This document shows positions 1-64,000 of a stretch of DNA of 64,000 bases, one piece after another; position 1 is the stretch's first letter; every line of letters begins with the position of its first letter. The notes beneath the pieces were generated by a model that was not told the origin of the DNA, ran no database searches, and worked only from the letters and a program-made list of their open reading frames with translations. Position numbers and translations under genes: made by a program. This stretch comes from Flavobacteriales bacterium (GTDB lineage: Bacteria; Bacteroidota; Bacteroidia; Flavobacteriales; Schleiferiaceae), in contig CP051243.1 of assembly GCA_017795025.1 (NCBI GenBank), positions 1,426,001 to 1,490,000 on the forward strand. The letters are read 5' to 3'.

Positions 1-7
1 CGCTTAC

Positions 8-682
8 TTAGTTTTCTTCAATCAATTCAGTGTTGCGAGAACGCTGTACCCAGATGATAATACCTACGGTAATCAAAGCCATGGGTGGTAATAACATCAA
101 GCCATTATTGCTGTAAAAACCACCGTTGCTCATATACCAAGCTTCAGGAATAATTTGGAAACCGAATAATTGTCCAGAACCCAATAACTCCCGGAAGAAA
201 GCTACCGCTAATAAGATCCAAGCGTAACCGAAGGCGTTTCCTAAACCATCGAGGAAGGATTTCCAAGGGGTATTACCTAAGGCGAAGGCCTCAAAACGTC
301 CCATGATAATACAGTTGGTGATAATCAAACCTACGAATACGGAAAGCTCTTTACTCACGTCGTAAACAAAGGCCTTAAGAACTTGGTCAACCAAAATTAC
401 CAAACTGGCAACCACCACCAATTGCACAATAATCCGAATTCGGTTAGGAATAAGGTTACGCATTAAGGAGATAACAACGTTACCCACGCCTAATACGAAG
501 AGCACCGAAAGGGACATTACTAAAGCGGGATAAAGCTTTACGGTAATCGCCAAAGCGGAGCAGATACCCAATACCTGCACAGTAATAGGGTTACTGTCGT
601 TAAGGGGATCGCTAATAAGCTTGCGATTCTTTTTACTAAAGAGCGCTTCCCGCTCCTTTTTTACTTCTTGTACTTCAGCCAT
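8..682 (-). CDS. nqrD: Na+-translocating NADH:quinone reductase subunit D
   Basis: Integral membrane subunit of the sodium-pumping NADH:ubiquinone/menaquinone oxidoreductase (Na+-NQR), which couples NADH oxidation to Na+ export across the inner membrane. The 224-residue protein has about six hydrophobic segments and belongs to the NqrD/NqrE/RnfA/RnfE family. The two cysteines expected for the intramembrane [2Fe-2S] site shared with NqrE are visible: C41 in GICSALA and C124 in IITNCIIMGR. It is the last complete gene of the nqrABCD run; its start lies 5 nt after the nqrC stop and its stop is 7 nt from the left edge, where nqrE and nqrF would be expected. Family assignment is secure. Confidence 0.97.
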   Translation of the reverse strand: MAEVQEVKKEREALFSKKNRKLISDPLNDSNPITVQVLGICSALAITVKLYPALVMSLSVLFVLGVGNVVISLMRNLIPNRIRIIVQLVVVASLVILVDQVLKAFVYDVSKELSVFVGLIITNCIIMGRFEAFALGNTPWKSFLDGLGNAFGYAWILLAVAFFRELLGSGQLFGFQIIPEAWYMSNGGFYSNNGLMLLPPMALITVGIIIWVQRSRNTELIEEN

Positions 683-687
683 GATTC

Positions 688-1428
688 TTATTGATCAATA
701 GTTGCTACACGATTATCTTCTACATTGCCTTGAGTGGCAACGCTATTTTCCTTTAGGTAAGCGGTATAACTCTTCATGCAATTGGTGATCATATCTTGCA
801 CACCAACCGAGGTAATGGTACCGCCGCTAATGCCATTTACTTGATGCTCACCGGAAGCATTACCCTTCATTACCATGATTCCTTTAAACTCATTCCCGTC
901 AAAAATTTCTTTGCCCGGGAATAAATCGGTAAACATGGGGGTTTTGATTTCCGCTCCTAAACCAGGAGTTTCTGTTTTGTGATCGAAAGTAGCGCCGTAG
1001 ATGGTGCTACCGTTTTCCTCTAAGGAGATATAACCCCAAATGGGACCCCAAAGACCTTTACCACGCAAAGGGATAATGAAGTATTTCTCTCCTTTCTCGT
1101 TAGTGGATATGTAAAGCGGAGCATTGCGCTCTTCTGCGGGCTTTACTACCTCTTTCGACATCTCCACATCAAAGGCGGCTACGCCACTCACTTCCTTGGA
1201 TCCCTGAAGAACCAATTCCTCCGTGATGTACTTGGCGTAAGCTTCTTCTGCCTCTTCACGAGATACCTCGATATTGATAGAGGAAAGAATATTCTGCATT
1301 TTCTCCAAGCGGACATTATTATCCTGCATCGGCTTTAAGCTCGTTGCGGCAAAGGAGAGAATAGCGGCTACCACCACAACCATAATGGCTGCGAAGGTAA
1401 AGGTGTATGAATTTTTATTTACGTCCAT
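688..1428 (-). CDS. nqrC: Na+-translocating NADH:quinone reductase subunit C
   Basis: Na+-NQR subunit carrying one of the two covalently bound FMN groups, attached by ApbE through a threonine phosphoester. The 246-residue protein has one N-terminal membrane helix (about residues 10-30) followed by a periplasmic FMN-binding domain. The flavinylation motif is visible as SGGTITS at residues 201-207, so T204 is the predicted FMN carrier; the usual motif has SGAT, and the A-to-G change is mild. The start lies 1 nt after the nqrB stop, consistent with a tightly coupled operon. An ApbE flavin transferase gene is required for function but is not in this window. Confidence 0.97.
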   Translation of the reverse strand: MDVNKNSYTFTFAAIMVVVVAAILSFAATSLKPMQDNNVRLEKMQNILSSINIEVSREEAEEAYAKYITEELVLQGSKEVSGVAAFDVEMSKEVVKPAEERNAPLYISTNEKGEKYFIIPLRGKGLWGPIWGYISLEENGSTIYGATFDHKTETPGLGAEIKTPMFTDLFPGKEIFDGNEFKGIMVMKGNASGEHQVNGISGGTITSVGVQDMITNCMKSYTAYLKENSVATQGNVEDNRVATIDQ

Positions 1429-1429
1429 C

Positions 1430-2623
1430 TTAAGCTGCTTTTACGGTTGCCAAGCGCTTTTTACGCTTATTAATATTCGCCTGAACCACATAGTGGTCAA
1501 TTAGAGGCGCCATAACATTCATAAAGAGGATGGCCAACATAATTCCTTCGGGATAGGCGGGGTTAAACACCCGGATGGCAATGGCGAAGAATCCTACCAA
1601 GAATCCATAAATCCATTTACCACGCTCGGTTTGAGCGGCCGACACAGGATCAGTGGCCATAAATACAATACCAAAAGCAAAGCCACCCATAATGAGCTGC
1701 TGCCAGGCTGGTACCGCCATAAAGGCTTGCTGCTCAGGTGAAATGGCGTACTCGGCAAAGGTGTTAAAGATTAAGCCCATCGCTAAGGCACCAATCACCC
1801 CGCTAAACATAATCTTCCAGCTTCCAATACCGGTGTATAATAAAATAGCTGCACCAACAAGAACCATTAAGGTAGAAGTCTCACCGATAGAACCGGGAAT
1901 AAAGCCCAAGAACATATCCATAGTAGAGTATTGAACTTCACCACCAGTGGCGTAATCACCAAGTACCGTGGCGCCAGAAAATCCGTCTACAACGGATTGC
2001 CCCGCATCGGTGCTGGTGTTAATCCACACCTTATCCCCACTCATATAAGTAGGATAAGCAAAGAAAGCAAAAGCCCTTGCTGTTAAGGCTGGGTTTAAGA
2101 TGTTCATACCCGTACCACCAAATACCTCTTTACCAATAACTACCGCAAAAATTACGGAGATGGCCAACATCCATAAAGGAAGGTCGATAGGCATAATCAA
2201 AGGGATAAGCATTCCCGAAACCAGGAAGCCTTCTTGAATTTGGTGTCCTTTAATAATGCAGAAGATAAATTCTACACCTAGTCCTACCCCATAGGATACG
2301 ATAAGCATGGGAACCACTTTAATGGCGCCCCAAAGGAATTTATCCATAAAGGTCATGCTCTCGGCTAAACCTAAAGCGGAGTAATGCAAATTACCAGCAT
2401 TCCACATTCCAAAGAGTAAGGCAGGAATCATGGCAAAAATCACCGTTACCATGGTACGCTTTAGATCGATGGCATCGCGAACGTGCGCACCGGAGTGAGC
2501 CGTATGTCCAGGAGTGAAAAGGAAAGTTGCAAACCCGTCGTATACCGGATAATACTTTTCTAGTTTACCACCTGCTTCAAAATGTGGCTTTACACTATCA
2601 AGGATATTCTTAAATAACTTCAT
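1430..2623 (-). CDS. nqrB: Na+-translocating NADH:quinone reductase subunit B
   Basis: Membrane subunit of Na+-NQR that binds riboflavin and a covalent FMN and forms much of the Na+ path and quinone site. The 397-residue protein is highly hydrophobic with about ten helices. The FMN attachment motif SGATVL starts at residue 216, placing the flavin on T219. The conserved stretch around GKEVFGGTGMNILNPAL (about residues 164-180) is characteristic of NqrB/RnfD. The start follows the nqrA stop by 1 nt, so translation is probably coupled. Confidence 0.98.
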   Translation of the reverse strand: MKLFKNILDSVKPHFEAGGKLEKYYPVYDGFATFLFTPGHTAHSGAHVRDAIDLKRTMVTVIFAMIPALLFGMWNAGNLHYSALGLAESMTFMDKFLWGAIKVVPMLIVSYGVGLGVEFIFCIIKGHQIQEGFLVSGMLIPLIMPIDLPLWMLAISVIFAVVIGKEVFGGTGMNILNPALTARAFAFFAYPTYMSGDKVWINTSTDAGQSVVDGFSGATVLGDYATGGEVQYSTMDMFLGFIPGSIGETSTLMVLVGAAILLYTGIGSWKIMFSGVIGALAMGLIFNTFAEYAISPEQQAFMAVPAWQQLIMGGFAFGIVFMATDPVSAAQTERGKWIYGFLVGFFAIAIRVFNPAYPEGIMLAILFMNVMAPLIDHYVVQANINKRKKRLATVKAA

Positions 2624-2624
2624 G

Positions 2625-3977
2625 TTAGTCGCCTAATTCATTCAACATTAAATCCAATCCCTCGCGCAAGGTATCTTGTACTGGAATCTTAGAAGTACAA
2701 ACAACTTCGCAGAGGGCCATATCTTCTTCGGCCACCTCGTAAATTCCGAGGTTTTCCATGGCTTCGATATCTTTAACCATAATCGACTTTAAAAGTTGAA
2801 CAGGATAGATTTCGAATGGGAATACTTTTTCATACTCACCGGTTACCACAAAAGCACGCTCCTCACCATTCATATTGGCATCGAGGTTTAAGCGCTTATT
2901 GGGCATCATCCAGTTAAAGAGGGCCCGAGAAATACTAAAGCGATTAAGGTTTGGCGCTAACCAACCGAAGAAGGCATCTTCTCCACCTTCTGGAATTACG
3001 GTAAGCTGGTTATCATAGTATGATAAGTAACCTTCTGAACTGATTTGAGTACCGGTTAAAACATTACCAGAGATGTAGCGATTTTTAGCATCGGCTACAT
3101 TACCCTCGAGCAAGGTTTTCACATTAGCACCTACAATCACCTTGTGGTAACGTGGCTTGTTTACTTGTGCTCCGGCTAAAACTACGCTGCGTTGCGCATC
3201 GAATTTTCCGGATTTAAACAAACGGCCTAACATAATCACCTCTTGCATGCCTACAGTCCAAACGGTTTCGCCCTTATTGATAGGGGCTACCGCGTGAATC
3301 TGCACACCAGGATTACCCGCTGGATGTGGACCATTAAAACGGTGCATTACCGTTCCGTTTACCTTAAAGGCTTCCGAAGGGTTTGTTTTGCCGTCTAAAC
3401 CTAAATGCACCTTACCATCAGTAAGTTGCATTAAAGCTTTTATTCCCGTTTGGAATTCTTCTTCCTGACCGTGAACCACAAAATCAGCATCAGCTGCCAG
3501 CGGTGCGCTGTCGAAGCAAGAAACCCAAATATCGCGTGGCACGCGATCGGGGTTGGCAATAATGTTATACGGACGTTGCTTGATCAAAGGCCACATACCG
3601 GCTTCTAGGATTTTGCCCTTCACCTCATCGCGGGAAAGCGATGTGGGATCGGCGGCACCATAGTCGCGGTAGCGGATTTCTTTGTCGGCGAGAATACGAA
3701 CTTCTAAGATCCGGCGTTTTTCACCCCGTACCACTTCAGCGATTTCTCCACTTACGGGAGCACCAAAAGTTACGGATTCGCGGTTCTTGTTGAAGAAAAT
3801 CGGATCACCGGCAAGCACTTCGTCCCCCTCTTTTACTTTAAGCTTCATGCGAATTCCGGGGAAGTCGGATGGCTTGAGAGCGTAGGTGCTGGGGGTATCG
3901 GCTGAAGCGTAAATCTTTTCCGCTTCGCCTTGCAGCTTGATATCTACACCCTTTTTAATTTTGATAACTTCTGACAT
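2625..3977 (-). CDS. nqrA: Na+-translocating NADH:quinone reductase subunit A
   Basis: Soluble cytoplasmic-side subunit of Na+-NQR, associated with quinone binding and complex assembly. The 450-residue length and N-terminus (MSEVIKIKKGVDIKLQGEAE) match the family, including the early lipoyl-like/beta-sandwich portion with the EGDEVLAGDPIFF segment near residues 51-63. It is the first gene of the minus-strand nqrABCD operon. Upstream is a roughly 150-nt divergent intergenic region shared with the T9SS plug gene, containing a candidate promoter for nqr (see separate entry). Confidence 0.98.
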   Translation of the reverse strand: MSEVIKIKKGVDIKLQGEAEKIYASADTPSTYALKPSDFPGIRMKLKVKEGDEVLAGDPIFFNKNRESVTFGAPVSGEIAEVVRGEKRRILEVRILADKEIRYRDYGAADPTSLSRDEVKGKILEAGMWPLIKQRPYNIIANPDRVPRDIWVSCFDSAPLAADADFVVHGQEEEFQTGIKALMQLTDGKVHLGLDGKTNPSEAFKVNGTVMHRFNGPHPAGNPGVQIHAVAPINKGETVWTVGMQEVIMLGRLFKSGKFDAQRSVVLAGAQVNKPRYHKVIVGANVKTLLEGNVADAKNRYISGNVLTGTQISSEGYLSYYDNQLTVIPEGGEDAFFGWLAPNLNRFSISRALFNWMMPNKRLNLDANMNGEERAFVVTGEYEKVFPFEIYPVQLLKSIMVKDIEAMENLGIYEVAEEDMALCEVVCTSKIPVQDTLREGLDLMLNELGD

Positions 3978-4014
3978 TGAATGGAATCAAAAAATTGTCA
4001 TTATTATTGGCTTG

Positions 4015-4022
4015 CAAAATTA
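4015..4022 (-). promoter_or_regulatory. Candidate -7 element upstream of nqrA
   Basis: On the minus strand this reads TAATTTTG, fitting the Bacteroidota -7 consensus TAnnTTTG, about 38 nt before the nqrA ATG. A TTTG stretch suitable as a -33 element lies further upstream, at a spacing (about 27 nt) longer than ideal. Assignment rests on consensus matching only. Confidence 0.4.
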
Positions 4023-4132
4023 AGACGAAGCTTGAGCCCGCCTAAAGCACAAACAATTTAGAATTCATCTAAATTGGCGGCAAATTTAAGGCTTAAGTCG
4101 CAATAATTCAGACCCAAACGCATTTTTTGAAT

Positions 4133-5446
4133 ATGCTTTTTTCCTTTCGTCCTTCTTTCTTAGCACTCTTGTTGCTTTTTCTAAGCGCCCAACTTGGCGC
4201 GCAAAAGGATGCTCCCTATTACGAAGGTGGACCTCTTATTTATGAGGACCATATTTATCAAGCCGGAATTCGTTCGGTTCGTTTAGTGCCCCGCGGCAAT
4301 GATTTAGCAATGCCGGTGATTGCCCTCAATAGCGGAGAACAATTGGAATTGAGCTTTGATGACCTCTATGAGGAGTTCACTAATCTCTCCTATGCAATTT
4401 ACCATTGTAACGCCGATTGGACCCCTTCCGACTTGATGCGGAATGATTACCTCAGCAATTTTAGCGACGACTATCTTCAAGATTTCGAATATTCCATTAA
4501 TGCATTTATTCCCTACACGCATTATCGCTTGTCGATTCCCAATGAACAAGTAAACTTGAAGATTTCGGGGAACTACCTCCTCGTCATTTACCGAGATGGA
4601 AATCCCGAAAACTTAGTTCTCAGCAAGCGCTTTATGGTTTACGAGGAAATCGTACAAGTGGGAGGTCGTATTAAACGTCCTACTCGGGTAGAAAAGATCG
4701 ACACCCATCAGGAATTGGATTTTACCATTTCGCATGGCAGTTACCCCATCCCCAATCCCTTTACCGACCTCAAGGTTAGTATTTTACAAAATCAGCGTTG
4801 GGATTTGGCCATCACCAATCTAAAGCCACAGTTCCTGCAAAATGGTCAGTTGATTTACCAATACGACAACGAAAACACTTTTGAAGCCACCAGCGAATGG
4901 CGCAACTTCGACATTAAAAACTTGTTGAGCCTTAGTTTAAACGTGCGGCAAATTCGTCAGGATACCTTTTTTAGAGTTTACCTGAAAAAGGATCAAACCC
5001 GGGCGATTGAGAAGTACTCCACCTTGTTTGATATTAACGGTCAATATCGCGTGCGCCGTTTGGATGCGGCCAATTCCAATTCGGAGGCGGACTATGCCCT
5101 GGTCGACTTCTACCTCGACTATCCCAATCAAATTAGTAATGAAGTCTATCTATTTGGCGAGTTTACCGATTGGAAAATGTTACCCGAATATCAATTGTTT
5201 TGGGACGAACAGAGACAGGCCTATCGCTGTCAGGCCCTCTTAAAACAAGGTTTTTACAATTACGCTTATGCGATTCGTCAGCCGGGAAAAAACTTTGCCG
5301 ACCTAGGCTTCTTCGAAGGCAACCATTGGCAAACCGAAAACGATTATCAGGTATTAGTTTATCATCGTGAAATTGGTAGTCGCTTCGATCGCTTAGTTGG
5401 ATTTGCTACTTTTAGTTCCGACGATCTCTTTAATCGGAACAATTAA
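4133..5446 (+). CDS. T9SS plug-type protein (DUF5103 family)
   Basis: The 437-residue secreted protein matches the DUF5103 family, now named for the type IX secretion plug: the family's Flavobacterium johnsoniae member sits in the periplasmic-side/lateral opening of the SprA translocon when PorV is absent. A signal peptide is clear (hydrophobic run about residues 8-20 ending near QLGAQ). The body begins with the family's typical repeat of beta-strand-rich sequence (YEDHIYQAGIRSVRLV) and ends with an early-set-like domain (VYLFGEFTDWKM, about residues 338-349) resembling carbohydrate-binding Ig-like folds. The ATG at 4133 was preferred over a TTG two codons earlier. Its stop overlaps the next gene's ATG by one base. 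The many T9SS cargo proteins in this window fit the assignment. Confidence 0.85.
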   Translation: MLFSFRPSFLALLLLFLSAQLGAQKDAPYYEGGPLIYEDHIYQAGIRSVRLVPRGNDLAMPVIALNSGEQLELSFDDLYEEFTNLSYAIYHCNADWTPSDLMRNDYLSNFSDDYLQDFEYSINAFIPYTHYRLSIPNEQVNLKISGNYLLVIYRDGNPENLVLSKRFMVYEEIVQVGGRIKRPTRVEKIDTHQELDFTISHGSYPIPNPFTDLKVSILQNQRWDLAITNLKPQFLQNGQLIYQYDNENTFEATSEWRNFDIKNLLSLSLNVRQIRQDTFFRVYLKKDQTRAIEKYSTLFDINGQYRVRRLDAANSNSEADYALVDFYLDYPNQISNEVYLFGEFTDWKMLPEYQLFWDEQRQAYRCQALLKQGFYNYAYAIRQPGKNFADLGFFEGNHWQTENDYQVLVYHREIGSRFDRLVGFATFSSDDLFNRNN

Positions 5447-6426
5447 TGCTAAAGCGGGAAAAAGGTACAGTTTGCCTAAACTGTGGTGCGGCTATAGAAG
5501 GGGCCAATTATTGTCATAATTGCGGTCAGGTGAACGATACCCGCCGTTTAACCTTTTGGGAGCTCATTGGCGAATCCCTTTCTAATTTCTTCGCCATAGA
5601 TGGTCGCATCTTCCGCACCATAGCCGGCGTTTTTATTCGTCCGGGGGCCGTAGCTAAAGACTTTTCCCAAGGCAAGCGCATGAAGTACATGAATCCCGTG
5701 CGCTTTTACTTCGTAGCTTCCTTATTACTTATCACTACCATTCAATTTAGTCGCAATAGCAATATTGTTAATGCGAAGCCTAATGGTGATGGTATTGAGC
5801 AGGTTAAATCCATGACCGAGGAGGAACGCGAGACAGCGCGTATTAAGGTGATCGATGAATACCTCGGCAGCGATGGGCCGGGACTGCTGCAAAAAATATC
5901 GGGAATGACCGATCTATTAGTGCTTTACCCCGAGATGAGCGAGGAAGAGGCCTTTGAGCAATTTGGCCTAAGTGCAGGGTTTTGGAATGAGTTTGCCTTT
6001 GCTCAAGCCGAAAAAGCGGCGCAGTTTGCCAGCAACCAAGAGGATAATTTGGAATCCTTCAATCAGTTTCTCATCTCCAAACTATTCTGGATTCTCTTTC
6101 TCTTTATCCCCATTTTGGGATTACTCCTAAAGCTCATCTACTTTAGAAGGGACTTCTACTACCCCGAGCATATTTTCTTTGCCTTGTACCAGCAGGGGCT
6201 TTTCTTTTTACTCTCGGCCATCTACAATGTGATTTTCGATAATCAGGTCATTTATATTTTCGTCTTACTACTTTTTGGAATCCATCTAGCACTGGCCATG
6301 CGCCGCTTTTACAATCAGTCTTGGCCAAAAACTTTGCTTAAGTTTAGCTTAATCAGCTTATTGGGTTTAATTGCCTTTTCGGCCTTTTTCATTCTTGCGC
6401 TGATCCTTGTATTCGTCCTGATGTAG
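5446..6426 (+). CDS. DUF3667 membrane protein with N-terminal zinc ribbon
   Basis: Predicted 326-residue membrane protein of unknown function. An N-terminal zinc ribbon is visible as two CxxC knuckles (C10-x2-C13 and C23-x2-C26), followed by a conserved segment (about residues 38-80, including RIFRTIAGVFIRPG) and a hydrophobic segment, a charged loop (about residues 105-190), then three or four membrane helices in the C-terminal third. This order matches DUF3667, common in Bacteroidota. It starts on the last base of the preceding plug gene's stop codon (TAATG), indicating co-transcription; whether it works with the secretion system is unknown. Confidence 0.75.
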   Translation: MLKREKGTVCLNCGAAIEGANYCHNCGQVNDTRRLTFWELIGESLSNFFAIDGRIFRTIAGVFIRPGAVAKDFSQGKRMKYMNPVRFYFVASLLLITTIQFSRNSNIVNAKPNGDGIEQVKSMTEEERETARIKVIDEYLGSDGPGLLQKISGMTDLLVLYPEMSEEEAFEQFGLSAGFWNEFAFAQAEKAAQFASNQEDNLESFNQFLISKLFWILFLFIPILGLLLKLIYFRRDFYYPEHIFFALYQQGLFFLLSAIYNVIFDNQVIYIFVLLLFGIHLALAMRRFYNQSWPKTLLKFSLISLLGLIAFSAFFILALILVFVLM

Positions 6427-6442
6427 ATTTTACCTTTGCGGC

Positions 6443-7402
6443 ATGATTCCAATCGGAAGCGATATTGCGGTAGCGGCCCGCTATTTAAATGAAGGAGAAT
6501 GTGTAGCCATTCCCACCGAAACCGTTTATGGTTTAGCGGCCAATGCCCTATCCGAAAAAGCGGTAGCGCAAATCTTCGAGCTCAAGCAACGTCCTGCTTT
6601 CGACCCCTTAATTATTCACCTTGCCTCTGCCGAAAGGCTAGAGCAATACGTAAGGGTGATACCCGCGGCCTTTTACAAGCTTTATGAGGCGTTTAGCCCG
6701 GGCCCCATTAGCTATGTCCTGCCCAAAAAAGCTATCGTCCCCGATTTAGTAACCGCCGGTCACCCCACCGTAGCCGTTCGTTTTCCAGCCCATCCACTTT
6801 GTCAAGAATTACTGCAAACCCTAACCTTTCCTTTAGCCGCTCCCTCCGCTAATATCTTTGGCCGGGTTAGCCCTACCGAGGCCGGACATGTGGCGCAACA
6901 GTTTAGCCATGGCTTAGCCTATATTTTAGATGGAGGTCCAGCCAAAGTTGGCTTAGAGTCAACCATCATCGACCTCAGTCAGGAAAAACCTTTAGTGCTC
7001 CGCTTAGGCGGCTTAAGCTTAGAAGAAATTGAAAGTGCCTTGGGAGAAAAAGTGGCTTATACCAAGAGTTCCAGCAGTAATCCCAAAGCCCCTGGCATGT
7101 TAAGCGCCCATTATTCCCCTGGTATTCCTTTAACGCATGGGAAGCTCGACCTTAACCTGGCTAAAGTAAACCGCAAGCGCTGCGGCAGTATTAGCTTCTG
7201 CAAACGCATTAGTGGTATTCCCGATCACAATCAACGAATACTATCGCCTAAAGGAGATTTAAAAGAGGCGGCCAGCAAGCTTTTCGCGGCTATGCGCAGT
7301 TTTGATAAAGAAACTATCGATGTAATTCTGGCCGAGGAGTTTCCGAATGAAGGATTAGGTCGAGCTATCAATGATCGCTTACGACGCGCTTCCGTCTCCT
7401 GA
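6443..7402 (+). CDS. L-threonylcarbamoyladenylate synthase (Sua5/TsaC type)
   Basis: Makes threonylcarbamoyl-AMP from threonine, bicarbonate and ATP, the first step of the universal t6A37 tRNA modification. The YrdC domain occupies about residues 10-200 with the ATP/threonine-binding signature ([14 protein letters not shown], about residues 46-59) and [11 protein letters not shown]. The interdomain motif [10 protein letters not shown] that marks the longer Sua5 form is present near residues 217-226, followed by a C-terminal Sua5 domain, somewhat short at 319 residues in total. Its 3' end overlaps the convergent lptB gene by 24 bp, so there is no room for a terminator between them. Confidence 0.93.
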
Positions 7403-8155
7403 GGGTTTCGCTTGAAAAACCTTGGCCCGCTTTTTACGCAACTCAAAATTCTGACCTAAATAAACCCTTCGCACCTGCTCATCGGAAGCCAGTTCTTCGG
7501 CTGATCCCGATTTTAAGATGGAACCTTCGAACATTAAATAGGTCCGATCGGTGATGGCCAAAGTTTCCTGAACATTGTGATCGGTAATTAAAATACCAAT
7601 GTTCTTGTCTTTTAAGGATGCAACGATGCCCTGAATATCCTCAACGGCAATAGGGTCTACCCCCGCAAAAGGCTCATCCAATAAAATAAAATTGGGGTCT
7701 ACCGCTAAGGCTCTAGCAATCTCGGTTCGACGTCGCTCGCCTCCCGATAATAAGTCGCCCCGGTTTTTACGAATATGTTGCAAACCAAATTCGTCTAAAA
7801 GCGATTCGAGCTTTAACTTTTGATCCGCCTTAGAAAGCTTGGTCATTTGCAATACGCCCATAATGTTTTCCTCCACACTAAGCTTGCGGAAAACGCTGGC
7901 CTCTTGGGCTAAATATCCAATGCCCTTTTGCGCCCTTTTATACATCGGGTCGGTGGTAATCTCCGTTTGATCGATAAACACCTTCCCTTCATTGGGTTTA
8001 ATAAGCCCCACAACCATGTAAAAGCTGGTGGTTTTTCCGGCTCCGTTGGGTCCCAATAAACCTACGATCTCTCCCTGTTGTACTTCAAAGCTCACCCCCT
8101 TTACAACGGTCCGGGAGCGATACTTCTTTACAATATTTTCTGCGCGTAACTTCAT
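7379..8155 (-). CDS. lptB: LPS export ABC transporter ATP-binding protein
   Basis: Cytoplasmic ATPase of the LptB2FG transporter that extracts lipopolysaccharide from the inner membrane. All ABC ATPase motifs are in place: Walker [10 protein letters not shown] (35-43), signature LSGGE (136-140), Walker B FILLDE (156-161), D-loop and switch histidine (ITDHN). The sequence after the signature ([10 protein letters not shown]) is typical of LptB. The ATG at 8155 gives 258 residues; an upstream TTG is not needed. The start is 2 nt after the tatC stop, so the two genes form an operon. Confidence 0.95.
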
Positions 8156-8157
8156 TC

Positions 8158-8988
8158 TCAATTCTTTGTGGCCGGTAAGTTTTGTTTGGCCCGGCGCTTT
8201 TCAATCCGCTTCGCTAGGCGAATGCTAATCTCGTATAAAATTAGAATCGGGAAGGACACTAATATCTGACTGGCCACATCGGGTGGCGTGATTACCGCGG
8301 AAAGAACCAAAATAAGAACGATGGAGTGACGACGATATTTCCTGAGAAAATCGGAAGTCACCAATCCACTGCGAGCTAAGAAGTAGATCACCACTGGTAA
8401 CTCGAAAATGATTCCCGAAGCTAAGGTTACCGTGCTTACGGTTGAGATATAGGAGTTCAGGTCAATGAGGTTATTCACCTCTTCACTAATTGTATAGCTG
8501 CCTAAAAATTGTAAGGACAAGGGCACAATGAGGTAATAACCAAACAGCACGCCTCCTAAGAAAAGGATGCCCCCAAAAAACATCACCCAGCGCGAGTAGC
8601 GCCTTTCAGTGCTGCGCAGTCCTGGGGCTACAAACCGCCAAAACTCATAAAGCACATAGGGAAAGGCCAAAATGAAACCTGCAATGAGCGCGACCCAAAT
8701 ATGGGTAGAGAACTGACCAGCCATTTTGGTGTTAAGGATACTAAAAGGCATTTCATCGAGGCAGAAAAGCTCGGTATTACTAATTTCGCGCGACACTGAA
8801 CAAAACAGGCGGTAAGTGAAAAAATCCGCTTGCTTTGGACCAAAGAGGATGACGTCGAAAAGGATACCCTTGGCAAGGAAGGCTATTAAAGCCATAGAGA
8901 CTATCGCCAGGGAGGAGCGAATGAGGTGCCAACGCAAGACCTCGAGATGCTCTAAGAACGACATTTGATCGCTATCAGACTTTGCCAT
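8158..8988 (-). CDS. tatC: Twin-arginine translocase subunit TatC
   Basis: Core receptor subunit of the Tat pathway that exports folded proteins across the inner membrane. The 276-residue protein has six predicted helices and the N-terminal cytosolic motif [13 protein letters not shown] (about residues 11-23) that contacts the twin-arginine signal, plus the conserved [16 protein letters not shown] loop (about residues 120-135). An insertion between helices 1 and 2 (about residues 48-80) is longer than in E. coli. ATG at 8988 chosen over TTG at 9009. TatA/B are not in this window. Downstream lptB is translationally close. Confidence 0.95.
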
Positions 8989-9116
8989 TAGTTTTTTAAT
9001 TGGGGGCAAAGTTGCTAAATTTTAGCTTCCTCAATGGCTCTAAGAGGTGGAAGAATTTTTTTGAAGAGCTCCGAGCTTATTTAGTATATTTAAGAAATTA
9101 ATAAGAAACTTAGGTT

Positions 9117-11315
9117 TTGGGAACGAACATTTCCTCGGCTCAAGAGCACTTGAAGCAGTTTTTTGGCTTCGATCAATTTAAAGGCAATCAAGAGGCCGTA
9201 ATTGAAAATGTATTAGCCGGTAACGACACTTTTGTAATCATGCCCACCGGGGGCGGTAAATCTTTATGTTACCAATTACCGGCCATTATGCAAGAAGGGA
9301 CCGCAGTAGTAGTGTCCCCATTAATTGCCTTGATGAAGAATCAGGTCGATAGCTTGCGGGGATTTGCGGAGGCAGATGGCATTGCCCATGTTTTAAACTC
9401 CTCCCTTAGCAAAAAGGATGTGGAAAGGGTAAAATCCGACATCCTTAGTGGAGTGACCAAATTGCTATACGTAGCTCCCGAATCCCTCACCAAAGAGGAC
9501 AATATCGAATTCTTGCAACAGGCGAAGGTTTCTTTCTTTGCCATTGATGAAGCCCACTGTATTTCGGAATGGGGTCATGACTTTAGACCCGAGTACCGCA
9601 ATTTGAGGCAGATCATCCGGAAAATTGGACGCAAGCCTATTATTGGCCTTACCGCTACCGCCACACCCAAGGTGCAAAGTGATATCCAAAAAAACTTGGG
9701 AATGGAAGATGCCCAAGTCTTTAAAGCTTCCTTTAACCGTCCTAACCTTTTTTACGAGGTACGTCCCAAAACCAAAAATGTAGATCGCGACATCATTCGC
9801 TTCATCAAAAAGAATGAAGGGAAAAGCGGCATTATTTACTGTCTTAGTCGTAAAAAGGTAGAAGAGCTGGCTCAAACCTTACAGGTAAATGGTCTTAAGG
9901 CCCTTCCTTATCATGCGGGTTTAGATGCTTCTTCGCGTAGTCGTCACCAAGACGCCTTCTTAATGGAGGAAGCGGATGTGATTGTAGCCACCATTGCCTT
10001 TGGGATGGGGATTGATAAGCCCGATGTACGCTTTGTGATTCACTACGATATGCCCAAGAGTTTAGAAAGCTATTACCAAGAAACTGGTAGAGCTGGCCGA
10101 GATGGTGGCGAGGGCCATTGCCTCGCTTTCTACTCTTACAAAGACGTAGAAAAACTCGAGAAATTCTTAAACGGCAAGCCCGTCTCGGAGCAGGAGATTG
10201 GCATGCAACTCCTCCAGGAGGTCATTGCTTACGCCGAAACCTCCATGAACCGTCGGAAATTTATCCTCCACTATTTCGGAGAATCTTTTGATGAAGAAAA
10301 CGGTCCAGGGGCTAAAAATGATGATAACAGTCAAAATCCCCGCAAACACTTCGATGCGCGGGAAGACCTTAGCATCGTATTAAAAACAGTCTTGGCCACC
10401 GGACAGCGATTTAAAGCGAAGTCGGTAGTAGACACCCTAACCGGGAAATTAAACTCCATCACCAAGCAGTATAAAGTGCAAGACTTAGAGGTCTTTAACG
10501 AAGGGGCCGATAAGGACCCCAAATACTGGATGTCGGTGATTCGCCAGGCCGTTGTGCAAGGCTTTCTCCGTAAGGATATTGAAAAATACGGAGTGCTTTT
10601 CCTAAAGGATAAAGGCAAGGCCTTTTTAGAGAAACCCGGTCCTTTTTTAATTGCTGAGGATCATGATTATGAAGAGGAAGCCGGACAAGAAGAAATAATC
10701 TCCGAACAAAAAGCGGGGGCGGCCTTCGACCCTAAGCTTTTTAATATGCTTAAGGACCTTACCCGCAAAGTGGCGAAGTCTAAAGGCTTACCGCCCTTTA
10801 CGGTATTTCAAGAGCCTTCCCTTAATGAAATGGCCCTACACTACCCTACCAGCCTCGACGAGTTGAAACAGATTTCGGGCGTTGGTGAAGGTAAGGCCCG
10901 CAAATTTGGCGCCCCTTTCCTCGACTTGATCAGCAAGTATGTAGAGGATAACAATATTGAGAAAGGCGATGGTCTCCTCGTAAAATCGGTGGTGAATAAG
11001 TCCGGCTTAAAGGTGTACATCATTCAAAGCACGGACCGTAAGTTATCATTAGAGGATATCGCTGCTGCCAAAGGGCTGAGCATGGAAAACCTCATTACCG
11101 AAATCGAGCATATCGTACACTCGGGGACCAAGGTGAACCTTTCTTATGTTTTGGAAGACTTGTTTGATGAAGATCAATTAGAGGAAGTACACGACTACTT
11201 TATGGAAGCCGATTCGGATGACTTGCAAGTAGCTTATGAAGAATTCGATGGCGATTATAGTGAAGAAGAACTGCGATTAATGCGCATTAAGTTCATGAGT
11301 GAAGTGGCGAACTGA
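9117..11315 (+). CDS. recQ: ATP-dependent DNA helicase RecQ
   Basis: 3'-5' DNA helicase of the RecF recombination/repair pathway. Visible in order: motif 0 (FGFDQFKGNQ), Walker A (MPTGGGKS), DEAH box (AIDEAHCISEWGHDF), TATATP, motif VI (QETGRAGRDG), the RQC winged-helix region, an HRDC domain (about residues 545-610) and a C-terminal helix-turn-helix extension of about 100 residues. Odd point: the zinc-binding cysteines of canonical RecQ are missing. The usual C-R-R after AETSM is N-R-R, and the usual CGNCDNC cluster is replaced by NGPGAKNDD. No ATG is available near the start, so a TTG start is inferred from where homologous sequence begins. Confidence 0.94.
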   Translation: MGTNISSAQEHLKQFFGFDQFKGNQEAVIENVLAGNDTFVIMPTGGGKSLCYQLPAIMQEGTAVVVSPLIALMKNQVDSLRGFAEADGIAHVLNSSLSKKDVERVKSDILSGVTKLLYVAPESLTKEDNIEFLQQAKVSFFAIDEAHCISEWGHDFRPEYRNLRQIIRKIGRKPIIGLTATATPKVQSDIQKNLGMEDAQVFKASFNRPNLFYEVRPKTKNVDRDIIRFIKKNEGKSGIIYCLSRKKVEELAQTLQVNGLKALPYHAGLDASSRSRHQDAFLMEEADVIVATIAFGMGIDKPDVRFVIHYDMPKSLESYYQETGRAGRDGGEGHCLAFYSYKDVEKLEKFLNGKPVSEQEIGMQLLQEVIAYAETSMNRRKFILHYFGESFDEENGPGAKNDDNSQNPRKHFDAREDLSIVLKTVLATGQRFKAKSVVDTLTGKLNSITKQYKVQDLEVFNEGADKDPKYWMSVIRQAVVQGFLRKDIEKYGVLFLKDKGKAFLEKPGPFLIAEDHDYEEEAGQEEIISEQKAGAAFDPKLFNMLKDLTRKVAKSKGLPPFTVFQEPSLNEMALHYPTSLDELKQISGVGEGKARKFGAPFLDLISKYVEDNNIEKGDGLLVKSVVNKSGLKVYIIQSTDRKLSLEDIAAAKGLSMENLITEIEHIVHSGTKVNLSYVLEDLFDEDQLEEVHDYFMEADSDDLQVAYEEFDGDYSEEELRLMRIKFMSEVAN

Positions 11316-11351
11316 TTAACTTAGCCGCCAAGCCAAATTTCGAGTCAAAAC

Positions 11352-11903
11352 ATGAATATTATTGAAACGCCCATTCCGGGTTTATTGGAAATCATTCCCA
11401 CAGTATTTGGAGATGATCGAGGATACTTTTACGAATCATATAATAAAGCCCGCTTCGAAAATTTTGGGATCGATTTGGAGTTTGTGCAAGACAATCAATC
11501 CTTGAGTAATAAAGGGGTTTTGCGCGGTCTACACTTCCAAAACCCGCCTTATGCCCAAGGCAAGTTAGTGCGGGTAATACAAGGATCGGTATTAGACGTA
11601 GTGGTGGATATCCGCAAAAGCTCCCCCACTTATGGGCAGCACCATAAAGTGCTACTGAGCGGCGAAAACAAAATTATGTTTTGGGTTCCCCCGGGCTTTG
11701 CCCATGGCTTTGCCACCCTAGAAGACCAAACCATATTTAGCTATAAATGCACCAATTTGTATAATAAGGAAAGCGAAGGCTCGGTGCTTTGGAACGATCC
11801 TGCCTTGGGTATCGACTGGGGATTAGAAAACCCACTCCTATCTGAAAAAGACGAAGAAGCCCGTCCCCTTGCCGAATTGGACTCACAATTTCACTTCTCA
11901 TGA
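11352..11903 (+). CDS. rfbC: dTDP-4-dehydrorhamnose 3,5-epimerase
   Basis: Third enzyme of dTDP-L-rhamnose synthesis, supplying rhamnose for surface polysaccharide. The 183-residue length is standard. The catalytic histidine region VLRGLHFQ (H61) and the FWVPPGFAHGFATL segment are intact, with the DDRGYFYES motif near residue 21 that binds the nucleotide. The other rfb genes are not adjacent, so it is an isolated family member here. Its stop overlaps the next ATG in an ATGA arrangement. Confidence 0.95.
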   Translation: MNIIETPIPGLLEIIPTVFGDDRGYFYESYNKARFENFGIDLEFVQDNQSLSNKGVLRGLHFQNPPYAQGKLVRVIQGSVLDVVVDIRKSSPTYGQHHKVLLSGENKIMFWVPPGFAHGFATLEDQTIFSYKCTNLYNKESEGSVLWNDPALGIDWGLENPLLSEKDEEARPLAELDSQFHFS

Positions 11904-12880
11904 AAATCTCTGCCGAAAAAATTAGTTTATACCTAGCCCTTATTGCAATGGGGTCTTTGTTAACCTTCGCCAAGCCGGGGGATAGCGACGATACCGGACA
12001 AAAGGAAACCTTTAAGGATAACTATTCTATTTACAGTTTACCGATTCCCGAAAATCTAGCTTTTGCTGGTGAGCATGTGCCTATTGGCGATCCTCAAGTG
12101 CGAGAGGCCTTTGACCGGGAGCTTTTGGTAAATACCTATTGGCAAAGTCAAACGCTATTATTCATCAAGCGTTCGGCCCGCCATTTCCCTATGATTGAAA
12201 AGGTATTAAAGGAAAATGGTATCCCGGAGGACTTTAAATACCTACCCTTAATTGAATCGGGCTTGCAGCCGATTGTATCTCCAGCTGGCGCCGTGGGCTT
12301 TTGGCAAATTATGGAATCAACTGGCAAGCAATACGGCTTGGAAATTAACCGGGAGGTAGATGAGCGGTACCACGTGGAAAAGGCTACCCGAGTGGCTTGC
12401 GCCTATTTAAAAGAAGCCTATGAAGAGTTTGGCTCTTGGACCTTAGCGGCCGCTTCTTACAATATGGGAATCACCGGGTTAAAGAAGCAAATGGAACGCC
12501 AACGCGAAAATTCCTACTACGCACTGAACTTAAACCCCGAAACCGCCCGTTATGTATACAGACTGTTGGCCGTTAAGGAGATTTTAGATGATCCGGAGCA
12601 GTACGGTTTTCACGTTCGCGCAAAGGATCGTTACCCCGAAATTGAAACCTTTACGGTGGAAGTAGACAGCAGTCTCAGCCACGTGGCACACCTTAATCGG
12701 AAGTATGGTATTAACTATCGTATTTTAAAATACCACAACCCCTGGTTAAGAATGGAGTACCTGCCCAATAGTAATGGCAAGGTTTACGAATTGATTATCC
12801 CCAAGAATACGGATAATGTGATGGATCAACCCATCGACCGCCCAATGTCTGCCCCGGCTGCTGAAGAAAGTAACCACTAA
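11900..12880 (+). CDS. Membrane/periplasmic lytic transglycosylase (MltD-like)
   Basis: Cleaves peptidoglycan glycan strands to 1,6-anhydromuropeptides. The 326-residue protein has an N-terminal signal or anchor (about residues 8-24) and a single SLT domain with the catalytic glutamate E119 in PLIESGLQP, then GAVGFWQIME and AAASYNMG, all characteristic of family 1 transglycosylases of the MltD type. The C-terminal 70 residues (SLSHVAHLNRKYGINYRILK) resemble a degenerate LysM-like region rather than clear LysM repeats. Overlaps rfbC by 4 nt. Confidence 0.88.
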   Translation: MKISAEKISLYLALIAMGSLLTFAKPGDSDDTGQKETFKDNYSIYSLPIPENLAFAGEHVPIGDPQVREAFDRELLVNTYWQSQTLLFIKRSARHFPMIEKVLKENGIPEDFKYLPLIESGLQPIVSPAGAVGFWQIMESTGKQYGLEINREVDERYHVEKATRVACAYLKEAYEEFGSWTLAAASYNMGITGLKKQMERQRENSYYALNLNPETARYVYRLLAVKEILDDPEQYGFHVRAKDRYPEIETFTVEVDSSLSHVAHLNRKYGINYRILKYHNPWLRMEYLPNSNGKVYELIIPKNTDNVMDQPIDRPMSAPAAEESNH

Positions 12881-12891
12881 AAATCAGCCCC

Positions 12892-13194
12892 ATGGAAGCC
12901 CCAAAATTGCCCAGTTTTATTCGTCAGAACAAACACAAAACCTTTGAGTTTAAGCCTCGTTATTATGATGAGAGCAAGGAACGCATCGACGACCTTCGCA
13001 AGAAATATCATAAAAGCGGTGAGTCTAAAAAAGCGATGGTAGGCGGCGAAGCAATGCGGGCCGAGATGCAGCAAAAATGGACGGGTAATCGCGTCGCTAA
13101 GGTGCAATCTTCCAATCGTCGCCTTCTTTATATCGTAATCGGTTTGTTCGCAGTGGCCTATTACATCCTGCGCTTTTCCGATATATTGGCTTAA
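12892..13194 (+). CDS. Small conserved membrane protein upstream of mutL
   Basis: A 100-residue protein I do not recognise by function. It has a basic, charged N-terminal two-thirds (residues 1-75, rich in K, R and E) and a single C-terminal membrane helix (about residues 78-95), giving a tail-anchored topology with the charged part probably cytosolic. It follows the transglycosylase by 11 nt and precedes mutL by 30 nt on the same strand, so co-expression is likely. Similar small proteins occur near mutL in related genomes to my recollection, but that is not evidence of function. Confidence 0.75.
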   Translation: MEAPKLPSFIRQNKHKTFEFKPRYYDESKERIDDLRKKYHKSGESKKAMVGGEAMRAEMQQKWTGNRVAKVQSSNRRLLYIVIGLFAVAYYILRFSDILA

Positions 13195-13224
13195 GCATTT
13201 TGAAATTAAATAACCCACCAATAC

Positions 13225-15066
13225 ATGGCCGATATCATCCGGCTTTTGCCCGATAATGTAGCCAACCAAATTGCTGCCGGTGAAGTCGTGCAGCGTCCGG
13301 CCTCCGTTGTGAAGGAACTTCTCGAAAACAGTGTAGATGCTGATGCTTCGGAAGTGCAGCTCATTGCTCAAGACAGCGGTAAAACCTTAATTCAGGTAAG
13401 CGATAACGGTAAGGGCATGACCGAAACCGATGCGCGGATGGCCTTGCAACGTCATGCTACTTCTAAAATCCGTAAGGCCGAGGATATCTTTTCGATTATG
13501 ACCAAGGGCTTTCGTGGGGAAGCTTTGGCCTCCATTGCGGCAGTAGCCAAAATGCAGCTCAAAACCCGACAAGCAAATACAGAGCTCGGTACCGAAATTA
13601 AGGTTGCGGCCAATGAGGTGGAGTCCCAAGAGTACTGTCAGTGTCCCCAAGGGACGAGCATTAAAGTGCAAAATCTCTTCTATAATATTCCTGCCCGCCG
13701 AAATTTCTTGAAATCCAATCAAGTAGAATTGCGGCATATTATCGACGAGTTTGAACGGGTGGCCATGGCACATCCCGAGGTGGCCTTTCGCTTTGAGCAC
13801 AATGGCTCCGAACTTTTCAATCTGCCTCCGAGCAGTTTACGGCAGCGCATTGTTAATATTTTTGGCAAGCGCTATAACGAAAAGCTGGTGCCGGTTGATG
13901 AAGAAACAGAGGTTGTACGCTTAGAGGGCTTCGTGGGTAAGCCGGAGTTTGCCAAAAAAACCCGGGGCGAGCAATTCTTCTTCGTTAATCACCGCTATAT
14001 CCGCAATGGCTATTTGCATAAGGCGGTTCAAAAAGCTTTTGAGGGTTTATTACTCGAGGGTAGTCATCCCAGTTATTTCCTTTTTATGGAAATTGATCCC
14101 GCCCGAATAGATGTTAATATTCATCCAACCAAAACCGAGATTAAATTTGAGGATGAGCGGGTGATTCACAGTATCATTCGCACGGCGGTAAAGCACTCCT
14201 TGGGGCAATACAACATCGCGCCAAGCTTAGACTTTGAGCACGACCAACAGTACAGTCCGCCTCCCCAAAATAAATCGGTAGAAGCGCCTGGCATTTATAT
14301 CGACCCCAATTTTAACCCCTTTGATAAAGCCCCTCAATCGGGCGGCGGAGGTTCTTCCAGCGGTCATACTAAAATGCCTTCTGCTTATCAAGGGAGCAGA
14401 CCTACCTCGCAGGAAAGCCGACAATGGGAGTCCTTGCTCAGTAAAATTCCCGAAATCCCCGACACCGAGAGCCAGAAGGAGCTTTTGGAATCCAAGGAGC
14501 TGCATGCGGTATCGTACCTGCAAATTGGTAAGAAGTACCTTTTGAAATCCCACGGGGAAGGTTTAATGCTAATCCACCAGGCGCGTGCCCACCAGCGTAT
14601 CTTATTTGAAAAAATGATGCGCTCCCTGGCCAATCAGCAAGTGGCGGCCCAACAACTATTGTTTCCCGTGCAGGTGAGTTTTAATGCCGGAGATTACAGC
14701 GAGATTGTCGCATTGCTCCCTTCCTTGCGGGAAATGGGCTTCGACCTTGATGAATTCGGGCAGCAGGAATTAATTGTGCATGGCATCCCCCTCTTTTTAG
14801 AGAACCCTAATTTAGAGGAGATTTTACATCGGCTTTTAGAGGAATCGAAAAACCATAGCAGCCATAGCAAAGAAGACCTGCAAGAAAAAATGGCGGCGGA
14901 AATGGCCAAAGTGGCAGCTTTAAAAGTAGGCACTGTTATTGAACCTCAGGCGATGGCCCATTTGGTGGATGAACTATTCGCTTGCGAAAATCCTTATCAC
15001 AGTCCAGATGGTCGACCTACGATAGTAAACCTCGCCCTCGGCGATTTAGATAAAACATTTGCTTAA
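13225..15066 (+). CDS. mutL: DNA mismatch repair protein MutL
   Basis: ATPase that links MutS mismatch recognition to strand incision. The N-terminal GHKL ATPase is intact: VVKELLENSVDAD (motif I, E35-N37 area), DNGKGM, and GFRGEALASIAAV. A low-complexity linker (about residues 350-400) leads to the C-terminal dimerisation domain. The endonuclease motif found in most non-enterobacterial MutL (DQHAxxExxxxE) appears here as HQARAHQRILFE at residues 451-462, and the zinc-associated CPHGRP appears as SPDGRP at 593-598, so nuclease activity is doubtful. The stop shares a base with the following rhomboid ATG. Confidence 0.95.
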   Translation: MADIIRLLPDNVANQIAAGEVVQRPASVVKELLENSVDADASEVQLIAQDSGKTLIQVSDNGKGMTETDARMALQRHATSKIRKAEDIFSIMTKGFRGEALASIAAVAKMQLKTRQANTELGTEIKVAANEVESQEYCQCPQGTSIKVQNLFYNIPARRNFLKSNQVELRHIIDEFERVAMAHPEVAFRFEHNGSELFNLPPSSLRQRIVNIFGKRYNEKLVPVDEETEVVRLEGFVGKPEFAKKTRGEQFFFVNHRYIRNGYLHKAVQKAFEGLLLEGSHPSYFLFMEIDPARIDVNIHPTKTEIKFEDERVIHSIIRTAVKHSLGQYNIAPSLDFEHDQQYSPPPQNKSVEAPGIYIDPNFNPFDKAPQSGGGGSSSGHTKMPSAYQGSRPTSQESRQWESLLSKIPEIPDTESQKELLESKELHAVSYLQIGKKYLLKSHGEGLMLIHQARAHQRILFEKMMRSLANQQVAAQQLLFPVQVSFNAGDYSEIVALLPSLREMGFDLDEFGQQELIVHGIPLFLENPNLEEILHRLLEESKNHSSHSKEDLQEKMAAEMAKVAALKVGTVIEPQAMAHLVDELFACENPYHSPDGRPTIVNLALGDLDKTFA

Positions 15067-15794
15067 TGCAGCGATTTAATCTTTTACCGGATGTTATTAA
15101 AAACCTGATCATTATTAATGGTCTCTTCTTTTTAGGCACCGGAGCACTTACCCCCATTTTAAACATTCCCATTAGCGATTACCTCGCTTTACACTTACCT
15201 TCTTCGGGGTACTTTGAGCCTTATCAGCTCATCACCCACCTCTTTATGCACGCCAATTTGCGGCATATCCTCTTTAATATGTTTGCCCTTTGGATGTTTG
15301 GTTATGCCTTGGAAAACATTTGGGGAGCCAAGCGCTTTTTAAACTACTACCTCATTACCGGTTTCGGGGCTGCCCTACTCCACTTTGGTGCCCAATACTT
15401 TGAGTTTCAATTGGCGGTGCAAGACCTGAACTTCAACCAGGTGGAACTTATTAAAGAAGAAGGCTACCGCTTACTGCAAAACGGGCAAAACTATGTTGAT
15501 CCTGATATGGCCTACGCCAATATGGTATTAAATACGCCTACGGTGGGCGCCTCAGGAGCGGTCTTTGGAATTCTTCTAGCCTTTGGTATGCTCTTCCCCA
15601 ATCAACCGATTTACCTTTACTTCTTGTTTCCTATTAAAGCAAAGTACTTGGTGGCCGGCTTTGGCCTGATTGAATTGGTGAGTGGCTTTAGCGATTTTGG
15701 GGGAACGGTAGCTCATTTTGCCCACTTGGGCGGGATGCTATTTGGATTCTTAATTTTACAATATTGGAAAAAGAAACACGGTAGCTATTACTAA
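15066..15794 (+). CDS. Rhomboid family intramembrane serine protease
   Basis: Cleaves transmembrane substrates within the membrane. The 242-residue protein has six or more helices; catalytic serine S163 lies in GASGAVFG and the partner histidine H220 in AHLGG. The HLFMHANLRHILFNM segment in helix 2 (around residue 58) is the conserved rhomboid motif. A hydrophilic insert of about 45 residues (about 118-155) separates helices 3 and 4. Starts on the last base of the mutL stop and is followed directly by a second rhomboid gene; the tandem pair is probably one transcriptional unit with mutL. Confidence 0.93.
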   Translation: MQRFNLLPDVIKNLIIINGLFFLGTGALTPILNIPISDYLALHLPSSGYFEPYQLITHLFMHANLRHILFNMFALWMFGYALENIWGAKRFLNYYLITGFGAALLHFGAQYFEFQLAVQDLNFNQVELIKEEGYRLLQNGQNYVDPDMAYANMVLNTPTVGASGAVFGILLAFGMLFPNQPIYLYFLFPIKAKYLVAGFGLIELVSGFSDFGGTVAHFAHLGGMLFGFLILQYWKKKHGSYY

Positions 15795-16675
15795 TGAACT
15801 CCATTTGGGATCAAATTAAGTACTATTACCGCAGTGGCGGTGCACTCAACCAGTTGATCATGATCAATCTGGGTGTGTTTGTATTATACCTTCTGCTGCG
15901 CATTATTAGCTTTCTTTTTCAAATTCAGCTGGATGCGGTATTTATCAATTTTACCGCCCTGCCCACCGACTTGCTTAAACTCGCTACCCGGCCCTGGACC
16001 ATCATCACTTATATGTTCTTGCACCAGGGCTTTATTCATATCCTCTTTAATATGCTCTGGTTGTATTTCGGCGGTCGACTCTTTCAAGAGTACTTTGGTA
16101 GCCGCCGCTTAATTTCAGCCTATTTGATGGGCGGCATTTTGGGCGGACTGGTATACGTACTGGCTTACAACCTTTTTCCCGTGTTTAGCGATTATGTGGC
16201 GGGCAGCAATAACCGCGGGGCATCGGCCGGAGTAATGGCCATTATTTTTGCTATCGCTACCTACAATCCGCGCTTTCCGGTACGCCTCCTTATCTTACAA
16301 GTTCCGCTTTGGGGCGTGGCCGTTTTTGCCCTTATTACCGATTTGGTTGCCTTAGGCGAAGGGAATAATCCCGGTGGTAGTTTAGCCCATTTAGGGGGTG
16401 CGGCCTTTGGATTTATGATGGCCCGTTCCTATACCAAAGGAAAGGATTTAACCGAAGGCATGTCGTCTATCCTCGACAAGCTCGCTAACCTCTTTAAACC
16501 CAAGCCTAAGCTTAAAAAGGTGTATTCTTCCGGTCAAAGAGGATATGCCAGCAAAAAGGCAAAGGTGAATGATGAGGAAAAGCTCAATCAGATACTGGAG
16601 AAGATTTCCCGCAGCGGTTACGATAGCTTGAGCAAGGAGGAAAAAGACCATTTATTCAAATTCGGCAAGGATTAA
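15794..16675 (+). CDS. Rhomboid family protease with C-terminal DUF6576
   Basis: Second rhomboid protease of the tandem pair, 293 residues. The conserved helix motif HQGFIHILFNMLWL, catalytic S144 in GASAG (the fourth position is A rather than the usual G) and SLAHLGG histidine are present. The C-terminal 40 residues after about 250 form a soluble helical segment (EEKLNQILEKISRSGYDSLS) characteristic of DUF6576, which is often fused to rhomboids in Bacteroidota. It overlaps the preceding gene by one base and is followed immediately (no gap) by the EEP gene. Confidence 0.92.
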   Translation: MNSIWDQIKYYYRSGGALNQLIMINLGVFVLYLLLRIISFLFQIQLDAVFINFTALPTDLLKLATRPWTIITYMFLHQGFIHILFNMLWLYFGGRLFQEYFGSRRLISAYLMGGILGGLVYVLAYNLFPVFSDYVAGSNNRGASAGVMAIIFAIATYNPRFPVRLLILQVPLWGVAVFALITDLVALGEGNNPGGSLAHLGGAAFGFMMARSYTKGKDLTEGMSSILDKLANLFKPKPKLKKVYSSGQRGYASKKAKVNDEEKLNQILEKISRSGYDSLSKEEKDHLFKFGKD

Positions 16676-17764
16676 ATGGCGGCAAAACGAAAAAGAAACC
16701 TTTTTGACGGTCTGCTCTATTTCTTAAACACCTTGTCTGCCTTGGCTTTAATGGGAGCCTATCTCGCTAATTTCATCAATCCTTCCTGGATCAGCTGGTT
16801 CGCCTTTTTAGGCTTAGCTTATCCTTATCTATTAATTGCCAATATCGTCTTCGCCATTTGGTGGACCTTGCGCCTAAAAGTGAAAATCGTTTTACCGGTT
16901 TTTGCCATTGCCTTGGGTTTTTGGCTGATTCCCTATTACTACAAATTAGGGAGCGGCGCCAATGTTGTGGCCTCCGGAGAATCCCTAAAGCTGCTGACTT
17001 ATAATGTGCATAACCTCAATATCTCTAATTGGCTAGAGGATCCCGAAGTACCCCAAAAAATTAAAGCCCTCATTGAAGGCGAAAATCCCGATGTGGTCCT
17101 GCTCCAGGAGTTTGTTCGATTAAGGGAAGAGCTTAAAATTGATATGCCTTATCAATACCATTTAATTGGGGAAAAAGCCGGTAGCACTGGACAGCTAATT
17201 TATTCTAAGCACCCTATTGTAGATCAAGGTTATTATACCCTACCACAACCCGAAGGCAGCGTTAATAAAAGCAGTAAGGCCTTATGGGTCGACATTCAAT
17301 GGAATGATCACCGCATTCGCGTGATGAACCTCCATCTTTACTCCGTGGGTTTGCGGAAAGAATATTATGAGGATTTAGAGCAGCTCAGCTCTAAAAAGCA
17401 AGAGCAGCTTCAGGAAGAGCTGTACGAAATTGGCGGTAGCCTAAAGCGCGCTTTCGAGCGAAGGGCTTACCAAGTGGACTTCCTCGACAGTCTCATTGCC
17501 AGCGAAGAAAAACCCCTCATTGTGGCGGGCGATTTTAATGATGGCCCCTGCTCCTATACTTTCCATCAGCTAAATAAAAATTTGGAAGACAGCTATTACG
17601 CCGCCGGCCAAGGCTGGATGGGCACCTTTAACAACAGTCCACACCCCTTGCGGATTGATTACATTTTATTTAAAGAAGAACGCTTCCACTGTCATCAGCA
17701 CAAAATTATCCGCGAAAAATTAAGTGACCACTATCCGGTGATCGCCGAATTTAGCTTACGCTGA
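16676..17764 (+). CDS. Membrane-anchored endonuclease/exonuclease/phosphatase family protein
   Basis: 362-residue protein with three N-terminal membrane helices (about residues 10-90) followed by an EEP-fold catalytic domain. Visible EEP signatures are LLTYNVHNLN (metal/catalytic Asn), VVLLQEF (metal-binding Glu), VAGDFNDGP (Asp/Asn) and the C-terminal SDHYPV (catalytic Asp-His). Family members hydrolyse phosphodiesters in nucleic acids or lipids; the membrane anchor makes a phospholipid or extracytoplasmic substrate plausible, but this is inference. The ATG abuts the preceding stop codon without a gap, indicating an operon with the two rhomboids. Confidence 0.88.
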   Translation: MAAKRKRNLFDGLLYFLNTLSALALMGAYLANFINPSWISWFAFLGLAYPYLLIANIVFAIWWTLRLKVKIVLPVFAIALGFWLIPYYYKLGSGANVVASGESLKLLTYNVHNLNISNWLEDPEVPQKIKALIEGENPDVVLLQEFVRLREELKIDMPYQYHLIGEKAGSTGQLIYSKHPIVDQGYYTLPQPEGSVNKSSKALWVDIQWNDHRIRVMNLHLYSVGLRKEYYEDLEQLSSKKQEQLQEELYEIGGSLKRAFERRAYQVDFLDSLIASEEKPLIVAGDFNDGPCSYTFHQLNKNLEDSYYAAGQGWMGTFNNSPHPLRIDYILFKEERFHCHQHKIIREKLSDHYPVIAEFSLR

Positions 17765-17817
17765 TTTTTTACCTTGCTTTGGTATAACTTCTGCTGTAAA
17801 GCTGAAAACATTTTTTG

Positions 17818-18888
17818 ATGAAAGTCTTCTCCCTAGTCATTATCGTGGCTTTTGCTTTATTCCCCCTATCGGCGCAAAATGATTTTGATGATCTCTTCAT
17901 ATCCATTGGAGAGCTATGCTTTAGAAATGAAGCGCGGGTTATCAATAGCTTGCAAAAAGGGCCCTTACAAGAAGCGGAGGGCGACTCCCTCATCCAATTG
18001 TGGGATCGCTACTGTGGCCCCACCGAAGCCAGTATTCGCACAAGGTTACTCTACGATCTTAAGTTTAATCAGGATCTCGACACCGTAGTTCCCTTTCTTT
18101 ATTGGCATACCTACCTCAACTACCTATCGGGAGAAGAAATATTAATACCTAGTCTCGATGAACATTTAAAATGGACTCAAGCGGAGGCAGCCCGAATTTT
18201 AGCATCCCGGGAATGGCCCATTTATGAGAAAGCCGTTTTGGGCTTATTGGCCAGCACTAAGATTAGTGAGGCCTATGAGTTTCTTCGTCCGAAGGAATTT
18301 GATGATAACCCTCAAGTGGCAGAGCTCCGCGAATTGGTGCAGCGGAAGGCACATGCGGCCTTTCGGAATATCTTTTCCCTCAGTTACAACTACTTCTACC
18401 TTAGCAATGATTTACAAGCCAATTTGGGAGCCATGCACGGGATCGCTTTAGCGATGGAAATTCCTTTTGACCGTTCCCGCTTAGGCTTTCAATTTGGCTG
18501 GGCCGCATCCGAAGAAAAGGCTTATTTACGTTTTGATAACCAGGGGGTTTTAACGGAATCAGATTTAGAGAGCTTTATTTATTTCGACAGCTACTTAATG
18601 TATGATATGCTAGCCGGGCGACGCAGTCATTTCTCGGCCTTCGCCGGATTTGGATTTGGGCAATTCTTTACCGATTTAAACTACATCAATGAGGCCGATG
18701 AGGAAGTGATGCTTGGGGTAAGCACCTTTTATCCGCTCGTGGGTCTCGACTATTACCTAGAAGTAAAGGGAACCCAAAGCATAGGTATTCGCAGCACTTT
18801 TAAGCTTAGCAATTTCGATAGCAACGATGAGCTGCGCAGCCCCCTCGATGGCTTTATGCTGCAAAATACCCTTTACTACCGCTTTTAA
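17818..18888 (+). CDS. Secreted protein of unknown function
   Basis: 356-residue protein with a clear signal peptide (hydrophobic run ending LFPLSAQ at about residue 20). I do not recognise a domain. The first half looks helical, while the second half (from about residue 190, LSYNYFYLSND onward) has alternating aromatic and polar residues and ends in Y-Y-R-F, as expected for an outer membrane beta-barrel or lipid-facing beta-rich domain. ATG at 17818 was chosen over the adjacent TTG. A hairpin terminator follows. Confidence 0.7.
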   Translation: MKVFSLVIIVAFALFPLSAQNDFDDLFISIGELCFRNEARVINSLQKGPLQEAEGDSLIQLWDRYCGPTEASIRTRLLYDLKFNQDLDTVVPFLYWHTYLNYLSGEEILIPSLDEHLKWTQAEAARILASREWPIYEKAVLGLLASTKISEAYEFLRPKEFDDNPQVAELRELVQRKAHAAFRNIFSLSYNYFYLSNDLQANLGAMHGIALAMEIPFDRSRLGFQFGWAASEEKAYLRFDNQGVLTESDLESFIYFDSYLMYDMLAGRRSHFSAFAGFGFGQFFTDLNYINEADEEVMLGVSTFYPLVGLDYYLEVKGTQSIGIRSTFKLSNFDSNDELRSPLDGFMLQNTLYYRF

Positions 18889-18898
18889 ACGCATAAAA

Positions 18899-18924
18899 AA
18901 ACCCCGACTAGAAAGCCGGGGTTT
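18899..18924. terminator. Bidirectional intrinsic terminator between secreted unknown and peroxiredoxin
   Basis: Inverted repeat AAACCCCG (18899-18906) and CGGGGTTT (18917-18924) with a 10-nt loop, lying between convergent genes. A run of A just upstream on the plus strand gives a long T tract on the minus strand, so it is strongest as terminator for the peroxiredoxin gene. Confidence 0.85.
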
Positions 18925-18944
18925 GATTGGAGGGTTTAGGCCTC

Positions 18945-19577
18945 TTAGTTCTTGCTTAAGTAATCGGCAACTCCTTCGTGGGTATCCTTCATACCTTCTT
19001 TACCTTCATCCCAGTTTGCAGGACAAACTTCTCCTTTTTGCTCAAAGAATTGTAAAGCTTTTACCATACGCATGGCTTCGTCTACATTACGGCCTAAAGG
19101 CATGTCGTTTACCACTTGGTGACGTACTACACCCTCTTTGTCGATTAAGAATAATCCGCGGTAAGCTACCATCTCACCTTCCGCTTGCATCTCATCGTTC
19201 TCGTCGTAGTAGTAGTTTCCTGCTAATACGTCGTAATTCGCTGAAATCGTTTTGTTGGTGTCGGCTACTACTGGATAAGTTACTCCCTGAATACCACCGT
19301 GGTCTTTAGAAAGTTGTAACCAACCCCAGTGAGACTGCTCGGTATCGGTAGAAACAGCTACTACCTCAACGCCTAATTTGCGGAAGTCCTCTAAACGAGA
19401 CTGGAAAGCGTGTAATTCGGTAGGACAAACGAACGTGAAGTCTTTTGGGTAGAAGAACAAGATAACATAGTTCTTGCCTTGGTACTGTGATAAGTTGAAA
19501 TCTTCGACGATCTCTTCACCGTTGATTACCGCTGCTGCAGTGAATTGTGGGGCCTTTTTGCCTACTAATACTCCCAT
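18945..19577 (-). CDS. 2-Cys peroxiredoxin (Prx1/AhpC class)
   Basis: Thiol peroxidase reducing H2O2 and organic peroxides. 210 residues. Peroxidatic cysteine C51 sits in FTFVCPTE, and the resolving cysteine C185 in GEVCPANW, the hallmark VCP pair of typical 2-Cys Prx1 enzymes. The C-terminal YLSKN corresponds to the YF/YL tail associated with redox sensitivity. It is a single-gene unit bounded by a terminator at 18899-18924 and a promoter at 19646-19676 that contains a perfect palindrome, suggesting redox control. Confidence 0.96.
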   Translation of the reverse strand: MGVLVGKKAPQFTAAAVINGEEIVEDFNLSQYQGKNYVILFFYPKDFTFVCPTELHAFQSRLEDFRKLGVEVVAVSTDTEQSHWGWLQLSKDHGGIQGVTYPVVADTNKTISANYDVLAGNYYYDENDEMQAEGEMVAYRGLFLIDKEGVVRHQVVNDMPLGRNVDEAMRMVKALQFFEQKGEVCPANWDEGKEGMKDTHEGVADYLSKN

Positions 19578-19645
19578 GATTGGATATTATTTAATGGTTA
19601 TTATATCTATAAAAGCTATTTGAATCTAAATTTTGATAGCTGTTG

Positions 19646-19676
19646 CAAATGTAGACTTATCTACATCGGTGCCAAA
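19646..19676 (-). promoter_or_regulatory. Peroxiredoxin promoter with embedded palindromic operator
   Basis: Minus-strand reading gives a TTTG -33 element (19673-19676), a 19-nt spacer and TACATTTG (19646-19653), an exact fit to the Bacteroidota -7 consensus TAnnTTTG. A perfect 7-bp inverted repeat with a 4-nt centre, ATGTAGA-CTTA-TCTACAT (19649-19666), overlaps the -7 element and fills most of the spacer. A protein bound there would occlude polymerase, so repression and peroxide-triggered release is the simplest reading. The regulator is not identified. Confidence 0.65.
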
Positions 19677-19715
19677 CCTCCCTCATTCAATCTTATCTAT
19701 GATGCTTCAGTATTT

Positions 19716-20414
19716 CTAATGCGAGACCGAAAGCCAGGCTATAACCAAGGCAAACAAAATAATCCCATACTTCGTAAAGTTGAAGCGGTGCGATTGATTT
19801 CCTTCAAATAAGATGGTGGTACTGATGTGTAAGAAGATACCAAATACGAAAGCTGTCATTTCCGAGCTGTGCTCATAAAACAAGGGTAAATAGGCGCCCA
19901 CCAAAATCCCAATTGGGGCCATTAAAGCAAAAACCAGCAACCAAAGGGCAACGATATACCACTTGCCGCTAAACTCACACAGCATATTATAAAGGATAAT
20001 ACTCACCGGTAATTTGTGCACCACCAATCCCCAAAAAAGGGCTTCGCGACTAAAATCATTCACATGAGATCCTACCGGGATACTTTCGATGAGGGCGTGT
20101 AAAAACAAGCCGAGTAGCACGCCAATAGGTAGGCCCTTGTTGCGAAAAAGCTCCGAATGACTATGCCCATGCTCGAGCCCCTTACTCATCGCTTCCAGCA
20201 AGAGCTGCACAAAAAAGCCCGCCATAATCATCAGGCCATAATGGTGACTATGCTCCTCATAAACTTCGGGTAGTAAATGAAAAACGCCAATACCCAATAA
20301 ATAAGCCCCACTAAAGATGAGAAAAAACTTAATGGAGAAGGCCTTGCTCTTGCGCAACCATTTACCCATTAAAGCCCCAAGGAGCACCGTAAGAAGCAGT
20401 AAAGCGTATGTCAT
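19716..20414 (-). CDS. ZIP family metal transporter
   Basis: Imports divalent metal (Zn2+, possibly Fe2+ or Mn2+) into the cytoplasm. The 232-residue protein has about eight hydrophobic segments. Metal-coordinating helices are visible: HLLPEVYEEHSHH (near residue 42), HALIESIPVGS (helix IV) and VVHKLPVSIILYNML (helix V). A histidine-rich loop (GLEHGHSHSE) connects the halves, as usual in ZIPs. It lies upstream of the peroxiredoxin promoter on the same strand but separated by 138 nt; it appears to be transcribed separately. Confidence 0.92.
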   Translation of the reverse strand: MTYALLLLTVLLGALMGKWLRKSKAFSIKFFLIFSGAYLLGIGVFHLLPEVYEEHSHHYGLMIMAGFFVQLLLEAMSKGLEHGHSHSELFRNKGLPIGVLLGLFLHALIESIPVGSHVNDFSREALFWGLVVHKLPVSIILYNMLCEFSGKWYIVALWLLVFALMAPIGILVGAYLPLFYEHSSEMTAFVFGIFLHISTTILFEGNQSHRFNFTKYGIILFALVIAWLSVSH

Positions 20415-20494
20415 GAATAAGGGTCAAATTGCTTGACCATATTTAAGCGCTGCAAAGGTCGCCAAAATCTAGGAAAGAAAAAGGCCTCCATCGC

Positions 20495-21283
20495 TTAGGC
20501 TAATAATGCGAATAACCAATCGGCGATTCCCAATAACACAAAGGAGGAAACACTTAAAATTAAAATTAAGGTATAGCGCACGATGGTATTGGCCTTAGGA
20601 AGAAAGAGAATAAAGCGTGCGCCTATCCAAGCGCCTAAGCCTTGCCCAATAGCCAAGATTAAACCAGGAAGCCATTCCATTTCACCGTTTAAGGCAAAAA
20701 CGAAAAAGGCCGGGACCACAAAAAGCAGGGCCAAAACCAGTTTGATGATATTGGCATCGCGCAAGCTGTAATGCGCCACCAATACTAGCAAGGAGAGCAG
20801 CATAATCCCAATTCCCATTTGCAAAAAACCACCGTACACCGCCACTGCGAAAATCATAATCCAGTTGAGCGCCGTTTTATGCGATCTGGCCACATCGGTA
20901 GCCCGGGCCCATTTAGCGGGTTTGTAGATCATCGTAACCAATAGGGCTAACATGATTGCACCAATGATTTTGCGCAATAGCTGAGGGTCTACATCAATCG
21001 CCAAAAAAGCGCCGATTACCGATCCTAAAATCGCGGGAATCACAAACCAAATGCTGTCCTTAAACAGAAATAAAGTACGTGGGGAGCGTCGTAAACTTAA
21101 GACGGCCGTAATGGTTTGAATGAGGGCGCCGATGCGATTGGTTCCATTGGCCACATTAGCAGGCATCCCGCTTAAAATCAATATGCTAAGCGTAATTGCC
21201 GAACCATTTCCCGCCAAGGTATTGATAACCCCCGCCAGAAAGCCACCGCCAAAAAGTAAGAGGTGATACCACCATTCATCCAT
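20495..21283 (-). CDS. TauE/SafE family (TSUP) permease
   Basis: 262-residue integral membrane protein with about eight helices and the family's paired repeats: an N-terminal GGGFLAGVINTLAGNGSAITLSI region and a second internal copy (GGFLQMGIGIMLLSLLV) after residue 150. Members export sulfite, sulfoacetate or other organosulfur anions; the true substrate cannot be read from the sequence. Flanked by the ZIP gene 80 nt downstream, with no obvious functional link. Confidence 0.9.
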   Translation of the reverse strand: MDEWWYHLLLFGGGFLAGVINTLAGNGSAITLSILILSGMPANVANGTNRIGALIQTITAVLSLRRSPRTLFLFKDSIWFVIPAILGSVIGAFLAIDVDPQLLRKIIGAIMLALLVTMIYKPAKWARATDVARSHKTALNWIMIFAVAVYGGFLQMGIGIMLLSLLVLVAHYSLRDANIIKLVLALLFVVPAFFVFALNGEMEWLPGLILAIGQGLGAWIGARFILFLPKANTIVRYTLILILSVSSFVLLGIADWLFALLA

Positions 21284-21331
21284 GTCGCAAAGGTAGCGGG
21301 CTTATTAAATAATAAAACGCCTTTGGAGGAA

Positions 21332-22180
21332 TCAATGCTCCTTTACCACCAGGCGGTAACCCACGCCTCGTGCATTTACAATCTTAAGCTGTGGATCAGC
21401 CTCCAGTTTTTTACGCAATTTGGAAATAAACACATCTAGGGTCCGTCCTACATAATCGCCATCATCGCCCCAAACTGCCTGGAGTATTTGGGCCCGCTCT
21501 ATGGTTTCATTGGCATGATTTAAAAGCAAGGCTAATAAATCCGATTCCTTGGCACTTAGGTCTTGCACCTCCCCTTGAAAGGAAAGCTGCAATTGCTCGG
21601 GAAAAAATCGGTACTTTCCTAAGGCTATTCCTGCCTCTAGAGCTTCCTCGGCTGTGGGCTTTCTTCTGGTAAAAAACCAGCCCACTAATAGTAGAATGAG
21701 GATGCCAACAATCCAGAACCATAAAACGGTGGTGCTCGAACCCGCTAAATTAGGTCCTTGCAAATCGGGGAAGCTAATTTGAATACGATAGCAGGATTTA
21801 CTTAAATCACGACCCAAGCAAGGCACAATTTCGGACTGCTCAAAGGGAGCCCGCTCAAAACTATAAACCACTTCTTGGGCCTCACAGGTTTGAACCGAAA
21901 CCAGATAGTGATCGGGCAAATCGGTCCGTTCGATCACCTTTTCTACAATGTCGACTAAACTATCCGGACTAATACTTAGGCTACTGCTAAACTCAATCAC
22001 ATAGTCACTACCCTGATTTTGCACGGGCATTACCCTGGCAGTGCTATCCCCCGCACTTAAAAGTAATAGGTGTCCAATTTCCCGAAGGGCTACTTCGCGG
22101 TGTTGGGCCGGACGAAGCGCTAGGGTTCCCAAAACAGAAACGAGCAATAGAAAGACGAAAAGCGATTGCCTTTTTAACAT
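21332..22180 (-). CDS. ToxR-like membrane-anchored winged-helix regulator
   Basis: 282-residue predicted one-component regulator. An N-terminal hydrophobic signal/anchor (about 5-22), an extracytoplasmic domain (about 23-140) with three cysteines, a membrane helix (about 150-170) and a C-terminal OmpR/PhoB-type winged helix (about 188-282; LSAKESDLLALLLNHANE, VWGDDGDYVGRTLDVFISKLRKKLE). The DNA-binding domain is therefore at the C-terminus, the reverse of Vibrio ToxR, but the direct membrane-to-DNA logic is the same. The gene is divergent from a TonB-like gene, and three TTTAC direct repeats lie between them, so that gene is its likely target. Confidence 0.88.
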   Translation of the reverse strand: MLKRQSLFVFLLLVSVLGTLALRPAQHREVALREIGHLLLLSAGDSTARVMPVQNQGSDYVIEFSSSLSISPDSLVDIVEKVIERTDLPDHYLVSVQTCEAQEVVYSFERAPFEQSEIVPCLGRDLSKSCYRIQISFPDLQGPNLAGSSTTVLWFWIVGILILLLVGWFFTRRKPTAEEALEAGIALGKYRFFPEQLQLSFQGEVQDLSAKESDLLALLLNHANETIERAQILQAVWGDDGDYVGRTLDVFISKLRKKLEADPQLKIVNARGVGYRLVVKEH

Positions 22181-22229
22181 GCTCCAAAATTACCGCTTCC
22201 CTGCGCTTCTTATAAGGTGATTGTGAACT

Positions 22230-22257
22230 TTTACACTAATTTACATTCCGTTTACCA
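22230..22257 (+). promoter_or_regulatory. TTTAC direct repeats, probable wHTH operator
   Basis: Three direct repeats TTTACAC (22230), TTTACAT (22240) and TTTACCA (22251) spaced 10 and 11 bp apart, one per helical turn. This is the spacing at which OmpR/PhoB-type winged-helix proteins bind in tandem on one DNA face. They lie upstream of the -7 element at 22278, in activator position, inside the intergenic region shared with the divergent wHTH regulator gene. Confidence 0.6.
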
Positions 22258-22277
22258 ACTGAGCATGAAGGCCATAC

Positions 22278-22285
22278 TAGCTTTG
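22278..22285 (+). promoter_or_regulatory. Candidate -7 element for the TonB-like gene
   Basis: TAGCTTTG matches TAnnTTTG, 22 nt before the ATG at 22308. No good -33 TTG is seen at normal spacing, which agrees with dependence on an activator bound at the TTTAC repeats just upstream. Confidence 0.45.
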
Positions 22286-22307
22286 TGAAGCATCAAAATA
22301 AAACGCC

Positions 22308-23111
22308 ATGAAAATGAACATTCGCCAGGTAGGTCTAATTGCCGCCCCTCTGCTAATCGCCGGACTCGCTTTCTTTTATCCGCAAGAACCGGTAAAAAGT
22401 AAGGCCCCCGAATTAAAACCCATCGAAAACATATTCGCCCCTGCGGTTGGCCCCTTGGCCCTAGAAGAGGAACATCCCTTTTACTACGGAGTGGATAATC
22501 GCTTTAAAGGTGTACCCTTACATCGTTTACAGGCCGCGGTTAGTTTGGAAGACTTTTTAGGCGACGGCTATACTTTTCAGGTCGCATCCTACCAAAGTGT
22601 AAAGTTGTATGAAGCTACAGATGGTATCCTCTCCAAAGAGTTTTACCCTTCCGCCAATAATATCTTAAGTCAGGGGCAAAAGGACTTTTTCGCTCAAGCG
22701 AGTTATGGAACGGATTTCAATTTTGACATTCGTTTCTTAGAAAATAAGAACGGCTATGAGGAGCCCATTGCCGACCGTGTAACGCCCTACTTAACCGTAG
22801 TCCCAGCGATTGAAACCTATTATAAACCCGGGCAGGATGAATTGATTCGTTACCTGCGCGAAAATAACAAAGCCCTCACCATGGGTTTAAAGGAACAAGA
22901 CTTGGAAGCCGCTCGCATTCGCTTTACCATCAGTACCCAAGGAACGGTGGAAGATGTGAAAGTAATTCGGGCCAGCGGATTACCTAGCGTAGATTTAAAT
23001 CTGATTAATTTGATTCAAAACCTACCCGGCGAATGGGAGCCTGCGCGCAATGTAAAAGGCGAAAAAGTTGCTCAACCACTAACCCTATTCTTTGGCAATA
23101 GGGGTTGTTAA
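22308..23111 (+). CDS. TonB C-terminal-domain-like protein
   Basis: 267-residue protein with an N-terminal membrane anchor (about residues 8-24), a middle portion I do not recognise, and a C-terminal region (about 190-262) resembling the TonB C-terminal domain: IRFTISTQGTVEDVKVIRASG followed by a helix and PGEWEPARNVKG. TonB-like domains contact outer membrane receptors or occur as signal-input modules. No exbB/exbD genes are adjacent, and the proline-rich spacer of true TonB is absent, so a role as energy transducer is uncertain. Likely controlled by the divergent ToxR-like regulator. A strong terminator follows. Confidence 0.72.
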   Translation: MKMNIRQVGLIAAPLLIAGLAFFYPQEPVKSKAPELKPIENIFAPAVGPLALEEEHPFYYGVDNRFKGVPLHRLQAAVSLEDFLGDGYTFQVASYQSVKLYEATDGILSKEFYPSANNILSQGQKDFFAQASYGTDFNFDIRFLENKNGYEEPIADRVTPYLTVVPAIETYYKPGQDELIRYLRENNKALTMGLKEQDLEAARIRFTISTQGTVEDVKVIRASGLPSVDLNLINLIQNLPGEWEPARNVKGEKVAQPLTLFFGNRGC

Positions 23112-23128
23112 TCTCCTATTACACTAGT

Positions 23129-23166
23129 AAAAACCCGCAGCCCTATAATAGGACTGCGGGTTTTTT
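23129..23166. terminator. Bidirectional intrinsic terminator
   Basis: Stem AAACCCGCAG (23131-23140) pairs with CTGCGGGTTT (23154-23163), followed by a T run on the plus strand and preceded by an A run that serves the minus strand. It lies between the convergent TonB-like and M14 peptidase genes and can serve both. Confidence 0.9.
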
Positions 23167-23168
23167 AT

Positions 23169-24902
23169 TTATCGTATCACCGCCACGGGGTAGCGCAAAT
23201 GCTCGGGCTCGTAATATTCACTTCTTTGATAAAAGAAACTTAATACCGCCCAAGGGTTTTGCAGTAATTGCGGATTGGCCGTTTTCCAAGCCTCAAATTC
23301 CTGGGCTAGCTTCGGGTCGGCTTCGAGCATCGCTTCCGCTCGATCTTCGAAAATGTAGGGCGAAAAGTATTCCTTCTGTTGGAAGATACTATTAAAGAAA
23401 CCCCAAGATAAATAGGAGTCTACTGAAAGGGGCTCCAACACGGTGGCCAAAAAATAAGCATGGTCCTGATCACTGGGAATTAAATAGTCACCCGCCAAGA
23501 ATCGCCGCTTTTGCTTTTGCGGACGAATGGAATTCACATTAATCCTAAAATGACCTTCATACGGACTTTCGGCAAAGGACCAATCTTTAAGGTAGGCCGA
23601 ATACACCTCCATAACCGTATCTTCACTTAAGGGTAGCATCTCAATATTATGATACTGGAGGCGCTGAATAACATCGCGCCAAGCACCCGGTATAACATAA
23701 TACTTGGGCCTTCCTGCTTTAGCGATGGCCTTGTAAGTGGGGTAATAGTCAATTTCTAAGGTAGTTTCGGAAGAGCGGTCATACTTTAAACGCTGATAGT
23801 CCCCAAGCTTGCTGGGCTCATACGCGTAATCGTAAGCCCTAAAACTTAGGCTTCGTACATCGCTACTGTCCAATTCCCAATTTATTGGAAAGTGCTCGGT
23901 TTGAGCTTCCCACTGTTGAGCATCAGCGTAAGCGGTTTTTATTGCTGCGGCATGCTCTTCACTAAAGTCTTGCAGGACTCTTAAAAATTCCAAGGTGGCA
24001 GCTACACGATCTGGATAGGGCTTAAACATATGCGCCTCGGTAATAAAACCTAAACTGTGGAATAAAGCGGTATAGCCACTGGCATAGCGTGGGGTTTCCA
24101 AAAAAGCAGCGTAACCATCATTGGGGACCCGACCAAAAACATTTACATAAGGAATCATGGGCCAAGTTTCCTCCATCCCCTGGTATAAATAGGGTAACAT
24201 TTCCTCTTGCTGAAAACGAGCAAGGGAGGGCGCCAATTTATCCTTCTGACTAGCAATTAAGGTTAAGGTATAAGGGTAGTCGGCCCCATTGCTGGTATGG
24301 GTGTCTACAAAGATATGGGGACTTAAAGCCTGGTAAATCGCCCAAAAAGAAAGGGTGTTTAAGGCATCTCCTTTAATAAAGTCGCGGTTTAAATCCAGGT
24401 TAGAGGCATTTCCTCTAAAACCCTGAATTTGCGGTCCATTCTGATTAGCGCGGGTATTAGGCCGACCTTGCAGGCTTCCGCCGATATTGTATACCGGAAT
24501 AATCGCGATTAACTGTCCTGGTGAAGGTCCCCCCGCCTCCAATAGTTCTTGGGCCCAAACTAAACTGGCATCCATGCCGCAGCTTTCTCCGGGATGAATA
24601 CCATTATTAATCAAGCTCACCAATTTCCCCTCCGCCAGTTGGTTTAAGGATTGTTCTTCCGAAAAAGCTTCGGCTTGTATTAAAAATAAGGAAAGGGGTC
24701 GCCCACAATCGGTTTGACCGGCTTCCAAATACAAGGCATTGGTATAGCGCTGATCCAATTCCTGGTAAGCGGTAATGACTTGCTCGTAAGTATAGGCAAC
24801 ACCGGCCTCCTTCTCCACTAAGACCTGAGCCACAGCGGTGCTGCTTCCTAAACCACAAAGGAGAAGACTAAGGAACCTAAGCATCCTCTTCTTCATCAAC
24901 AT
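23169..24902 (-). CDS. Secreted M14 family zinc carboxypeptidase
   Basis: 577-residue exported peptidase with a signal peptide (about residues 5-26). The zinc site of M14 enzymes is visible: H103 and E106 in NGIHPGES, and a later histidine in VDTHTSNGADY; the general-base glutamate is probably in ITEAHMF. The protein is longer than classical carboxypeptidases because of a 250-residue C-terminal domain I do not recognise. Three in-frame ATGs (24902, 24896, 24884) are possible; all keep the signal peptide. It overlaps the upstream lipoprotein gene by 26 nt at most, suggesting an operon with it and the SSS transporter. Confidence 0.88.
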   Translation of the reverse strand: MLMKKRMLRFLSLLLCGLGSSTAVAQVLVEKEAGVAYTYEQVITAYQELDQRYTNALYLEAGQTDCGRPLSLFLIQAEAFSEEQSLNQLAEGKLVSLINNGIHPGESCGMDASLVWAQELLEAGGPSPGQLIAIIPVYNIGGSLQGRPNTRANQNGPQIQGFRGNASNLDLNRDFIKGDALNTLSFWAIYQALSPHIFVDTHTSNGADYPYTLTLIASQKDKLAPSLARFQQEEMLPYLYQGMEETWPMIPYVNVFGRVPNDGYAAFLETPRYASGYTALFHSLGFITEAHMFKPYPDRVAATLEFLRVLQDFSEEHAAAIKTAYADAQQWEAQTEHFPINWELDSSDVRSLSFRAYDYAYEPSKLGDYQRLKYDRSSETTLEIDYYPTYKAIAKAGRPKYYVIPGAWRDVIQRLQYHNIEMLPLSEDTVMEVYSAYLKDWSFAESPYEGHFRINVNSIRPQKQKRRFLAGDYLIPSDQDHAYFLATVLEPLSVDSYLSWGFFNSIFQQKEYFSPYIFEDRAEAMLEADPKLAQEFEAWKTANPQLLQNPWAVLSFFYQRSEYYEPEHLRYPVAVIR

Positions 24903-25680
24903 CTTCCGACTCTACGAAAGTGAGGGCGGTTAAAATCTCATTTTGCAATTGGGTATAAGCATCTAATACCTGCTTATAATCGGAGAAACTTTCGCCTGTA
25001 ATGGTGATGGGTTCGGTTTCCCCGTAGGCATGACCCGCCAATTTGCCGCTGTCATCATAAAGGTAGATATCCACGAGCAGTCGAATATTCGCTTTCTCCC
25101 CGTACGTCGTTACCTTATCTAAAACCAAACGAGCGTATCCAAAGGCAACTACCTCGCAGTTTAGTCCTTTGGTCGCTCCTCTAATGGCCGAGCGTAAACG
25201 CGGACTTTCTTCCAAATAGCCCTGTAAATCACCTTGCTCCAGTTCAAAAAGTTGGATGCCGGCCGCTGGGAAATAGACTCTTGGGAAGGCCGACTTTTTA
25301 TTTACCACTAAACCTTCTAGTTCCTCTTTTTGCTTTAAGCGATCGTAACGTGGAAGCTCCGATACCTTATCGCCGTAGAGGGAATTGATGTTTAACTGCA
25401 TTTGTAAACCGGTAGCCAAGGTTTGCGCATAAGCGTCACTATTGGCTTCCAAGGCGGCATTAAGTTTATCACTTAAGGCATTCACCTTTTTATTAAAGTT
25501 CTCGGCGTCAACTGCCGGTACCTCGGGCAATACCGGAGGAGCCATATAAAAGCCCGTAACGACCAGGTTTTGCGCCTCGGCTGGGGCCTGATAAGTTTGA
25601 TACGCTTTAATTCTCAAATTCCCGCAAGCCTGCAATAACAGCGCAAAGCTTAATAGGGCGATAGGTCGGATGATATTCAT
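24877..25680 (-). CDS. Lipoprotein of unknown function
   Basis: 267 residues starting at ATG 25680, giving a classical lipoprotein signal with lipobox LLQAC at about residues 15-19. An upstream start would add an unneeded 12-residue leader. The body contains charged helical stretches (about 60-90) and ends in an acidic tail (EDVDEEEDA). No family recognised. It sits between an SSS symporter gene and an M14 peptidase gene on the same strand, so it may be part of a peptide or solute utilisation unit, but that is inference from position only. Confidence 0.72.
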   Translation of the reverse strand: MNIIRPIALLSFALLLQACGNLRIKAYQTYQAPAEAQNLVVTGFYMAPPVLPEVPAVDAENFNKKVNALSDKLNAALEANSDAYAQTLATGLQMQLNINSLYGDKVSELPRYDRLKQKEELEGLVVNKKSAFPRVYFPAAGIQLFELEQGDLQGYLEESPRLRSAIRGATKGLNCEVVAFGYARLVLDKVTTYGEKANIRLLVDIYLYDDSGKLAGHAYGETEPITITGESFSDYKQVLDAYTQLQNEILTALTFVESEDVDEEEDA

Positions 25681-25731
25681 TTGTTTACTTTTTTGAGCTT
25701 TTGCACGAAGATACATTGCCCATTACTGGAA

Positions 25732-27510
25732 TCAAACCGAGTGGGAATCTTCTTCCCACTTCTCCTTACGCATAAAATGAAGGAGGCTAATTAAAGCTAA
25801 AGCCAGCACTACCGTCCAAATGAGGGCGGTTTGATAATCGGCTAAAATCCATGAACCCAAACTAAAAAGGGTGCTGTACACCAGGGCCACGCCCGAAAGC
25901 CAAGCGCCAAATAAACTACCGGTAGGTCGCGCGGCCTCTCCTTCTTTGCGGTAAGGACGCCACCAACCTTGGGGCTTTATGCGTTTATAAAAAGCCTTTA
26001 ATACCGCCTCATCCGTAGGTTTAGTAAACAGGGTTACCAGTAGCCAAACTACGCTGGTAAAGAGGACCGTAACAATAAAGTCCATGTTGTTTATATAAAA
26101 GCCTTCCGGCAGATAGGGCTTAAGAGGATACTTCAATAAGGCCCAGGCTAAGAGCGGGGCTAGGGTTGCACTTAATTCGCTCCAAGCATTAATGCGCCAC
26201 CAATACCAACGCAAAATCAACACCATCCCTAAACCGGCTCCCGAAGCAATTAAAAACTGCGCCGCCTCATCAATCATTTTAATTTGAGAAGTAGAATACA
26301 AAGCCACCAGCATAATAAGGAAGGTAATAATTCGGCCGGCGGCAACATAGTGACGATCACTAGCTTGTGGTTTTAAAAAGCGGCGGTATAAATCATTGGT
26401 TAGATAACTGGACCCCCAGTTTAATTGGGTCGAAATGGTACTCATATAGGCCGAAATAAAGCCCACGAATAAAAGTCCTTTTAATCCACTGGGGAGATAA
26501 TCGCGCATGGCAAATACAAAGCCCTTACGAGATTCGGCCAGGGGTAAATCGGGATACAAGACTAAAGCAGCCAGACCTACTAAGATCCAAGGCCAGGGGC
26601 GTAAACAATAATGGGCAATTTGAAAAAACAGACTGGAGTACACCGCATGCTTCTCATTTTTGGCACTCATCATCCTTTGGGAGATATAGCCTCCCCCGCC
26701 AGGTTCATTGCCGGGATACCAGCTGGCCCACCATTGTAAAACCACGTAGGAGAAAAAGGCGCCCGCCGATAAGGAAAAGGTACCAACGGCTAAATCGGAA
26801 CCACTGCTAATACTCGGAAAAAAGTCCAAGCGCCAAGCCGGAAGCTGTGCCTTGAGCCCGGATACACCACCCACCTCAGGCAAATTCATCACCACTATGG
26901 CTAAAACAATGCTGCCCGTCATGGCGATTATAAACTGTACAAAGTCGGTAATGGCAATGCCCAGCAAGCCGGCAATTGATGAATATACCGCAACCAAAAG
27001 CATGGCGGCCATGCAAAACCAAAAGGCGGTGTTGTAGGGAATTTCAAAGAAGACCTCCAAAATGGAAATCAAAGCGGTATTTACCCAGCCAATCACCACC
27101 ACATTCATAAACAAACCCAGATATACAGAGCGTAAGCCGCGCAAGAAAACGGCCACCGGACCGGAATAGCGCAATTCCAAGAGTTCGAGTTCGGTAATAA
27201 TTTCGGCCCTACGCCATAAGCGGGCAAAAAAGAAAGTGGTTAACATACCCCCAATCGCCATATTCCACCAAAGCCAATTGCCGGAAATTCCGTGTTGGGC
27301 GATCTTTTCCGTAACCCAAAGTGGGGTGTCGGCTGCAAAGGTGGTGGCCACCATACTCACACCAGCGATATACCAGGGTAAATTTCGTCCACCCAAGAAA
27401 AATCCCGCTAATCCTCCCTCGGATTTACCTCGATAATAGATTCCCAAAAAAACAAAAAGGGCCATGAAAAAAATCACCACGGTCCAGTCGAGGGTACTAA
27501 GATGCTCCAT
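25732..27510 (-). CDS. Sodium:solute symporter (SSS family)
   Basis: Na+-coupled uptake transporter of 592 residues with about 13-14 membrane helices, the LeuT fold typical of SSS. The N-terminal LGGRNLPWYIAGVSMVATTFAADTPLWV segment matches the Na+-site region of the family, and the FISAYMSTISTQLNWGSSYL stretch (about residues 350-372) corresponds to helix TM8 with the Na+-coordinating Ser/Thr. Substrate cannot be told; related proteins carry sugars, amino acids or carboxylates. First gene of a minus-strand set with the lipoprotein and M14 peptidase. Coupling to a Na+ gradient fits the presence of Na+-NQR. Confidence 0.92.
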   Translation of the reverse strand: MEHLSTLDWTVVIFFMALFVFLGIYYRGKSEGGLAGFFLGGRNLPWYIAGVSMVATTFAADTPLWVTEKIAQHGISGNWLWWNMAIGGMLTTFFFARLWRRAEIITELELLELRYSGPVAVFLRGLRSVYLGLFMNVVVIGWVNTALISILEVFFEIPYNTAFWFCMAAMLLVAVYSSIAGLLGIAITDFVQFIIAMTGSIVLAIVVMNLPEVGGVSGLKAQLPAWRLDFFPSISSGSDLAVGTFSLSAGAFFSYVVLQWWASWYPGNEPGGGGYISQRMMSAKNEKHAVYSSLFFQIAHYCLRPWPWILVGLAALVLYPDLPLAESRKGFVFAMRDYLPSGLKGLLFVGFISAYMSTISTQLNWGSSYLTNDLYRRFLKPQASDRHYVAAGRIITFLIMLVALYSTSQIKMIDEAAQFLIASGAGLGMVLILRWYWWRINAWSELSATLAPLLAWALLKYPLKPYLPEGFYINNMDFIVTVLFTSVVWLLVTLFTKPTDEAVLKAFYKRIKPQGWWRPYRKEGEAARPTGSLFGAWLSGVALVYSTLFSLGSWILADYQTALIWTVVLALALISLLHFMRKEKWEEDSHSV

Positions 27511-27639
27511 ACTTAAATCGAAAGCCCGAAGCTAAGGAAAATGGGGTGATGATGGATAGACTTCGGAGCAACACGATTAGAGCTTCTTAATTTCGGATTG
27601 CGATATTTGCCCTTCTTGCATCAAGCCTAAATCCTAACC

Positions 27640-28359
27640 ATGCTAGGAATAGTAGTCGAAATTCTCCTTTCTTGGCTATTGCTTAAATGGCTTCTCGGAG
27701 AAAACTTAAAGGCCTTGGGCTTGCAGGATATCCGTAAGCGACTGGGGCAGTTTGGTTTAGGCTTTGGGATAACGGCACTTTTGTGATTACTCGCTCAATT
27801 TTTAGAAGCGCACTTTAAAAACGGCCATTGGGTTTTAAACCCAAACTTTGGCATAGCCTCCTTCTTCGCTTTCTTTAAATGGGATTTCATTTCGGTGCTG
27901 AGCGAGGAACTGCTTTTTAGGGGGGCGCTCCTTTACAATTTAATCCAAAAATTGGGGCCAAAAGCAGCCATTTGCATCTCGGCTTGAAGCTTTGGAGTTT
28001 ACCATTGGTTCTCCTACGGCGTACTGGGCAATTTTATGCCCATGCTAGTCGTATTGATCAGCACCGGTCTTATGGGCTGGGCTTGGGCTTTAGCCTTTGT
28101 AAAAACGCGTTCCATCTTTATGCCGATTGGTTTCCACTTTGGATGGAATTTGACATATAACACCGGCTTCTCTAAAGGTCCCCTGGGCGATGGTCTTTTT
28201 ATTTTGGAGGCGGCGCAACCAATAACGGAAACGCTAAGTACCCTTAACTTCTTTGTTGGAGCCTTAATCATTCCCCTTATCGTTTTACTGAGTGTGGCTT
28301 TGGGACTTAAAAAGAGTGCTCCAATTGATAGGCCATCAGAAAAAGTGGAAATCTTTTAA
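27640..28359 (+). pseudogene. CPBP family intramembrane protease, two in-frame TGA codons
   Basis: One continuous reading frame of 240 codons, from ATG 27640 to a stop at 28359, is interrupted only by TGA at 27784-27786 and 27985-27987. Across the breaks the protein keeps the CPBP (CAAX-protease/bacteriocin-processing, M79-like) motifs: SEELLFRG (EExxxR), SFGVYHW (FxxxH) and FHFGWN (HxxxN). Both TGAs fall where a tryptophan would fit (TALL-W-LLAQ and ISA-W-SFGVYH), each one G-to-A change from TGG. No frameshift is seen. Either a recent pseudogene, two sequencing errors, or readthrough; the first is simplest. Weakly divergent region of 129 nt separates it from the SSS gene. Confidence 0.8.
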
Positions 28360-28412
28360 AATTCGGCTGCATCTTCCCTTGCGGCGGGCTTAGCGCTCTG
28401 TAATTATCTTAT

Positions 28413-28420
28413 TATTTTTG
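28413..28420 (+). promoter_or_regulatory. Candidate -7 element for 2OG-Fe(II) oxygenase gene
   Basis: TATTTTTG fits TAnnTTTG and ends 16 nt before the ATG at 28437. No convincing -33 element was found. Confidence 0.35.
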
Positions 28421-28436
28421 ATGAAATTTCCAAAAC

Positions 28437-29393
28437 ATGTCGGATAGCATCGGAATTCCTTCGGTAGACCTCGCGGACTTTCTAAGTGGTGATCCCCAAA
28501 GAAAAGCAGCTTTTGTAAACGCCTTGGGCAAGGCCTATGAAGAAATTGGCTTCGTAGCTTTAAAAAACCATCGACTGAGTGATGAACTAGTAGCCGCTTT
28601 ATACCGGGAGGTGAAGGCCTTTTTCAATCTCCCTACCGAGGTTAAAGAGCAATACGAAATTGAAGGTATTGCCGGTCAGCGAGGCTATGTAGGCTTCGGT
28701 AAAGAACATGCTAAAGGGCGCAATACCGGTGACCTTAAAGAGTTTTGGCATTTTGGTCAGTATGTAGAAGACAAGGACCCCATTGCCGCCGAATACCCCG
28801 ATAATGTAGAAGTAAAGGAATTGGCCCAATTTAATGCCGTGGGTAAAGAGGCCTATCAAACCCTCGAAGCAACTGGTAGAGACATGTTGCGCGCCATTGC
28901 GCTCTACTTAGGTTTAGAGGAAAACTATTTCGATCCGCATATTCATAATGGGAATAGCATTTTGCGCCCCATCCACTACCCTCCCATTGTAGAAGAACCT
29001 AAAGATGCCGTGCGGGCCGCCGAGCATGGCGATATTAATCTAATTACCCTTTTAATGGGCGCTTCCGCAGATGGTTTGCAAGTGCTTAATAAAGCCGGGG
29101 AATGGATTCCAGTTACCGCCCTGCCAGGCCAAATTGTGGTTAATGTTGGCGATATGATGGCCCGACATACCAATAATAAATTGCGCAGTACCATTCACCG
29201 AGTGGTAAACCCACCCAAGGAAAAATGGGGGGAAAGTCGCTTTAGCATTCCCTTCTTTATGCATCCTCGCTCGGAGATGCCCCTCGATTGTTTAGAGGAG
29301 TGTATTGATGAAAACAATCCTAAACAGTATAGCGACATTACCGCAGGTGGCTTTTTAGAAGAGCGCTTACGCGAGATTGGATTGCGATCTTAA
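28437..29393 (+). CDS. Isopenicillin N synthase family 2OG-Fe(II) oxygenase
   Basis: 318-residue non-haem iron dioxygenase. N-terminal DIOX_N domain (about 5-115) and C-terminal 2OG-Fe(II) domain. The iron facial triad is visible as H197-x-D199 (AEHGDINL) and H254 (STIHRVVN), with R268-x-S270 (SRFSIPFF) for the cosubstrate carboxylate. Despite the family name there is no sign of a beta-lactam cluster nearby. In most bacteria these enzymes have unknown substrates. Monocistronic or leading a small operon with DUF805 12 nt downstream. Confidence 0.92.
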   Translation: MSDSIGIPSVDLADFLSGDPQRKAAFVNALGKAYEEIGFVALKNHRLSDELVAALYREVKAFFNLPTEVKEQYEIEGIAGQRGYVGFGKEHAKGRNTGDLKEFWHFGQYVEDKDPIAAEYPDNVEVKELAQFNAVGKEAYQTLEATGRDMLRAIALYLGLEENYFDPHIHNGNSILRPIHYPPIVEEPKDAVRAAEHGDINLITLLMGASADGLQVLNKAGEWIPVTALPGQIVVNVGDMMARHTNNKLRSTIHRVVNPPKEKWGESRFSIPFFMHPRSEMPLDCLEECIDENNPKQYSDITAGGFLEERLREIGLRS

Positions 29394-29404
29394 ACCATAA
29401 CCCT

Positions 29405-29785
29405 ATGAACTGGTATTTACAAGCCATCCGTCAGTACGCCGACTTTAGCGGTCGGGCACGCAGAAAGGAATATTGGATGTTTTTCCTTTACAATATTATC
29501 TTTCTGATTATGGCAGTTTTACTCGACATTGCCCTCGATACCAATTTTGGTCCCGAACCCGGACCTGGTATTTTTTACCTGCTCTACGCCCTGTTTATGC
29601 TTATTCCCAGCTTAGCTTTAAGCGTAAGGCGTTTGCACGATACCGGTAAAAGTGGTTGGAGTTTATTGTTCGGTCTTATTCCCATTGCCGGTCCCATCGT
29701 ATTAATCGTGTTTTACCTTACCGATAGCGAAGCGGGCATCAATAAATGGGGACCCAATCCTAAGGAGGAATTTCATCGTTTTTGA
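29405..29785 (+). CDS. DUF805 family membrane protein
   Basis: 126-residue protein with three or four membrane helices and the DUF805 signature: N-terminal YADFSGRARRKEYWMFFL, then LALSVRRLHDTGKSGWSLL and a C-terminal NKWGPNP. Function unknown; members are widespread small inner membrane proteins (YhaH/YhaI type). Its stop overlaps the next gene's TTG start by a few bases. Confidence 0.93.
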   Translation: MNWYLQAIRQYADFSGRARRKEYWMFFLYNIIFLIMAVLLDIALDTNFGPEPGPGIFYLLYALFMLIPSLALSVRRLHDTGKSGWSLLFGLIPIAGPIVLIVFYLTDSEAGINKWGPNPKEEFHRF

Positions 29786-30558
29786 GGCCTCTCTCTTCCA
29801 TACTTAAGGGTCTTAGCTTTGCTCTTTTGCTCCCGCTATTCCTTAGCGGCCAAGGTGATAGCAGTTTATACTATATCAAATACCCTAGTGGTCGTCCCGC
29901 CTGGAAATGTTATATCCGAAATTCGGATTCGGCCTTGCATGGTCCCGCCGAACGTTATGACCTTGCTGGTAATTTAATCGCTTCGGGTTATTACCGGAAC
30001 AATCAGCAAGTAGGCATTTGGCAATTTTACCAAATAGAAGCTAGGCCCCAAATAATGGTTAAATACGATTTTGGTAAAAACCAAGAATTGGAGTACCAAG
30101 GGCAAAAACCCGTGCGTAATCAGGCGGAGGCCTTAAGGTATACTATAAAATTTCAGGAAGCGCATTTCGCCGGTGGGGCCCAGCATTTAAGCGATAGGCT
30201 CCAAGAAGAAATAAGGGCTGCCAATTTATATAACTTAGTAAAGGAGCCCTTGGAGCTTAATATTATGTATAAGGTAAATGCCGATGGGAGTTTAGGACCT
30301 TATGCCTTAGTTCCAAAAACCTACAGCAAAGATTCTAAGAAAGCCTATCTCCCCGACTTTCAAGTAGCCCCCACAGAAGTAGAGCAAGCTCTATTAGCGA
30401 TTTTCAGCAGTTTGGGTCCATGGTATCCCCAAATAGAAAAGGGCAAGCCAGTGGAATCCGATTGGCTCTTTTTGCCCCTAAGCTTTAACCTCAGTAAAAG
30501 TCAAAAATCCAATCCCAATGCTGTAGGAGGCAATGTTCCCTGGGGCTCCAACCGTTAG
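29782..30558 (+). CDS. Secreted MORN/YwqK-like protein of unknown function
   Basis: 258 residues with a signal peptide (about residues 10-25). The first part after it (YPSGRPAWKCYIRN to NQQVGIWQFY, about 30-90) looks like two MORN-type repeats as in YwqK proteins; the last 100 residues (LNIMYKVNADGSLG onward) resemble a TonB C-terminal-like fold. The only start available is TTG at 29782, which overlaps the DUF805 stop; the overlap supports translational coupling. Function not recognised. Confidence 0.65.
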   Translation: MRPLSSILKGLSFALLLPLFLSGQGDSSLYYIKYPSGRPAWKCYIRNSDSALHGPAERYDLAGNLIASGYYRNNQQVGIWQFYQIEARPQIMVKYDFGKNQELEYQGQKPVRNQAEALRYTIKFQEAHFAGGAQHLSDRLQEEIRAANLYNLVKEPLELNIMYKVNADGSLGPYALVPKTYSKDSKKAYLPDFQVAPTEVEQALLAIFSSLGPWYPQIEKGKPVESDWLFLPLSFNLSKSQKSNPNAVGGNVPWGSNR

Positions 30559-30609
30559 GCCGCAATTCGTAAATTGGTGGCTTAAGCTGGTAGACCAAAA
30601 CTTTAGCGC

Positions 30610-31140
30610 ATGAAAGCATGGATTCTGGGTATAGTTCTTCTCCTTAGTGCTGCTGGACTGCAGGCACAACACTGTCCCTTCGACCATGCCCATATCTTTG
30701 TGTTAAAGGTGATGGATGCGGAGTACCAAAAACCCATCCGCAATTTGGAAGTTTACTTTGTGGATAGCCTTAATCAGGTGGTGCTGGGCGACTTTTGGCG
30801 ACAGGGAAAGTGGCAAAAGGATACCATTTTTATGTGGCCTAATCCCGATAGTAGCCATCACAGTGGCATCGTTGATAATAACCACCCCTTAAATCCTTGG
30901 CAAATAAACTTTTGGTTTGCCGAGCGCAACTACGTGTATGTTGGCGGCTATCGTTTGCCGGGGGCTAAGATTGTGGTGGTGGATAAGGATGGTTTAGCTG
31001 AAGGTGGCCAATACCCCACCACTGTTTTTGAGATTGATCGGTCCGCGACCTATCCGCTTTGCACCGGCCAAAGTAATTGGAACTGGTCGACTGAGCCCAG
31101 CTTTGTTCCCGAATTTAAGCCTTGGGTGGTATGGCTTTAA
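30610..31140 (+). CDS. Secreted protein of unknown function
   Basis: 176 residues with a signal peptide ending near GLQAQ (residue 20). The mature start is histidine/cysteine rich (HCPFDHAHIF), followed by a beta-rich segment resembling a carboxypeptidase-regulatory/Ig-like fold (PIRNLEVYFVDSLNQVVLG). Only two cysteines, in positions that could form a disulfide (CPFD and PLCTG). Not recognised further. 51 nt downstream of the MORN-like gene on the same strand. Confidence 0.65.
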   Translation: MKAWILGIVLLLSAAGLQAQHCPFDHAHIFVLKVMDAEYQKPIRNLEVYFVDSLNQVVLGDFWRQGKWQKDTIFMWPNPDSSHHSGIVDNNHPLNPWQINFWFAERNYVYVGGYRLPGAKIVVVDKDGLAEGGQYPTTVFEIDRSATYPLCTGQSNWNWSTEPSFVPEFKPWVVWL

Positions 31141-31179
31141 AAGCGCTGAATTTCCTATCTTCAAAAACAAAAATCGCTT

Positions 31180-31329
31180 ATGATACTGGGAGTAGCCGAA
31201 TGGCTGAGTTTTAAATTAGGCTGGAATGTGACCAATATTCGCATTGCCTTTATTGTCGCTTTTTTGGTTTTTGGCACCGGCTTAGGGCTCTATTTAATCT
31301 TATGGATCGTGAAGCATTTTTCGCACTGA
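31180..31329 (+). CDS. Small PspC-domain membrane protein
   Basis: A 49-residue ORF (ATG 31180, TGA 31327-31329), easily missed for its size. It follows the PspC domain pattern: a short amphipathic start (GVAEWLSFKLGW), an N-x2-IR-IAF segment, and one membrane helix ending in the hallmark LYLILWIV. PspC-type proteins sense or dampen envelope stress and can act as toxin/anti-sigma partners; no psp genes are adjacent. It lacks the usual basic N-terminus with GG-LAEY, so it may be a shortened form. Confidence 0.7.
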   Translation: MILGVAEWLSFKLGWNVTNIRIAFIVAFLVFGTGLGLYLILWIVKHFSH

Positions 31330-31382
31330 ACTTCAGGTACGCGAGACAGAAGGACCTTCTAATAAACTTCTATTTTAACTAA

Positions 31383-31724
31383 ATGCCTTACGATCAACAT
31401 CTTGCCGAGCGCATTCAAACTATTTTAAGTCGACGCGGCATTCCCTATGAGGAAAAGAAAATGATGGGTGGTTTATGCTTTATGGTTGACCAAAAAATGC
31501 TGGCAGGTGTCGTGCATGATCAGCTTATGGCTCGAGTGGGCCCGCAGCAATACGAGGAAGCTTTACAGCGGAACGGCGCCAAAGAGATGAACTTCACGGG
31601 CAGGAGCATGAAAGGTTTTGTTTTTGTGGAAGCGGAAGGCATCGATTTAGAAGAAGATTTAGAGGCATGGCTGGAGGCCTGCTTGGTTTTCAATCCGGAG
31701 GCGAAGCGCAGCGCGAAAAAGTGA
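31383..31724 (+). CDS. TfoX N-terminal-domain protein
   Basis: 113-residue protein matching the TfoX/Sxy N-terminal domain: MMGGLCFMVDQKMLAGV, followed by LMARVGPQQYEEAL and GRSMKGFVFVE. In gamma-proteobacteria TfoX/Sxy is a competence regulator, but stand-alone N-domain proteins like this are common in Bacteroidota and of unknown role. It lacks the C-terminal helix-hairpin-helix domain. It is the last intact core gene before the repeat-rich accessory region. Confidence 0.88.
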   Translation: MPYDQHLAERIQTILSRRGIPYEEKKMMGGLCFMVDQKMLAGVVHDQLMARVGPQQYEEALQRNGAKEMNFTGRSMKGFVFVEAEGIDLEEDLEAWLEACLVFNPEAKRSAKK

Positions 31725-31760
31725 GTTTTTTTTTAATCTTCTAAATGAAACCCCATTGGT

Positions 31761-31856
31761 GCGGAGACCATCCCCTTCGTGCGACAAAGAGTTGGATTTC
31801 GAGGTAGGTCGGAAGACAGTCCCTTCATTGCATTACGGGCTGTAATACGGGGTAGG
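31761..31856. repeat. Small hairpin repeat (copy 1, degenerate)
   Basis: Member of a dispersed family with the layout CCCCTTCG-CGAAGGGG hairpin, TCCGAC-GTCGGA hairpin, then ACGGGGTAG. Here the first stem is degraded (CCCCTTCG then CAAAGAG) and the second partly so (TTTCGAG/GTCGGAA), and about 35 nt are inserted before the final ACGGGGTAG. Lies just left of duplicated unit A. Confidence 0.6.
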
Positions 31857-31980
31857 GTAAGCCTGCGGCAGAACCTTGAACAGTCACGATGCTCCTTGTT
31901 AGAACTGAGACCGGTCGCGATGCTCCCTTTTAGACTATATATTCTTATAGTACTATTATTTTTCTTTCAAAGGATAATCC

Positions 31981-32040
31981 TCTGTTGCGGAGACCGTCCC
32001 CTTCGTGTACTTCGGGGTGTAAAACGGGGTAGTTTTAACT
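31981..32040. repeat. Small hairpin repeat (copy 2)
   Basis: Same family as 31761 and 39621: begins TTGCGGAGACCGTCCCCTTCG and ends AACGGGGTAGTTTTAACT. The middle is shortened and the TCCGAC hairpin is missing relative to the copy in unit B, showing that this part of the unit is free to vary. Confidence 0.65.
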
Positions 32041-32146
32041 AGCTGCATTACCTAATTTGTTAATGGCCTTTTTTAGTTTGATGCTCGTTTTTGGTGACCT
32101 AATTCTAGACTCCTCTAAAACTTTTTCCTTTCATTTTTTCTTGATC

Positions 32147-32262
32147 AACCGAGAGCTTTGCTCGAGCTCACGAACTCAATTGAAAATAGATAAGGCGTTC
32201 GTAACCGAGAGCTTTGCTCGAGCTCACGGATTCCATTGAAAAAAAATTTAAGCGACATCCGT
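32147..32262. repeat. Two tandem 56-60 bp hairpin units in copy A
   Basis: Each unit starts AACCGAGAGCTTTGCTCGAG, contains the palindrome GCTCGAGC, and ends with a 6-bp inverted repeat: ACGAAC (32170-32175)/GTTCGT (32197-32202) in the first and ACGGAT (32226-32231)/ATCCGT (32257-32262) in the second. The second unit differs from the first at two stem positions and both changes are matched on the opposite arm. The loop between arms is free (AT-rich, 21 versus 25 nt). Confidence 0.8.
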
Positions 32263-32330
32263 AAAAACGAAACATCCGCCGCCACTAGAGCTATGGCAGA
32301 CCGGAAAATCAATTGAGCTGGAAGGCAATT

Positions 32331-32386
32331 ACTCTAAGGCTTGACGCCTTAGAGTACCACAGAATCTCAGGCCAGACCAGCCTGAG
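32331..32386. other. Paired strong hairpins in copy A
   Basis: Hairpin 1: ACTCTAAGGC (32331-32340), loop TTGAC, GCCTTAGAGT (32346-32355), a perfect 10-bp stem. Hairpin 2: CTCAGGC (32366-32372), 7-nt loop, GCCTGAG (32380-32386). Identical in copy B. They are separated by 10 nt and are not followed by a T run on the lipoprotein-sense strand, so they are not simple terminators, though they lie downstream of the lipoprotein gene. Confidence 0.75.
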
Positions 32387-32692
32387 GAAATACCTGAATT
32401 AAATTCTTTTATCTCGACCCATTTAGAGTTAGGTTCTAAAAACTGCCTTTCGATCTGTTATTGCTGCCCAGCTCAAGGGGCCTCCGAACTTCACATTCCG
32501 GCTTAGTAAAAATTTCCCCATGGTTTTCTCAATAAAACATTGTCCCTGATTCCAAAACTCACCTATGGAAGCACCCGGGCTTTCCCCAGTGATCGTGAGG
32601 ACTCCGCCGTGGGAGGACAATTGCGTCCGCCTCGGGCGGAAGAAGCATGGAGCGATTAGGGCCGAACAGTTTTGCCGATTGAAGTGAGGCAA

Positions 32693-32815
32693 CCGTGCCC
32701 GCCGCCGCTAATACTATGGCAAATAAAACCCGCCATAACTGGCTGTGGCAGGCGGGAAATCACCTAGGGAAAGGCCTAGGGTTTTCCGCCTGCCAAAGCT
32801 TTAGCGGCGGACAGG
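32693..32815. repeat. Compound palindrome inserted only in copy A
   Basis: Nested inverted repeats: outer CCGCCGCTAA (32702-32711) with TTAGCGGCGG (32801-32810); middle GGCAGGCGG (32747-32755) with CCGCCTGCC (32786-32794); inner CCTAGG repeats around AAAGG. The outer and middle arms are in segments absent from copy B, while the inner CCTAGG part is shared, so the palindrome was built around a pre-existing small hairpin. Resembles REP/BIME-type elements. Confidence 0.7.
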
Positions 32816-33089
32816 TTGGATACTTTTTACAAACGTATATTTTATTTATAAGGTGTTTGTGAGCTCGGCCAAGGCCTTCGGTTTGGCAATGAAAAAAGTA
32901 TCGTAAAAACTCAGCTAGTCGTCTACTTCCATTTTTTCGTCTACCCTTCCTAGGCCGTATACCCCCTCACATAATATCAGGTTGAAAAGATTGATTCCTA
33001 ATTTCTAGTGCCTCTATCGTGTATCGTCCAAATACCAGTCAACCAATCTACTAATACTCCGACCTGCCAATGGCTTTAAAGTTTTCAAA

Positions 33090-33569
33090 TCAATCCAGCA
33101 CATTACCTTCTCCATCCTTTAACCTAAACTTCGTCATATCTTCAAAGCTGGGAATGAAATTAGAATCAAGATCATAAATGCCAGCTGGTTTGATATACAT
33201 AAAGACTCCTAGAAAATTATTTGGAACCTCATGCGGATGAACAAGTTTCGAAATCTCACTTATTACGCCCGTTTCTTTGGATATTTTAAATCTGGAACCA
33301 TCACAATCAACCACAATATAGAAGGTGCTATCTTCAAACAAATAACTTCTGCATTCACCTAAGCTATTTCTTAAAGAGACCTTATCGATAATTGCATTTG
33401 CCGAGTCTTTAGTACATAGTACCCTATTATGGGATTCCCATTGCCAAAAAGAATGACTCGTCATTAATTCTATTTTATTCAGCGAAGAGCTTTCTGTAAA
33501 GTTGCAGCTTGTGATTACACATAAAATGATGAGAATAATTTTTATCGGGATTAACTTCTTTAGTATCAT
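33090..33569 (-). CDS. Unrecognised lipoprotein, copy A
   Basis: 159-residue predicted lipoprotein with a basic start, hydrophobic run and lipobox ending in cysteine (VITSC, C about residue 22). The mature part contains four further cysteines (for example VLCTKD, GECRSY and VDCDGS) and is rich in beta-strand-like sequence (STFYIVVDCDGSRFKIS). I do not recognise the family. It differs from the copy at 40565-41044 at only about six residues and both frames are open, while the noncoding parts of the duplicated units have gained or lost whole segments, suggesting selection on the protein. No other gene lies in the unit. Confidence 0.75.
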   Translation of the reverse strand: MILKKLIPIKIILIILCVITSCNFTESSSLNKIELMTSHSFWQWESHNRVLCTKDSANAIIDKVSLRNSLGECRSYLFEDSTFYIVVDCDGSRFKISKETGVISEISKLVHPHEVPNNFLGVFMYIKPAGIYDLDSNFIPSFEDMTKFRLKDGEGNVLD

Positions 33570-33753
33570 AAACCGGTTTTAGGCAAATCAGCGCTGCTCC
33601 TGGAGACCACTTCAATTTATCAATTCAGGCGCTTGTCACGTCCACTACCCTACACTTATCAAATTTTGTCGTGCCCGGCCTCTCTAATTTTTGTTTGACA
33701 AGGCAACTATAGAAAGTCTAAATTAACACTGTCCTAAAAATGGGAAGCCTTCA

Positions 33754-34223
33754 TAAAGTTGGGGTATTTGTTTTCACATGCCTCTTACCCTAACTCCACA
33801 TTTGATAGGAGAGGAGCTTCGGGTGACATTTTACCCTCTGATTTAAGATATCTTAGCACTAGTTATGGAGCAATTAATTTTGGTCTTTCATATGGTTATT
33901 GACTGAGATTTAGAAAAGGTTATCTAATACCAAGTGTATCATTAGGTGTTGGGTTTGTTGAAAGAATGAAGGTCAGGTATCAGGCTATAAGCAATGGAGG
34001 TTTTTTTGAATCTAATAATACGGCTGCTCCCTCCACACTAACTAGGAATCCCTTAATATTTGACTTAGCCTGCTACTATCAATCGAAACGACGACGTTCG
34101 GGAAAAGGGTTGATGGTTAATTATAAAGTGGGCCCTTATTTAGGAGTGATTTCAAATGGTGAGTTTGATAAGATTTTCTTTTTGAATGGGGGAGTATCTT
34201 TTCAGTTTCCCTTTTCATTTTAG
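33754..34223 (+). pseudogene. Remnant of outer membrane beta-barrel-like gene
   Basis: Reading plus-strand frame back from the stop at 34221-34223, open sequence extends to the edge of duplicated unit A, interrupted by one TGA (33900-33902). The translation (YLFSHASYPNSTFDRRGASG, then DLRYLSTSYGAINFGLSYGY, TGA, LRFRKGYLIPSVSLGVGF and ending GGVSFQFPFSF) has the alternating aromatic pattern and terminal phenylalanine of outer membrane beta-barrels. The 5' half is missing, cut exactly where unit A begins. An ATG at 33966 gives an 85-residue ORF but it is most likely only the tail. Confidence 0.65.
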
Positions 34224-34292
34224 AATGGCAGTGGATTATTAGGCTAATCACTTAAAGACTGCAGTATTGATGATTAGCAGAATGCTAGTCAC

Positions 34293-35795
34293 CTATTTTT
34301 TTAGCAAAATTTTAGCGAGGGGTGAAGTGTTGGAGAGTGTGATAACGAAGTAGTAGAGCCCAGTCGGGAGGTCTTCCACAGGTAAGGAAGAAGTATTAGG
34401 ATACTTGAACTCTTTGATTAACTGTCCATTTGTAGTATAAATAGAAATGCCTTCTAGATTTGAAGGATCATCAAGGTCAATAAACACTTGGTTTTGAAAT
34501 GGATTAGGATAAAGGTTAATTGGATTCAGAAGTAAATCTAGAGATTTCACTTTCAAAGGGCTTATTCCATCTTTATTAAAGTTAACATAGCCGATGGCGG
34601 CACCAAACCCTCTTCTAGATGACCGGAAAGCCACGGTGGCCGTGGAATCTGGTCTTAGAACAAAGCTTGATTGGCCTCTACCTTGTGCTAGACCGCTTCT
34701 TGAATTGAACGCTCGTAAAAAGAATGCCTCTGTAGTATAAATCAGATCGCCCGCAGCATTATAAAACTGGAAACTATTACCACCTTGTAATTCAGGTCGA
34801 CCATTATGCATGCCGTCCCTAATGATATCCGAATCAATCATATAGGAACCGTCAAATGCACGTACAAGTCTTACTCCAGGTTCGGTCCAATTGCTATCCA
34901 CATCCTTAGTCGCCGGAATAATCAGGTCCTCACTAATAATGGTGTCCGAATCGAAATTAAACATACGAATGGAAGCATTCACAGTTGAATCTCCACTTTG
35001 ATGATTTAGGATGTAGGAGGTATATAAAGGTTGCTCAAAGCCTCTTTGCAAGCCTATGTGCCCGAAACGGGGGAATTCAAAGTCATCTGTTATACAAGCA
35101 CATGAATTTTCGTATTTAGCATGAACTAAATTAAAATCGCCATTCGGCTTTGGTACAAAACCCATGAAATATTGAATCGAATCATTTCCTGCGATTCTGG
35201 AAATTTCAAACACTGAATCGCGCTGACCAAAAGAACCAATCAAATTGCTCATCGAATCGGCGCTAAAGGTTTTTAAAACCGCCCCAGTATTCTTGTCTAG
35301 AAAAACATAGTCTCCATTAGTGCTGGATCGACAAAAAATGTCTGAGTAAGTGCCCGCATAGTCACTAACGCAGTCCATCAAGCTCAAGTCTTCCTTGGAC
35401 CACTGCACATTTTTCGTTTTTAAATTCACGCATTCGATAATCTCCTTCTGCTGCCCCCTAGTATAAAAAGTGTGAATCGCAAGATGGTCCAAAGTGAAAA
35501 GGAATTGGGCATCAATATCACGATCCTTGTTTTCGATAGTTGGTGTTAAGTAATAATCCAGAAGTTGTCCATCCTTCCCATGTATCACCACATAATCCTT
35601 CACTGTGCTGGCCGCCCCGTACTCGTAATTTACCATGGCATAAATGGAATCCTGATTAACTTTAAATCCGATAAAGCCAATTCGATCAATCAGACTTGGG
35701 GTATTGGGGATATCGGGAAGAATTGTATACCAGCCTTGGGCAAAAAGCCCAAAGCTGGATAATGAGAATATCATTATTAAGGAGACTAACCTCAT
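34293..35795 (-). CDS. T9SS type A sorting-domain surface protein
   Basis: 500-residue exported protein with a signal peptide (to about residue 19, LFAQG) and a C-terminal type A T9SS sorting domain (about 420-500: LYPNPFQNQVFIDL, ISIYTTNGQLIKEF, LPTGLYYFVITL). The central 400 residues contain repeated blades of beta sequence (for example DGQLLDYYLT, NTGAVLKTFS) suggesting a beta-propeller. Substrate unknown. Overlaps the upstream 940-residue gene by 4 nt (ATGA), so the two are cotranscribed. By eye its DNA is AT-richer than the core genes. Confidence 0.85.
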   Translation of the reverse strand: MRLVSLIMIFSLSSFGLFAQGWYTILPDIPNTPSLIDRIGFIGFKVNQDSIYAMVNYEYGAASTVKDYVVIHGKDGQLLDYYLTPTIENKDRDIDAQFLFTLDHLAIHTFYTRGQQKEIIECVNLKTKNVQWSKEDLSLMDCVSDYAGTYSDIFCRSSTNGDYVFLDKNTGAVLKTFSADSMSNLIGSFGQRDSVFEISRIAGNDSIQYFMGFVPKPNGDFNLVHAKYENSCACITDDFEFPRFGHIGLQRGFEQPLYTSYILNHQSGDSTVNASIRMFNFDSDTIISEDLIIPATKDVDSNWTEPGVRLVRAFDGSYMIDSDIIRDGMHNGRPELQGGNSFQFYNAAGDLIYTTEAFFLRAFNSRSGLAQGRGQSSFVLRPDSTATVAFRSSRRGFGAAIGYVNFNKDGISPLKVKSLDLLLNPINLYPNPFQNQVFIDLDDPSNLEGISIYTTNGQLIKEFKYPNTSSLPVEDLPTGLYYFVITLSNTSPLAKILLKK

Positions 35796-38614
35796 GATTT
35801 GATTAGTTTAGAAGCTTGTTCATTAACCTTGACAATATAAGTGCCTGATGATAAGTGCCCTATATTGATATTGACTTGATTTGTGTTCGCCTTCTTAGTA
35901 TATACAATTCTTCCATTTAAATCAAATACAGTGATTGTAGGATGTTCACCTTTGTTAAAGAGCTCACTAAAATTCACCTGGAAGCTTTCAGACGCAGGAT
36001 TGGGGAAAATCGAAAACTGATTTTGATTGCTTTCAACTTCTAGACCGATAATATGTGATCCGGTTCCGTTGCAATTGGACAATCCAAAATTAGTGAAAGT
36101 AGATTGGTGATTTACTTGATTATCCTCTAAACAATTCAGGATGTACCAACCAAATCCTTTTATCTCGGTGTTGGTAAAACATGTTGGGCAGTTTGGTCTT
36201 GAAGATCCCCAAAGAGCCCCATAGGTACTCCACATCTGATCAGTGAATTGACCTTCTGCATAGGCAGGGGTATGAGTGCCTCCAAGCCAATTTCCAAAAA
36301 AGCCTTGATCATAATAGCAACCGTTTGTCATTTCAGCGCTGAATAGGGGAATCAGATTTAATACCTCACCAGAGACTGTGGCCAGTGAACTGTAATTTTT
36401 TGCAAATTCATTAGTGTCTCCTAAATTATATGAAATTACTGGACCAGTGCCAGGATTGAAGTAATTAGCAAGTAAAACGGCGTCTAAATCAGCTTCAGAT
36501 GTTTTTAAAAGTTTCTCAGCCATATTATCCCGAAATTGTGGTTCAGGAATTGTTGTACCAGCGGAAGCAGTGCTGATACTCTCATTGTAGCTGGAATAAA
36601 ATGTTGTAACTGCAGGTGTATTTGAGGTGAGATAGTAGATGTAGTCCATTGTGGCCTTAAGATTGGCGTTCCTGTTTCTTTCCGCTTTAAGCTGTTTTAA
36701 ATACGTTATCCTTGTTTCCCATAATTTGAAATTATATGCTGAAACTAATTCTTGTTTTATAGCATTGGATAGCGTCACAGTCTGAGGTGGATTAACAACC
36801 TCTGAATAAAAATAATTCCCAATATTGGGGTCGAACGTCGGGAAACCAGGGTATAGGGCCTGTACCCTTGGTGAATTTCGAAATGCATTTTCTACAGCCA
36901 CTGACTCAAGGAGATGTTCTCGGCCTGGTAAATTCCAAATTTCCCATTCCAAAACGGCCATTGTGATTTTCCCAGCATGATGAGCATTAAAATTGGTTAA
37001 TCCATTAAAGACATTATTAATGGACCCAATGGCATTTGTGACAAAATCTTGATTCCCCCCTATTGCTATTCCAAACACAATACCATTAGGGTCTTTATGA
37101 GCTTCTAGTAACATATGTACCAAGTGGTTCATTGCCTCTAAGACTGGCTTATCTGCATGAGGATAACTGGCTATTGATGCTTGATCGTATTTGTGATAAC
37201 CTGTTTGAGCCCATTGATTAAACAGTCTGTCCACTTCATATAGAATTACATAATCTATGTTGTATTTATGGGCCATGTCGATGATGGCGGTCTTATTTGT
37301 TAAGAGACTTTTTGTCCCAATTAGATTCCCTTTATCAGCCACGCTAGTTGAAAAATTGAATAACCCATCCACATATGCAACCCTTGGGTAGTCACAGTTT
37401 GCACCGGTTGGTCCTTGTGGGTGAGACAATGTACCGCTAATACTAGCATTCCCAAAACGTTCCTCAAAACCTAAAGTCATTCCAGGAAAATAAACCTTCG
37501 GATCTGTTTTTAGGATTCTCATATGATGTGAGGTTTCATCATTTTCGCTACCCATTGTTTCAGTTAATGTAACCGTAGTGGCAGTTGAGTTTAGATGAAT
37601 AATGTAATTATCCCATCCGCCTTCACCTTGATTATTTGTAATTCCGCCAGCTACAAAACCGTCTGCCGATTCACCGATATCATAAAGAAGTTCCGTTCCT
37701 GAAATTCCATGCCTTTTAGATGAAGCGATGGAAAGGTTAGAATCGATTTTCACGACAAACGCATCAGTGTCTCCTTGAGTTATGGAGTACCCAGCTGCAA
37801 AAACATCCTTGCTGTCAGTGTATGTAAATCCGAAGAGATATTTGTTCTCTAATGAAGTATGTGCGCTTGCAGAAAGATTGGTGGCATTATACATATCAAA
37901 ACGCAGTGAGATTGGAATAATGTCAGTAACGTCATTACAAATTGTATAATAGTACCCATTTTCATATTCTATGATTTCATAGGAGGTTGTTCCTTCTTCA
38001 GATTGCCCATAATAGGCATTAGATCGGAGTAGTTGATTTCCAGCAGCAGACAGTTTAATAACCATCGAGGCAGGCAAGCCACTCCCATCTAAAATATTAG
38101 CTAGGACTGCAACATTGCCATCAGAGTCAATGATGATATCCTTTGGAGCAATTCCACCTTCTTCAATACCTGTTTTATATGTCCATTGTATAACACCGTC
38201 TTCATCTAGACCTAATACTATTAGGGTATCGTTAACAGAGACGTTTTCATCCATTGTAGACTCCTGTGTTTGCCTTATAGCCAGATAAATGAACTCACCA
38301 TCAGTGGCTGCACCTTCGCCAATTTCGGCGTAGTCAATTTGACCATAGGATTGATGAAGTAGTTCTTCTGCACGGTTTGATATAAACCAAAGGGATGCAT
38401 CGATTGAGGTTGTCTCCTCTTCAAATTCAAGTTCAATCCATCCAGCCATTAGATGGTTGTTATTAAAGTCGATAATATCCCTGCCTTCTTCTAGTAATGT
38501 AGATCCATAGACCTGTTCAACAAACTGGCCTTTTTCAATTGCAAATAAGTCTTGAGCAAAAATGTTAGAAAACGACAATAGCATTGCTACTGTAGCGAAA
38601 CAGATAGATTTCAT
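35792..38614 (-). CDS. Large T9SS type A sorting-domain surface protein
   Basis: 940 residues from ATG 38614 (signal peptide to about residue 20, IFAQD); an upstream frame extension lacks any export signal at its start. The N-terminal 350 residues look like a beta-propeller (repeated GEFIYLAIRQ, DAFVVKIDSNLSI, VAGGITNNQGEG), the centre (about 400-800) is an alpha/beta region of unknown type (for example NIDYVILYEVDRLFNQWAQT, GIVFGIAIGG, ITMAVLEWEIWNLPGREH), and the C-terminus is a T9SS sorting domain (FSIFPNPASESFQVNF). The centre could be a TIM-barrel-like hydrolase but I see no catalytic signature. Operon with the following 500-residue T9SS protein. Confidence 0.82.
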   Translation of the reverse strand: MKSICFATVAMLLSFSNIFAQDLFAIEKGQFVEQVYGSTLLEEGRDIIDFNNNHLMAGWIELEFEEETTSIDASLWFISNRAEELLHQSYGQIDYAEIGEGAATDGEFIYLAIRQTQESTMDENVSVNDTLIVLGLDEDGVIQWTYKTGIEEGGIAPKDIIIDSDGNVAVLANILDGSGLPASMVIKLSAAGNQLLRSNAYYGQSEEGTTSYEIIEYENGYYYTICNDVTDIIPISLRFDMYNATNLSASAHTSLENKYLFGFTYTDSKDVFAAGYSITQGDTDAFVVKIDSNLSIASSKRHGISGTELLYDIGESADGFVAGGITNNQGEGGWDNYIIHLNSTATTVTLTETMGSENDETSHHMRILKTDPKVYFPGMTLGFEERFGNASISGTLSHPQGPTGANCDYPRVAYVDGLFNFSTSVADKGNLIGTKSLLTNKTAIIDMAHKYNIDYVILYEVDRLFNQWAQTGYHKYDQASIASYPHADKPVLEAMNHLVHMLLEAHKDPNGIVFGIAIGGNQDFVTNAIGSINNVFNGLTNFNAHHAGKITMAVLEWEIWNLPGREHLLESVAVENAFRNSPRVQALYPGFPTFDPNIGNYFYSEVVNPPQTVTLSNAIKQELVSAYNFKLWETRITYLKQLKAERNRNANLKATMDYIYYLTSNTPAVTTFYSSYNESISTASAGTTIPEPQFRDNMAEKLLKTSEADLDAVLLANYFNPGTGPVISYNLGDTNEFAKNYSSLATVSGEVLNLIPLFSAEMTNGCYYDQGFFGNWLGGTHTPAYAEGQFTDQMWSTYGALWGSSRPNCPTCFTNTEIKGFGWYILNCLEDNQVNHQSTFTNFGLSNCNGTGSHIIGLEVESNQNQFSIFPNPASESFQVNFSELFNKGEHPTITVFDLNGRIVYTKKANTNQVNINIGHLSSGTYIVKVNEQASKLIKS

Positions 38615-38745
38615 TTGGTTGCGAATTAGATTAAGTAAGATTTCCAAGTTATGAAAATTATTGAACTTCAAGTTTTGTAAAGTCCTAACATTGGTGCTCG
38701 ATTCCAATATTACCCCAATCTACTATTATATGCCAAAGTCTTGTT

Positions 38746-38809
38746 CGGCGGCTTGACTTACCTGCCAGAGCCTCGTGCGGCGGCAAGGCTTACCTGCTAG
38801 AGCCTCGTC
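38746..38809. repeat. Two 32-bp tandem repeats
   Basis: Units 38746-38777 and 38778-38809, sharing CGGCGGC, CTTACCTGC and AGAGCCTCGT, followed by a partial third start (CGACGCC). They lie between the large T9SS gene and the toxin-antitoxin operon, upstream of the former. Flanking 38615-38745 and 38810-38886 hold nothing else I can support. Confidence 0.65.
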
Positions 38810-38886
38810 CGACGCCAGAACTTTGCATAGAAGCAAATACAAAACAACTTTTTCGTGCATCAAACATCGAAAAAGAAAACAGCAAA

Positions 38887-39192
38887 CTACTTTCTCATTT
38901 TACTCGGATGCCGTCGTGTATCAAAAATTTGCAGCAAACGAATTTCCTCTTTGCTCTGTACTTTATAAATAATCTTATAATTCCTTACCACCATCCTACG
39001 AAAGGGTTCACCTAAATATTCATCGACTTGATACTGTTCGGTATGGACTATCGACTTGCTGTGACCTACTATCTCTCGCACTACCCTGATGGCTGTTTGG
39101 CTTGATTCTGTATAATCCTTGAGCTGCTGGTAAATAATTTTTAGATCTTCTTTTGCCGCATCGGACCAAACTATCTTTACTTTTTGGTCCAA
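38887..39192 (-). CDS. RelE/ParE family toxin
   Basis: 101-residue protein with the RelE/ParE fold: N-terminal VKIVWSDAAKEDLKIIYQQLKDYT, central EPFRRMVVRNYKIIYKV (strand with the conserved R and Y) and C-terminal IRLLQIFDTRRHPSKM. ParE members poison gyrase and RelE members cut ribosome-bound mRNA; the sequence does not distinguish with certainty, but the DTRRHP ending is frequent in ParE-like toxins. It lies 4 nt downstream of its antitoxin gene. Confidence 0.88.
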   Translation of the reverse strand: MDQKVKIVWSDAAKEDLKIIYQQLKDYTESSQTAIRVVREIVGHSKSIVHTEQYQVDEYLGEPFRRMVVRNYKIIYKVQSKEEIRLLQIFDTRRHPSKMRK

Positions 39193-39196
39193 TGGA

Positions 39197-39448
39197 TTAC
39201 CAGTTTTCTATCTCCTTTTCTAAGTCTTCGGTGGTGGTAAAAGCCCCCTCGTCGATAGCGCGATCGGCGGCTTTAATTCGTTTCAGGTATTCCTCCTTGC
39301 TCAAAGGCTCTCCTTTAACAGAATAGGCTACAACGGATTCTTCCGTATTAGTATAACTTTCAAAAACCGCAGTCATGATTCGAAGCACCCGCTCATCTGC
39401 TTTGTTAATGTATTGATGTAATTTTTCCCTTAATTCCAAACTTCCCAT
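39197..39448 (-). CDS. Type II antitoxin of the RelE/ParE pair
   Basis: 83-residue partner of the toxin. N-terminal helical segment (LELREKLHQYINKADERVLRIMTAVF), then the strand with VAYSVKGEPLSKEEYLKRI, and an acidic tail (TTTEDLEKEIENW) typical of the toxin-binding part. This architecture is common in Bacteroidota antitoxins paired with RelE/ParE toxins. It is first in the operon and probably autoregulates; no operator palindrome was identified in the short upstream region. Confidence 0.87.
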   Translation of the reverse strand: MGSLELREKLHQYINKADERVLRIMTAVFESYTNTEESVVAYSVKGEPLSKEEYLKRIKAADRAIDEGAFTTTEDLEKEIENW

Positions 39449-39620
39449 AAATCCAAATATTAGCCTTCTTTCAAAGGTAAGGCATTTGTAATTCTTGCAG
39501 TCATGGGGGTAGAGCCTAAGGCAGTAGTGAGATATAAGACTTGAGACCGGTCGCGGGGCTCCCTTTTAGACTATATCATTCTTTAGTACTACCATTTTTT
39601 TTCAATGCATAATCGTCTGT

Positions 39621-39692
39621 TGCGGAGCCAATCCCCTTCGCGGGGCGAAGGGGTGGATTCCGACGTAGGTCGGAAGACGGGATAGTTTTAAC
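39621..39692. repeat. Small hairpin repeat (copy 3, intact)
   Basis: Best-preserved copy in the duplicated units: CCCCTTCG (39633-39640), loop CGGGG, CGAAGGGG (39646-39653); TTCCGAC (39658-39664), loop GTAG, GTCGGAA (39669-39675); then ACGGGATAGTTTTAACT. The first base pair of the second stem is T-A here and C-G in the copy at 49046-49063, so the pairing is kept. Confidence 0.75.
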
Positions 39693-39783
39693 TTGTCTGA
39701 TCCGAAAAGCAAGTTGTTCTTTCGAATTTGGTGACCTGATTTCTGACTGCTCAACAACTCTTTCCTTTCATTTTTTCTTGATA

Positions 39784-39895
39784 AACCGAGAGCTTTGCTC
39801 GAGCTCACGAATTCAATTAAAAATAGATAGGGCGTTCGTAACCGAGGGCTCTGCTCGAGCTCACGAACTCAATTGAAAATAGATAAGGCGTTCGT
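39784..39895. repeat. Two tandem 56-bp hairpin units in copy B
   Basis: Units 39784-39839 and 39840-39895. Arms are ACGAAT (39807-39812)/GTTCGT (39834-39839), which pairs with one T-G wobble, and ACGAAC (39863-39868)/GTTCGT (39890-39895), perfect. Both contain GCTCGAGC. The second unit has GAGGGCTCTG where others have GAGAGCTTTG. Confidence 0.8.
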
Positions 39896-39963
39896 AAAAA
39901 CGAAACATCCGCCGCCGCTAGAGCTATGGCGGACCGGAAAATCAATTGAGCTGGAAGGCAATT

Positions 39964-40019
39964 ACTCTAAGGCTTGACGCCTTAGAGTACCACAGAATCT
40001 CAGGCCAGACCAGCCTGAG
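39964..40019. other. Paired strong hairpins in copy B
   Basis: ACTCTAAGGC (39964-39973)/GCCTTAGAGT (39979-39988), and CTCAGGC (39999-40005)/GCCTGAG (40013-40019). Identical to the pair in copy A although surrounding bases differ. Confidence 0.75.
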
Positions 40020-40564
40020 GAAATACCTGAATTAAATTCTTTTATCTCGACCCATTAAGAGTTAGGTTCTAGAAACTGCCTTTCGATCTGTTATTGCTGC
40101 CCAGCTCAAGGGGCTTCCGAACTTCACATTCCGGCTTAGTAAAAATTTCCCCATAGTTTTCTCACTAAAACATTGTTCCTGATTCCAAAACTCACCTATG
40201 GAAGTATTCGGGCTTTCCCCAGTGATCGTGAGGACCTGAGCGCAATTGCGTCCGCCTCGGGCGGAAGAAGCATGGAGCGATTAGGGCCGAACAGTTTTGC
40301 CGATTGAAGTGAGGCAAAAATCACCTAGGGAAAGGCCTAGCCTTTTTGGATACTTTTTTGGCAATGAAAAAAGTATCGTAAAAACTTAGCTAGTCGTCTA
40401 CTTCCATTTTTTCGTCTACCCTTCCTAGGCCGTATACCCCCTCACATAATATAAGGTTGAAAAGATTGATTTCTAATTTCTAGTGCCTCTATTGTGTATC
40501 GTCCAAATACCAGTCAACCAATCTACTAATACTCCGAACTGCCAATGGCTTTAAAATTTTCAAA

Positions 40565-41044
40565 TCAATCCAGCACATTCCCTTCTCCATCCTTTAGCCT
40601 AAACTTCGTCATATCTTCAAAGCTGGGAATGAAATTAGAATCAAGATCATAAATGCCAGCTGGTTTGATATACATAAAGACTCCTAGATAATTTTTTGGA
40701 ACCTCATGCGGGTGAACAAGTTTCGAAATCTCACTTATCACGCCCGTTTCTTTGGATATTTTAAATCTGGAACCATCACAATCAACCACAATATAGAAGG
40801 TGCTTTCTTCAAACAAATAACTTCTGCATTCACCTAAGCTATTTCTTAAAGAGACCTTATCGATAATTGCATTTGCCGAGTCTTTAGTACATAGTACCCT
40901 ATTATGGGATTCCCATTGCCAAAAAGAATGACTCGGCATTAATTCTATTTTATTCAGCGAAGAGCTTTCTGTAAAGTTGCAGCATGTGATTACACATAAA
41001 ATGATGAGAATAATTTTTATCGGGATTAACTTCTTTAGTATCAT
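40565..41044 (-). CDS. Unrecognised lipoprotein, copy B
   Basis: 159 residues, almost identical to the product of 33090-33569. Visible differences include ITCC for ITSC just before the lipobox cysteine, P for T near residue 36, E for D in LFEESTFY, and KNYLG for NNFLG; none breaks the frame. The additional cysteine next to the lipobox leaves the acylation site unclear but still plausible. Located 154 nt from the boundary of unit B, as in copy A. Confidence 0.75.
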   Translation of the reverse strand: MILKKLIPIKIILIILCVITCCNFTESSSLNKIELMPSHSFWQWESHNRVLCTKDSANAIIDKVSLRNSLGECRSYLFEESTFYIVVDCDGSRFKISKETGVISEISKLVHPHEVPKNYLGVFMYIKPAGIYDLDSNFIPSFEDMTKFRLKDGEGNVLD

Positions 41045-41197
41045 AAACTGGTTTTAGGTAAATCAGCGCTGCTCCTGGAGACCACTTCAACTTATCAATT
41101 CAGGTTCTTGTCACGTCCACTACCCTACACTCATCAAATTTTGTCGTGCCCGGCCTCTCTAACTTTTGTTTGACAAGGCAACTATAGAAAGTCTAAA

Positions 41198-41707
41198 TTA
41201 ACACTGTCCTAAAAATGGTAAGCCTTCAGTATGTCTAAAAAGAAAACCAGATACCACAAAAGTTGAATCCGTATCGAACTCAAGATCCCTGACTTCTGGC
41301 AAAGCTCCTTGAAACTCTAAATGCTTTCGCGTGTGCAGAGTGTCTAAGCTGTTATCAAAACGTGTAAATCGAACAAAAACCGAATCAGCCCTTATGTAGT
41401 CCGTTTGGGCATATAAAAAGCCGTTCCCAATTGACTTGAGACATTTAAAGCAAGAAGAGATTCTTAAAACAGAATCTGATGACTCGTAGTAGTCAAAGGA
41501 CCTATGAAAGATTTTATTCCCCAAGGTATCAAACAACCCGACCTGCAGCAGTCCTAAGGAGTCTCTATCCTCATCGGCAACAACAAAACCATCTTCCACA
41601 AATATGAAGGCCGGTCTATTCACGCCTCCAAAAGTTGAATCCGTTAGGCTGAATCTTTGGGCCTGTGCGGAAAGGGATAAAATACCTATGAAAAAGACTA
41701 ATCGCAT
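41198..41707 (-). pseudogene. T9SS-family surface protein truncated by unit B
   Basis: The 169-residue ORF has a signal peptide (MRLVFFIGILSLSAQAQ) very like that of the 500-residue T9SS protein at 34293-35795 and beta-propeller-like sequence (GLLQVGLFDTLGNKIFHRSF), then ends eleven residues after crossing into unit B (final residues GLPFLGQC are encoded by the repeat). The 3' two-thirds, including any sorting domain, is missing. The 5' end is intact with normal start, so the gene was cut by whatever placed unit B, or by a later rearrangement through it. Confidence 0.75.
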
Positions 41708-41752
41708 ATTTAAGTTTAAAAAAGGGGGCGTTGTACGCCCCCTTTAAAATTA

Positions 41753-41968
41753 TTATGGTTGTACGTTTAATTTCTGTTTAAATATAGTAGTCTGTTTACT
41801 AATAACCTCAACAATATAAGTGCCTGGCAACCACGATTCAACATTTAATTGAGCTGTATTTATGGAGGCATCAGGAATAAGCTTGTCATATACGATAGCA
41901 CCGGCGAGGTTTACTACTCTAATGGAAATTTCTTCTTCCCACAAGCCTTTGAAAAATAGCGCTCTTGC
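41753..41968 (-). pseudogene. T9SS sorting-domain remnant
   Basis: Minus-strand open frame of about 72 codons with no plausible start, beginning after a TAG at 41969-41971. It encodes most of a type A T9SS C-terminal domain (LFFKGLWEEEISIRVVNLAG, then AQLNVESWLPGTYIVEVISK, ending KQKLNVQP). This is the tail of a larger surface protein whose body has been lost. It sits 45 nt upstream of the truncated gene at 41198-41707 on the same strand, resembling the tandem T9SS pair at 34293-38614 in degraded form. Confidence 0.7.
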
Positions 41969-42069
41969 CTAACAACAATTACCTCTTACCGGTCTATTCT
42001 TAAACAAGCTGCTGTACCTTATTTCTTTTCTCCCGCTTGCATATAGTTCATCCTCCGCTAAGAACTGCA

Positions 42070-42108
42070 AAAACCTCAAGTGCTTTTAAAAAAACCCCTT
42101 GAGGTTTT
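42070..42108. terminator. Inverted repeat, possible terminator
   Basis: AAAACCTCAAG (42070-42080) pairs with CTTGAGGTTTT (42098-42108) across a 17-nt loop; both strands have T-rich flanks. A third CTCTTGAGCTTTTT follows nearby. Lies in the otherwise featureless stretch 41969-42292, between the T9SS remnant and the MDR oxidoreductase gene, where I see no gene on either strand. Confidence 0.5.
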
Positions 42109-42292
42109 GACTAAAAGTTCAGCAGCTTTTTTAAAAATCCTCTTGAGCTTTTTGGGAAGGGTAAAGGTCAAGGGAGCACCTAATACCTGAAGCTCCAATC
42201 TTTTTATAGGCAAGGGGCAAAAAAAGACCGCTGCCCGAGCAACTATCAGAGGAGCCAACAGTGTCAAAAACCTATAGAAGCAAATCAAAACC

Positions 42293-43240
42293 ATGAAAGC
42301 CATTACCAAATACCGCTACGGAGGTCCGGAAGTCTTAAACTACGAGTCGGTGCCCCATCCCCTTCCCCAAGGAAATGAAGTGCTGGTTAAAGTAATGGCA
42401 AACTCGGCCAATCCTGCCGACTGGCACATTATGCGCGGGAAGCCCTATTTCGCTCGTCTGCAATTTGGACTCTCTAAACCGACACAGGCCATCTTGGGTT
42501 CCGACTTTGCTGGAATCGTCGAAGCCATAGGTCCAGAAGTGCAAAACCTTAAACCGGGCGATCGGGTATTTGGCGAGAATATGCAAGGGGCTTTTGCTGA
42601 ATACTGCCTAAGTAAGGAAAGTGTAATGGCCCGAATGCCCCAGGAAAGCTCCTTTGAAGAAATGGCTGGCCTACCCATCGCAGGACTTACCGCCTACCAA
42701 GGTTTATTGGAGCATGGGAAATTAAAATCTGGAGAAAGGGTACTTATTAATGGCGCCTCTGGCGGAGTAGGTCATTTTGCCCTTCAGATAGCCAAAGCTT
42801 ATGGGGCTAGAGTAAGCGCGGTTTGCTCTTCAAAAAACAAAGACTTTGTAAAAAACTTAGGCGCCGAAACGGTTTTGGCTTATGATGATCCCGCATGGGC
42901 TAGTTATCAAGAGCAGCACGATTTAGTAGTAGACTGTCATGGTAATTTAAAGCATGCCGATTTAAAACGCTTGGGTCGTCGAGCCGTGCTGATTGGTTTT
43001 ACGGGTATGGCTCCCATGCTTCGTCTTTTAGCTTGCAATATGTTTAGTAAATATCCCTTAGCCCAGTTTACCGCTCAAGCGCGAAAAGAAGATTTAGAAA
43101 TGCTGGCGCAATTGGTAGAGGAAGGGCAAGTGCAAACCCATATCGACCGCAGCTATGCCGCTCCCGAAATTCCTCTGGCCATAGCCTACATCGAAAAAAT
43201 GCGCACCCGCGGAAAGGTGGTCATGCGCTGGGAACATTAA
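42293..43240 (+). CDS. Zinc-independent MDR oxidoreductase (quinone reductase-like)
   Basis: 315-residue NAD(P)H-dependent medium-chain oxidoreductase. N-terminal GroES-like domain (LVKVMANSANPADWHIMRG), then a Rossmann domain with NGASGGVGHFALQIAK (nucleotide-binding). Cysteine/histidine ligands of the catalytic and structural zincs of alcohol dehydrogenases are absent, placing it in the quinone oxidoreductase/enoyl reductase branch. Substrate unknown. Marks return to core sequence after the accessory region. Confidence 0.9.
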   Translation: MKAITKYRYGGPEVLNYESVPHPLPQGNEVLVKVMANSANPADWHIMRGKPYFARLQFGLSKPTQAILGSDFAGIVEAIGPEVQNLKPGDRVFGENMQGAFAEYCLSKESVMARMPQESSFEEMAGLPIAGLTAYQGLLEHGKLKSGERVLINGASGGVGHFALQIAKAYGARVSAVCSSKNKDFVKNLGAETVLAYDDPAWASYQEQHDLVVDCHGNLKHADLKRLGRRAVLIGFTGMAPMLRLLACNMFSKYPLAQFTAQARKEDLEMLAQLVEEGQVQTHIDRSYAAPEIPLAIAYIEKMRTRGKVVMRWEH

Positions 43241-43263
43241 TTACCTTTGCCGCAAAAGCATTC

Positions 43264-43620
43264 ATGTCGAAAAAGAAATCCAATTCCCTCGAAGACCTCG
43301 GTAATATGGTATTTTCTACCGGGAATGCCGGTTTCCAAGGTTTTGATGAAGAAGAGGAAAACGAAAGCCTAGCGCCTTCCGATCAGCTATTGGAAGTTCA
43401 TCTCGAAAAAAAAGGTCGCGGAGGCAAAACTGCCGTCCTCGTAAAGGGCTTTGAAGGTTCGGAGGAAGAACTAAAAGATTTAGCCAAATCCCTAAAGTCG
43501 CATTGTGCCACCGGAGGCTCGGTTAAGGATGGCGAAATAATTATTCAGGGTGACTTACGGCCCAAGGTATTAGACTATCTAAATAAAGAGGGCTATAAAA
43601 CCAAACGGGTAGGTGGCTAA
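43264..43620 (+). CDS. SUI1/YciH family translation factor
   Basis: 118-residue protein whose C-terminal 70 residues (about 48-118; LEVHLEKKGRGGKTAVLVKG, LAKSLKSHCATGGSVKDGEI, QGDLRPKVLDYL) match the eIF1/SUI1 domain that in bacteria (YciH) contacts the 30S initiation complex and favours correct start selection. The N-terminal part is acidic and probably disordered. 23 nt after the oxidoreductase gene. Confidence 0.93.
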   Translation: MSKKKSNSLEDLGNMVFSTGNAGFQGFDEEEENESLAPSDQLLEVHLEKKGRGGKTAVLVKGFEGSEEELKDLAKSLKSHCATGGSVKDGEIIIQGDLRPKVLDYLNKEGYKTKRVGG

Positions 43621-43670
43621 TTCCATCTGAAAAAGCTTTGTTAATCTCGTATAACTTGGAAAGGCTTGCG

Positions 43671-44195
43671 CTAAACCCCCTGCTTTTTTAACTCGGTAAT
43701 CAATACGCCTCGGTATACCCAAGGAATTAGGGCCAAGGGAATTAGGGCTAAATAGGCCAAGAGAGAATCGGCTCCACTTTGGGCCTGCCAAAACAACCAG
43801 GCGGCACTTAAGGCTAAGAGAGCCAAAAAGCCAAAGGCTCGAATAAGGGCATTGCCCTGTTCTACCTTTAACTGAGTTTGCGCTTCTTGGTTTTGCAGGC
43901 GTACCGGACTACTCTCCTGCCAAAGCAAACGGTAATATTTTGGCCAGTGTCTTTCTTTTCGGGTAAGCAACTCGGCGTTTAGATAAAGGGCTTTGCGATG
44001 CTCATTCAGCTCTATCCAAATACCATCTTCCTTTCCAAAGAGGCCACCGCAATTAATTTGATAGCGACCTGCTGGCAATTGTAAACGAATCGTTTCCCCA
44101 AAACCAATACGCGCCACTTGTTCGCGGTTCACATAAACTGGATAGGCTTCCCAATAGCCGGCCCGATCACGACGTTGAATAAGAAGTTCAGCCAT
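43671..44195 (-). CDS. Membrane protein of unknown function downstream of bshA
   Basis: 174 residues from ATG 44195 (earlier in-frame codon not needed). The first 110 residues look like a soluble beta-rich domain (VYVNREQVARIGFGETIRLQLPAGRYQINCGG, reminiscent of DUF2846-like folds), followed by two hydrophobic helices (about 118-165) and a short basic tail. I do not recognise it with confidence. Starts within the last 8 nt of bshA (ATGGCTGA), so it is translationally coupled, but involvement in bacillithiol is not shown. Confidence 0.65.
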   Translation of the reverse strand: MAELLIQRRDRAGYWEAYPVYVNREQVARIGFGETIRLQLPAGRYQINCGGLFGKEDGIWIELNEHRKALYLNAELLTRKERHWPKYYRLLWQESSPVRLQNQEAQTQLKVEQGNALIRAFGFLALLALSAAWLFWQAQSGADSLLAYLALIPLALIPWVYRGVLITELKKQGV

Positions 44196-45318
44196 TACAA
44201 CAACGGGCAATAGCCTCTTCGTACTCTTTTAAATAGAGCGGCACCACCTTATCGATAGAAAAGCGTTCCGCCTGAACCCGCGCGGCCTGAGCAAAATCTA
44301 AATGTCGCTGCGCATCGGAGAGAATGTGCATGGCCCCGGCAAAAAGCGCATCTACATCGCCAATATCGGCCGTCATGCCCGTTTGCCCGTGAATATTCAC
44401 TTCCCCTAAACCACCGGCATTGGAAGAAACCACCGGTACCCCAGCGCCCATCGCCTCTAAGGCTGCTAAACCAAAACTCTCTTTTTCGGAGGGTAAGAGG
44501 AAGAGGTCGGAAATGCATAAAATGCGTTCTACCTCCGAGGTTTTACCTAAGAACTTAACTTTCTCGGCAATCCCCAAATCCTGAGCTTGCTTGCGGGCGC
44601 GCTCTTTTTCGGGTCCATCACCCAACATTAAAAGCACCGCCGGCATTTGCTCTTGGATGCGAAAGAAGGTTTCTACCACATCAGGGATGCGTTTTACCTT
44701 CCGGAAATTGGAAACATGAGTGATGATTTTCTCGCCTTCCTGGGCGAAGTTGTGCTTGCAGGAATCATCCGGACGATACAAACTAAGGTCCAAGAAATTG
44801 GGAATAACCTCAATCTCCTTTTGAATATTAAAAAAGGCCAGGGTGTCCTGCTTTAAGCTTTCACTTACCGAGGTAACCACATCCGAATTATTGATGCTGA
44901 AGTTTACCGCTTGTTTGTAACTCGGGTTGCGACCTACTAAGGTGATATCGGTACCATGTAAGGTGGTTACAATGGGGAGCTTCACTCCTTTTTCGAGTAA
45001 AATTTGCTTAGCCATATAGGCGGCATAAGCGTGCGGAATGGCATAATGTACGTGAATCACCTCAAGCTTATACTTAAGGGCGATGTTCACCATTTTACTG
45101 CTGAGGGCCAACTCATAAGGCTGGTATTCAAACAAGGGATAATCTTGCACATTTACCTCGTGGTAATAAATATTGGGTTCCAATACATCGAGGCGCACCG
45201 GTTGCGAATACGACATAAAGTGAACCTTATGTCCTAGCTTGGCTAAATACATGCCCAGCTCCGTAGCTACTACTCCACTTCCACCGTAAGTGGGGTATCC
45301 AACAATACCTATATTCAC
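44188..45318 (-). CDS. bshA: N-acetyl-alpha-D-glucosaminyl L-malate synthase
   Basis: First committed enzyme of bacillithiol synthesis: joins UDP-GlcNAc and L-malate. GT-B glycosyltransferase (GT4) of 376 residues. The N-terminal IGIVGYPTYGGSGVVATELG, KVHFMSYSQPVRL and HVHYAIPHAYAAYMAKQ are diagnostic of BshA, and the C-terminal half holds the GT4 nucleotide site (PSEKESFGLAALEAMGAGVPV). bshB and bshC are not in the window. Bacillithiol would be the low-molecular-weight thiol that works alongside the peroxiredoxin at 19 kb. Confidence 0.94.
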   Translation of the reverse strand: MNIGIVGYPTYGGSGVVATELGMYLAKLGHKVHFMSYSQPVRLDVLEPNIYYHEVNVQDYPLFEYQPYELALSSKMVNIALKYKLEVIHVHYAIPHAYAAYMAKQILLEKGVKLPIVTTLHGTDITLVGRNPSYKQAVNFSINNSDVVTSVSESLKQDTLAFFNIQKEIEVIPNFLDLSLYRPDDSCKHNFAQEGEKIITHVSNFRKVKRIPDVVETFFRIQEQMPAVLLMLGDGPEKERARKQAQDLGIAEKVKFLGKTSEVERILCISDLFLLPSEKESFGLAALEAMGAGVPVVSSNAGGLGEVNIHGQTGMTADIGDVDALFAGAMHILSDAQRHLDFAQAARVQAERFSIDKVVPLYLKEYEEAIARCCNG

Positions 45319-45319
45319 C

Positions 45320-45994
45320 TTATCGTATTTCTCCTTTACGGTATTTCACGGTTTTTTCTACTGAGCCATCCTCAGCATAATAAACCCATTCCCCGTCTTC
45401 TTTATCGTCTTTGTACTGTCCTTCTACCTTAATACTGCCATCCTTGTAGTATTCGCGGTAGCTACCCTGACGTTCGTTGTCAGAATAATTGTATACCGAT
45501 TTCACTTCCCCGTCTTGGTAAAAGGTTTTGGCCTCGCCTTCTAGCTCGTCCATCTCGTAAGTAAGCATGGTGCTCATATTGCCATTGGTGTAATACCAAA
45601 TAGCCTTTCCATTCTTTTTACCGTCTTCGTAGGTATTTTGCTCTTGCTTTTTACCATTGTCGTAGTACTTGGTAAACAAACCTTGTTCCTTACCATTTAC
45701 GTACAAACCTTCTTCCTTAATTCTTCCGCGATTACTCACCTTTAGTAAGGGGCCATCCAATACTCCGTGCTTGTAATATTGCATTTTAGTAATGCTTCCG
45801 GTTTGGCGGTATTTAAAGTACACCCCATCCCTTTTACCTTCCGAATCGTAGGTAATCATTTCCTTGGGAAGGCCGTTTTGGTGAAACTTAACTATGGTAG
45901 TATCTATTCGAGTACTATCCGCTTGGGCGAGGCTAAATTTAGGGAGCCATACCAAGCAGAGGAGCAGCAGGGTCGTCGATTTCAATCGCTTCAT
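45320..45994 (-). CDS. Secreted MORN-repeat (YwqK-type) protein
   Basis: 224 residues with a signal peptide (to about residue 24, FSLAQ) and about seven tandem MORN-like repeats of roughly 20-23 residues with the pattern Y-x-D/N-G-K/x-x-x-G/E-x-x-x-x-Y (for example YYDNGKKQEQNTYEDGKKNG and YYKDGSIKVEGQYKDDKEDG). Annotated in databases as YwqK-family antitoxin, a name with little functional value here. Its first 56 nt overlap the 3' end of the GH3 gene in a different frame, an unusually long overlap. Terminates 1 nt before bshA's start. Confidence 0.85.
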   Translation of the reverse strand: MKRLKSTTLLLLCLVWLPKFSLAQADSTRIDTTIVKFHQNGLPKEMITYDSEGKRDGVYFKYRQTGSITKMQYYKHGVLDGPLLKVSNRGRIKEEGLYVNGKEQGLFTKYYDNGKKQEQNTYEDGKKNGKAIWYYTNGNMSTMLTYEMDELEGEAKTFYQDGEVKSVYNYSDNERQGSYREYYKDGSIKVEGQYKDDKEDGEWVYYAEDGSVEKTVKYRKGEIR

Positions 45995-48869
45995 AGATTA
46001 CTTCTTGAATTTTAGTTCGGGTTGAAAGACTTAGTAATTTTCGGTTTTCGGCATCGGGATGCACCCGGTTGGAGAGAAAAATGTAAACGATTTCCTCTAC
46101 CGGATCCGCCCAGGCTAAGGTACCGGTAAATCCGCTGTGACCAAAACTTTCGTCGGATACACATCCACAAGTGGGTCCCGGTCCTTCCAACTGCGGCTTA
46201 TCAAAACCGATTCCCCTGCGGTTCTTCGTTTGGCAATACTGACAACGAATAAACTCATTTACGGTAACCGAATCAAAATAACGCAAGCCGGCATATTCTC
46301 CTTTTTGCATATACATCTGCATCAGCTTAGCTAAATCGTTGGCACTGCTAAACAAACCGGCATGTCCGGCCACTCCACCTAATAAGGCCGCACCCTGATC
46401 ATGAACATAGCCTCGCACTAAAGAGCGACGAAAAAGTTTATCATTCTCGGTGGGTACGATAAGCTGCAAAGGATAAACTTCTAAAGGGCGGTACACCATG
46501 GTATTGGCACCCATTGGTTTAAAAAAGTGATCGTGAATAAGCTCATTGATCGGACGACCTTCCATGCGCTCAATGATTTGCATAAAGAGGTAATAGCCAA
46601 GGTCGCTGTAGCGGTATTCTTTTTTAGCCAATAAGTCTGAATCGAGAATGCGCTTAAGAATGGTGTCGCGCATGTACCGCTGACTGTATAGGCCTTCGCT
46701 AACCACATTGGGATACTCAAAATTGCGTTGCTTACCGTAATAGCCCTCTTTATATTTTCCTTGATCTAAGGTTTCCAGATAAAAGGGAATCCAGGGTTTG
46801 AGTCCGCTTTGGTGCGCTAAAATCTCCCTAAGTACCAGGTTTTCTTTATTGGTCCCTTTGGCTTCGGGCAGGTAATAACCGAGGGTTTGATCTAAATTGA
46901 TTTTCCCTTCTTCTACCAAGCGCATTAAAAGCGGTACGGTAACCGCGATTTTGGTGATACTGGCTAAATCGTAAATATGCTCGGAGCGCACCTCAGTTGA
47001 CTTCTGTTGATCGATATACCCGAAGTTTTTATGGTACACCACCTGCCCCTTTCGGGCGACCAAAACTTGGGCTCCGGGGGTAGCCCCTTGATTCATGGCT
47101 TCCTGCACCAAGGCGTCGATGCGGGCTAAAGTTGCTGCATCCAAACCAACTGCTCCGGGATAATGATAGCCCAAGCGACCAATGGCTTGAGTATTTAAAC
47201 CAAAGCCGGCTTCAAATGGCTCACCCGCCGAAACCGGTAATCGCCCTTTTGCACCCAAGGCACCAAAAATAATTTGCGCCGCTACCGCCTCGGCATCGGG
47301 ATTATTCTGATAGGAGAGTAAAAGCGCCTCGGCCTCACGTGCTTCCGGAAAATCGAGCAAGGAATAGGGATTCGAAAAAAGGGTGATGATGAGTTTATTT
47401 TGCAAGCCAATGCGACGGGCAAAGCGGCGAATATTCTCGGCAATTTTATAGGATTTCCATGGATTTTGGTTGGAGGTATACAGGCCTAAAATCACATAGT
47501 CGTAGTCGGCCAAAGCGGCGATAATCTCCTCCTGGCGGGCGTCACTGTATTCAAAATACTCCACCTGGGTATACTTCTTCAACATCTCCCCGAAATGGCC
47601 ACTCACCTCGGTTCCGGCGCTTACGCAGGCAATCTTCAAATTGGCCAATTCCTTTACCGGCAGGGTTTTGTTTTTATTGATGAGCAAGGTGCTGGCTTCG
47701 GCATAAATATTACGGTTTAAGATCTGATCTTCTTCCCGAATAAGTTGAGGCGCTAGCGTACTGGCTTCAATATGCTTTTTTTGCGATAATCCCATCCAAT
47801 GCTTAGCGAGGAGAATACGAGCCACGCTGGCATCAATGCTGGCCGTATCTATTATACCGGCCTTTAAAGCGACCCTTAATTGGGTCTTTGCCAATTTCAC
47901 ATTTTCGCTAAACACCAAAACGTCATTACCCGCTTTAATCGATTCGAGGTCAACCATTCCCGGTTCATAATCCCGGGCTACGCCTTGCATGTTAAGGGCA
48001 TCGGTAAAGCTTAATCCATCGAAGCCCATTTCCTTTCGCAGGACCTCCAAAGCTAAGGGAGACAATGAAGTCGGTTTACCGGAAGGATCAATGGCCGGTA
48101 CATTAAGGTGGGCTACCATTACCCCGCCTAATCCGCTCGAGGCCAATTGTTGGTAAGGGTAAAGCTCCACCGCATCGAGGCGCTTGCGATCGTGCAGCAC
48201 ACTGGGTAGGGTTTTATGAGAATCGGCATCGGTATCGCCATGGCCCGGGAAGTGCTTGGCTACCGCTAAAACATGCTCACTCTGCATTCCGCGCATCACC
48301 GCTGCGGCAATTCGGGTAACCTTTTCGGGGTCTTCCCCAAAAGAACGCGCCCCGATAATAGGATTCTTTGGATTGGTATTTATATCGACTACCGGCGCAA
48401 AATTGATGTGCACGCCCAGGGCTTTGCAATGTTGGGCGATAGCTTTGCCATACTCATAGGCCAAAGCCGTATCCTGCAGAGCCCCCAGAGTAATAGGCCA
48501 AGGGAATTTATAAGTTTCGGGCAGTCGCATCGCTAAACCCCATTCGGCATCCATGGCGATCATGAGGGGCAACTTAGCCTGCATTTGGTACATATTGGTT
48601 AGGCGCGCTTGCTCCTTAGGCGTCCCTTGAAAAAAGATGAGACCGCCAATATGTTCTTCCTTCACCAGCTTTAGAATTTCCTGCTCATGTGCCTTTCCCT
48701 TGTTGGAGTAGGCCGCCACCATAAACAGCTGACCTAGTTTTTCATCCATGCTCATGGCGGCAAGTTGCTGCTTGGCCCAGGCCGTATCTGCTTGATAAAT
48801 CGCGGCATTTTGACCCATTAAAATGAACGGGGCTATTGCCAAAAGGAGTAGAGAGCGCAATGCGGACAT
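45939..48869 (-). CDS. GH3 glycosidase-serine hydrolase (beta-lactamase fold) fusion
   Basis: 976-residue exported two-enzyme protein. Signal peptide about 1-20. N-terminal family 3 glycoside hydrolase (about 30-380) with KHFPGHGDTDADSHK and nucleophile D290 in GLSFTDALN, typical of beta-N-acetylglucosaminidase; GH3 C-terminal domain to about 560. A beta-lactamase/transpeptidase-like serine hydrolase follows (about 590-960) with S637-x-x-K640 (LASITKIA), a Y-S-D/N-like motif (YRYSDLGYY) and HSGF. Both parts act on cell wall or muropeptide material, so joint recycling of murein fragments is likely. The fusion is known in Bacteroidota. Confidence 0.92.
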   Translation of the reverse strand: MSALRSLLLLAIAPFILMGQNAAIYQADTAWAKQQLAAMSMDEKLGQLFMVAAYSNKGKAHEQEILKLVKEEHIGGLIFFQGTPKEQARLTNMYQMQAKLPLMIAMDAEWGLAMRLPETYKFPWPITLGALQDTALAYEYGKAIAQHCKALGVHINFAPVVDINTNPKNPIIGARSFGEDPEKVTRIAAAVMRGMQSEHVLAVAKHFPGHGDTDADSHKTLPSVLHDRKRLDAVELYPYQQLASSGLGGVMVAHLNVPAIDPSGKPTSLSPLALEVLRKEMGFDGLSFTDALNMQGVARDYEPGMVDLESIKAGNDVLVFSENVKLAKTQLRVALKAGIIDTASIDASVARILLAKHWMGLSQKKHIEASTLAPQLIREEDQILNRNIYAEASTLLINKNKTLPVKELANLKIACVSAGTEVSGHFGEMLKKYTQVEYFEYSDARQEEIIAALADYDYVILGLYTSNQNPWKSYKIAENIRRFARRIGLQNKLIITLFSNPYSLLDFPEAREAEALLLSYQNNPDAEAVAAQIIFGALGAKGRLPVSAGEPFEAGFGLNTQAIGRLGYHYPGAVGLDAATLARIDALVQEAMNQGATPGAQVLVARKGQVVYHKNFGYIDQQKSTEVRSEHIYDLASITKIAVTVPLLMRLVEEGKINLDQTLGYYLPEAKGTNKENLVLREILAHQSGLKPWIPFYLETLDQGKYKEGYYGKQRNFEYPNVVSEGLYSQRYMRDTILKRILDSDLLAKKEYRYSDLGYYLFMQIIERMEGRPINELIHDHFFKPMGANTMVYRPLEVYPLQLIVPTENDKLFRRSLVRGYVHDQGAALLGGVAGHAGLFSSANDLAKLMQMYMQKGEYAGLRYFDSVTVNEFIRCQYCQTKNRRGIGFDKPQLEGPGPTCGCVSDESFGHSGFTGTLAWADPVEEIVYIFLSNRVHPDAENRKLLSLSTRTKIQEVIYEAIEIDDPAAPLLGMAP

Positions 48870-49012
48870 TTAATACTATTTAATCGACTAAAGTAAGGGC
48901 TATAAGTGCAGAACGCACAAGCAGGGAGCGGAAGTATTCCACAGGGGGTGGTGGATTGGTTTTGGGGGGATTTGAGGGATTGGACTGCCTTATTAGGGCA
49001 TGGGTAACCTCG

Positions 49013-49181
49013 GAGGACTGTCCCCTTCGTGCGACGAAGGGGTGGCTCCGACGCAGGTCGGAGACGGGGTAGTTTTGACTTCCCAATGTCGAAAAACCAA
49101 CTTAGATAATTATTGGACTCAGTAGTGTATTGTGCTAGCAACTACCCCGGCTGCGCCACCCCTTCAACCCTTGACGGGGAC
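49013..49181. repeat. Inverted pair of small hairpin repeats
   Basis: Forward copy at about 49013-49080: CCCCTTCG (49022-49029)/CGAAGGGG (49035-49042), CTCCGAC (49046-49052)/GTCGGAG (49057-49063), then ACGGGGTAGTTTTGACT. A second, shortened copy in reverse orientation lies at about 49141-49181; its reverse complement reads GTCCCCG, AAGGGGTGGCGCAGC, CGGGGTAGTTG. The two face each other across about 60 nt. This accounts for most of the 349-nt gene-free stretch 48870-49218. Confidence 0.75.
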
Positions 49182-49218
49182 GTCACCCTGAGCAATTTGT
49201 GTACTAAAAACCACCCCC

Positions 49219-50067
49219 CTAATAAACCACAAGCCGTACCTCTTCCGCTACGCCATCTCCCTTCACCCGGGCGATGTATATTCCTTTATCGAGGTTTTGC
49301 AGATCAAAGTACTGAGGACCTTTTTCGAAGTTGATGCTTTGAAGGAGTGCTCCGCCCATGGAGATGATTTGCAGTTCGGCCTGAGGGAAAGGATTTTCGA
49401 AGTACAGTTGCTGATCCATCTGCCGTAAGGTAAAACGAGGGCTTTCGATTTCTTCCTGACCAATCCAGTTGGAGCCTTCACCGGCGGTAATTCCCTCCCC
49501 ATACTGCTCTTTATAGGCAAAATCTTTAATAGTGATGGATTTATAGTCGGCCGAAAGATCGACCCGAATCCAACCAAAAAACTCGCGAGCCGTATCGTTT
49601 ACCTCCGCTCGAAAACGAATTCCGATAAGACCATTTAAGGCGCCGTTAAATTTATCGTTGGCATGACCGGTATCGCTAATCTCTAAGGCGAGCTGACCTA
49701 AAGCATTGCTTCCGCCAGCTCCTTTAAAAGGTTTACCCGGCCCAATACTGTCGCCCGGACTAAGATTAAAGGGATAGGCGTAGTTTCCATAATCGAGTCC
49801 CATCACTGAATTCCCGACATTCCCGCGGGCTTGAATAAAGCTTCCGCTCACATTAAATATGGAGGTATCCACATATTGAATAAAGCGGTAATCAACCACC
49901 CCAAGGGAATCTTCATCGATATCCAAATCCCAAAAAGCATTATTGGTATTTAAGGTAGTATCGGGAAGATCAACGTATTTGATTTGCGCTTGTACACCTG
50001 AAGCCGCTAAAAGGCCCCCAATGGCGCCTAGGTACTTCAGACTTTCGATTTGCTTTTTATCCTTCAT
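49219..50067 (-). CDS. Secreted protein with T9SS sorting domain
   Basis: 282 residues from ATG 50067; a hydrophobic export signal follows the basic start (LGAIGGLLAASGVQAQ). The middle (about 30-190) is beta-rich and of unrecognised type (NAFWDLDIDEDSLGVVDYRF, IRFRAEVNDTAREFFGWIRV). The final 70 residues (FENPFPQAELQIISMGGALL to IYIARVKGDG) resemble a type A sorting domain though the YPNP motif is reduced to FENPFP. Upstream TTG at 50085 rejected. Followed by the hairpin repeat pair. Confidence 0.78.
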   Translation of the reverse strand: MKDKKQIESLKYLGAIGGLLAASGVQAQIKYVDLPDTTLNTNNAFWDLDIDEDSLGVVDYRFIQYVDTSIFNVSGSFIQARGNVGNSVMGLDYGNYAYPFNLSPGDSIGPGKPFKGAGGSNALGQLALEISDTGHANDKFNGALNGLIGIRFRAEVNDTAREFFGWIRVDLSADYKSITIKDFAYKEQYGEGITAGEGSNWIGQEEIESPRFTLRQMDQQLYFENPFPQAELQIISMGGALLQSINFEKGPQYFDLQNLDKGIYIARVKGDGVAEEVRLVVY

Positions 50068-50105
50068 ATTTCTAAAACTGGGCAAAAATCTATAAAAGCT
50101 GCGGA

Positions 50106-52523
50106 CTAGCCAATTTTGTTGCGATGCAATTGCGGGTCAACCCTAGCTTGAAGCATGTCTGCATTAATGTTAATACCTAAGAACGCACTTAATTCCGCTA
50201 ATAGTGTAGCATCCGCCCCCGCACATAGTTTGGGATAGGAAACCGTAATCCATTCGATATGAGGCTGTAAATTAAGCCATTGCTGAATGCGTTTTTGCTC
50301 CGCCTCCAATTGTTGTCCTTTCTGAAAGGGAAAATTGGTAAGGCTAGCTTCCTCCCCTCGCATTTTGGCTTGGGATAAAATTAATTCCAATAGAGGACGG
50401 TCCATCCAAAGGAGCTTGTAGCGCCGATCGGCAGGTAGGTAGTTTAATAATGGAGCGATTACTTTAAGCGCCTTGCCTTCACTTTTAGCTAAGCCTCCCC
50501 CTAGTGGCAACTTTTTAACCGCTTCCAATTCGTAATAACCGCGTGGGTTGTGCTCATCCGCTTGCCGCTGATGATCTTCTAAAACTTCTAGGCCAGCTGC
50601 CTGCAAAAGCGACATCATTAAACTGGTTCCCGAACGTGGAAATCCGCTTACGATATAGGTGTATTCCGAAGAGGAGTGGTCTTCCATTTGCTCTTTCAAC
50701 TGTTGTGCCTTCAGGTGCTTTGGGGCCATCTGTAAACAAGCGGATAAGGCTTTTGCGGCCGAAGTTGGGTCCCCATTTTCAATATAATATTGCGCCCAAA
50801 GGTAATGCAGCTGGGGCTGAAAGATTTTGAGTTCCAGAGCGCGGTTCGCGAAGCTTTGAAATTTTTCGAAATCACCCTGCGCAAAAGCTACTTGAGCTCT
50901 TCCATTCCAGGCGGAGCTGTAATTTGAATTTAAGCTTAGGGCCTGATTAAAGTAAGTATCGGCCGCCGAATAATGAGCCGCTAAAAACAGGGCGTGCCCC
51001 ATCTCGCTAAAGAGGGCCGCTGATTTGAAGCCCGCCGCTGCTAGGGATTTCATCTCCTTTAAAGCCGCTTCGCTTTGTCCTTCTTGCAAAAGGTGGATCG
51101 CTTTAAAAAATCGAAGCTGACCAAAGGCCTGCTGCTCGGTAGATAAGCTTTGCCAAAAGTCCCTAAAGCCTTGACCATCCTTAAGCGCTAAGTGCAAGCG
51201 TCCTTTTAGGATATACCAACGATAAGCTTGCGGGGAGGCCTGCCAGTATTGGTTGGCTAAATTTAGTGCTTCCGAGTAGTCTCCCGCTTCCTTTAAACTT
51301 ACGGCGGCATTATATGCTTGTTCTTCGCGAATGAACAACTGGGGCGCTCCTTGACAGAGGTCGATATATTCCAGCTCTTCCAAATCTTTTAGAAGTTCGG
51401 CCGATAGTTGCTCTGGTGCAGCACTAAAGTCTACCGCTACCAAGCCGTCCCAAGTGGGAATACTGCTTGCAGGACCTCGCTCTTTAAACAGCCCGTCTAA
51501 ACTTCGGCCCGACATATCCCGACCTAAGGGGAGCGAAAAATAATGGAGTATGCTGGGGCAGATATCCAATAAACTGAGCCCGTAAAGGGAAGCTTCAGGA
51601 TTTACATCCGGTCCCGCGGCGATGAAGATTCCAAAGGGATTATGCTCTGCTGCCGGAGCGGCAGGAACATCTGGCAAGTCATGCGGTCTTTCGGCTGAAC
51701 TGTTAAAGCCATGATCCGAAAGGACGATGACATTATGATTCGCTGCGCGACTAAGGATGCTGCCCAACATAGCATCGTGCCAACGGTAGGCCGCACGAAT
51801 GATTTCGGGAATCTCTCCTTCTGCGCTAGTCGCAGGGAAGTATTTAGTCGCGAGGTGCTGAATTTGATCGAGAGCCTCAAAATAAAAAAACCGGCAGTCG
51901 GCCTCCTCGGTCAACATTTTCATGGCTAGTTCAAACTGCCATTTGCTGCGTTTTAATATCTGCCCTAAGGCTTGTAATAGTTTAGGGTCCTGTTGTTCTA
52001 AGTCGGGAATAAAGCCTTCTAGAATAGCGGCATCCGCTTCTGGAAAAGCCTCTTTAAGGCCTTGTATTATTTCTACCCATGACGCAGGGTAAGCTTGATG
52101 ATCGCTTAGTCCATCTGCGAAAGCGAGATTGGAAACAAAGGGACCCTTTATTTTTTCGGGGGGATTGGAGGGCCACCAATTAAGCACCTGACAGCGAAGC
52201 CCGGCCTCGCTAAGGATATTCCAAAGCGCGGGCACCTTGCGTTGTTTACTTGAAACGGGCCGAATGCCACTAAGACCTTCTTCTACAAATCCTAAAACAC
52301 CATGCTCATGGGCTCGCTTGCCGGTAACCACGGAGGTCCATAAAAGGGGACTAAGCATGGGCTGGAGGCTGGCAAGTTTAGCTTCAAAGCCAAAATTGCG
52401 CAATTGGGAAAGATGAGGCATCTCTTCCCTTTCACAAAGAGAATCAATCACATCCCACTCTGCTCCATCCCAGCCAAGGAGAAGTAAAGGTCGCTTTGTA
52501 GAAGTAATTTTGGAATTAGCCAT
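50106..52523 (-). CDS. Phosphodiesterase-TPR-sulfotransferase fusion protein
   Basis: 805-residue protein without a signal peptide, so probably cytosolic. N-terminal type I phosphodiesterase/nucleotide pyrophosphatase domain (about 10-370): D19 in GWDGAEWD, probable nucleophile T63 in LLWTSVVTG, and the metal site VIVLSDHGF. Middle TPR region (about 400-620; YSEALNLANQYWQ, YSAADTYFNQALSL, SAAKALSACLQMAP). C-terminal sulfotransferase-like domain (from about 625) with the PAPS 5'-phosphate loop GFPRSGTSLM. This combination joins a hydrolase of sulfate/phosphate-type esters with a sulfotransferase fold. The ATG at 52523 is used; a GTG two codons upstream is also possible. Divergent from a MacB-like gene across 43 nt. 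Confidence 0.85.
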   Translation of the reverse strand: MANSKITSTKRPLLLLGWDGAEWDVIDSLCEREEMPHLSQLRNFGFEAKLASLQPMLSPLLWTSVVTGKRAHEHGVLGFVEEGLSGIRPVSSKQRKVPALWNILSEAGLRCQVLNWWPSNPPEKIKGPFVSNLAFADGLSDHQAYPASWVEIIQGLKEAFPEADAAILEGFIPDLEQQDPKLLQALGQILKRSKWQFELAMKMLTEEADCRFFYFEALDQIQHLATKYFPATSAEGEIPEIIRAAYRWHDAMLGSILSRAANHNVIVLSDHGFNSSAERPHDLPDVPAAPAAEHNPFGIFIAAGPDVNPEASLYGLSLLDICPSILHYFSLPLGRDMSGRSLDGLFKERGPASSIPTWDGLVAVDFSAAPEQLSAELLKDLEELEYIDLCQGAPQLFIREEQAYNAAVSLKEAGDYSEALNLANQYWQASPQAYRWYILKGRLHLALKDGQGFRDFWQSLSTEQQAFGQLRFFKAIHLLQEGQSEAALKEMKSLAAAGFKSAALFSEMGHALFLAAHYSAADTYFNQALSLNSNYSSAWNGRAQVAFAQGDFEKFQSFANRALELKIFQPQLHYLWAQYYIENGDPTSAAKALSACLQMAPKHLKAQQLKEQMEDHSSSEYTYIVSGFPRSGTSLMMSLLQAAGLEVLEDHQRQADEHNPRGYYELEAVKKLPLGGGLAKSEGKALKVIAPLLNYLPADRRYKLLWMDRPLLELILSQAKMRGEEASLTNFPFQKGQQLEAEQKRIQQWLNLQPHIEWITVSYPKLCAGADATLLAELSAFLGININADMLQARVDPQLHRNKIG

Positions 52524-52566
52524 GGCCACATGTTCCCGTTTAAGGCCTTAATCGTAATTTAGGGCC

Positions 52567-53811
52567 ATGGGAAAGAATATCTTTTTCGAGTACTTAAAAA
52601 TAGCGCTGCAAAGTATAAAAAGCCAAGCGCTGCGTACTATTCTTACGGCATTAATTATTGCCATTGGCATTTCGGCCTTGGTGGGTATTTTAACCGCTAT
52701 TGATGCGATTAAGGCTAGCCTTACCGGTGAGTTTGCCCTCCTCGGGGCCAATACCTTTACCATTCAAAACCGCGGGCCCAATATTCGGATTGGTCGCAGT
52801 GGGGAAAGGCCTAAAAACTATCCTCCTATTACCTATTACGAGGCCATGCGCTTTAAGGAAAGGATGTCGACCCGAGTATCGCGCACCTCGGTTTCCTTTG
52901 TGGCTAGCGGTATTGCCCAGCTTAGTTTTGAGGGGCAGTCTACCAATCCGAACATCACTATAATGGCGGCGGATGAAAACTATTTACAAACCGGGGGCTA
53001 TTCTTTAGAAAGCGGTCGTAACCTCAGTATTGCCGATGTCCAAAATGCCTCCGCCGTAGCTTTAATTGGTCAGGAGGTGGTGCGACGATTATTTCCCAAG
53101 GTAAATCCGGTGGGTAAGTTTATTAGCGTTGGTAATGATCGCTATCGCGTAGTGGGCGTTTTGGCGCCAAAAGGGAACTCTTTTGGCTTTGGGGGCGACA
53201 AATCGGTTTTTATTCCCATTACCAAAGCCCGCACGAAATACGCCACGGCTAATCGATCTTTTGCGATTAATGTGATGGCCCTAGAAGGATTAAAGCTTAA
53301 TGAGGCGATTGATGAAGCCACCGCCACTATGCGGGCGGTACGTAAGTTAAATCCCCTCGAAGAATCGAATTTCAATATTATAAAGAGCGATAGTTTAAGT
53401 GAAGATTTAATCGACAACCTAAGCTATGTAAGTATGGCCGCGGTAATCATTGCAGCTATTACGCTTTTAGGGGCAGCTATTGCCTTGATGAATATCATGT
53501 TGGTTTCCGTAACCGAACGCACTCGGGAGATTGGGGTTCGCAAGGCCATTGGTGCTAAATCGCGCGCCATTTTATCGCAATTCCTTACCGAGGCTATTGC
53601 CATTTGTTTACTGGGTGGCTTGGGTGGTATTTTACTAGGCATTCTTATTGGTAACCTCACCTCCCAAGCGGTGGATGGTCCTTTCATTTTACCGTGGAAC
53701 TGGATGAGTCTTTCTGCAATCCTCTGCTTCTTTGTCGGTTTAATTTCGGGTTTCTATCCGGCTTTAAAAGCCAGTCGACTCGATCCCATTGAAAGTTTGC
53801 GCTACGAGTAA
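52567..53811 (+). CDS. ABC transporter permease (MacB/FtsX-like)
   Basis: 414-residue type VII ABC permease. One N-terminal helix (about 17-40), a large periplasmic MacB core domain (about 50-270), then three C-terminal helices with the FtsX domain signature (MLVSVTERTREIGVRKAIGA). Typical partners are a MacB-type ATPase and a membrane-fusion protein; neither is adjacent here. Substrate could be lipoprotein, lipid or antimicrobial peptide. Confidence 0.92.
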   Translation: MGKNIFFEYLKIALQSIKSQALRTILTALIIAIGISALVGILTAIDAIKASLTGEFALLGANTFTIQNRGPNIRIGRSGERPKNYPPITYYEAMRFKERMSTRVSRTSVSFVASGIAQLSFEGQSTNPNITIMAADENYLQTGGYSLESGRNLSIADVQNASAVALIGQEVVRRLFPKVNPVGKFISVGNDRYRVVGVLAPKGNSFGFGGDKSVFIPITKARTKYATANRSFAINVMALEGLKLNEAIDEATATMRAVRKLNPLEESNFNIIKSDSLSEDLIDNLSYVSMAAVIIAAITLLGAAIALMNIMLVSVTERTREIGVRKAIGAKSRAILSQFLTEAIAICLLGGLGGILLGILIGNLTSQAVDGPFILPWNWMSLSAILCFFVGLISGFYPALKASRLDPIESLRYE

Positions 53812-53829
53812 TTGGTGCTGCCCGTCCAA

Positions 53830-55059
53830 ATGAAGGATTCCACAATTTACGATGTTCTCATTATTGGGGCTGGTCCGGCCGGATGTGCCGCCGCGCAACA
53901 ATTATCCGGCAAGGGTTTAAAAATTGCCTTGGTAGAAAAATACCGCTTTCCCCGCGATAAGATTTGTGGCGATGCCCTCAGTCCCGATGTAGTAAAACAG
54001 CTCAAACTTCTAGATCCTCAAATCGCAGATCAGTTTAGCCAAGAGGCACGACGTTCTAATTGTTATGGTCTGCGCTTATTCGCCCAAAAAGGCGCCGCAA
54101 TGGATTTGAAGTTTCCGGAAATTGCCGAAAGTAAGGCCCCCTGCTTTGTGATGCGGCGGCTCGACTTCGACCACTTTCTCTTTAAAACCGTAGCCTCTTT
54201 AGATGACATCAGCATTTTTCAAGAGCAATCGATTTACCGCATTGACCGGGTAGATGCCATTTGGGAGCTTCATAGCTCGGATTCGACTTTTCGAGCGAAG
54301 GTACTCCTCGGCGCCGATGGCGCACAATCCAAACTTAGATCGAGCTTATTACAAGCCAAGATTGATAAAAAACACCATGTAGCGGGACTTCGGCAATACT
54401 TCCAAAATGTAAAAGGTATGGGCGCGAGGGGGCAATTGGAATTGCATTTTTACCCCGAAATCGCTCCTGGCTACTTTTGGATTTTCCCCCTTTCGGAGCA
54501 TGAAGCTAATGTGGGTATTGGCATGATTAGCGCTTCCATAAGCAAGGCCGGGGTGAATTTAAAAGAGCGTTTGGCGCAACTTATTAAGGAACACCCTCAA
54601 TTGAAAGCTCGCTTTGCCGAAGCACAAGCTTTGGAAGATCCGCGAGGTTTTGGATTGCCCCTGGGCTCCCTAAAACGCCCCTGCTCGGGTGATGGCTTTT
54701 TACTGCTGGGGGATGCAGCTGGTCTTATCGACCCCCTTTCGGGAGAAGGGATTGGCAATGCGATTCGCAGCGGCCGAGTAGCCGCCGAACATTTGCAAAA
54801 GGCCTTTAAAGAGCAACGATTTGATGCGGAGTTTAATAAGGCTTACGATCGGGAGATTTACAGGCGGATGTGGAATGAGTTCCGGCTTAGTGTCTTTCTA
54901 CGACGTATCATCTTCTACTTCCCCCTTTACAATCGTCTGGTTCGCTATGGCGGAAAAAGCCGCTTTGTGCGCAATTTATTGAGCTCCATTATCGACAATA
55001 GCAATTTTAAAAAATCGCTTTTTAGTCCGAAGTTTTATTGGCAGCTGTTTAGGGCATAG
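53830..55059 (+). CDS. Geranylgeranyl reductase-type FAD-dependent oxidoreductase
   Basis: 409-residue flavoprotein of the geranylgeranyl reductase/digeranylgeranylglycerophospholipid reductase family. FAD-binding GAGPAG at 13-18, the family's FPRDKICGDALSPDVV (about 43-58) with its conserved cysteine, and the C-terminal LLGDAAGLIDPLSGEGIGNAI motif. In Bacteroidota such enzymes reduce isoprenoid or menaquinone side chains or unknown lipids. ATG at 53830 was chosen over TTG 53812 and GTG 53815; it gives the standard N-terminus just before the beta-alpha-beta fold. 18 nt after the MacB-like gene. Confidence 0.9.
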   Translation: MKDSTIYDVLIIGAGPAGCAAAQQLSGKGLKIALVEKYRFPRDKICGDALSPDVVKQLKLLDPQIADQFSQEARRSNCYGLRLFAQKGAAMDLKFPEIAESKAPCFVMRRLDFDHFLFKTVASLDDISIFQEQSIYRIDRVDAIWELHSSDSTFRAKVLLGADGAQSKLRSSLLQAKIDKKHHVAGLRQYFQNVKGMGARGQLELHFYPEIAPGYFWIFPLSEHEANVGIGMISASISKAGVNLKERLAQLIKEHPQLKARFAEAQALEDPRGFGLPLGSLKRPCSGDGFLLLGDAAGLIDPLSGEGIGNAIRSGRVAAEHLQKAFKEQRFDAEFNKAYDREIYRRMWNEFRLSVFLRRIIFYFPLYNRLVRYGGKSRFVRNLLSSIIDNSNFKKSLFSPKFYWQLFRA

Positions 55060-55195
55060 GTATGATATCGGCATTCCACTTTTGCTTGAGGCGAATACCA
55101 GCAATCTCAATTCCTTCAAGAAGGAGTATTATAAGTCCTCAATTTTTTCTTTAAAGGTATTATCCAATTCCTACCTTGCTTAAAATCTTAAAGAG

Positions 55196-55831
55196 ATGAG
55201 CTTCGGAGGCAGTGTTTTGGCCATGATAACCACCCTGCAAAACAATCGCAACTTGCTGCGATCGAACAAGGGTTTTTTAAGTCGGGCCCGGATAGGCGGA
55301 CTAAAGGAGTCATATCAAAAAGCAAAGGAAGAACTCGCGCCTCATCAAAGCCTAAGTGAATTTGACCGTCAGCTTATCCGGAATCGCATTCGACGGCAAT
55401 ATCGGCGGCGGGCCCTGCGCAACCGCAGCCTATTCTTTATCATCTTAATCAGCTTTACCCTGAGTGTTTATGCCCTTAATGCTCGATACACCCATCAGCA
55501 AAAAGCAGAACAAAGCCAAAAAATAAATCGGCTAGAAGCAGAGACTAATGCTGCCTTTCGCGAGGCCTTAACCAATGCTGATGAGTCCTTTAAAACGGGA
55601 AACTACTATCCTGCCCTTCATCAATATTTAGAGGCCTTGAAGTTGCGTCCCGAGGATGCAAAGTTGGCCTATAAATACGCCTTAAGCTGCACCCTGGCCT
55701 GCGAAGTGGAAGGTAAATTTTGTGATAGGGTAATGGATGAATTAAAGTGGGTTTCCTCCAAGCACCCACAGGATAAAGCCCTTCAGCAGTTGTACTTGCG
55801 TTTTAAGAATAATCATCCTGAATTGCATTAA
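55196..55831 (+). CDS. Membrane protein with TPR-like C-terminus
   Basis: 211 residues: a basic N-terminal segment (about 1-75, many R and N), one membrane helix (about 80-97, FFIILISFTLSVYALN), a short coiled-coil-like stretch and a C-terminal tetratricopeptide-like unit (SFKTGNYYPALHQYLEALKL, about 138-157) with a second, weaker one. Two cysteine pairs (SCTLACE and KFC) occur near 170-182. Function not recognised. Preceded by a 136-nt gap in which I see nothing notable. Confidence 0.65.
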   Translation: MSFGGSVLAMITTLQNNRNLLRSNKGFLSRARIGGLKESYQKAKEELAPHQSLSEFDRQLIRNRIRRQYRRRALRNRSLFFIILISFTLSVYALNARYTHQQKAEQSQKINRLEAETNAAFREALTNADESFKTGNYYPALHQYLEALKLRPEDAKLAYKYALSCTLACEVEGKFCDRVMDELKWVSSKHPQDKALQQLYLRFKNNHPELH

Positions 55832-55868
55832 AATGGGGAGAGCAGCCGTTTGCTTTTAAAATCAGCCT

Positions 55869-56588
55869 ATGTTCCGATCCCCCAAAAAACTGGTATTGCT
55901 CCTTTTAGGGCTCTTACTTTTCGCGGCTTGTGTACCGCAATTCTTTTACAGCAACTCCGGACAATCTACTTCGCATGGTAGCACTGGAAACGGTCGGCTC
56001 GAAAACGCTTACCTGATGGATTACCGTTTGGATAATGCCAAATACTTTAGTTTAAGCAGCTACTACCTCCTCGGCAATGGCTATGTAAACTCTAGGGTTT
56101 ACCATACCCTTTTGGAAGCTTATCAGAGTTTGAGCATAAGCTGCCCTGATCGCCAATTTTACTATATGGAATGTTCCTCTAAAAAGGGAGGAAAACAACT
56201 AATTCACCGCACCCACCAAAACGGCCTTAGTGTTGATTTTATGGTGCCTAAAATTCGGCATCAAGAGCCCAGTACTTTTTACGATCACCTAGGGGTTTGG
56301 CACTACCTCCTGCAGTTTGATGAAAAGGGTCGCCTTAATTTCCAAACTTCCGTGCAAATAGATTTCGAAACCATGGGCAAGCATTTAATTGCCCTCGACG
56401 ATGCCGCGAGAAACCATGGCCTACGAATTAAGAAGGTGATATTAAAAATAAACCTCAAGGATGATTTCTTTAAAACCGAGTCGGGGAAGGAAATTAAACG
56501 TCGGGGAATATATTTCGCCCAAGCCTTAAGTCCGGTGGTGGATAAATTGCATGATGATCACTACCATGTGGATTTTGCGCTGCGTTAA
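55869..56588 (+). CDS. MepA/M15-like murein peptidase lipoprotein
   Basis: 239 residues with a lipoprotein signal (LLLFAAC). The LAS-type metallopeptidase ligands are visible: HRTHQNGLSVDF (a histidine followed seven residues later by aspartate, about residues 117-128) and the HxH pair in HDDHYHVDFAL at the C-terminus. The closest family by layout is penicillin-insensitive murein endopeptidase (M74), which cleaves D,D or L,D cross-bridges; VanY-like M15 is the alternative. Acts in the periplasm. First of three consecutive hydrolase-like genes on the plus strand. Confidence 0.75.
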   Translation: MFRSPKKLVLLLLGLLLFAACVPQFFYSNSGQSTSHGSTGNGRLENAYLMDYRLDNAKYFSLSSYYLLGNGYVNSRVYHTLLEAYQSLSISCPDRQFYYMECSSKKGGKQLIHRTHQNGLSVDFMVPKIRHQEPSTFYDHLGVWHYLLQFDEKGRLNFQTSVQIDFETMGKHLIALDDAARNHGLRIKKVILKINLKDDFFKTESGKEIKRRGIYFAQALSPVVDKLHDDHYHVDFALR

Positions 56589-56613
56589 TAGCCTTAATTG
56601 ACTAGCTTTAAGC

Positions 56614-57567
56614 ATGAAATCAAGCCTTAGACTTTTGCTCTTCTGCCTTTTAAGCCTGTGCCTATCGCAAGCCACTTTAGCCAATGAAACTCGGCAGTAT
56701 TACCTTAACTCCCAAGACAGCAGTACTTTTTGCTCGCTCTTGGTGCTGCCTGAAGGTTCGACGATTAAGGGGCTTATCGTGCGGGATTACTCCCGTTTAC
56801 CCAAACCAGAAGATCTTGGAAACAGTCCTTATCAGTGGAGCAATCTGGCCTTAGAAAATCAATTGGCCATCCTTTATACCGTAAGCTCAAAGGTTTTTCC
56901 GGAGCTCTATGCAGACCCAAGAGGACCCATGTATATTGATCAGCTCATCCAAGCGGTATTGCACGATTATCCCATTCCCCGAAACAATATTTTCATCGGA
57001 GGAATTTCGGCTTCCGGCTTTCGAGCGCTGCGCTACACCCAATATTGCAATGCCGGTAAATCGGAATTTGACATCCAGATAAAAGGATGCTTTGCCGTAG
57101 ACCCCCCACTTGATATCGTGCGCTTTTATCAATCCGTTCATTGGAATGGAGATCGCCTTAAAGCCGGCATGAAGGAAGAAGCGGAATTGATGAAAGCTTA
57201 CTTTAAAAACAATTATGCCCTACCACTAGAGGAGTTTGCAGAACCCTATCACGAGAATTCCGTGTATTCCTACAGCTCGGGAAACTGTGATCGTCCGGCC
57301 TTATTACTCGGAACCGCCATTTTACTTATCCATGAACCGGACATTGAGTGGTGGTTAAAGGAGCGAAACGCCTCTTACTTCGACATTAACTCTTTTGATA
57401 TTACCGGTTTGGTTACTTGCTTGCAATACTTGGAGCATCAAGATTTAGAGCTTATCGAAACCAGTGGCAAGGGCTTCGACCGGGCGGGCAATCGCAATTG
57501 TCACTCCTGGACTATTGTCGATGAAGAGTATTTAATTAACTGGATACTAGCTCGCTGCGAGGAATAA
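56614..57567 (+). CDS. Secreted alpha/beta-hydrolase-like protein
   Basis: 317 residues with a signal peptide (to about residue 23, SQATLAN). GGISASGFRAL (about 130-140) resembles the nucleophile elbow G-x-S-x-S/G of alpha/beta hydrolases, followed by DPPLDIVRF; a C-terminal HSWTIVDEEYLINWI could supply the histidine. A catalytic acid was not located with certainty. 11 nt upstream of the archaemetzincin gene. Substrate unknown. Confidence 0.65.
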   Translation: MKSSLRLLLFCLLSLCLSQATLANETRQYYLNSQDSSTFCSLLVLPEGSTIKGLIVRDYSRLPKPEDLGNSPYQWSNLALENQLAILYTVSSKVFPELYADPRGPMYIDQLIQAVLHDYPIPRNNIFIGGISASGFRALRYTQYCNAGKSEFDIQIKGCFAVDPPLDIVRFYQSVHWNGDRLKAGMKEEAELMKAYFKNNYALPLEEFAEPYHENSVYSYSSGNCDRPALLLGTAILLIHEPDIEWWLKERNASYFDINSFDITGLVTCLQYLEHQDLELIETSGKGFDRAGNRNCHSWTIVDEEYLINWILARCEE

Positions 57568-57577
57568 TTACAAGCAC

Positions 57578-58267
57578 ATGAAAAAAACCTTGGGTCTATT
57601 CTTCCTTTTCGGACTCCTAGCCTTTTTCTTTTGGCGACCGGCCTTGGATTTTGTATTAAGCATTATCCCCTCTTGGAACAACAACTGGAACTACAAAGCA
57701 ATAGCGGATCGAAAAATTGGCGTGCAAGCCTATCAAGGTTTTAGTAAGCCCCTTAGTGAGCAAATCAAACAAAGCCTCGAAAAAACCTATGGTATTCCGG
57801 TTTACGTATTGCCCGAACGGCAATTACCCGCTTCCGCCTTCGTGCATATTAAATCGCCCCGCTACCGGGCCGATTCCCTCTTACGCGATTTAAAAGCCCA
57901 TAAACCCGATACTTTGGATCATATTCTAGGTCTTTGTACCGTAGACATCTCCACCACCAAACGCGATGCCTCGGGGGCGGTAAAGGAGCCGCACGATAAA
58001 TATTTAGATTGGGGTGTTTTTGGATTGGGATATCGTCCCGGCCCCAGTTGTGTGATTTCCAGTTTTCGATTGCATCGGGCTCCCGCTACGGCCTTTTACG
58101 AGCGGATTGAGAAAATAAGTATTCACGAGATTGGCCACAACCTAGGCCTCGAACATTGCGAAAGTCCCCAATGCGTAATGGCCGATGCTGCCGAAAAACT
58201 GAGTACCGTAGATGGCGTAAAGGCGGAACTATGTGAAAGCTGTAAACGCAAAATTGGTCTACCCTAA
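57578..58267 (+). CDS. Membrane-anchored archaemetzincin (M54 metallopeptidase)
   Basis: 229-residue zinc peptidase with an exact archaemetzincin motif: H183-E-x-x-H187-x-x-G190-x2-H193-C194-x4-C199-x-M201-x17-C219-x2-C222, so both the catalytic zinc site and the second, structural zinc site are complete. Unusually it begins with a hydrophobic segment (about 5-26, LGLFFLFGLLAFFFW) that would export or anchor it, whereas most described archaemetzincins are soluble and cytosolic. Likely cleaves peptides at the outer face of the inner membrane or in the periplasm. Cotranscribed with the upstream hydrolase gene. Confidence 0.9.
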   Translation: MKKTLGLFFLFGLLAFFFWRPALDFVLSIIPSWNNNWNYKAIADRKIGVQAYQGFSKPLSEQIKQSLEKTYGIPVYVLPERQLPASAFVHIKSPRYRADSLLRDLKAHKPDTLDHILGLCTVDISTTKRDASGAVKEPHDKYLDWGVFGLGYRPGPSCVISSFRLHRAPATAFYERIEKISIHEIGHNLGLEHCESPQCVMADAAEKLSTVDGVKAELCESCKRKIGLP

Positions 58268-58344
58268 AAACGCTTTCATTAATCGGCCAGCACTGTTCTT
58301 GAATAGGCGGTTTGAAATGCCTAATATTGTTTCAAACCTGTACG

Positions 58345-59820
58345 ATGAAATACTGCCTATCGCTTCTCGCCCTTTTGGGGTCTCTCAATGCTTATTCTCA
58401 ATTCTTTAGCACCGACACCACTCAATTTATAGAAGGGACCGCTGGTGGTTCCCTCGATTTAGCGGATGTGGATAATGATGGAGACCTCGACCTTTTAATT
58501 AGTGGACTGAGTGGCAATACCAACTTAGCGCATTTAAGAATTCTACAACTCCACTTAAATGATGGCCAAGGCAATTTTAGCCTGCATCCGGTACCAAGCT
58601 TTATGGGAATAAGCCACTTATCGAAGGCCAAGTTTGCCGACTTTAATGGTGACGGTCTTCCCGATATTCTCGCTTTAGGCTATGATGAAAACGGTGTGGA
58701 GAGTGCCCGACTATACGAAAACCTAGGCAGTGGCAGCTTCGCTTATAAGCCGAGCAACCTAGTGGGTTTAAAGTTTGGCGACTTTGATTTTGCCGATGTA
58801 GACGGCGATGGTGACCTCGATCTTTTCCTTTCGGGTCGAGAACTGGGAAATAGCGTGCGCAGTGATCTTTACCTCAATAAGGGTAATTGGAACTTTGAAG
58901 CCGACACTAGCCAGAGCTTTGAAAAGCTAGAACTTTGTCATGTTCGATTTGCCGATTTTGATGGAGATTCTGACCCCGATCTGTTGCATTATGGGGGAAA
59001 ACAAAATATGGGAGCCGATCACGAAGTTCATCTATACTTGAATGATGGTAGCGGTCAGTTTAGCCCCTCAACAAACCATGGCTTGGTGCGGCAAGGTGTG
59101 GAAGGCTTGCAGGTGATAGATATTGATAATGATAATGACCTCGACCTACTCATAACCGGCTTTGATTTAGATGCTTCGGGAACCTCTGTTAACTATTGGA
59201 ACGGTATCCAAATTAATAATGGCAATGCCCAATTTAGCAACGGCTTTAACTTCACTAGCTTAGCCTGTACCAGCATTAGTGCCGCCGATATTAATCAAGA
59301 TCAGGAATTGGACATCCTCATTTCCGGTATTCGAAATGTAAGTATCAATCCTGTTGCTACAGAGACTCGAATTTACCTCTCAAACGCGGGACAATATAGT
59401 ACTACCGCCGATACCACTATGGAGTCTCATACCAATAGCTGCCATATCTTCGGGGATGTGGATGGCGATAATGATCCCGATTTGATTGTAACGGGGGACA
59501 AGAATGTGAATCCTCCGGCTAAGGAAACTTTGGTTTACATCAATGGGCCACAATCTATAGGTCTAGCCCATCATCTTCATCCATCAAAAATTGAGCTCTA
59601 CCCTAACCCCAGCAAAGGAATTATTAAGCTTACAGGCTTGGTCCCGGGACCCACTGCAATCGCCGTTTTCAATGAATCCGGTCAATGTTTGCTAAAGCAA
59701 AGTTTAAGCCTATCCAATGAAGCTTTGGAACTGAACTTAAGCGATTTTAAGTCTGGATTTTACCAGCTTCAAATTCAAAATAAGCAAGGGCTCCAAACAA
59801 TTCCTTTGGTCCTTCAGTAG
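58345..59820 (+). CDS. FG-GAP/VCBS repeat protein with T9SS sorting domain
   Basis: 491-residue secreted protein starting at ATG 58345 (signal peptide to about residue 19, NAYSQ). Contains seven calcium-binding FG-GAP/VCBS-type repeats with D-x-D-x-D-G-D/N-x-D loops (DVDNDGDLDLLISG, DFNGDGLPDILALG, DVDGDGDLDLFLSG, DFDGDSDPDLLHYG, DIDNDNDLDLLITG, DINQDQELDILISG, DVDGDNDPDLIVTG), consistent with a seven-bladed propeller. C-terminal T9SS type A domain (IELYPNPSKGIIKLTG). Likely cell-surface adhesion or carbohydrate binding. Confidence 0.9.
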   Translation: MKYCLSLLALLGSLNAYSQFFSTDTTQFIEGTAGGSLDLADVDNDGDLDLLISGLSGNTNLAHLRILQLHLNDGQGNFSLHPVPSFMGISHLSKAKFADFNGDGLPDILALGYDENGVESARLYENLGSGSFAYKPSNLVGLKFGDFDFADVDGDGDLDLFLSGRELGNSVRSDLYLNKGNWNFEADTSQSFEKLELCHVRFADFDGDSDPDLLHYGGKQNMGADHEVHLYLNDGSGQFSPSTNHGLVRQGVEGLQVIDIDNDNDLDLLITGFDLDASGTSVNYWNGIQINNGNAQFSNGFNFTSLACTSISAADINQDQELDILISGIRNVSINPVATETRIYLSNAGQYSTTADTTMESHTNSCHIFGDVDGDNDPDLIVTGDKNVNPPAKETLVYINGPQSIGLAHHLHPSKIELYPNPSKGIIKLTGLVPGPTAIAVFNESGQCLLKQSLSLSNEALELNLSDFKSGFYQLQIQNKQGLQTIPLVLQ

Positions 59821-59848
59821 GAATTGAAAGATTAAGTAGGTTTAAGGC

Positions 59849-61033
59849 ATGAAAGCAGGACTACTTTCCATTTTCATGCTGCTAGGCTTGGCAGTCCCAG
59901 GTCAAGCGAGCCTAAAGAAGGCCCAGTCCCTCATTGAGGCACAAAAATACCAAACTGCCTTTGCCGTTCTGGAGGCCGCTGATCCAGCACATCAGTCGGC
60001 TCCCATCCTAATTAAGCAATGTGAGATCCTCCTCGACTATTATATTGTTAGTGATAAACATCTGCAGTTTAGCCTAAAGGACCTAGAGCCTGAAGAGCAC
60101 CTGGAAGAACTACGCGCTAAGGCGCCAGATTTGCCCCTGATTAAATTTCGAATCGACTCCCTCCTCTACTTTCGATTGGAAGAGGAGCCCGATAACCTCG
60201 AACTTCATTTGGCCCTAGGCCGCTACTTTTTAGAGGTTTACCAAAAGTTTAAGGGAGAATCCTTTTACCCCGAGCAAATGCTGCTTACGCGGATGGAGAT
60301 GCATTGCGCCCTGGCCTACAAAAGAGGAGCTAAGGATCGGTACAGCACTTATGCCCTGGGAATGAAAAAGTTATTGGATAAAGAGCCTCTGGCGGCCATT
60401 CCCTTCTTTGAAGATCATATTAGCTTCAATCCACGCAATGCCGAAGTGTATTTTAATTTGGCCCTGGCCTACCAAATCCAGAACCGTAGATTAAAGAGCA
60501 TTGAAAGCGCTTTAAATGCGATGGAGTTTTACGAAGACCCCGCCTTAAAGGCTGAAGCGGCACGAATGATTGCCGTGAGTTATGCCCACTTAAATGATAC
60601 GATTCGGTCCCTAGAGTTTTTAGAACTCGCCGATCAAATAGAGCCGGGTAATTACTTTACCCTAAAATACATTTTGCAAACCCAGGCCTTGATAGATACG
60701 GTCGCCTTTGCCGATACCCGAAAAAGGTTCTTCCAGTTGGGACCCTCTAAAAACAAGATCTATCAAGACCTTTACCGCATGCACCTTAATCATGGTTGGG
60801 AAGCTAATCTGGTGCAGTTCTACGAATCAGAACTTTTAAACTTTGCCACAGACACCCTAGTACGAGCTCAGCTCAATTTGCACCGTGCCATATTGTACAA
60901 GGACTTAAAAAATCAGGAAGCTTGTAATGCTGCTGTGGCAGAGGCGGTATCCGATTTCAAACTGGTTTACCCGCCTAACCACGATATCTTTCGCTTTATA
61001 GGCAGCTATTTTCGCGATGAACGAACTAAATAA
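59849..61033 (+). CDS. Secreted TPR protein of unknown function
   Basis: 394 residues with a signal peptide (to about residue 18, VPGQA) and several tetratricopeptide-like helices (AQKYQTAFAVLEAADPA near 30; PRNAEVYFNLALAYQIQNRR near 195; LKAEAARMIAVSYAHLND near 230). Provides a protein-binding scaffold; partner unknown. Overlaps the next gene by 17 nt, so they are coupled, though no functional link to the acetyltransferase is evident. Confidence 0.75.
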   Translation: MKAGLLSIFMLLGLAVPGQASLKKAQSLIEAQKYQTAFAVLEAADPAHQSAPILIKQCEILLDYYIVSDKHLQFSLKDLEPEEHLEELRAKAPDLPLIKFRIDSLLYFRLEEEPDNLELHLALGRYFLEVYQKFKGESFYPEQMLLTRMEMHCALAYKRGAKDRYSTYALGMKKLLDKEPLAAIPFFEDHISFNPRNAEVYFNLALAYQIQNRRLKSIESALNAMEFYEDPALKAEAARMIAVSYAHLNDTIRSLEFLELADQIEPGNYFTLKYILQTQALIDTVAFADTRKRFFQLGPSKNKIYQDLYRMHLNHGWEANLVQFYESELLNFATDTLVRAQLNLHRAILYKDLKNQEACNAAVAEAVSDFKLVYPPNHDIFRFIGSYFRDERTK

Positions 61034-61505
61034 AGATGTGCAGCTCCGCAGGGCTAATCAAAAGGACTTGAAGGCCTTAAAAGTGCTCTTTGAGCAAAGT
61101 ATCCGCCATTCTTGTAAACAGGATTATTCGCCCGCCGAAATTGAAGTTTGGTGCGAAACGGTAAAGCATGAGCAGCGCTGGCTCGATTTAATCGAGGAGC
61201 AATATGTGATTATCGCAGAAAGCAAAGCAGTAGGCGAGATCCTAGGTTTCGCCTCCTTAAGAGAGGATTACTATGTCGATTTCCTCTACGTAGCCTACCA
61301 ACATCAAGGGCGTGGTATTGCCCGATTTCTTTTAGAGCATTTGGAGGACAAAGCCCGTAAAGCCGGGGTTAAAACTTTGGTCTCCGACTTTAGCCTTGGC
61401 GCCAAGACCATCATGCAAAGGAGGCAATGGCGTATCATTCGAAAGAATTTCAACAAGCGGCAGGGGGAAGTCCTCATCAACTTCCGAATGGAAAAAGAGC
61501 TTTAA
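61017..61505 (+). CDS. GNAT family N-acetyltransferase
   Basis: 162-residue acetyltransferase: VQLRRANQKDLKALKVLF start, LGFASLREDYYVDFLYVAYQHQGRGIARFLLEHL (acetyl-CoA binding motif A with Q-x-x-G-R/G-x-A/G) and a C-terminal strand. Substrate unknown. A T9SS gene converges from the right, with a terminator hairpin between. Confidence 0.9.
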   Translation: MNELNKDVQLRRANQKDLKALKVLFEQSIRHSCKQDYSPAEIEVWCETVKHEQRWLDLIEEQYVIIAESKAVGEILGFASLREDYYVDFLYVAYQHQGRGIARFLLEHLEDKARKAGVKTLVSDFSLGAKTIMQRRQWRIIRKNFNKRQGEVLINFRMEKEL

Positions 61506-61509
61506 TAAG

Positions 61510-61544
61510 AAAAGCCCCATCTACCGAAAGGTAAATGAGGCTTT
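61510..61544. terminator. Bidirectional terminator hairpin
   Basis: AAAGCC...ATCTACC and GGTAAATGAGGCTTT pair (with small mismatches) around GAAA at 61525-61530. The minus strand continues with a T-rich run, so it mainly serves the T9SS gene that ends at 61565. Confidence 0.75.
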
Positions 61545-61564
61545 CCATTATCCATTGTTTAAGC

Positions 61565-64000
61565 TTAGTCGATAAGCAAACGTCGCGTAAAGCGGGCGTC
61601 GGCACTCTGCAGAACCACCATATAAACTCCTTTAGCCACGGGAGCTAAGGAAATTTGATGTTGGCTATCAGGACTAAGGTCGTTTTGGGTATGCACCACT
61701 TTTCCGCTCAAGTCGGTAATGGTCATGCTAAAGCTCGAACCGGTATTCGGTAAATCCAATAGGAAGCTACCTTGGTTCGGATTAGGGTAAATCGACAATT
61801 GACTATTCCAGTAGTCTTCTTCAATCGAAATACCTTGAATAACCACCGCCACGGTCGTATCATCGGTGTTACCACAACGATCGGTAACCGTTAAGCTTAC
61901 ATTATAAGTACCGTCGCTGGTAAAGGTTTCATTGGTACTTTGACCGCTGCCAGTGTTTCCATTGTCAAAATTCCAGCTGTAGCTGATGGCATTGCTCGAA
62001 GCGGAGGCATCAAAGGCTACATCGGCACTGGTGGAACCAACGCTGTTAATCACTGCGGTAAAGGAAGCCACAAGTGGACCAACCGAATCGGTAGTAAAGG
62101 TAAAGGGTCCGGCATAAGCACTGGTATCAGCGCCACAGGTATCGGCAATCCAAATATCGTAGTCTGTATTAAGCATTAATCCAGAAATTTGATAAGGAGC
62201 AGTAACAATTCCGGTAAAGCTTCCTGTTCCTGGCGCAAAGCCGCTGGGGCCATATTGAATGATGGAACCTCCTGAATTGGAAGTCCAATCGATTTCAAGT
62301 GTATCGCAAGCGGCAGAATTAAGCGTGATACCGGTAGGCTGTGCACAACTTACTGGAATTGCCTCGTAATTGAAGTTATCCACGTAAACCTCATAGATAT
62401 TGGTACCGTGTACCAAGGCAATGTTTTGCGCGCTACCCACTAAGCTTGGATCATCAAAGTCGTAGCTGTAGCTGAAGTAAGTTCCAGCGGTAGTAGTGGT
62501 GATGGTATCTACAATGCGAAGAGTGCTAGGGTCGAAAGGATTATCCAAGAGACCCACAAAGAGTTCCTCATTCACATTTTCGAAGGCTACTTCAAACTCG
62601 ATGCGATTTAAGCCAGAGCTTAAATCACTAAAGGCCGGACTCACCAAAATGGCGGTATCCCCATTATCAAAGTCACCGTCATTAAGCTCCACACTATTGG
62701 GCGCACTCGGCGCGGCGGCTACTCCAAAATCGGGGCTGTCGTTTAACTCGATATCATTTGCCCCTGGACCAATAACGGTCCAACAAGCAATTCCATCAAA
62801 TGGATCCGTCGCTGGAGCCGCATCAAAGTTTTGGAAGTATGGCGCGGTTAAGGCCACACATTGGGTGCTAAAGCATAGAGGTCCGATGGTATCGGAGAAA
62901 CCATTGGCACATTGTTCAATGACATAGAAGCAGTAATTGCTGGAAGCCATTAAACCACTTAGGGCTAATGAATCGGCTGCAGTAGCGGTGTACACCGTAC
63001 CATTGGCCGCACTTTGACCAGGAGTGGTTAAAATCACTTCCGTGCCGAGGGCATTAACATCGCCAGGCGTCCAACGCGCTACAGCCGAGCTCGTGGTAAT
63101 ATTAGTGGCGGCTAATCCGCTAGGATTTACACAGGCCCTAGGCGTACGCACTTCGAAGTTATCGATAAAGAAGTCGTTATCCTCGGGATCATTAATCACC
63201 GAACCGGCATAGAAGCCAAACTTCACGTAGCCAGAATAACCACTTAAGGAAATAACAATATGCTCGCCAGCGGCATCTAAGGTATCGCTCGCATCCTGCA
63301 CCCATAGTACATCGGCCGCCGACCAGGTAGCACCGTTGTCGGTGGAAATCACCAGCGCTAAGGTATCATCACTACCAAAGTACCCTTGGGTAGTTCCATT
63401 CCAATCGGTAACTGCGGCATCGAACTCCGCTTGTAAATTAGTAATACTTGGATCTAAGTAAATACTAGGACTGATCAACCATTCGAATTGATTAGAACTA
63501 AAAATATTCACTTTTTGAGAAGTACCTAAAGCGGAAACGTTCGTGTAATCATCAAAAGTCCAAGATGAGGAAGTAGTGGAAGTAAAGCTAGTGCTGCTTT
63601 CCAATTCTCCATCGGCTTCTTGCCAGCCATCATTTAAGAAAGCGGAGTTGTTGAAGTCATCCACAAAATTAGTTCCGTAGGCGGTTACAAAACGTACCGG
63701 TCCGGTCCAAGCACTTACATCGCCCAAGCCACAACTATCGCGAACGTAAACCTCGTAAGCTGTTCCAGCAGTTAAGCCCGTTACGGTAGCAGTGGTGCTC
63801 GTAGCATTACTTATCGTTCCCGCATTGGGACTAAAGCCGGGTGCTCCCACACTAATGTTAAAGTCGGTAGCTCCACCACTCGTCCAGTTAAGATCAACCT
63901 GACTAAGCTGATTGTTTCCTACTTGCAGTGCCGTTGGTGCAGGACAAGAAGGCGGGGTACAGAATGAATAGGGACCGGTCCAAACACTGGTATCGCCTGG
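61565..64000 (-). CDS. Large fibronectin/PKD-like T9SS protein (5' end outside window)
   Basis: Partial gene: the frame stays open to the right edge (codons before 63850 read PGDTSVWTGPYSFCTPPSCP and onward), so the ATG lies beyond 64000. At least 811 residues are encoded. Repeated fibronectin type III-like modules recur (YEVYVRDSCGLGDVSAWTGP, YDIWIADTCGADTSAYAGPF, and the one at the edge), alternating with two MAM/jelly-roll-like domains, then a PKD domain (VAFDASASSNAISYSWNFDNG) and a type A T9SS sorting domain (LSIYPNPNQGSFLLDL). Expected to be a very large cell-surface adhesin or carbohydrate-binding protein. Confidence 0.88.
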   Translation of the reverse strand, partial: PGDTSVWTGPYSFCTPPSCPAPTALQVGNNQLSQVDLNWTSGGATDFNISVGAPGFSPNAGTISNATSTTATVTGLTAGTAYEVYVRDSCGLGDVSAWTGPVRFVTAYGTNFVDDFNNSAFLNDGWQEADGELESSTSFTSTTSSSWTFDDYTNVSALGTSQKVNIFSSNQFEWLISPSIYLDPSITNLQAEFDAAVTDWNGTTQGYFGSDDTLALVISTDNGATWSAADVLWVQDASDTLDAAGEHIVISLSGYSGYVKFGFYAGSVINDPEDNDFFIDNFEVRTPRACVNPSGLAATNITTSSAVARWTPGDVNALGTEVILTTPGQSAANGTVYTATAADSLALSGLMASSNYCFYVIEQCANGFSDTIGPLCFSTQCVALTAPYFQNFDAAPATDPFDGIACWTVIGPGANDIELNDSPDFGVAAAPSAPNSVELNDGDFDNGDTAILVSPAFSDLSSGLNRIEFEVAFENVNEELFVGLLDNPFDPSTLRIVDTITTTTAGTYFSYSYDFDDPSLVGSAQNIALVHGTNIYEVYVDNFNYEAIPVSCAQPTGITLNSAACDTLEIDWTSNSGGSIIQYGPSGFAPGTGSFTGIVTAPYQISGLMLNTDYDIWIADTCGADTSAYAGPFTFTTDSVGPLVASFTAVINSVGSTSADVAFDASASSNAISYSWNFDNGNTGSGQSTNETFTSDGTYNVSLTVTDRCGNTDDTTVAVVIQGISIEEDYWNSQLSIYPNPNQGSFLLDLPNTGSSFSMTITDLSGKVVHTQNDLSPDSQHQISLAPVAKGVYMVVLQSADARFTRRLLID

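Follow-up and report, generated by a model that had tools for sequence, protein, structure and literature searches.

The noncoding half of two direct copies, A and B, found in the 64,000-nucleotide stretch of Flavobacteriales DNA analysed here (the window, whose positions are used throughout), belongs to a family of composite repeats located between genes, and the copies of this family are dispersed, collinear, structured and mosaic. In the reading that we favor, with a probability of roughly 0.7, recombining and inter-converting composite hairpin repeats provide a portable source of homology at accessory-gene borders, and part of one repeat was duplicated together with a lipoprotein gene within an accessory block. 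Composite intergenic repeats are often seen as inert parasites; the family described here has a readable module grammar, displays apparent and measurable exchange between copies as well as covarying structures that cross genera, and at one locus at least its members border gene blocks that differ between close species. Taken together, grammar, exchange and border position connect repeat conversion with accessory-gene turnover in a way that can be tested.

An earlier note on this DNA had proposed a single unit of 1.7-1.85 kb in two direct copies, each with an intact 159-residue lipoprotein ORF. Comparison of A and B bore out the direct copies and their ORFs but not the single unit, which is a repeat element plus an adjoining duplicated gene. 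The extents proposed were correct at the right edge, common to A and B, and too long at the left, with high identity starting at about 32263 and 39896 instead of 31903 and 39540. Over the resulting forward-strand tracts (32263-33753 in A, 39896-41228 in B), which correspond to a recent duplication, the two copies are ~97% identical, excluding the segments present in A only. The search for more copies that the note had called for yielded 125 matches to unit A DNA in the same genome and only 2 to the lipoprotein gene, which lies outside the right end of the composite repeat. That A and B are an assembly duplication is extremely unlikely: such repeats do break assemblies, and several matches to the module S1 (see below) in relatives lie within ~120 bases of a contig start, but the genome assembly is a single contig (3.44 Mb), A and B diverge by 3% and show three segment differences, and their flanks differ on both sides.

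According to module calls, the composite repeat of unit A spans 31760-33055 on the forward strand, with the modules A2 A1 A1 A2 A3 A4 B1 S1 S1 B2 RP B5 C1 C2 RP C3 H1 D1 H2 D2 E1 F1 Z; that of unit B (39543-40530, forward) keeps the order of A minus the second RP, H1 and H2. Elements of the family measure ~0.3-2.2 kb and draw on some 20 modules whose order is fixed; several of these modules are hairpins within other hairpins. Among 23 stretches, selected by their match to unit A, we identified 33 clusters, each comprising 3 or more core modules, in which 422 of 424 core modules lay on one strand and module steps were 341 forward and 36 backward (mean 188, maximum 209 in 1000 shuffles). Some clusters, but not all, have tandem CCAATC-type caps, which are inverted at the left end and direct at the right. 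H1 and H2 co-occur: 9 clusters have the pair, 2 have H1 by itself and none has H2 by itself; neither was present in 5 clusters with D2. Unit B DNA has matches in only 5 of the 7 genomes of the genus (none in G004 and G006), and a literature search, judged by titles and the starts of abstracts, found nothing on these repeats.

The differences between the noncoding halves do consist of whole segments, as proposed earlier; these segments are hairpin modules, and the noncoding half is not peculiar to the two units. Three of them are present in A and missing from B: a 64-bp hairpin segment (32693-32756, forward), the 31-bp hairpin segment H1 (32785-32815, forward), and H2 (32828-32882, reverse), a reversed module of the S1 family that forms a long inverted repeat with 32203-32250. 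A windowed comparison of A with B and with other copies in 22 fetched stretches revealed that A is a mosaic, in which some tracts are nearest to B and others to other copies. At 31903-32282, other copies were nearer to A than B was in 5 of 6 windows and equal in the remaining one; at 32263-32582, B was nearest in all 5 windows; and at 32563-32942, another copy exceeded B in matched bases in 7/7 windows, with 80/80, 77/80, 78/80 and 79/80 in L026/L029. The window over the 64-bp segment matched 70/76 in L018, and at the left rim of this tract the other copy matched 76 of a gapped 92, vs 65/80 for B; from 32923 rightward, B was again nearest. Such alternation of B-like tracts with tracts resembling other copies is a mark of ectopic gene conversion or recombination, and the gene conversion suggested in the earlier note is supported for the noncoding half. 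That copies convert or recombine with one another is what we infer from identity patterns, in which donor and recipient are not caught.

Under the favored explanation, copies would recombine with and convert one another, and their likeness would let them serve as mobile stretches of homology where accessory genes begin and end. The duplication within the accessory block would then have taken the right-hand part of one element together with the neighbouring lipoprotein gene. Its left break falls within the repeat, which fits a repeat that provided the homology, and its right break is at the shared edge; the latter lies outside this repeat family, so that plain homologous recombination offers no explanation for it. 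Later, an internal stretch of ~0.3 kb would have been swapped between one of the two elements and a copy at another place, producing the segments that seem to be missing between A and B. The cargo between A and B, all on the reverse strand, comprises two proteins of 500 and 971 aa that have T9SS sorting domains (34293-38707) and a ParE-type toxin of 101 aa with an 83-aa partner without family (38887-39448). The 10.5-kb accessory block is missing between its flanking genes in 6/6 relatives of the genus. Furthermore, the close species G005 and G001 share a locus that is bordered on each side by elements and contains different genes in the two (ParE, ParD and other proteins vs an esterase and another protein), the DNA outside being 91-94% identical. 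A G005 stretch with an 82% T9SS gene contains no repeat of the composite family, and a G003 stretch with an intact 504-aa gene has no element match; as cargo homologues thus occur elsewhere away from elements, the repeats could be passengers.

The right edge is as exact as the earlier note had it, and its sequence also occurs elsewhere. A motif (33707-33743 in A, 41182-41218 in B, both forward) has 36 of its 37 bases, with A/G at one position, in common with G015, which belongs to another genus and in which the 30 bases to the left differ. Beyond the edge, the sequences of A, B and G015 are unrelated, as had been stated for A and B. A is abutted by a probable decayed coding remnant (33754-34223, forward), consisting of one frame with a stop followed by an 85-aa ORF at 33966 for which Pfam returned no family; B is abutted by the 5' part of a gene (41235-41707, reverse) cut after ~158 codons, whose homologue, the intact 504-aa G003 gene, has a T9SS sorting domain and is 85% identical in DNA up to the edge; and in G015 a glycosyltransferase-like ORF reads its last residues from the motif, its truncation being a matter of judgement. 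These three junctions suggest exact mobile termini at the right side only. They would also fit a lipoprotein segment that is a true mobile unit, inserted into genes by an enzyme that recognises the right edge, with the hairpin repeat as the other end. This explanation, compatible with the favored one and not mutually exclusive with it, is nonetheless unlikely. The junctions are only three, and in G015 the motif begins at base 31 of its contig; the motif was carried by 2/88 genomes of the family and 2/395 of the order, own included, and by no viral contig or plasmid; neither a left terminus nor a target-site duplication was found, and the lipoprotein has no match in G015. Given these searches, and with the two known copies and one 3-mismatch match but no further close copies in its own genome, the edge was rejected as an insertion-sequence end. 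The earlier statement that no transposase, integrase or recombinase is visible holds for the 8 ORFs scanned between 31.4 and 41.7 kb and for the 85-aa ORF, two 87-aa repeat ORFs falling outside this set.

The lipoprotein genes (33090-33569 in A and 40565-41044 in B, both reverse; 97% identical) encode 159 aa each, and that of A has a lipobox-like ITSC, assigned by eye. The description of the product as of no recognised family stands for Pfam (0 families for both copies), NCBIfam (E 0.084 for A, far under the cut-off, and none for B) and PHROGs (best E 0.069, copy A only); distant relatives do exist, and one relative is fused to an MlaD domain. Among 37 candidate stretches, a contig scan of genomes gave a single, weak relative, from a Moorena MAG (42% over residues 15-50). 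A phage origin of the gene part was rejected, as no phage match was obtained. No relative was found among solved structures (best E 0.68), and the structure prediction was uninformative (mean pLDDT 35.7).

Two pieces of the repeat are notable for their structure. S1 is a 56-bp two-hairpin module with compensatory changes, present in 7/7 genomes of the genus; its copies measure ~54-60 bp, with a consensus that begins ACCG and ends CGTA, and occur in tandem and in both orientations. Tandem pairs lie at 32148-32263 in A (modules 32148-32203 and 32204-32263) and at 39785-39896 in B, all forward. In helix 2, both-side changes were found in 6/6 pairs and 99.4% of cells were paired, counting all 56 distinct copies, 51 of which had served to build model R1; some ends were lengthened by 1-6 bases past the nhmmer bounds, taking in the last stem bases. 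A second piece, the CTTGAT box, whose first half in A comprises a stem arm and CTTGAT (32128-32145, forward), has a covarying stem, with 178/198 cells paired vs a shuffled maximum of 161, and is present in 10/395 genomes of the phylum; its downstream partner in A and B is ATCAAT, one base off ATCAAG. In open-access full text, the papers listed for the letters of the box are unrelated by title, subscription literature being outside this scope, and we regard it as a candidate structured motif of Bacteroidota. In addition, both strands of 32100-33060 fold better than 20/20 shuffles (z -5.8 and -5.2).

Compensatory changes and folding of this kind would also fit an element under selection for a regulatory or RNA role between genes, as structured RNA, terminator or insulator, which is kept at many places for that function, with mobility incidental. 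We consider this doubtful, since copies differ from one another in entire modules, S1 is found in either orientation, which a single transcript function would not need, and a DNA mechanism could equally demand structure. Rfam returned no family above cut-off in 31000-42500 (best 30.2 bits vs 56; inside the element, Hrs1 with 27.5 vs 56.4). At 31600-34400, terminator-like sites were not in excess (3 vs 2.8 expected), and a terminator role was rejected; promoter-like sites numbered 9 vs 5.1 expected (sd 2.1).

Small hairpin modules in many copies, in tandem and in both orientations, likewise recall non-autonomous transposons of the REP type, which depend on a RAYT or another Y1 transposase for movement. 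That S1 and related hairpins are such transposons is very unlikely: PF01797 has 0 matches in G000, the own genome, and in G005, two genomes that together account for 40 of the 75 S1 model matches, and a RAYT/Y1 transposase was rejected as mover for lack of a match in the own genome. Of the 59 genomes searched, with the own genome counted, 25 have a PF01797 match, among them G001 (1) and G006 (3) of the genus; 5/14 control genomes were positive. S1 copies could be fossils of a lost enzyme; the first spreader of the hairpin modules would in any case not be a resident Y1/RAYT enzyme. A more speculative and rather unlikely proposal takes S1 as a mobile hairpin of a new and minimal kind, without transposase, that inserts itself into other hairpins. 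In this proposal the CTTGAT box would be a structured, Bacteroidota-wide landing site, whose loop can pair with the downstream ATCAAG as an H-type pseudoknot or two-state DNA hairpin; nested rounds would have built the kilobase elements, now the borders at which the genus swaps accessory genes such as those for toxin-antitoxin pairs, surface proteins and lipoproteins. There are clear single cases of S1 within a hairpin (L132, -20.0; L131, -14.7 kcal/mol on the flank scale), but at 24 distinct insertion sites flank complementarity was not significant (mean -7.65 vs -6.98 kcal/mol permuted, sd 0.67; 796 of 5000 permutations equal or lower). Targeting of hairpins by S1 was accordingly rejected, and the notion that S1 always lies in a hairpin lacks support. 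Regarding target-site duplication, the S1 slots, inspected by eye, display only 1-2 ambiguous bases inside A/T runs.

Integron gene cassettes place accessory genes, including toxin-antitoxin pairs, between repeated structured DNA, a layout that the block studied here resembles; this likeness is one of layout, with the ORF scan confined to the block, and the present elements differ in reaching 2.2 kb and in lying on either strand. BOX repeats are modular, consisting of boxA, boxB and boxC. In Streptococcus pneumoniae they are outlined as dispersed, rich in secondary structure, found almost only in close relatives, and parasitic (PMC3049150). The family described here is similarly dispersed and structured, with few occurrences beyond close relatives, and like a BOX-type composite repeat it is multi-copy, with ordered modules and variable module content, the likeness being one of description; it differs in that some 20 modules follow a single order, elements can be as long as 2.2 kb, hairpins sit within hairpins, several copies have tandem caps inverted at their two ends, and exchange between copies is mosaic. 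REP, BIME and RAYT systems are summarised as small palindromes between genes, often close and in opposite orientation (PMC3733652; PMC2817692), REP being defined as a palindrome of 20-40 bp with a GTAG or CGTC tag (PMC3733652). Small palindromes between genes, often close together and opposed in orientation, are found here as well; unlike REP as so defined, S1 has ~56 bp and two hairpins, modules follow a fixed order in long elements, and this genome has no Y1 transposase match. BrickBuilt, a MITE of Porphyromonas gingivalis, is described in summary as intergenic, with 19 copies, tandem units, a leader and a tail, and small inverted-repeat ends (PMC4596501). The present family is likewise intergenic and found in Bacteroidota, being likened by description and not by sequence; in those terms, BrickBuilt consists of a minisatellite of 23 bp within a MITE, whereas the family described here is a series of different hairpin modules.

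The two direct copies described in the earlier note, A (31903-33753) and B (39540-41228), are real by sequence comparison, and the sequences beyond their right edge are indeed unrelated. In a global alignment read in blocks of 100 columns, 94-100% of ungapped columns were identical over 32285-33753 (A) and 39918-41228 (B), and four blocks left of 32285 in A displayed identities from 39/71 to 84/95; the two encoded lipoproteins (159 aa each) are 97% identical. The interpretation of each copy as a single unit was not borne out, as the DNA of A matched 125 places in its own 3.44-Mb single-contig genome and the lipoprotein matched 2. The duplicated copies combine two things: a small gene was duplicated, which is ordinary, and the noncoding half belongs to a more unusual family of composite repeats built from nested hairpins.

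The family was delineated by mapping 21 short modules on the window and on 22 stretches fetched around matches; these stretches were picked by similarity to unit A, and the counts therefore cover this repeat family rather than every repeat. Counting every kind of module, 43 clusters held three or more; once Z caps and RP hairpins were excluded, 33 clusters still had at least three core modules. Within these 33 clusters (17 on the + strand and 16 on the -; mean 967 bp, longest 2170 bp, total 31.9 kb), 422/424 core modules lay on their own cluster's strand. Module order was also conserved: 341 steps ran forward and 36 ran backward, and 1000 shuffles averaged 188 forward steps and never exceeded 209. 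Since the last modules lie at about 33055 (A) and 40530 (B), the lipoprotein gene falls outside the composite element. The DNA of unit B matched 8 of 59 genomes, own included, and 5 of the 7 in the genus, with none in the relatives G004 and G006.

Searches of Pfam, NCBIfam and PHROGs placed the lipoprotein in no family, and it was matched in 6 of 395 genomes of the order, own included. Two of the five matches in other genomes carry stop codons; the three stop-free relatives are 24-30% identical over the alignment, which displays 15 invariant columns, including I..DC.G and LG.F. In one of these three, L121 (G059:C219), an ORF at about 1485-2277 on the minus strand joins a lipoprotein-domain relative with an MlaD (MCE) domain (E 1.2e-7, above cut-off), making an envelope or lipid-related role a fair guess. 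A weak match (42% over residues 15-50) was also observed on a Moorena MAG contig (L031, 6001-6105). Nothing ties the lipoprotein to the repeat.

Either strand of 32100-33060 folds better than 20/20 shuffles, helped by the long inverted repeat that modules S1 and H2 form (48 nt arms, 71% complementary). No Rfam family passed the cut-off over 31000-42500. The folded form may be RNA or DNA. S1 measures about 56 bp and comprises two hairpins. In 56 distinct copies from five genus genomes, 95.2% of stem cells were paired (79.6% in shuffles), and 8/10 base pairs had changes on both sides, including 6/6 in helix 2; as counter-evidence, helix 1 was looser (88.8% paired), its outer pair missing in 17/56 copies, and further pair types were not above shuffles (276/500). 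The first 51 copies, to which G004 and G006 contributed none, were used to train a covariance model, which matched all 7 genus genomes, those two included, and 5 further family genomes, mostly weakly (12/296 genomes in all); with 19 candidates scored per genome, the numbers of matches are lower bounds. In L145 (G019), at about 1382-1554, S1-like modules alternate with repeated TTGACACT / ATGATCTTTGACACT, forming another tandem composite.

Three foldable segments of 64, 31 and 55 bp are present in A and absent from B, the third (H2) being an S1-family module in reverse orientation; five more differences, shorter or unfolded, lie further left or at 32605. We compared 80-bp windows of A with B and with other copies. 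Left of 32263, other copies were closer to A than B was in 5/6 windows and level in 1; within 32263-32582, A was closer to B in 5/5; over 32563-32942, another copy outmatched B in all seven windows; and from 32923 onward A was again closer to B. In that third tract, L026 or L029 matched A at 80/80, 77/80, 78/80 and 79/80 bases, L018 was best over the 64-bp segment (70/76), and at the left rim another copy matched 76 bases of a gapped 92. The stretch 32623-32692 is uninformative, being the same in A, B and L026. The gene part of A has no copy other than B in its own genome. H1 and H2 occurred together in 9 clusters, H1 alone in 2, H2 alone in 0, and D2 with neither in 5. A single exchanged tract of ~0.3 kb between element copies would account for all three segments and for H1 and H2 going together; the donor need not be among the copies compared, and the changed copy could be A or B, with exchange in either direction.

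Many S1 modules are enclosed by a stem with CTTGAT and a downstream ATCAAG, which without insert reads TTTCATTTTTTCTTGATAAAAAACGAAACAAAAAATCAAG. In the phylum, 10 of 395 genomes, the own one among them, contain this box pattern; reversed as a control, it matched none. In 18 of 21 box rows, several from related genomes, 178/198 stem-arm cells were paired (shuffled mean 140.5, maximum 161, 5000 shuffles), with one poorly paired row, from G004; pairs 1-6 are largely dictated by the search pattern, and pairs 7-11, outside it, gave 73/90 against a shuffled maximum of 61. Both CTTGAT and ATCAAG were demanded by the search, so that their pairing is putative. The pattern also occurs on four viral contigs (L155-L158, IMG/VR), and one stretch, L102 (G183), has a second box whose stem differs, ctcttcttttgg / ccaaaagaag. 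That S1 is a transposase-less mobile hairpin, the box its landing site, and nested rounds the origin of border elements seems to us unlikely, slightly more so given that the partner in A and B is ATCAAT, one base off, and that homologues of the block's cargo are element-free.

The right-edge motif CTATAGAAAGTCTAAATTARCACTGTCCTAAAAATGG is the same in A and B, one base (R) differing in G015, from another genus, and meets different sequence at each of the three junctions: in B a gene that is truncated by comparison with G003, in A what is probably a coding remnant of no family, and in G015 a glycosyltransferase-like ORF ending inside the motif. These junctions make the motif the best candidate for a true terminus, although three are few and no enzyme has come to light.

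The block holding both copies is absent at its locus in 6/6 genus relatives. Between the TfoX-type gene and the oxidoreductase gene there are 54 bp in G002 and 63 bp in G003, and in G005 and G001 the TfoX-type gene is 39 bp away from a 118-aa gene; G004 and G006 gave no TfoX match in the stretch fetched, and the outer genes adjoin. In the window this gap spans 10,568 bp and accommodates the two units together with genes for two T9SS-sorted proteins and for a ParE toxin and its partner, plus remnants. The T9SS proteins suggest that the host belongs to Bacteroidota, Croceimicrobium or a relative being a guess. A gene at a different locus of G005 is 82% identical in DNA to the 500-aa T9SS gene, and an intact G003 gene is 85% identical to the one that B cuts, against 68-79% for the aligned flanking segments, which suggests recent acquisition. 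No composite element lies beside these homologues in the G005 and G003 stretches, which counts against the elements as a constant carrier. At one locus of the close pair G005/G001, elements occupy both borders and the cargo differs: on one side ParE, ParD and other proteins, of which some seem by eye to have signal peptides, and on the other an esterase plus one more protein. Elsewhere in the own genome, elements flank ParE (L019), ORF6N and DUF1016 proteins, the two large paralogues of L018 described below, and also ordinary genes, an aldose epimerase and a hydrolase among them, several others being of no family. Our main reading, at a probability of about 0.70 (0.72 before the element-free homologues and the ATCAAT variant were weighed), is that copies of these nested-hairpin composite repeats appear to swap tracts with one another and are able to flank variable genes.

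Repeats also adjoin paralogues and small genes. In L021, proteins of 675 and 672 aa (71-2098 and 3326-5344; 71% identical) have repeat-element sequence between them, and a small protein 71% identical between G000, the own genome (L016, 2633-2926), and G003 (L073, 7215-7511) adjoins a repeat in G000. Between elements in L018 (G000, 709.5-728 kb) lie two large paralogues (3825-5963 and 7807-9519; 63% over 372 aa). Each is close to a repeat element, with small ORFs after it. Ntox23 matched the second below threshold and the first not at all, and the pair is possibly a duplicated polymorphic-toxin cassette.
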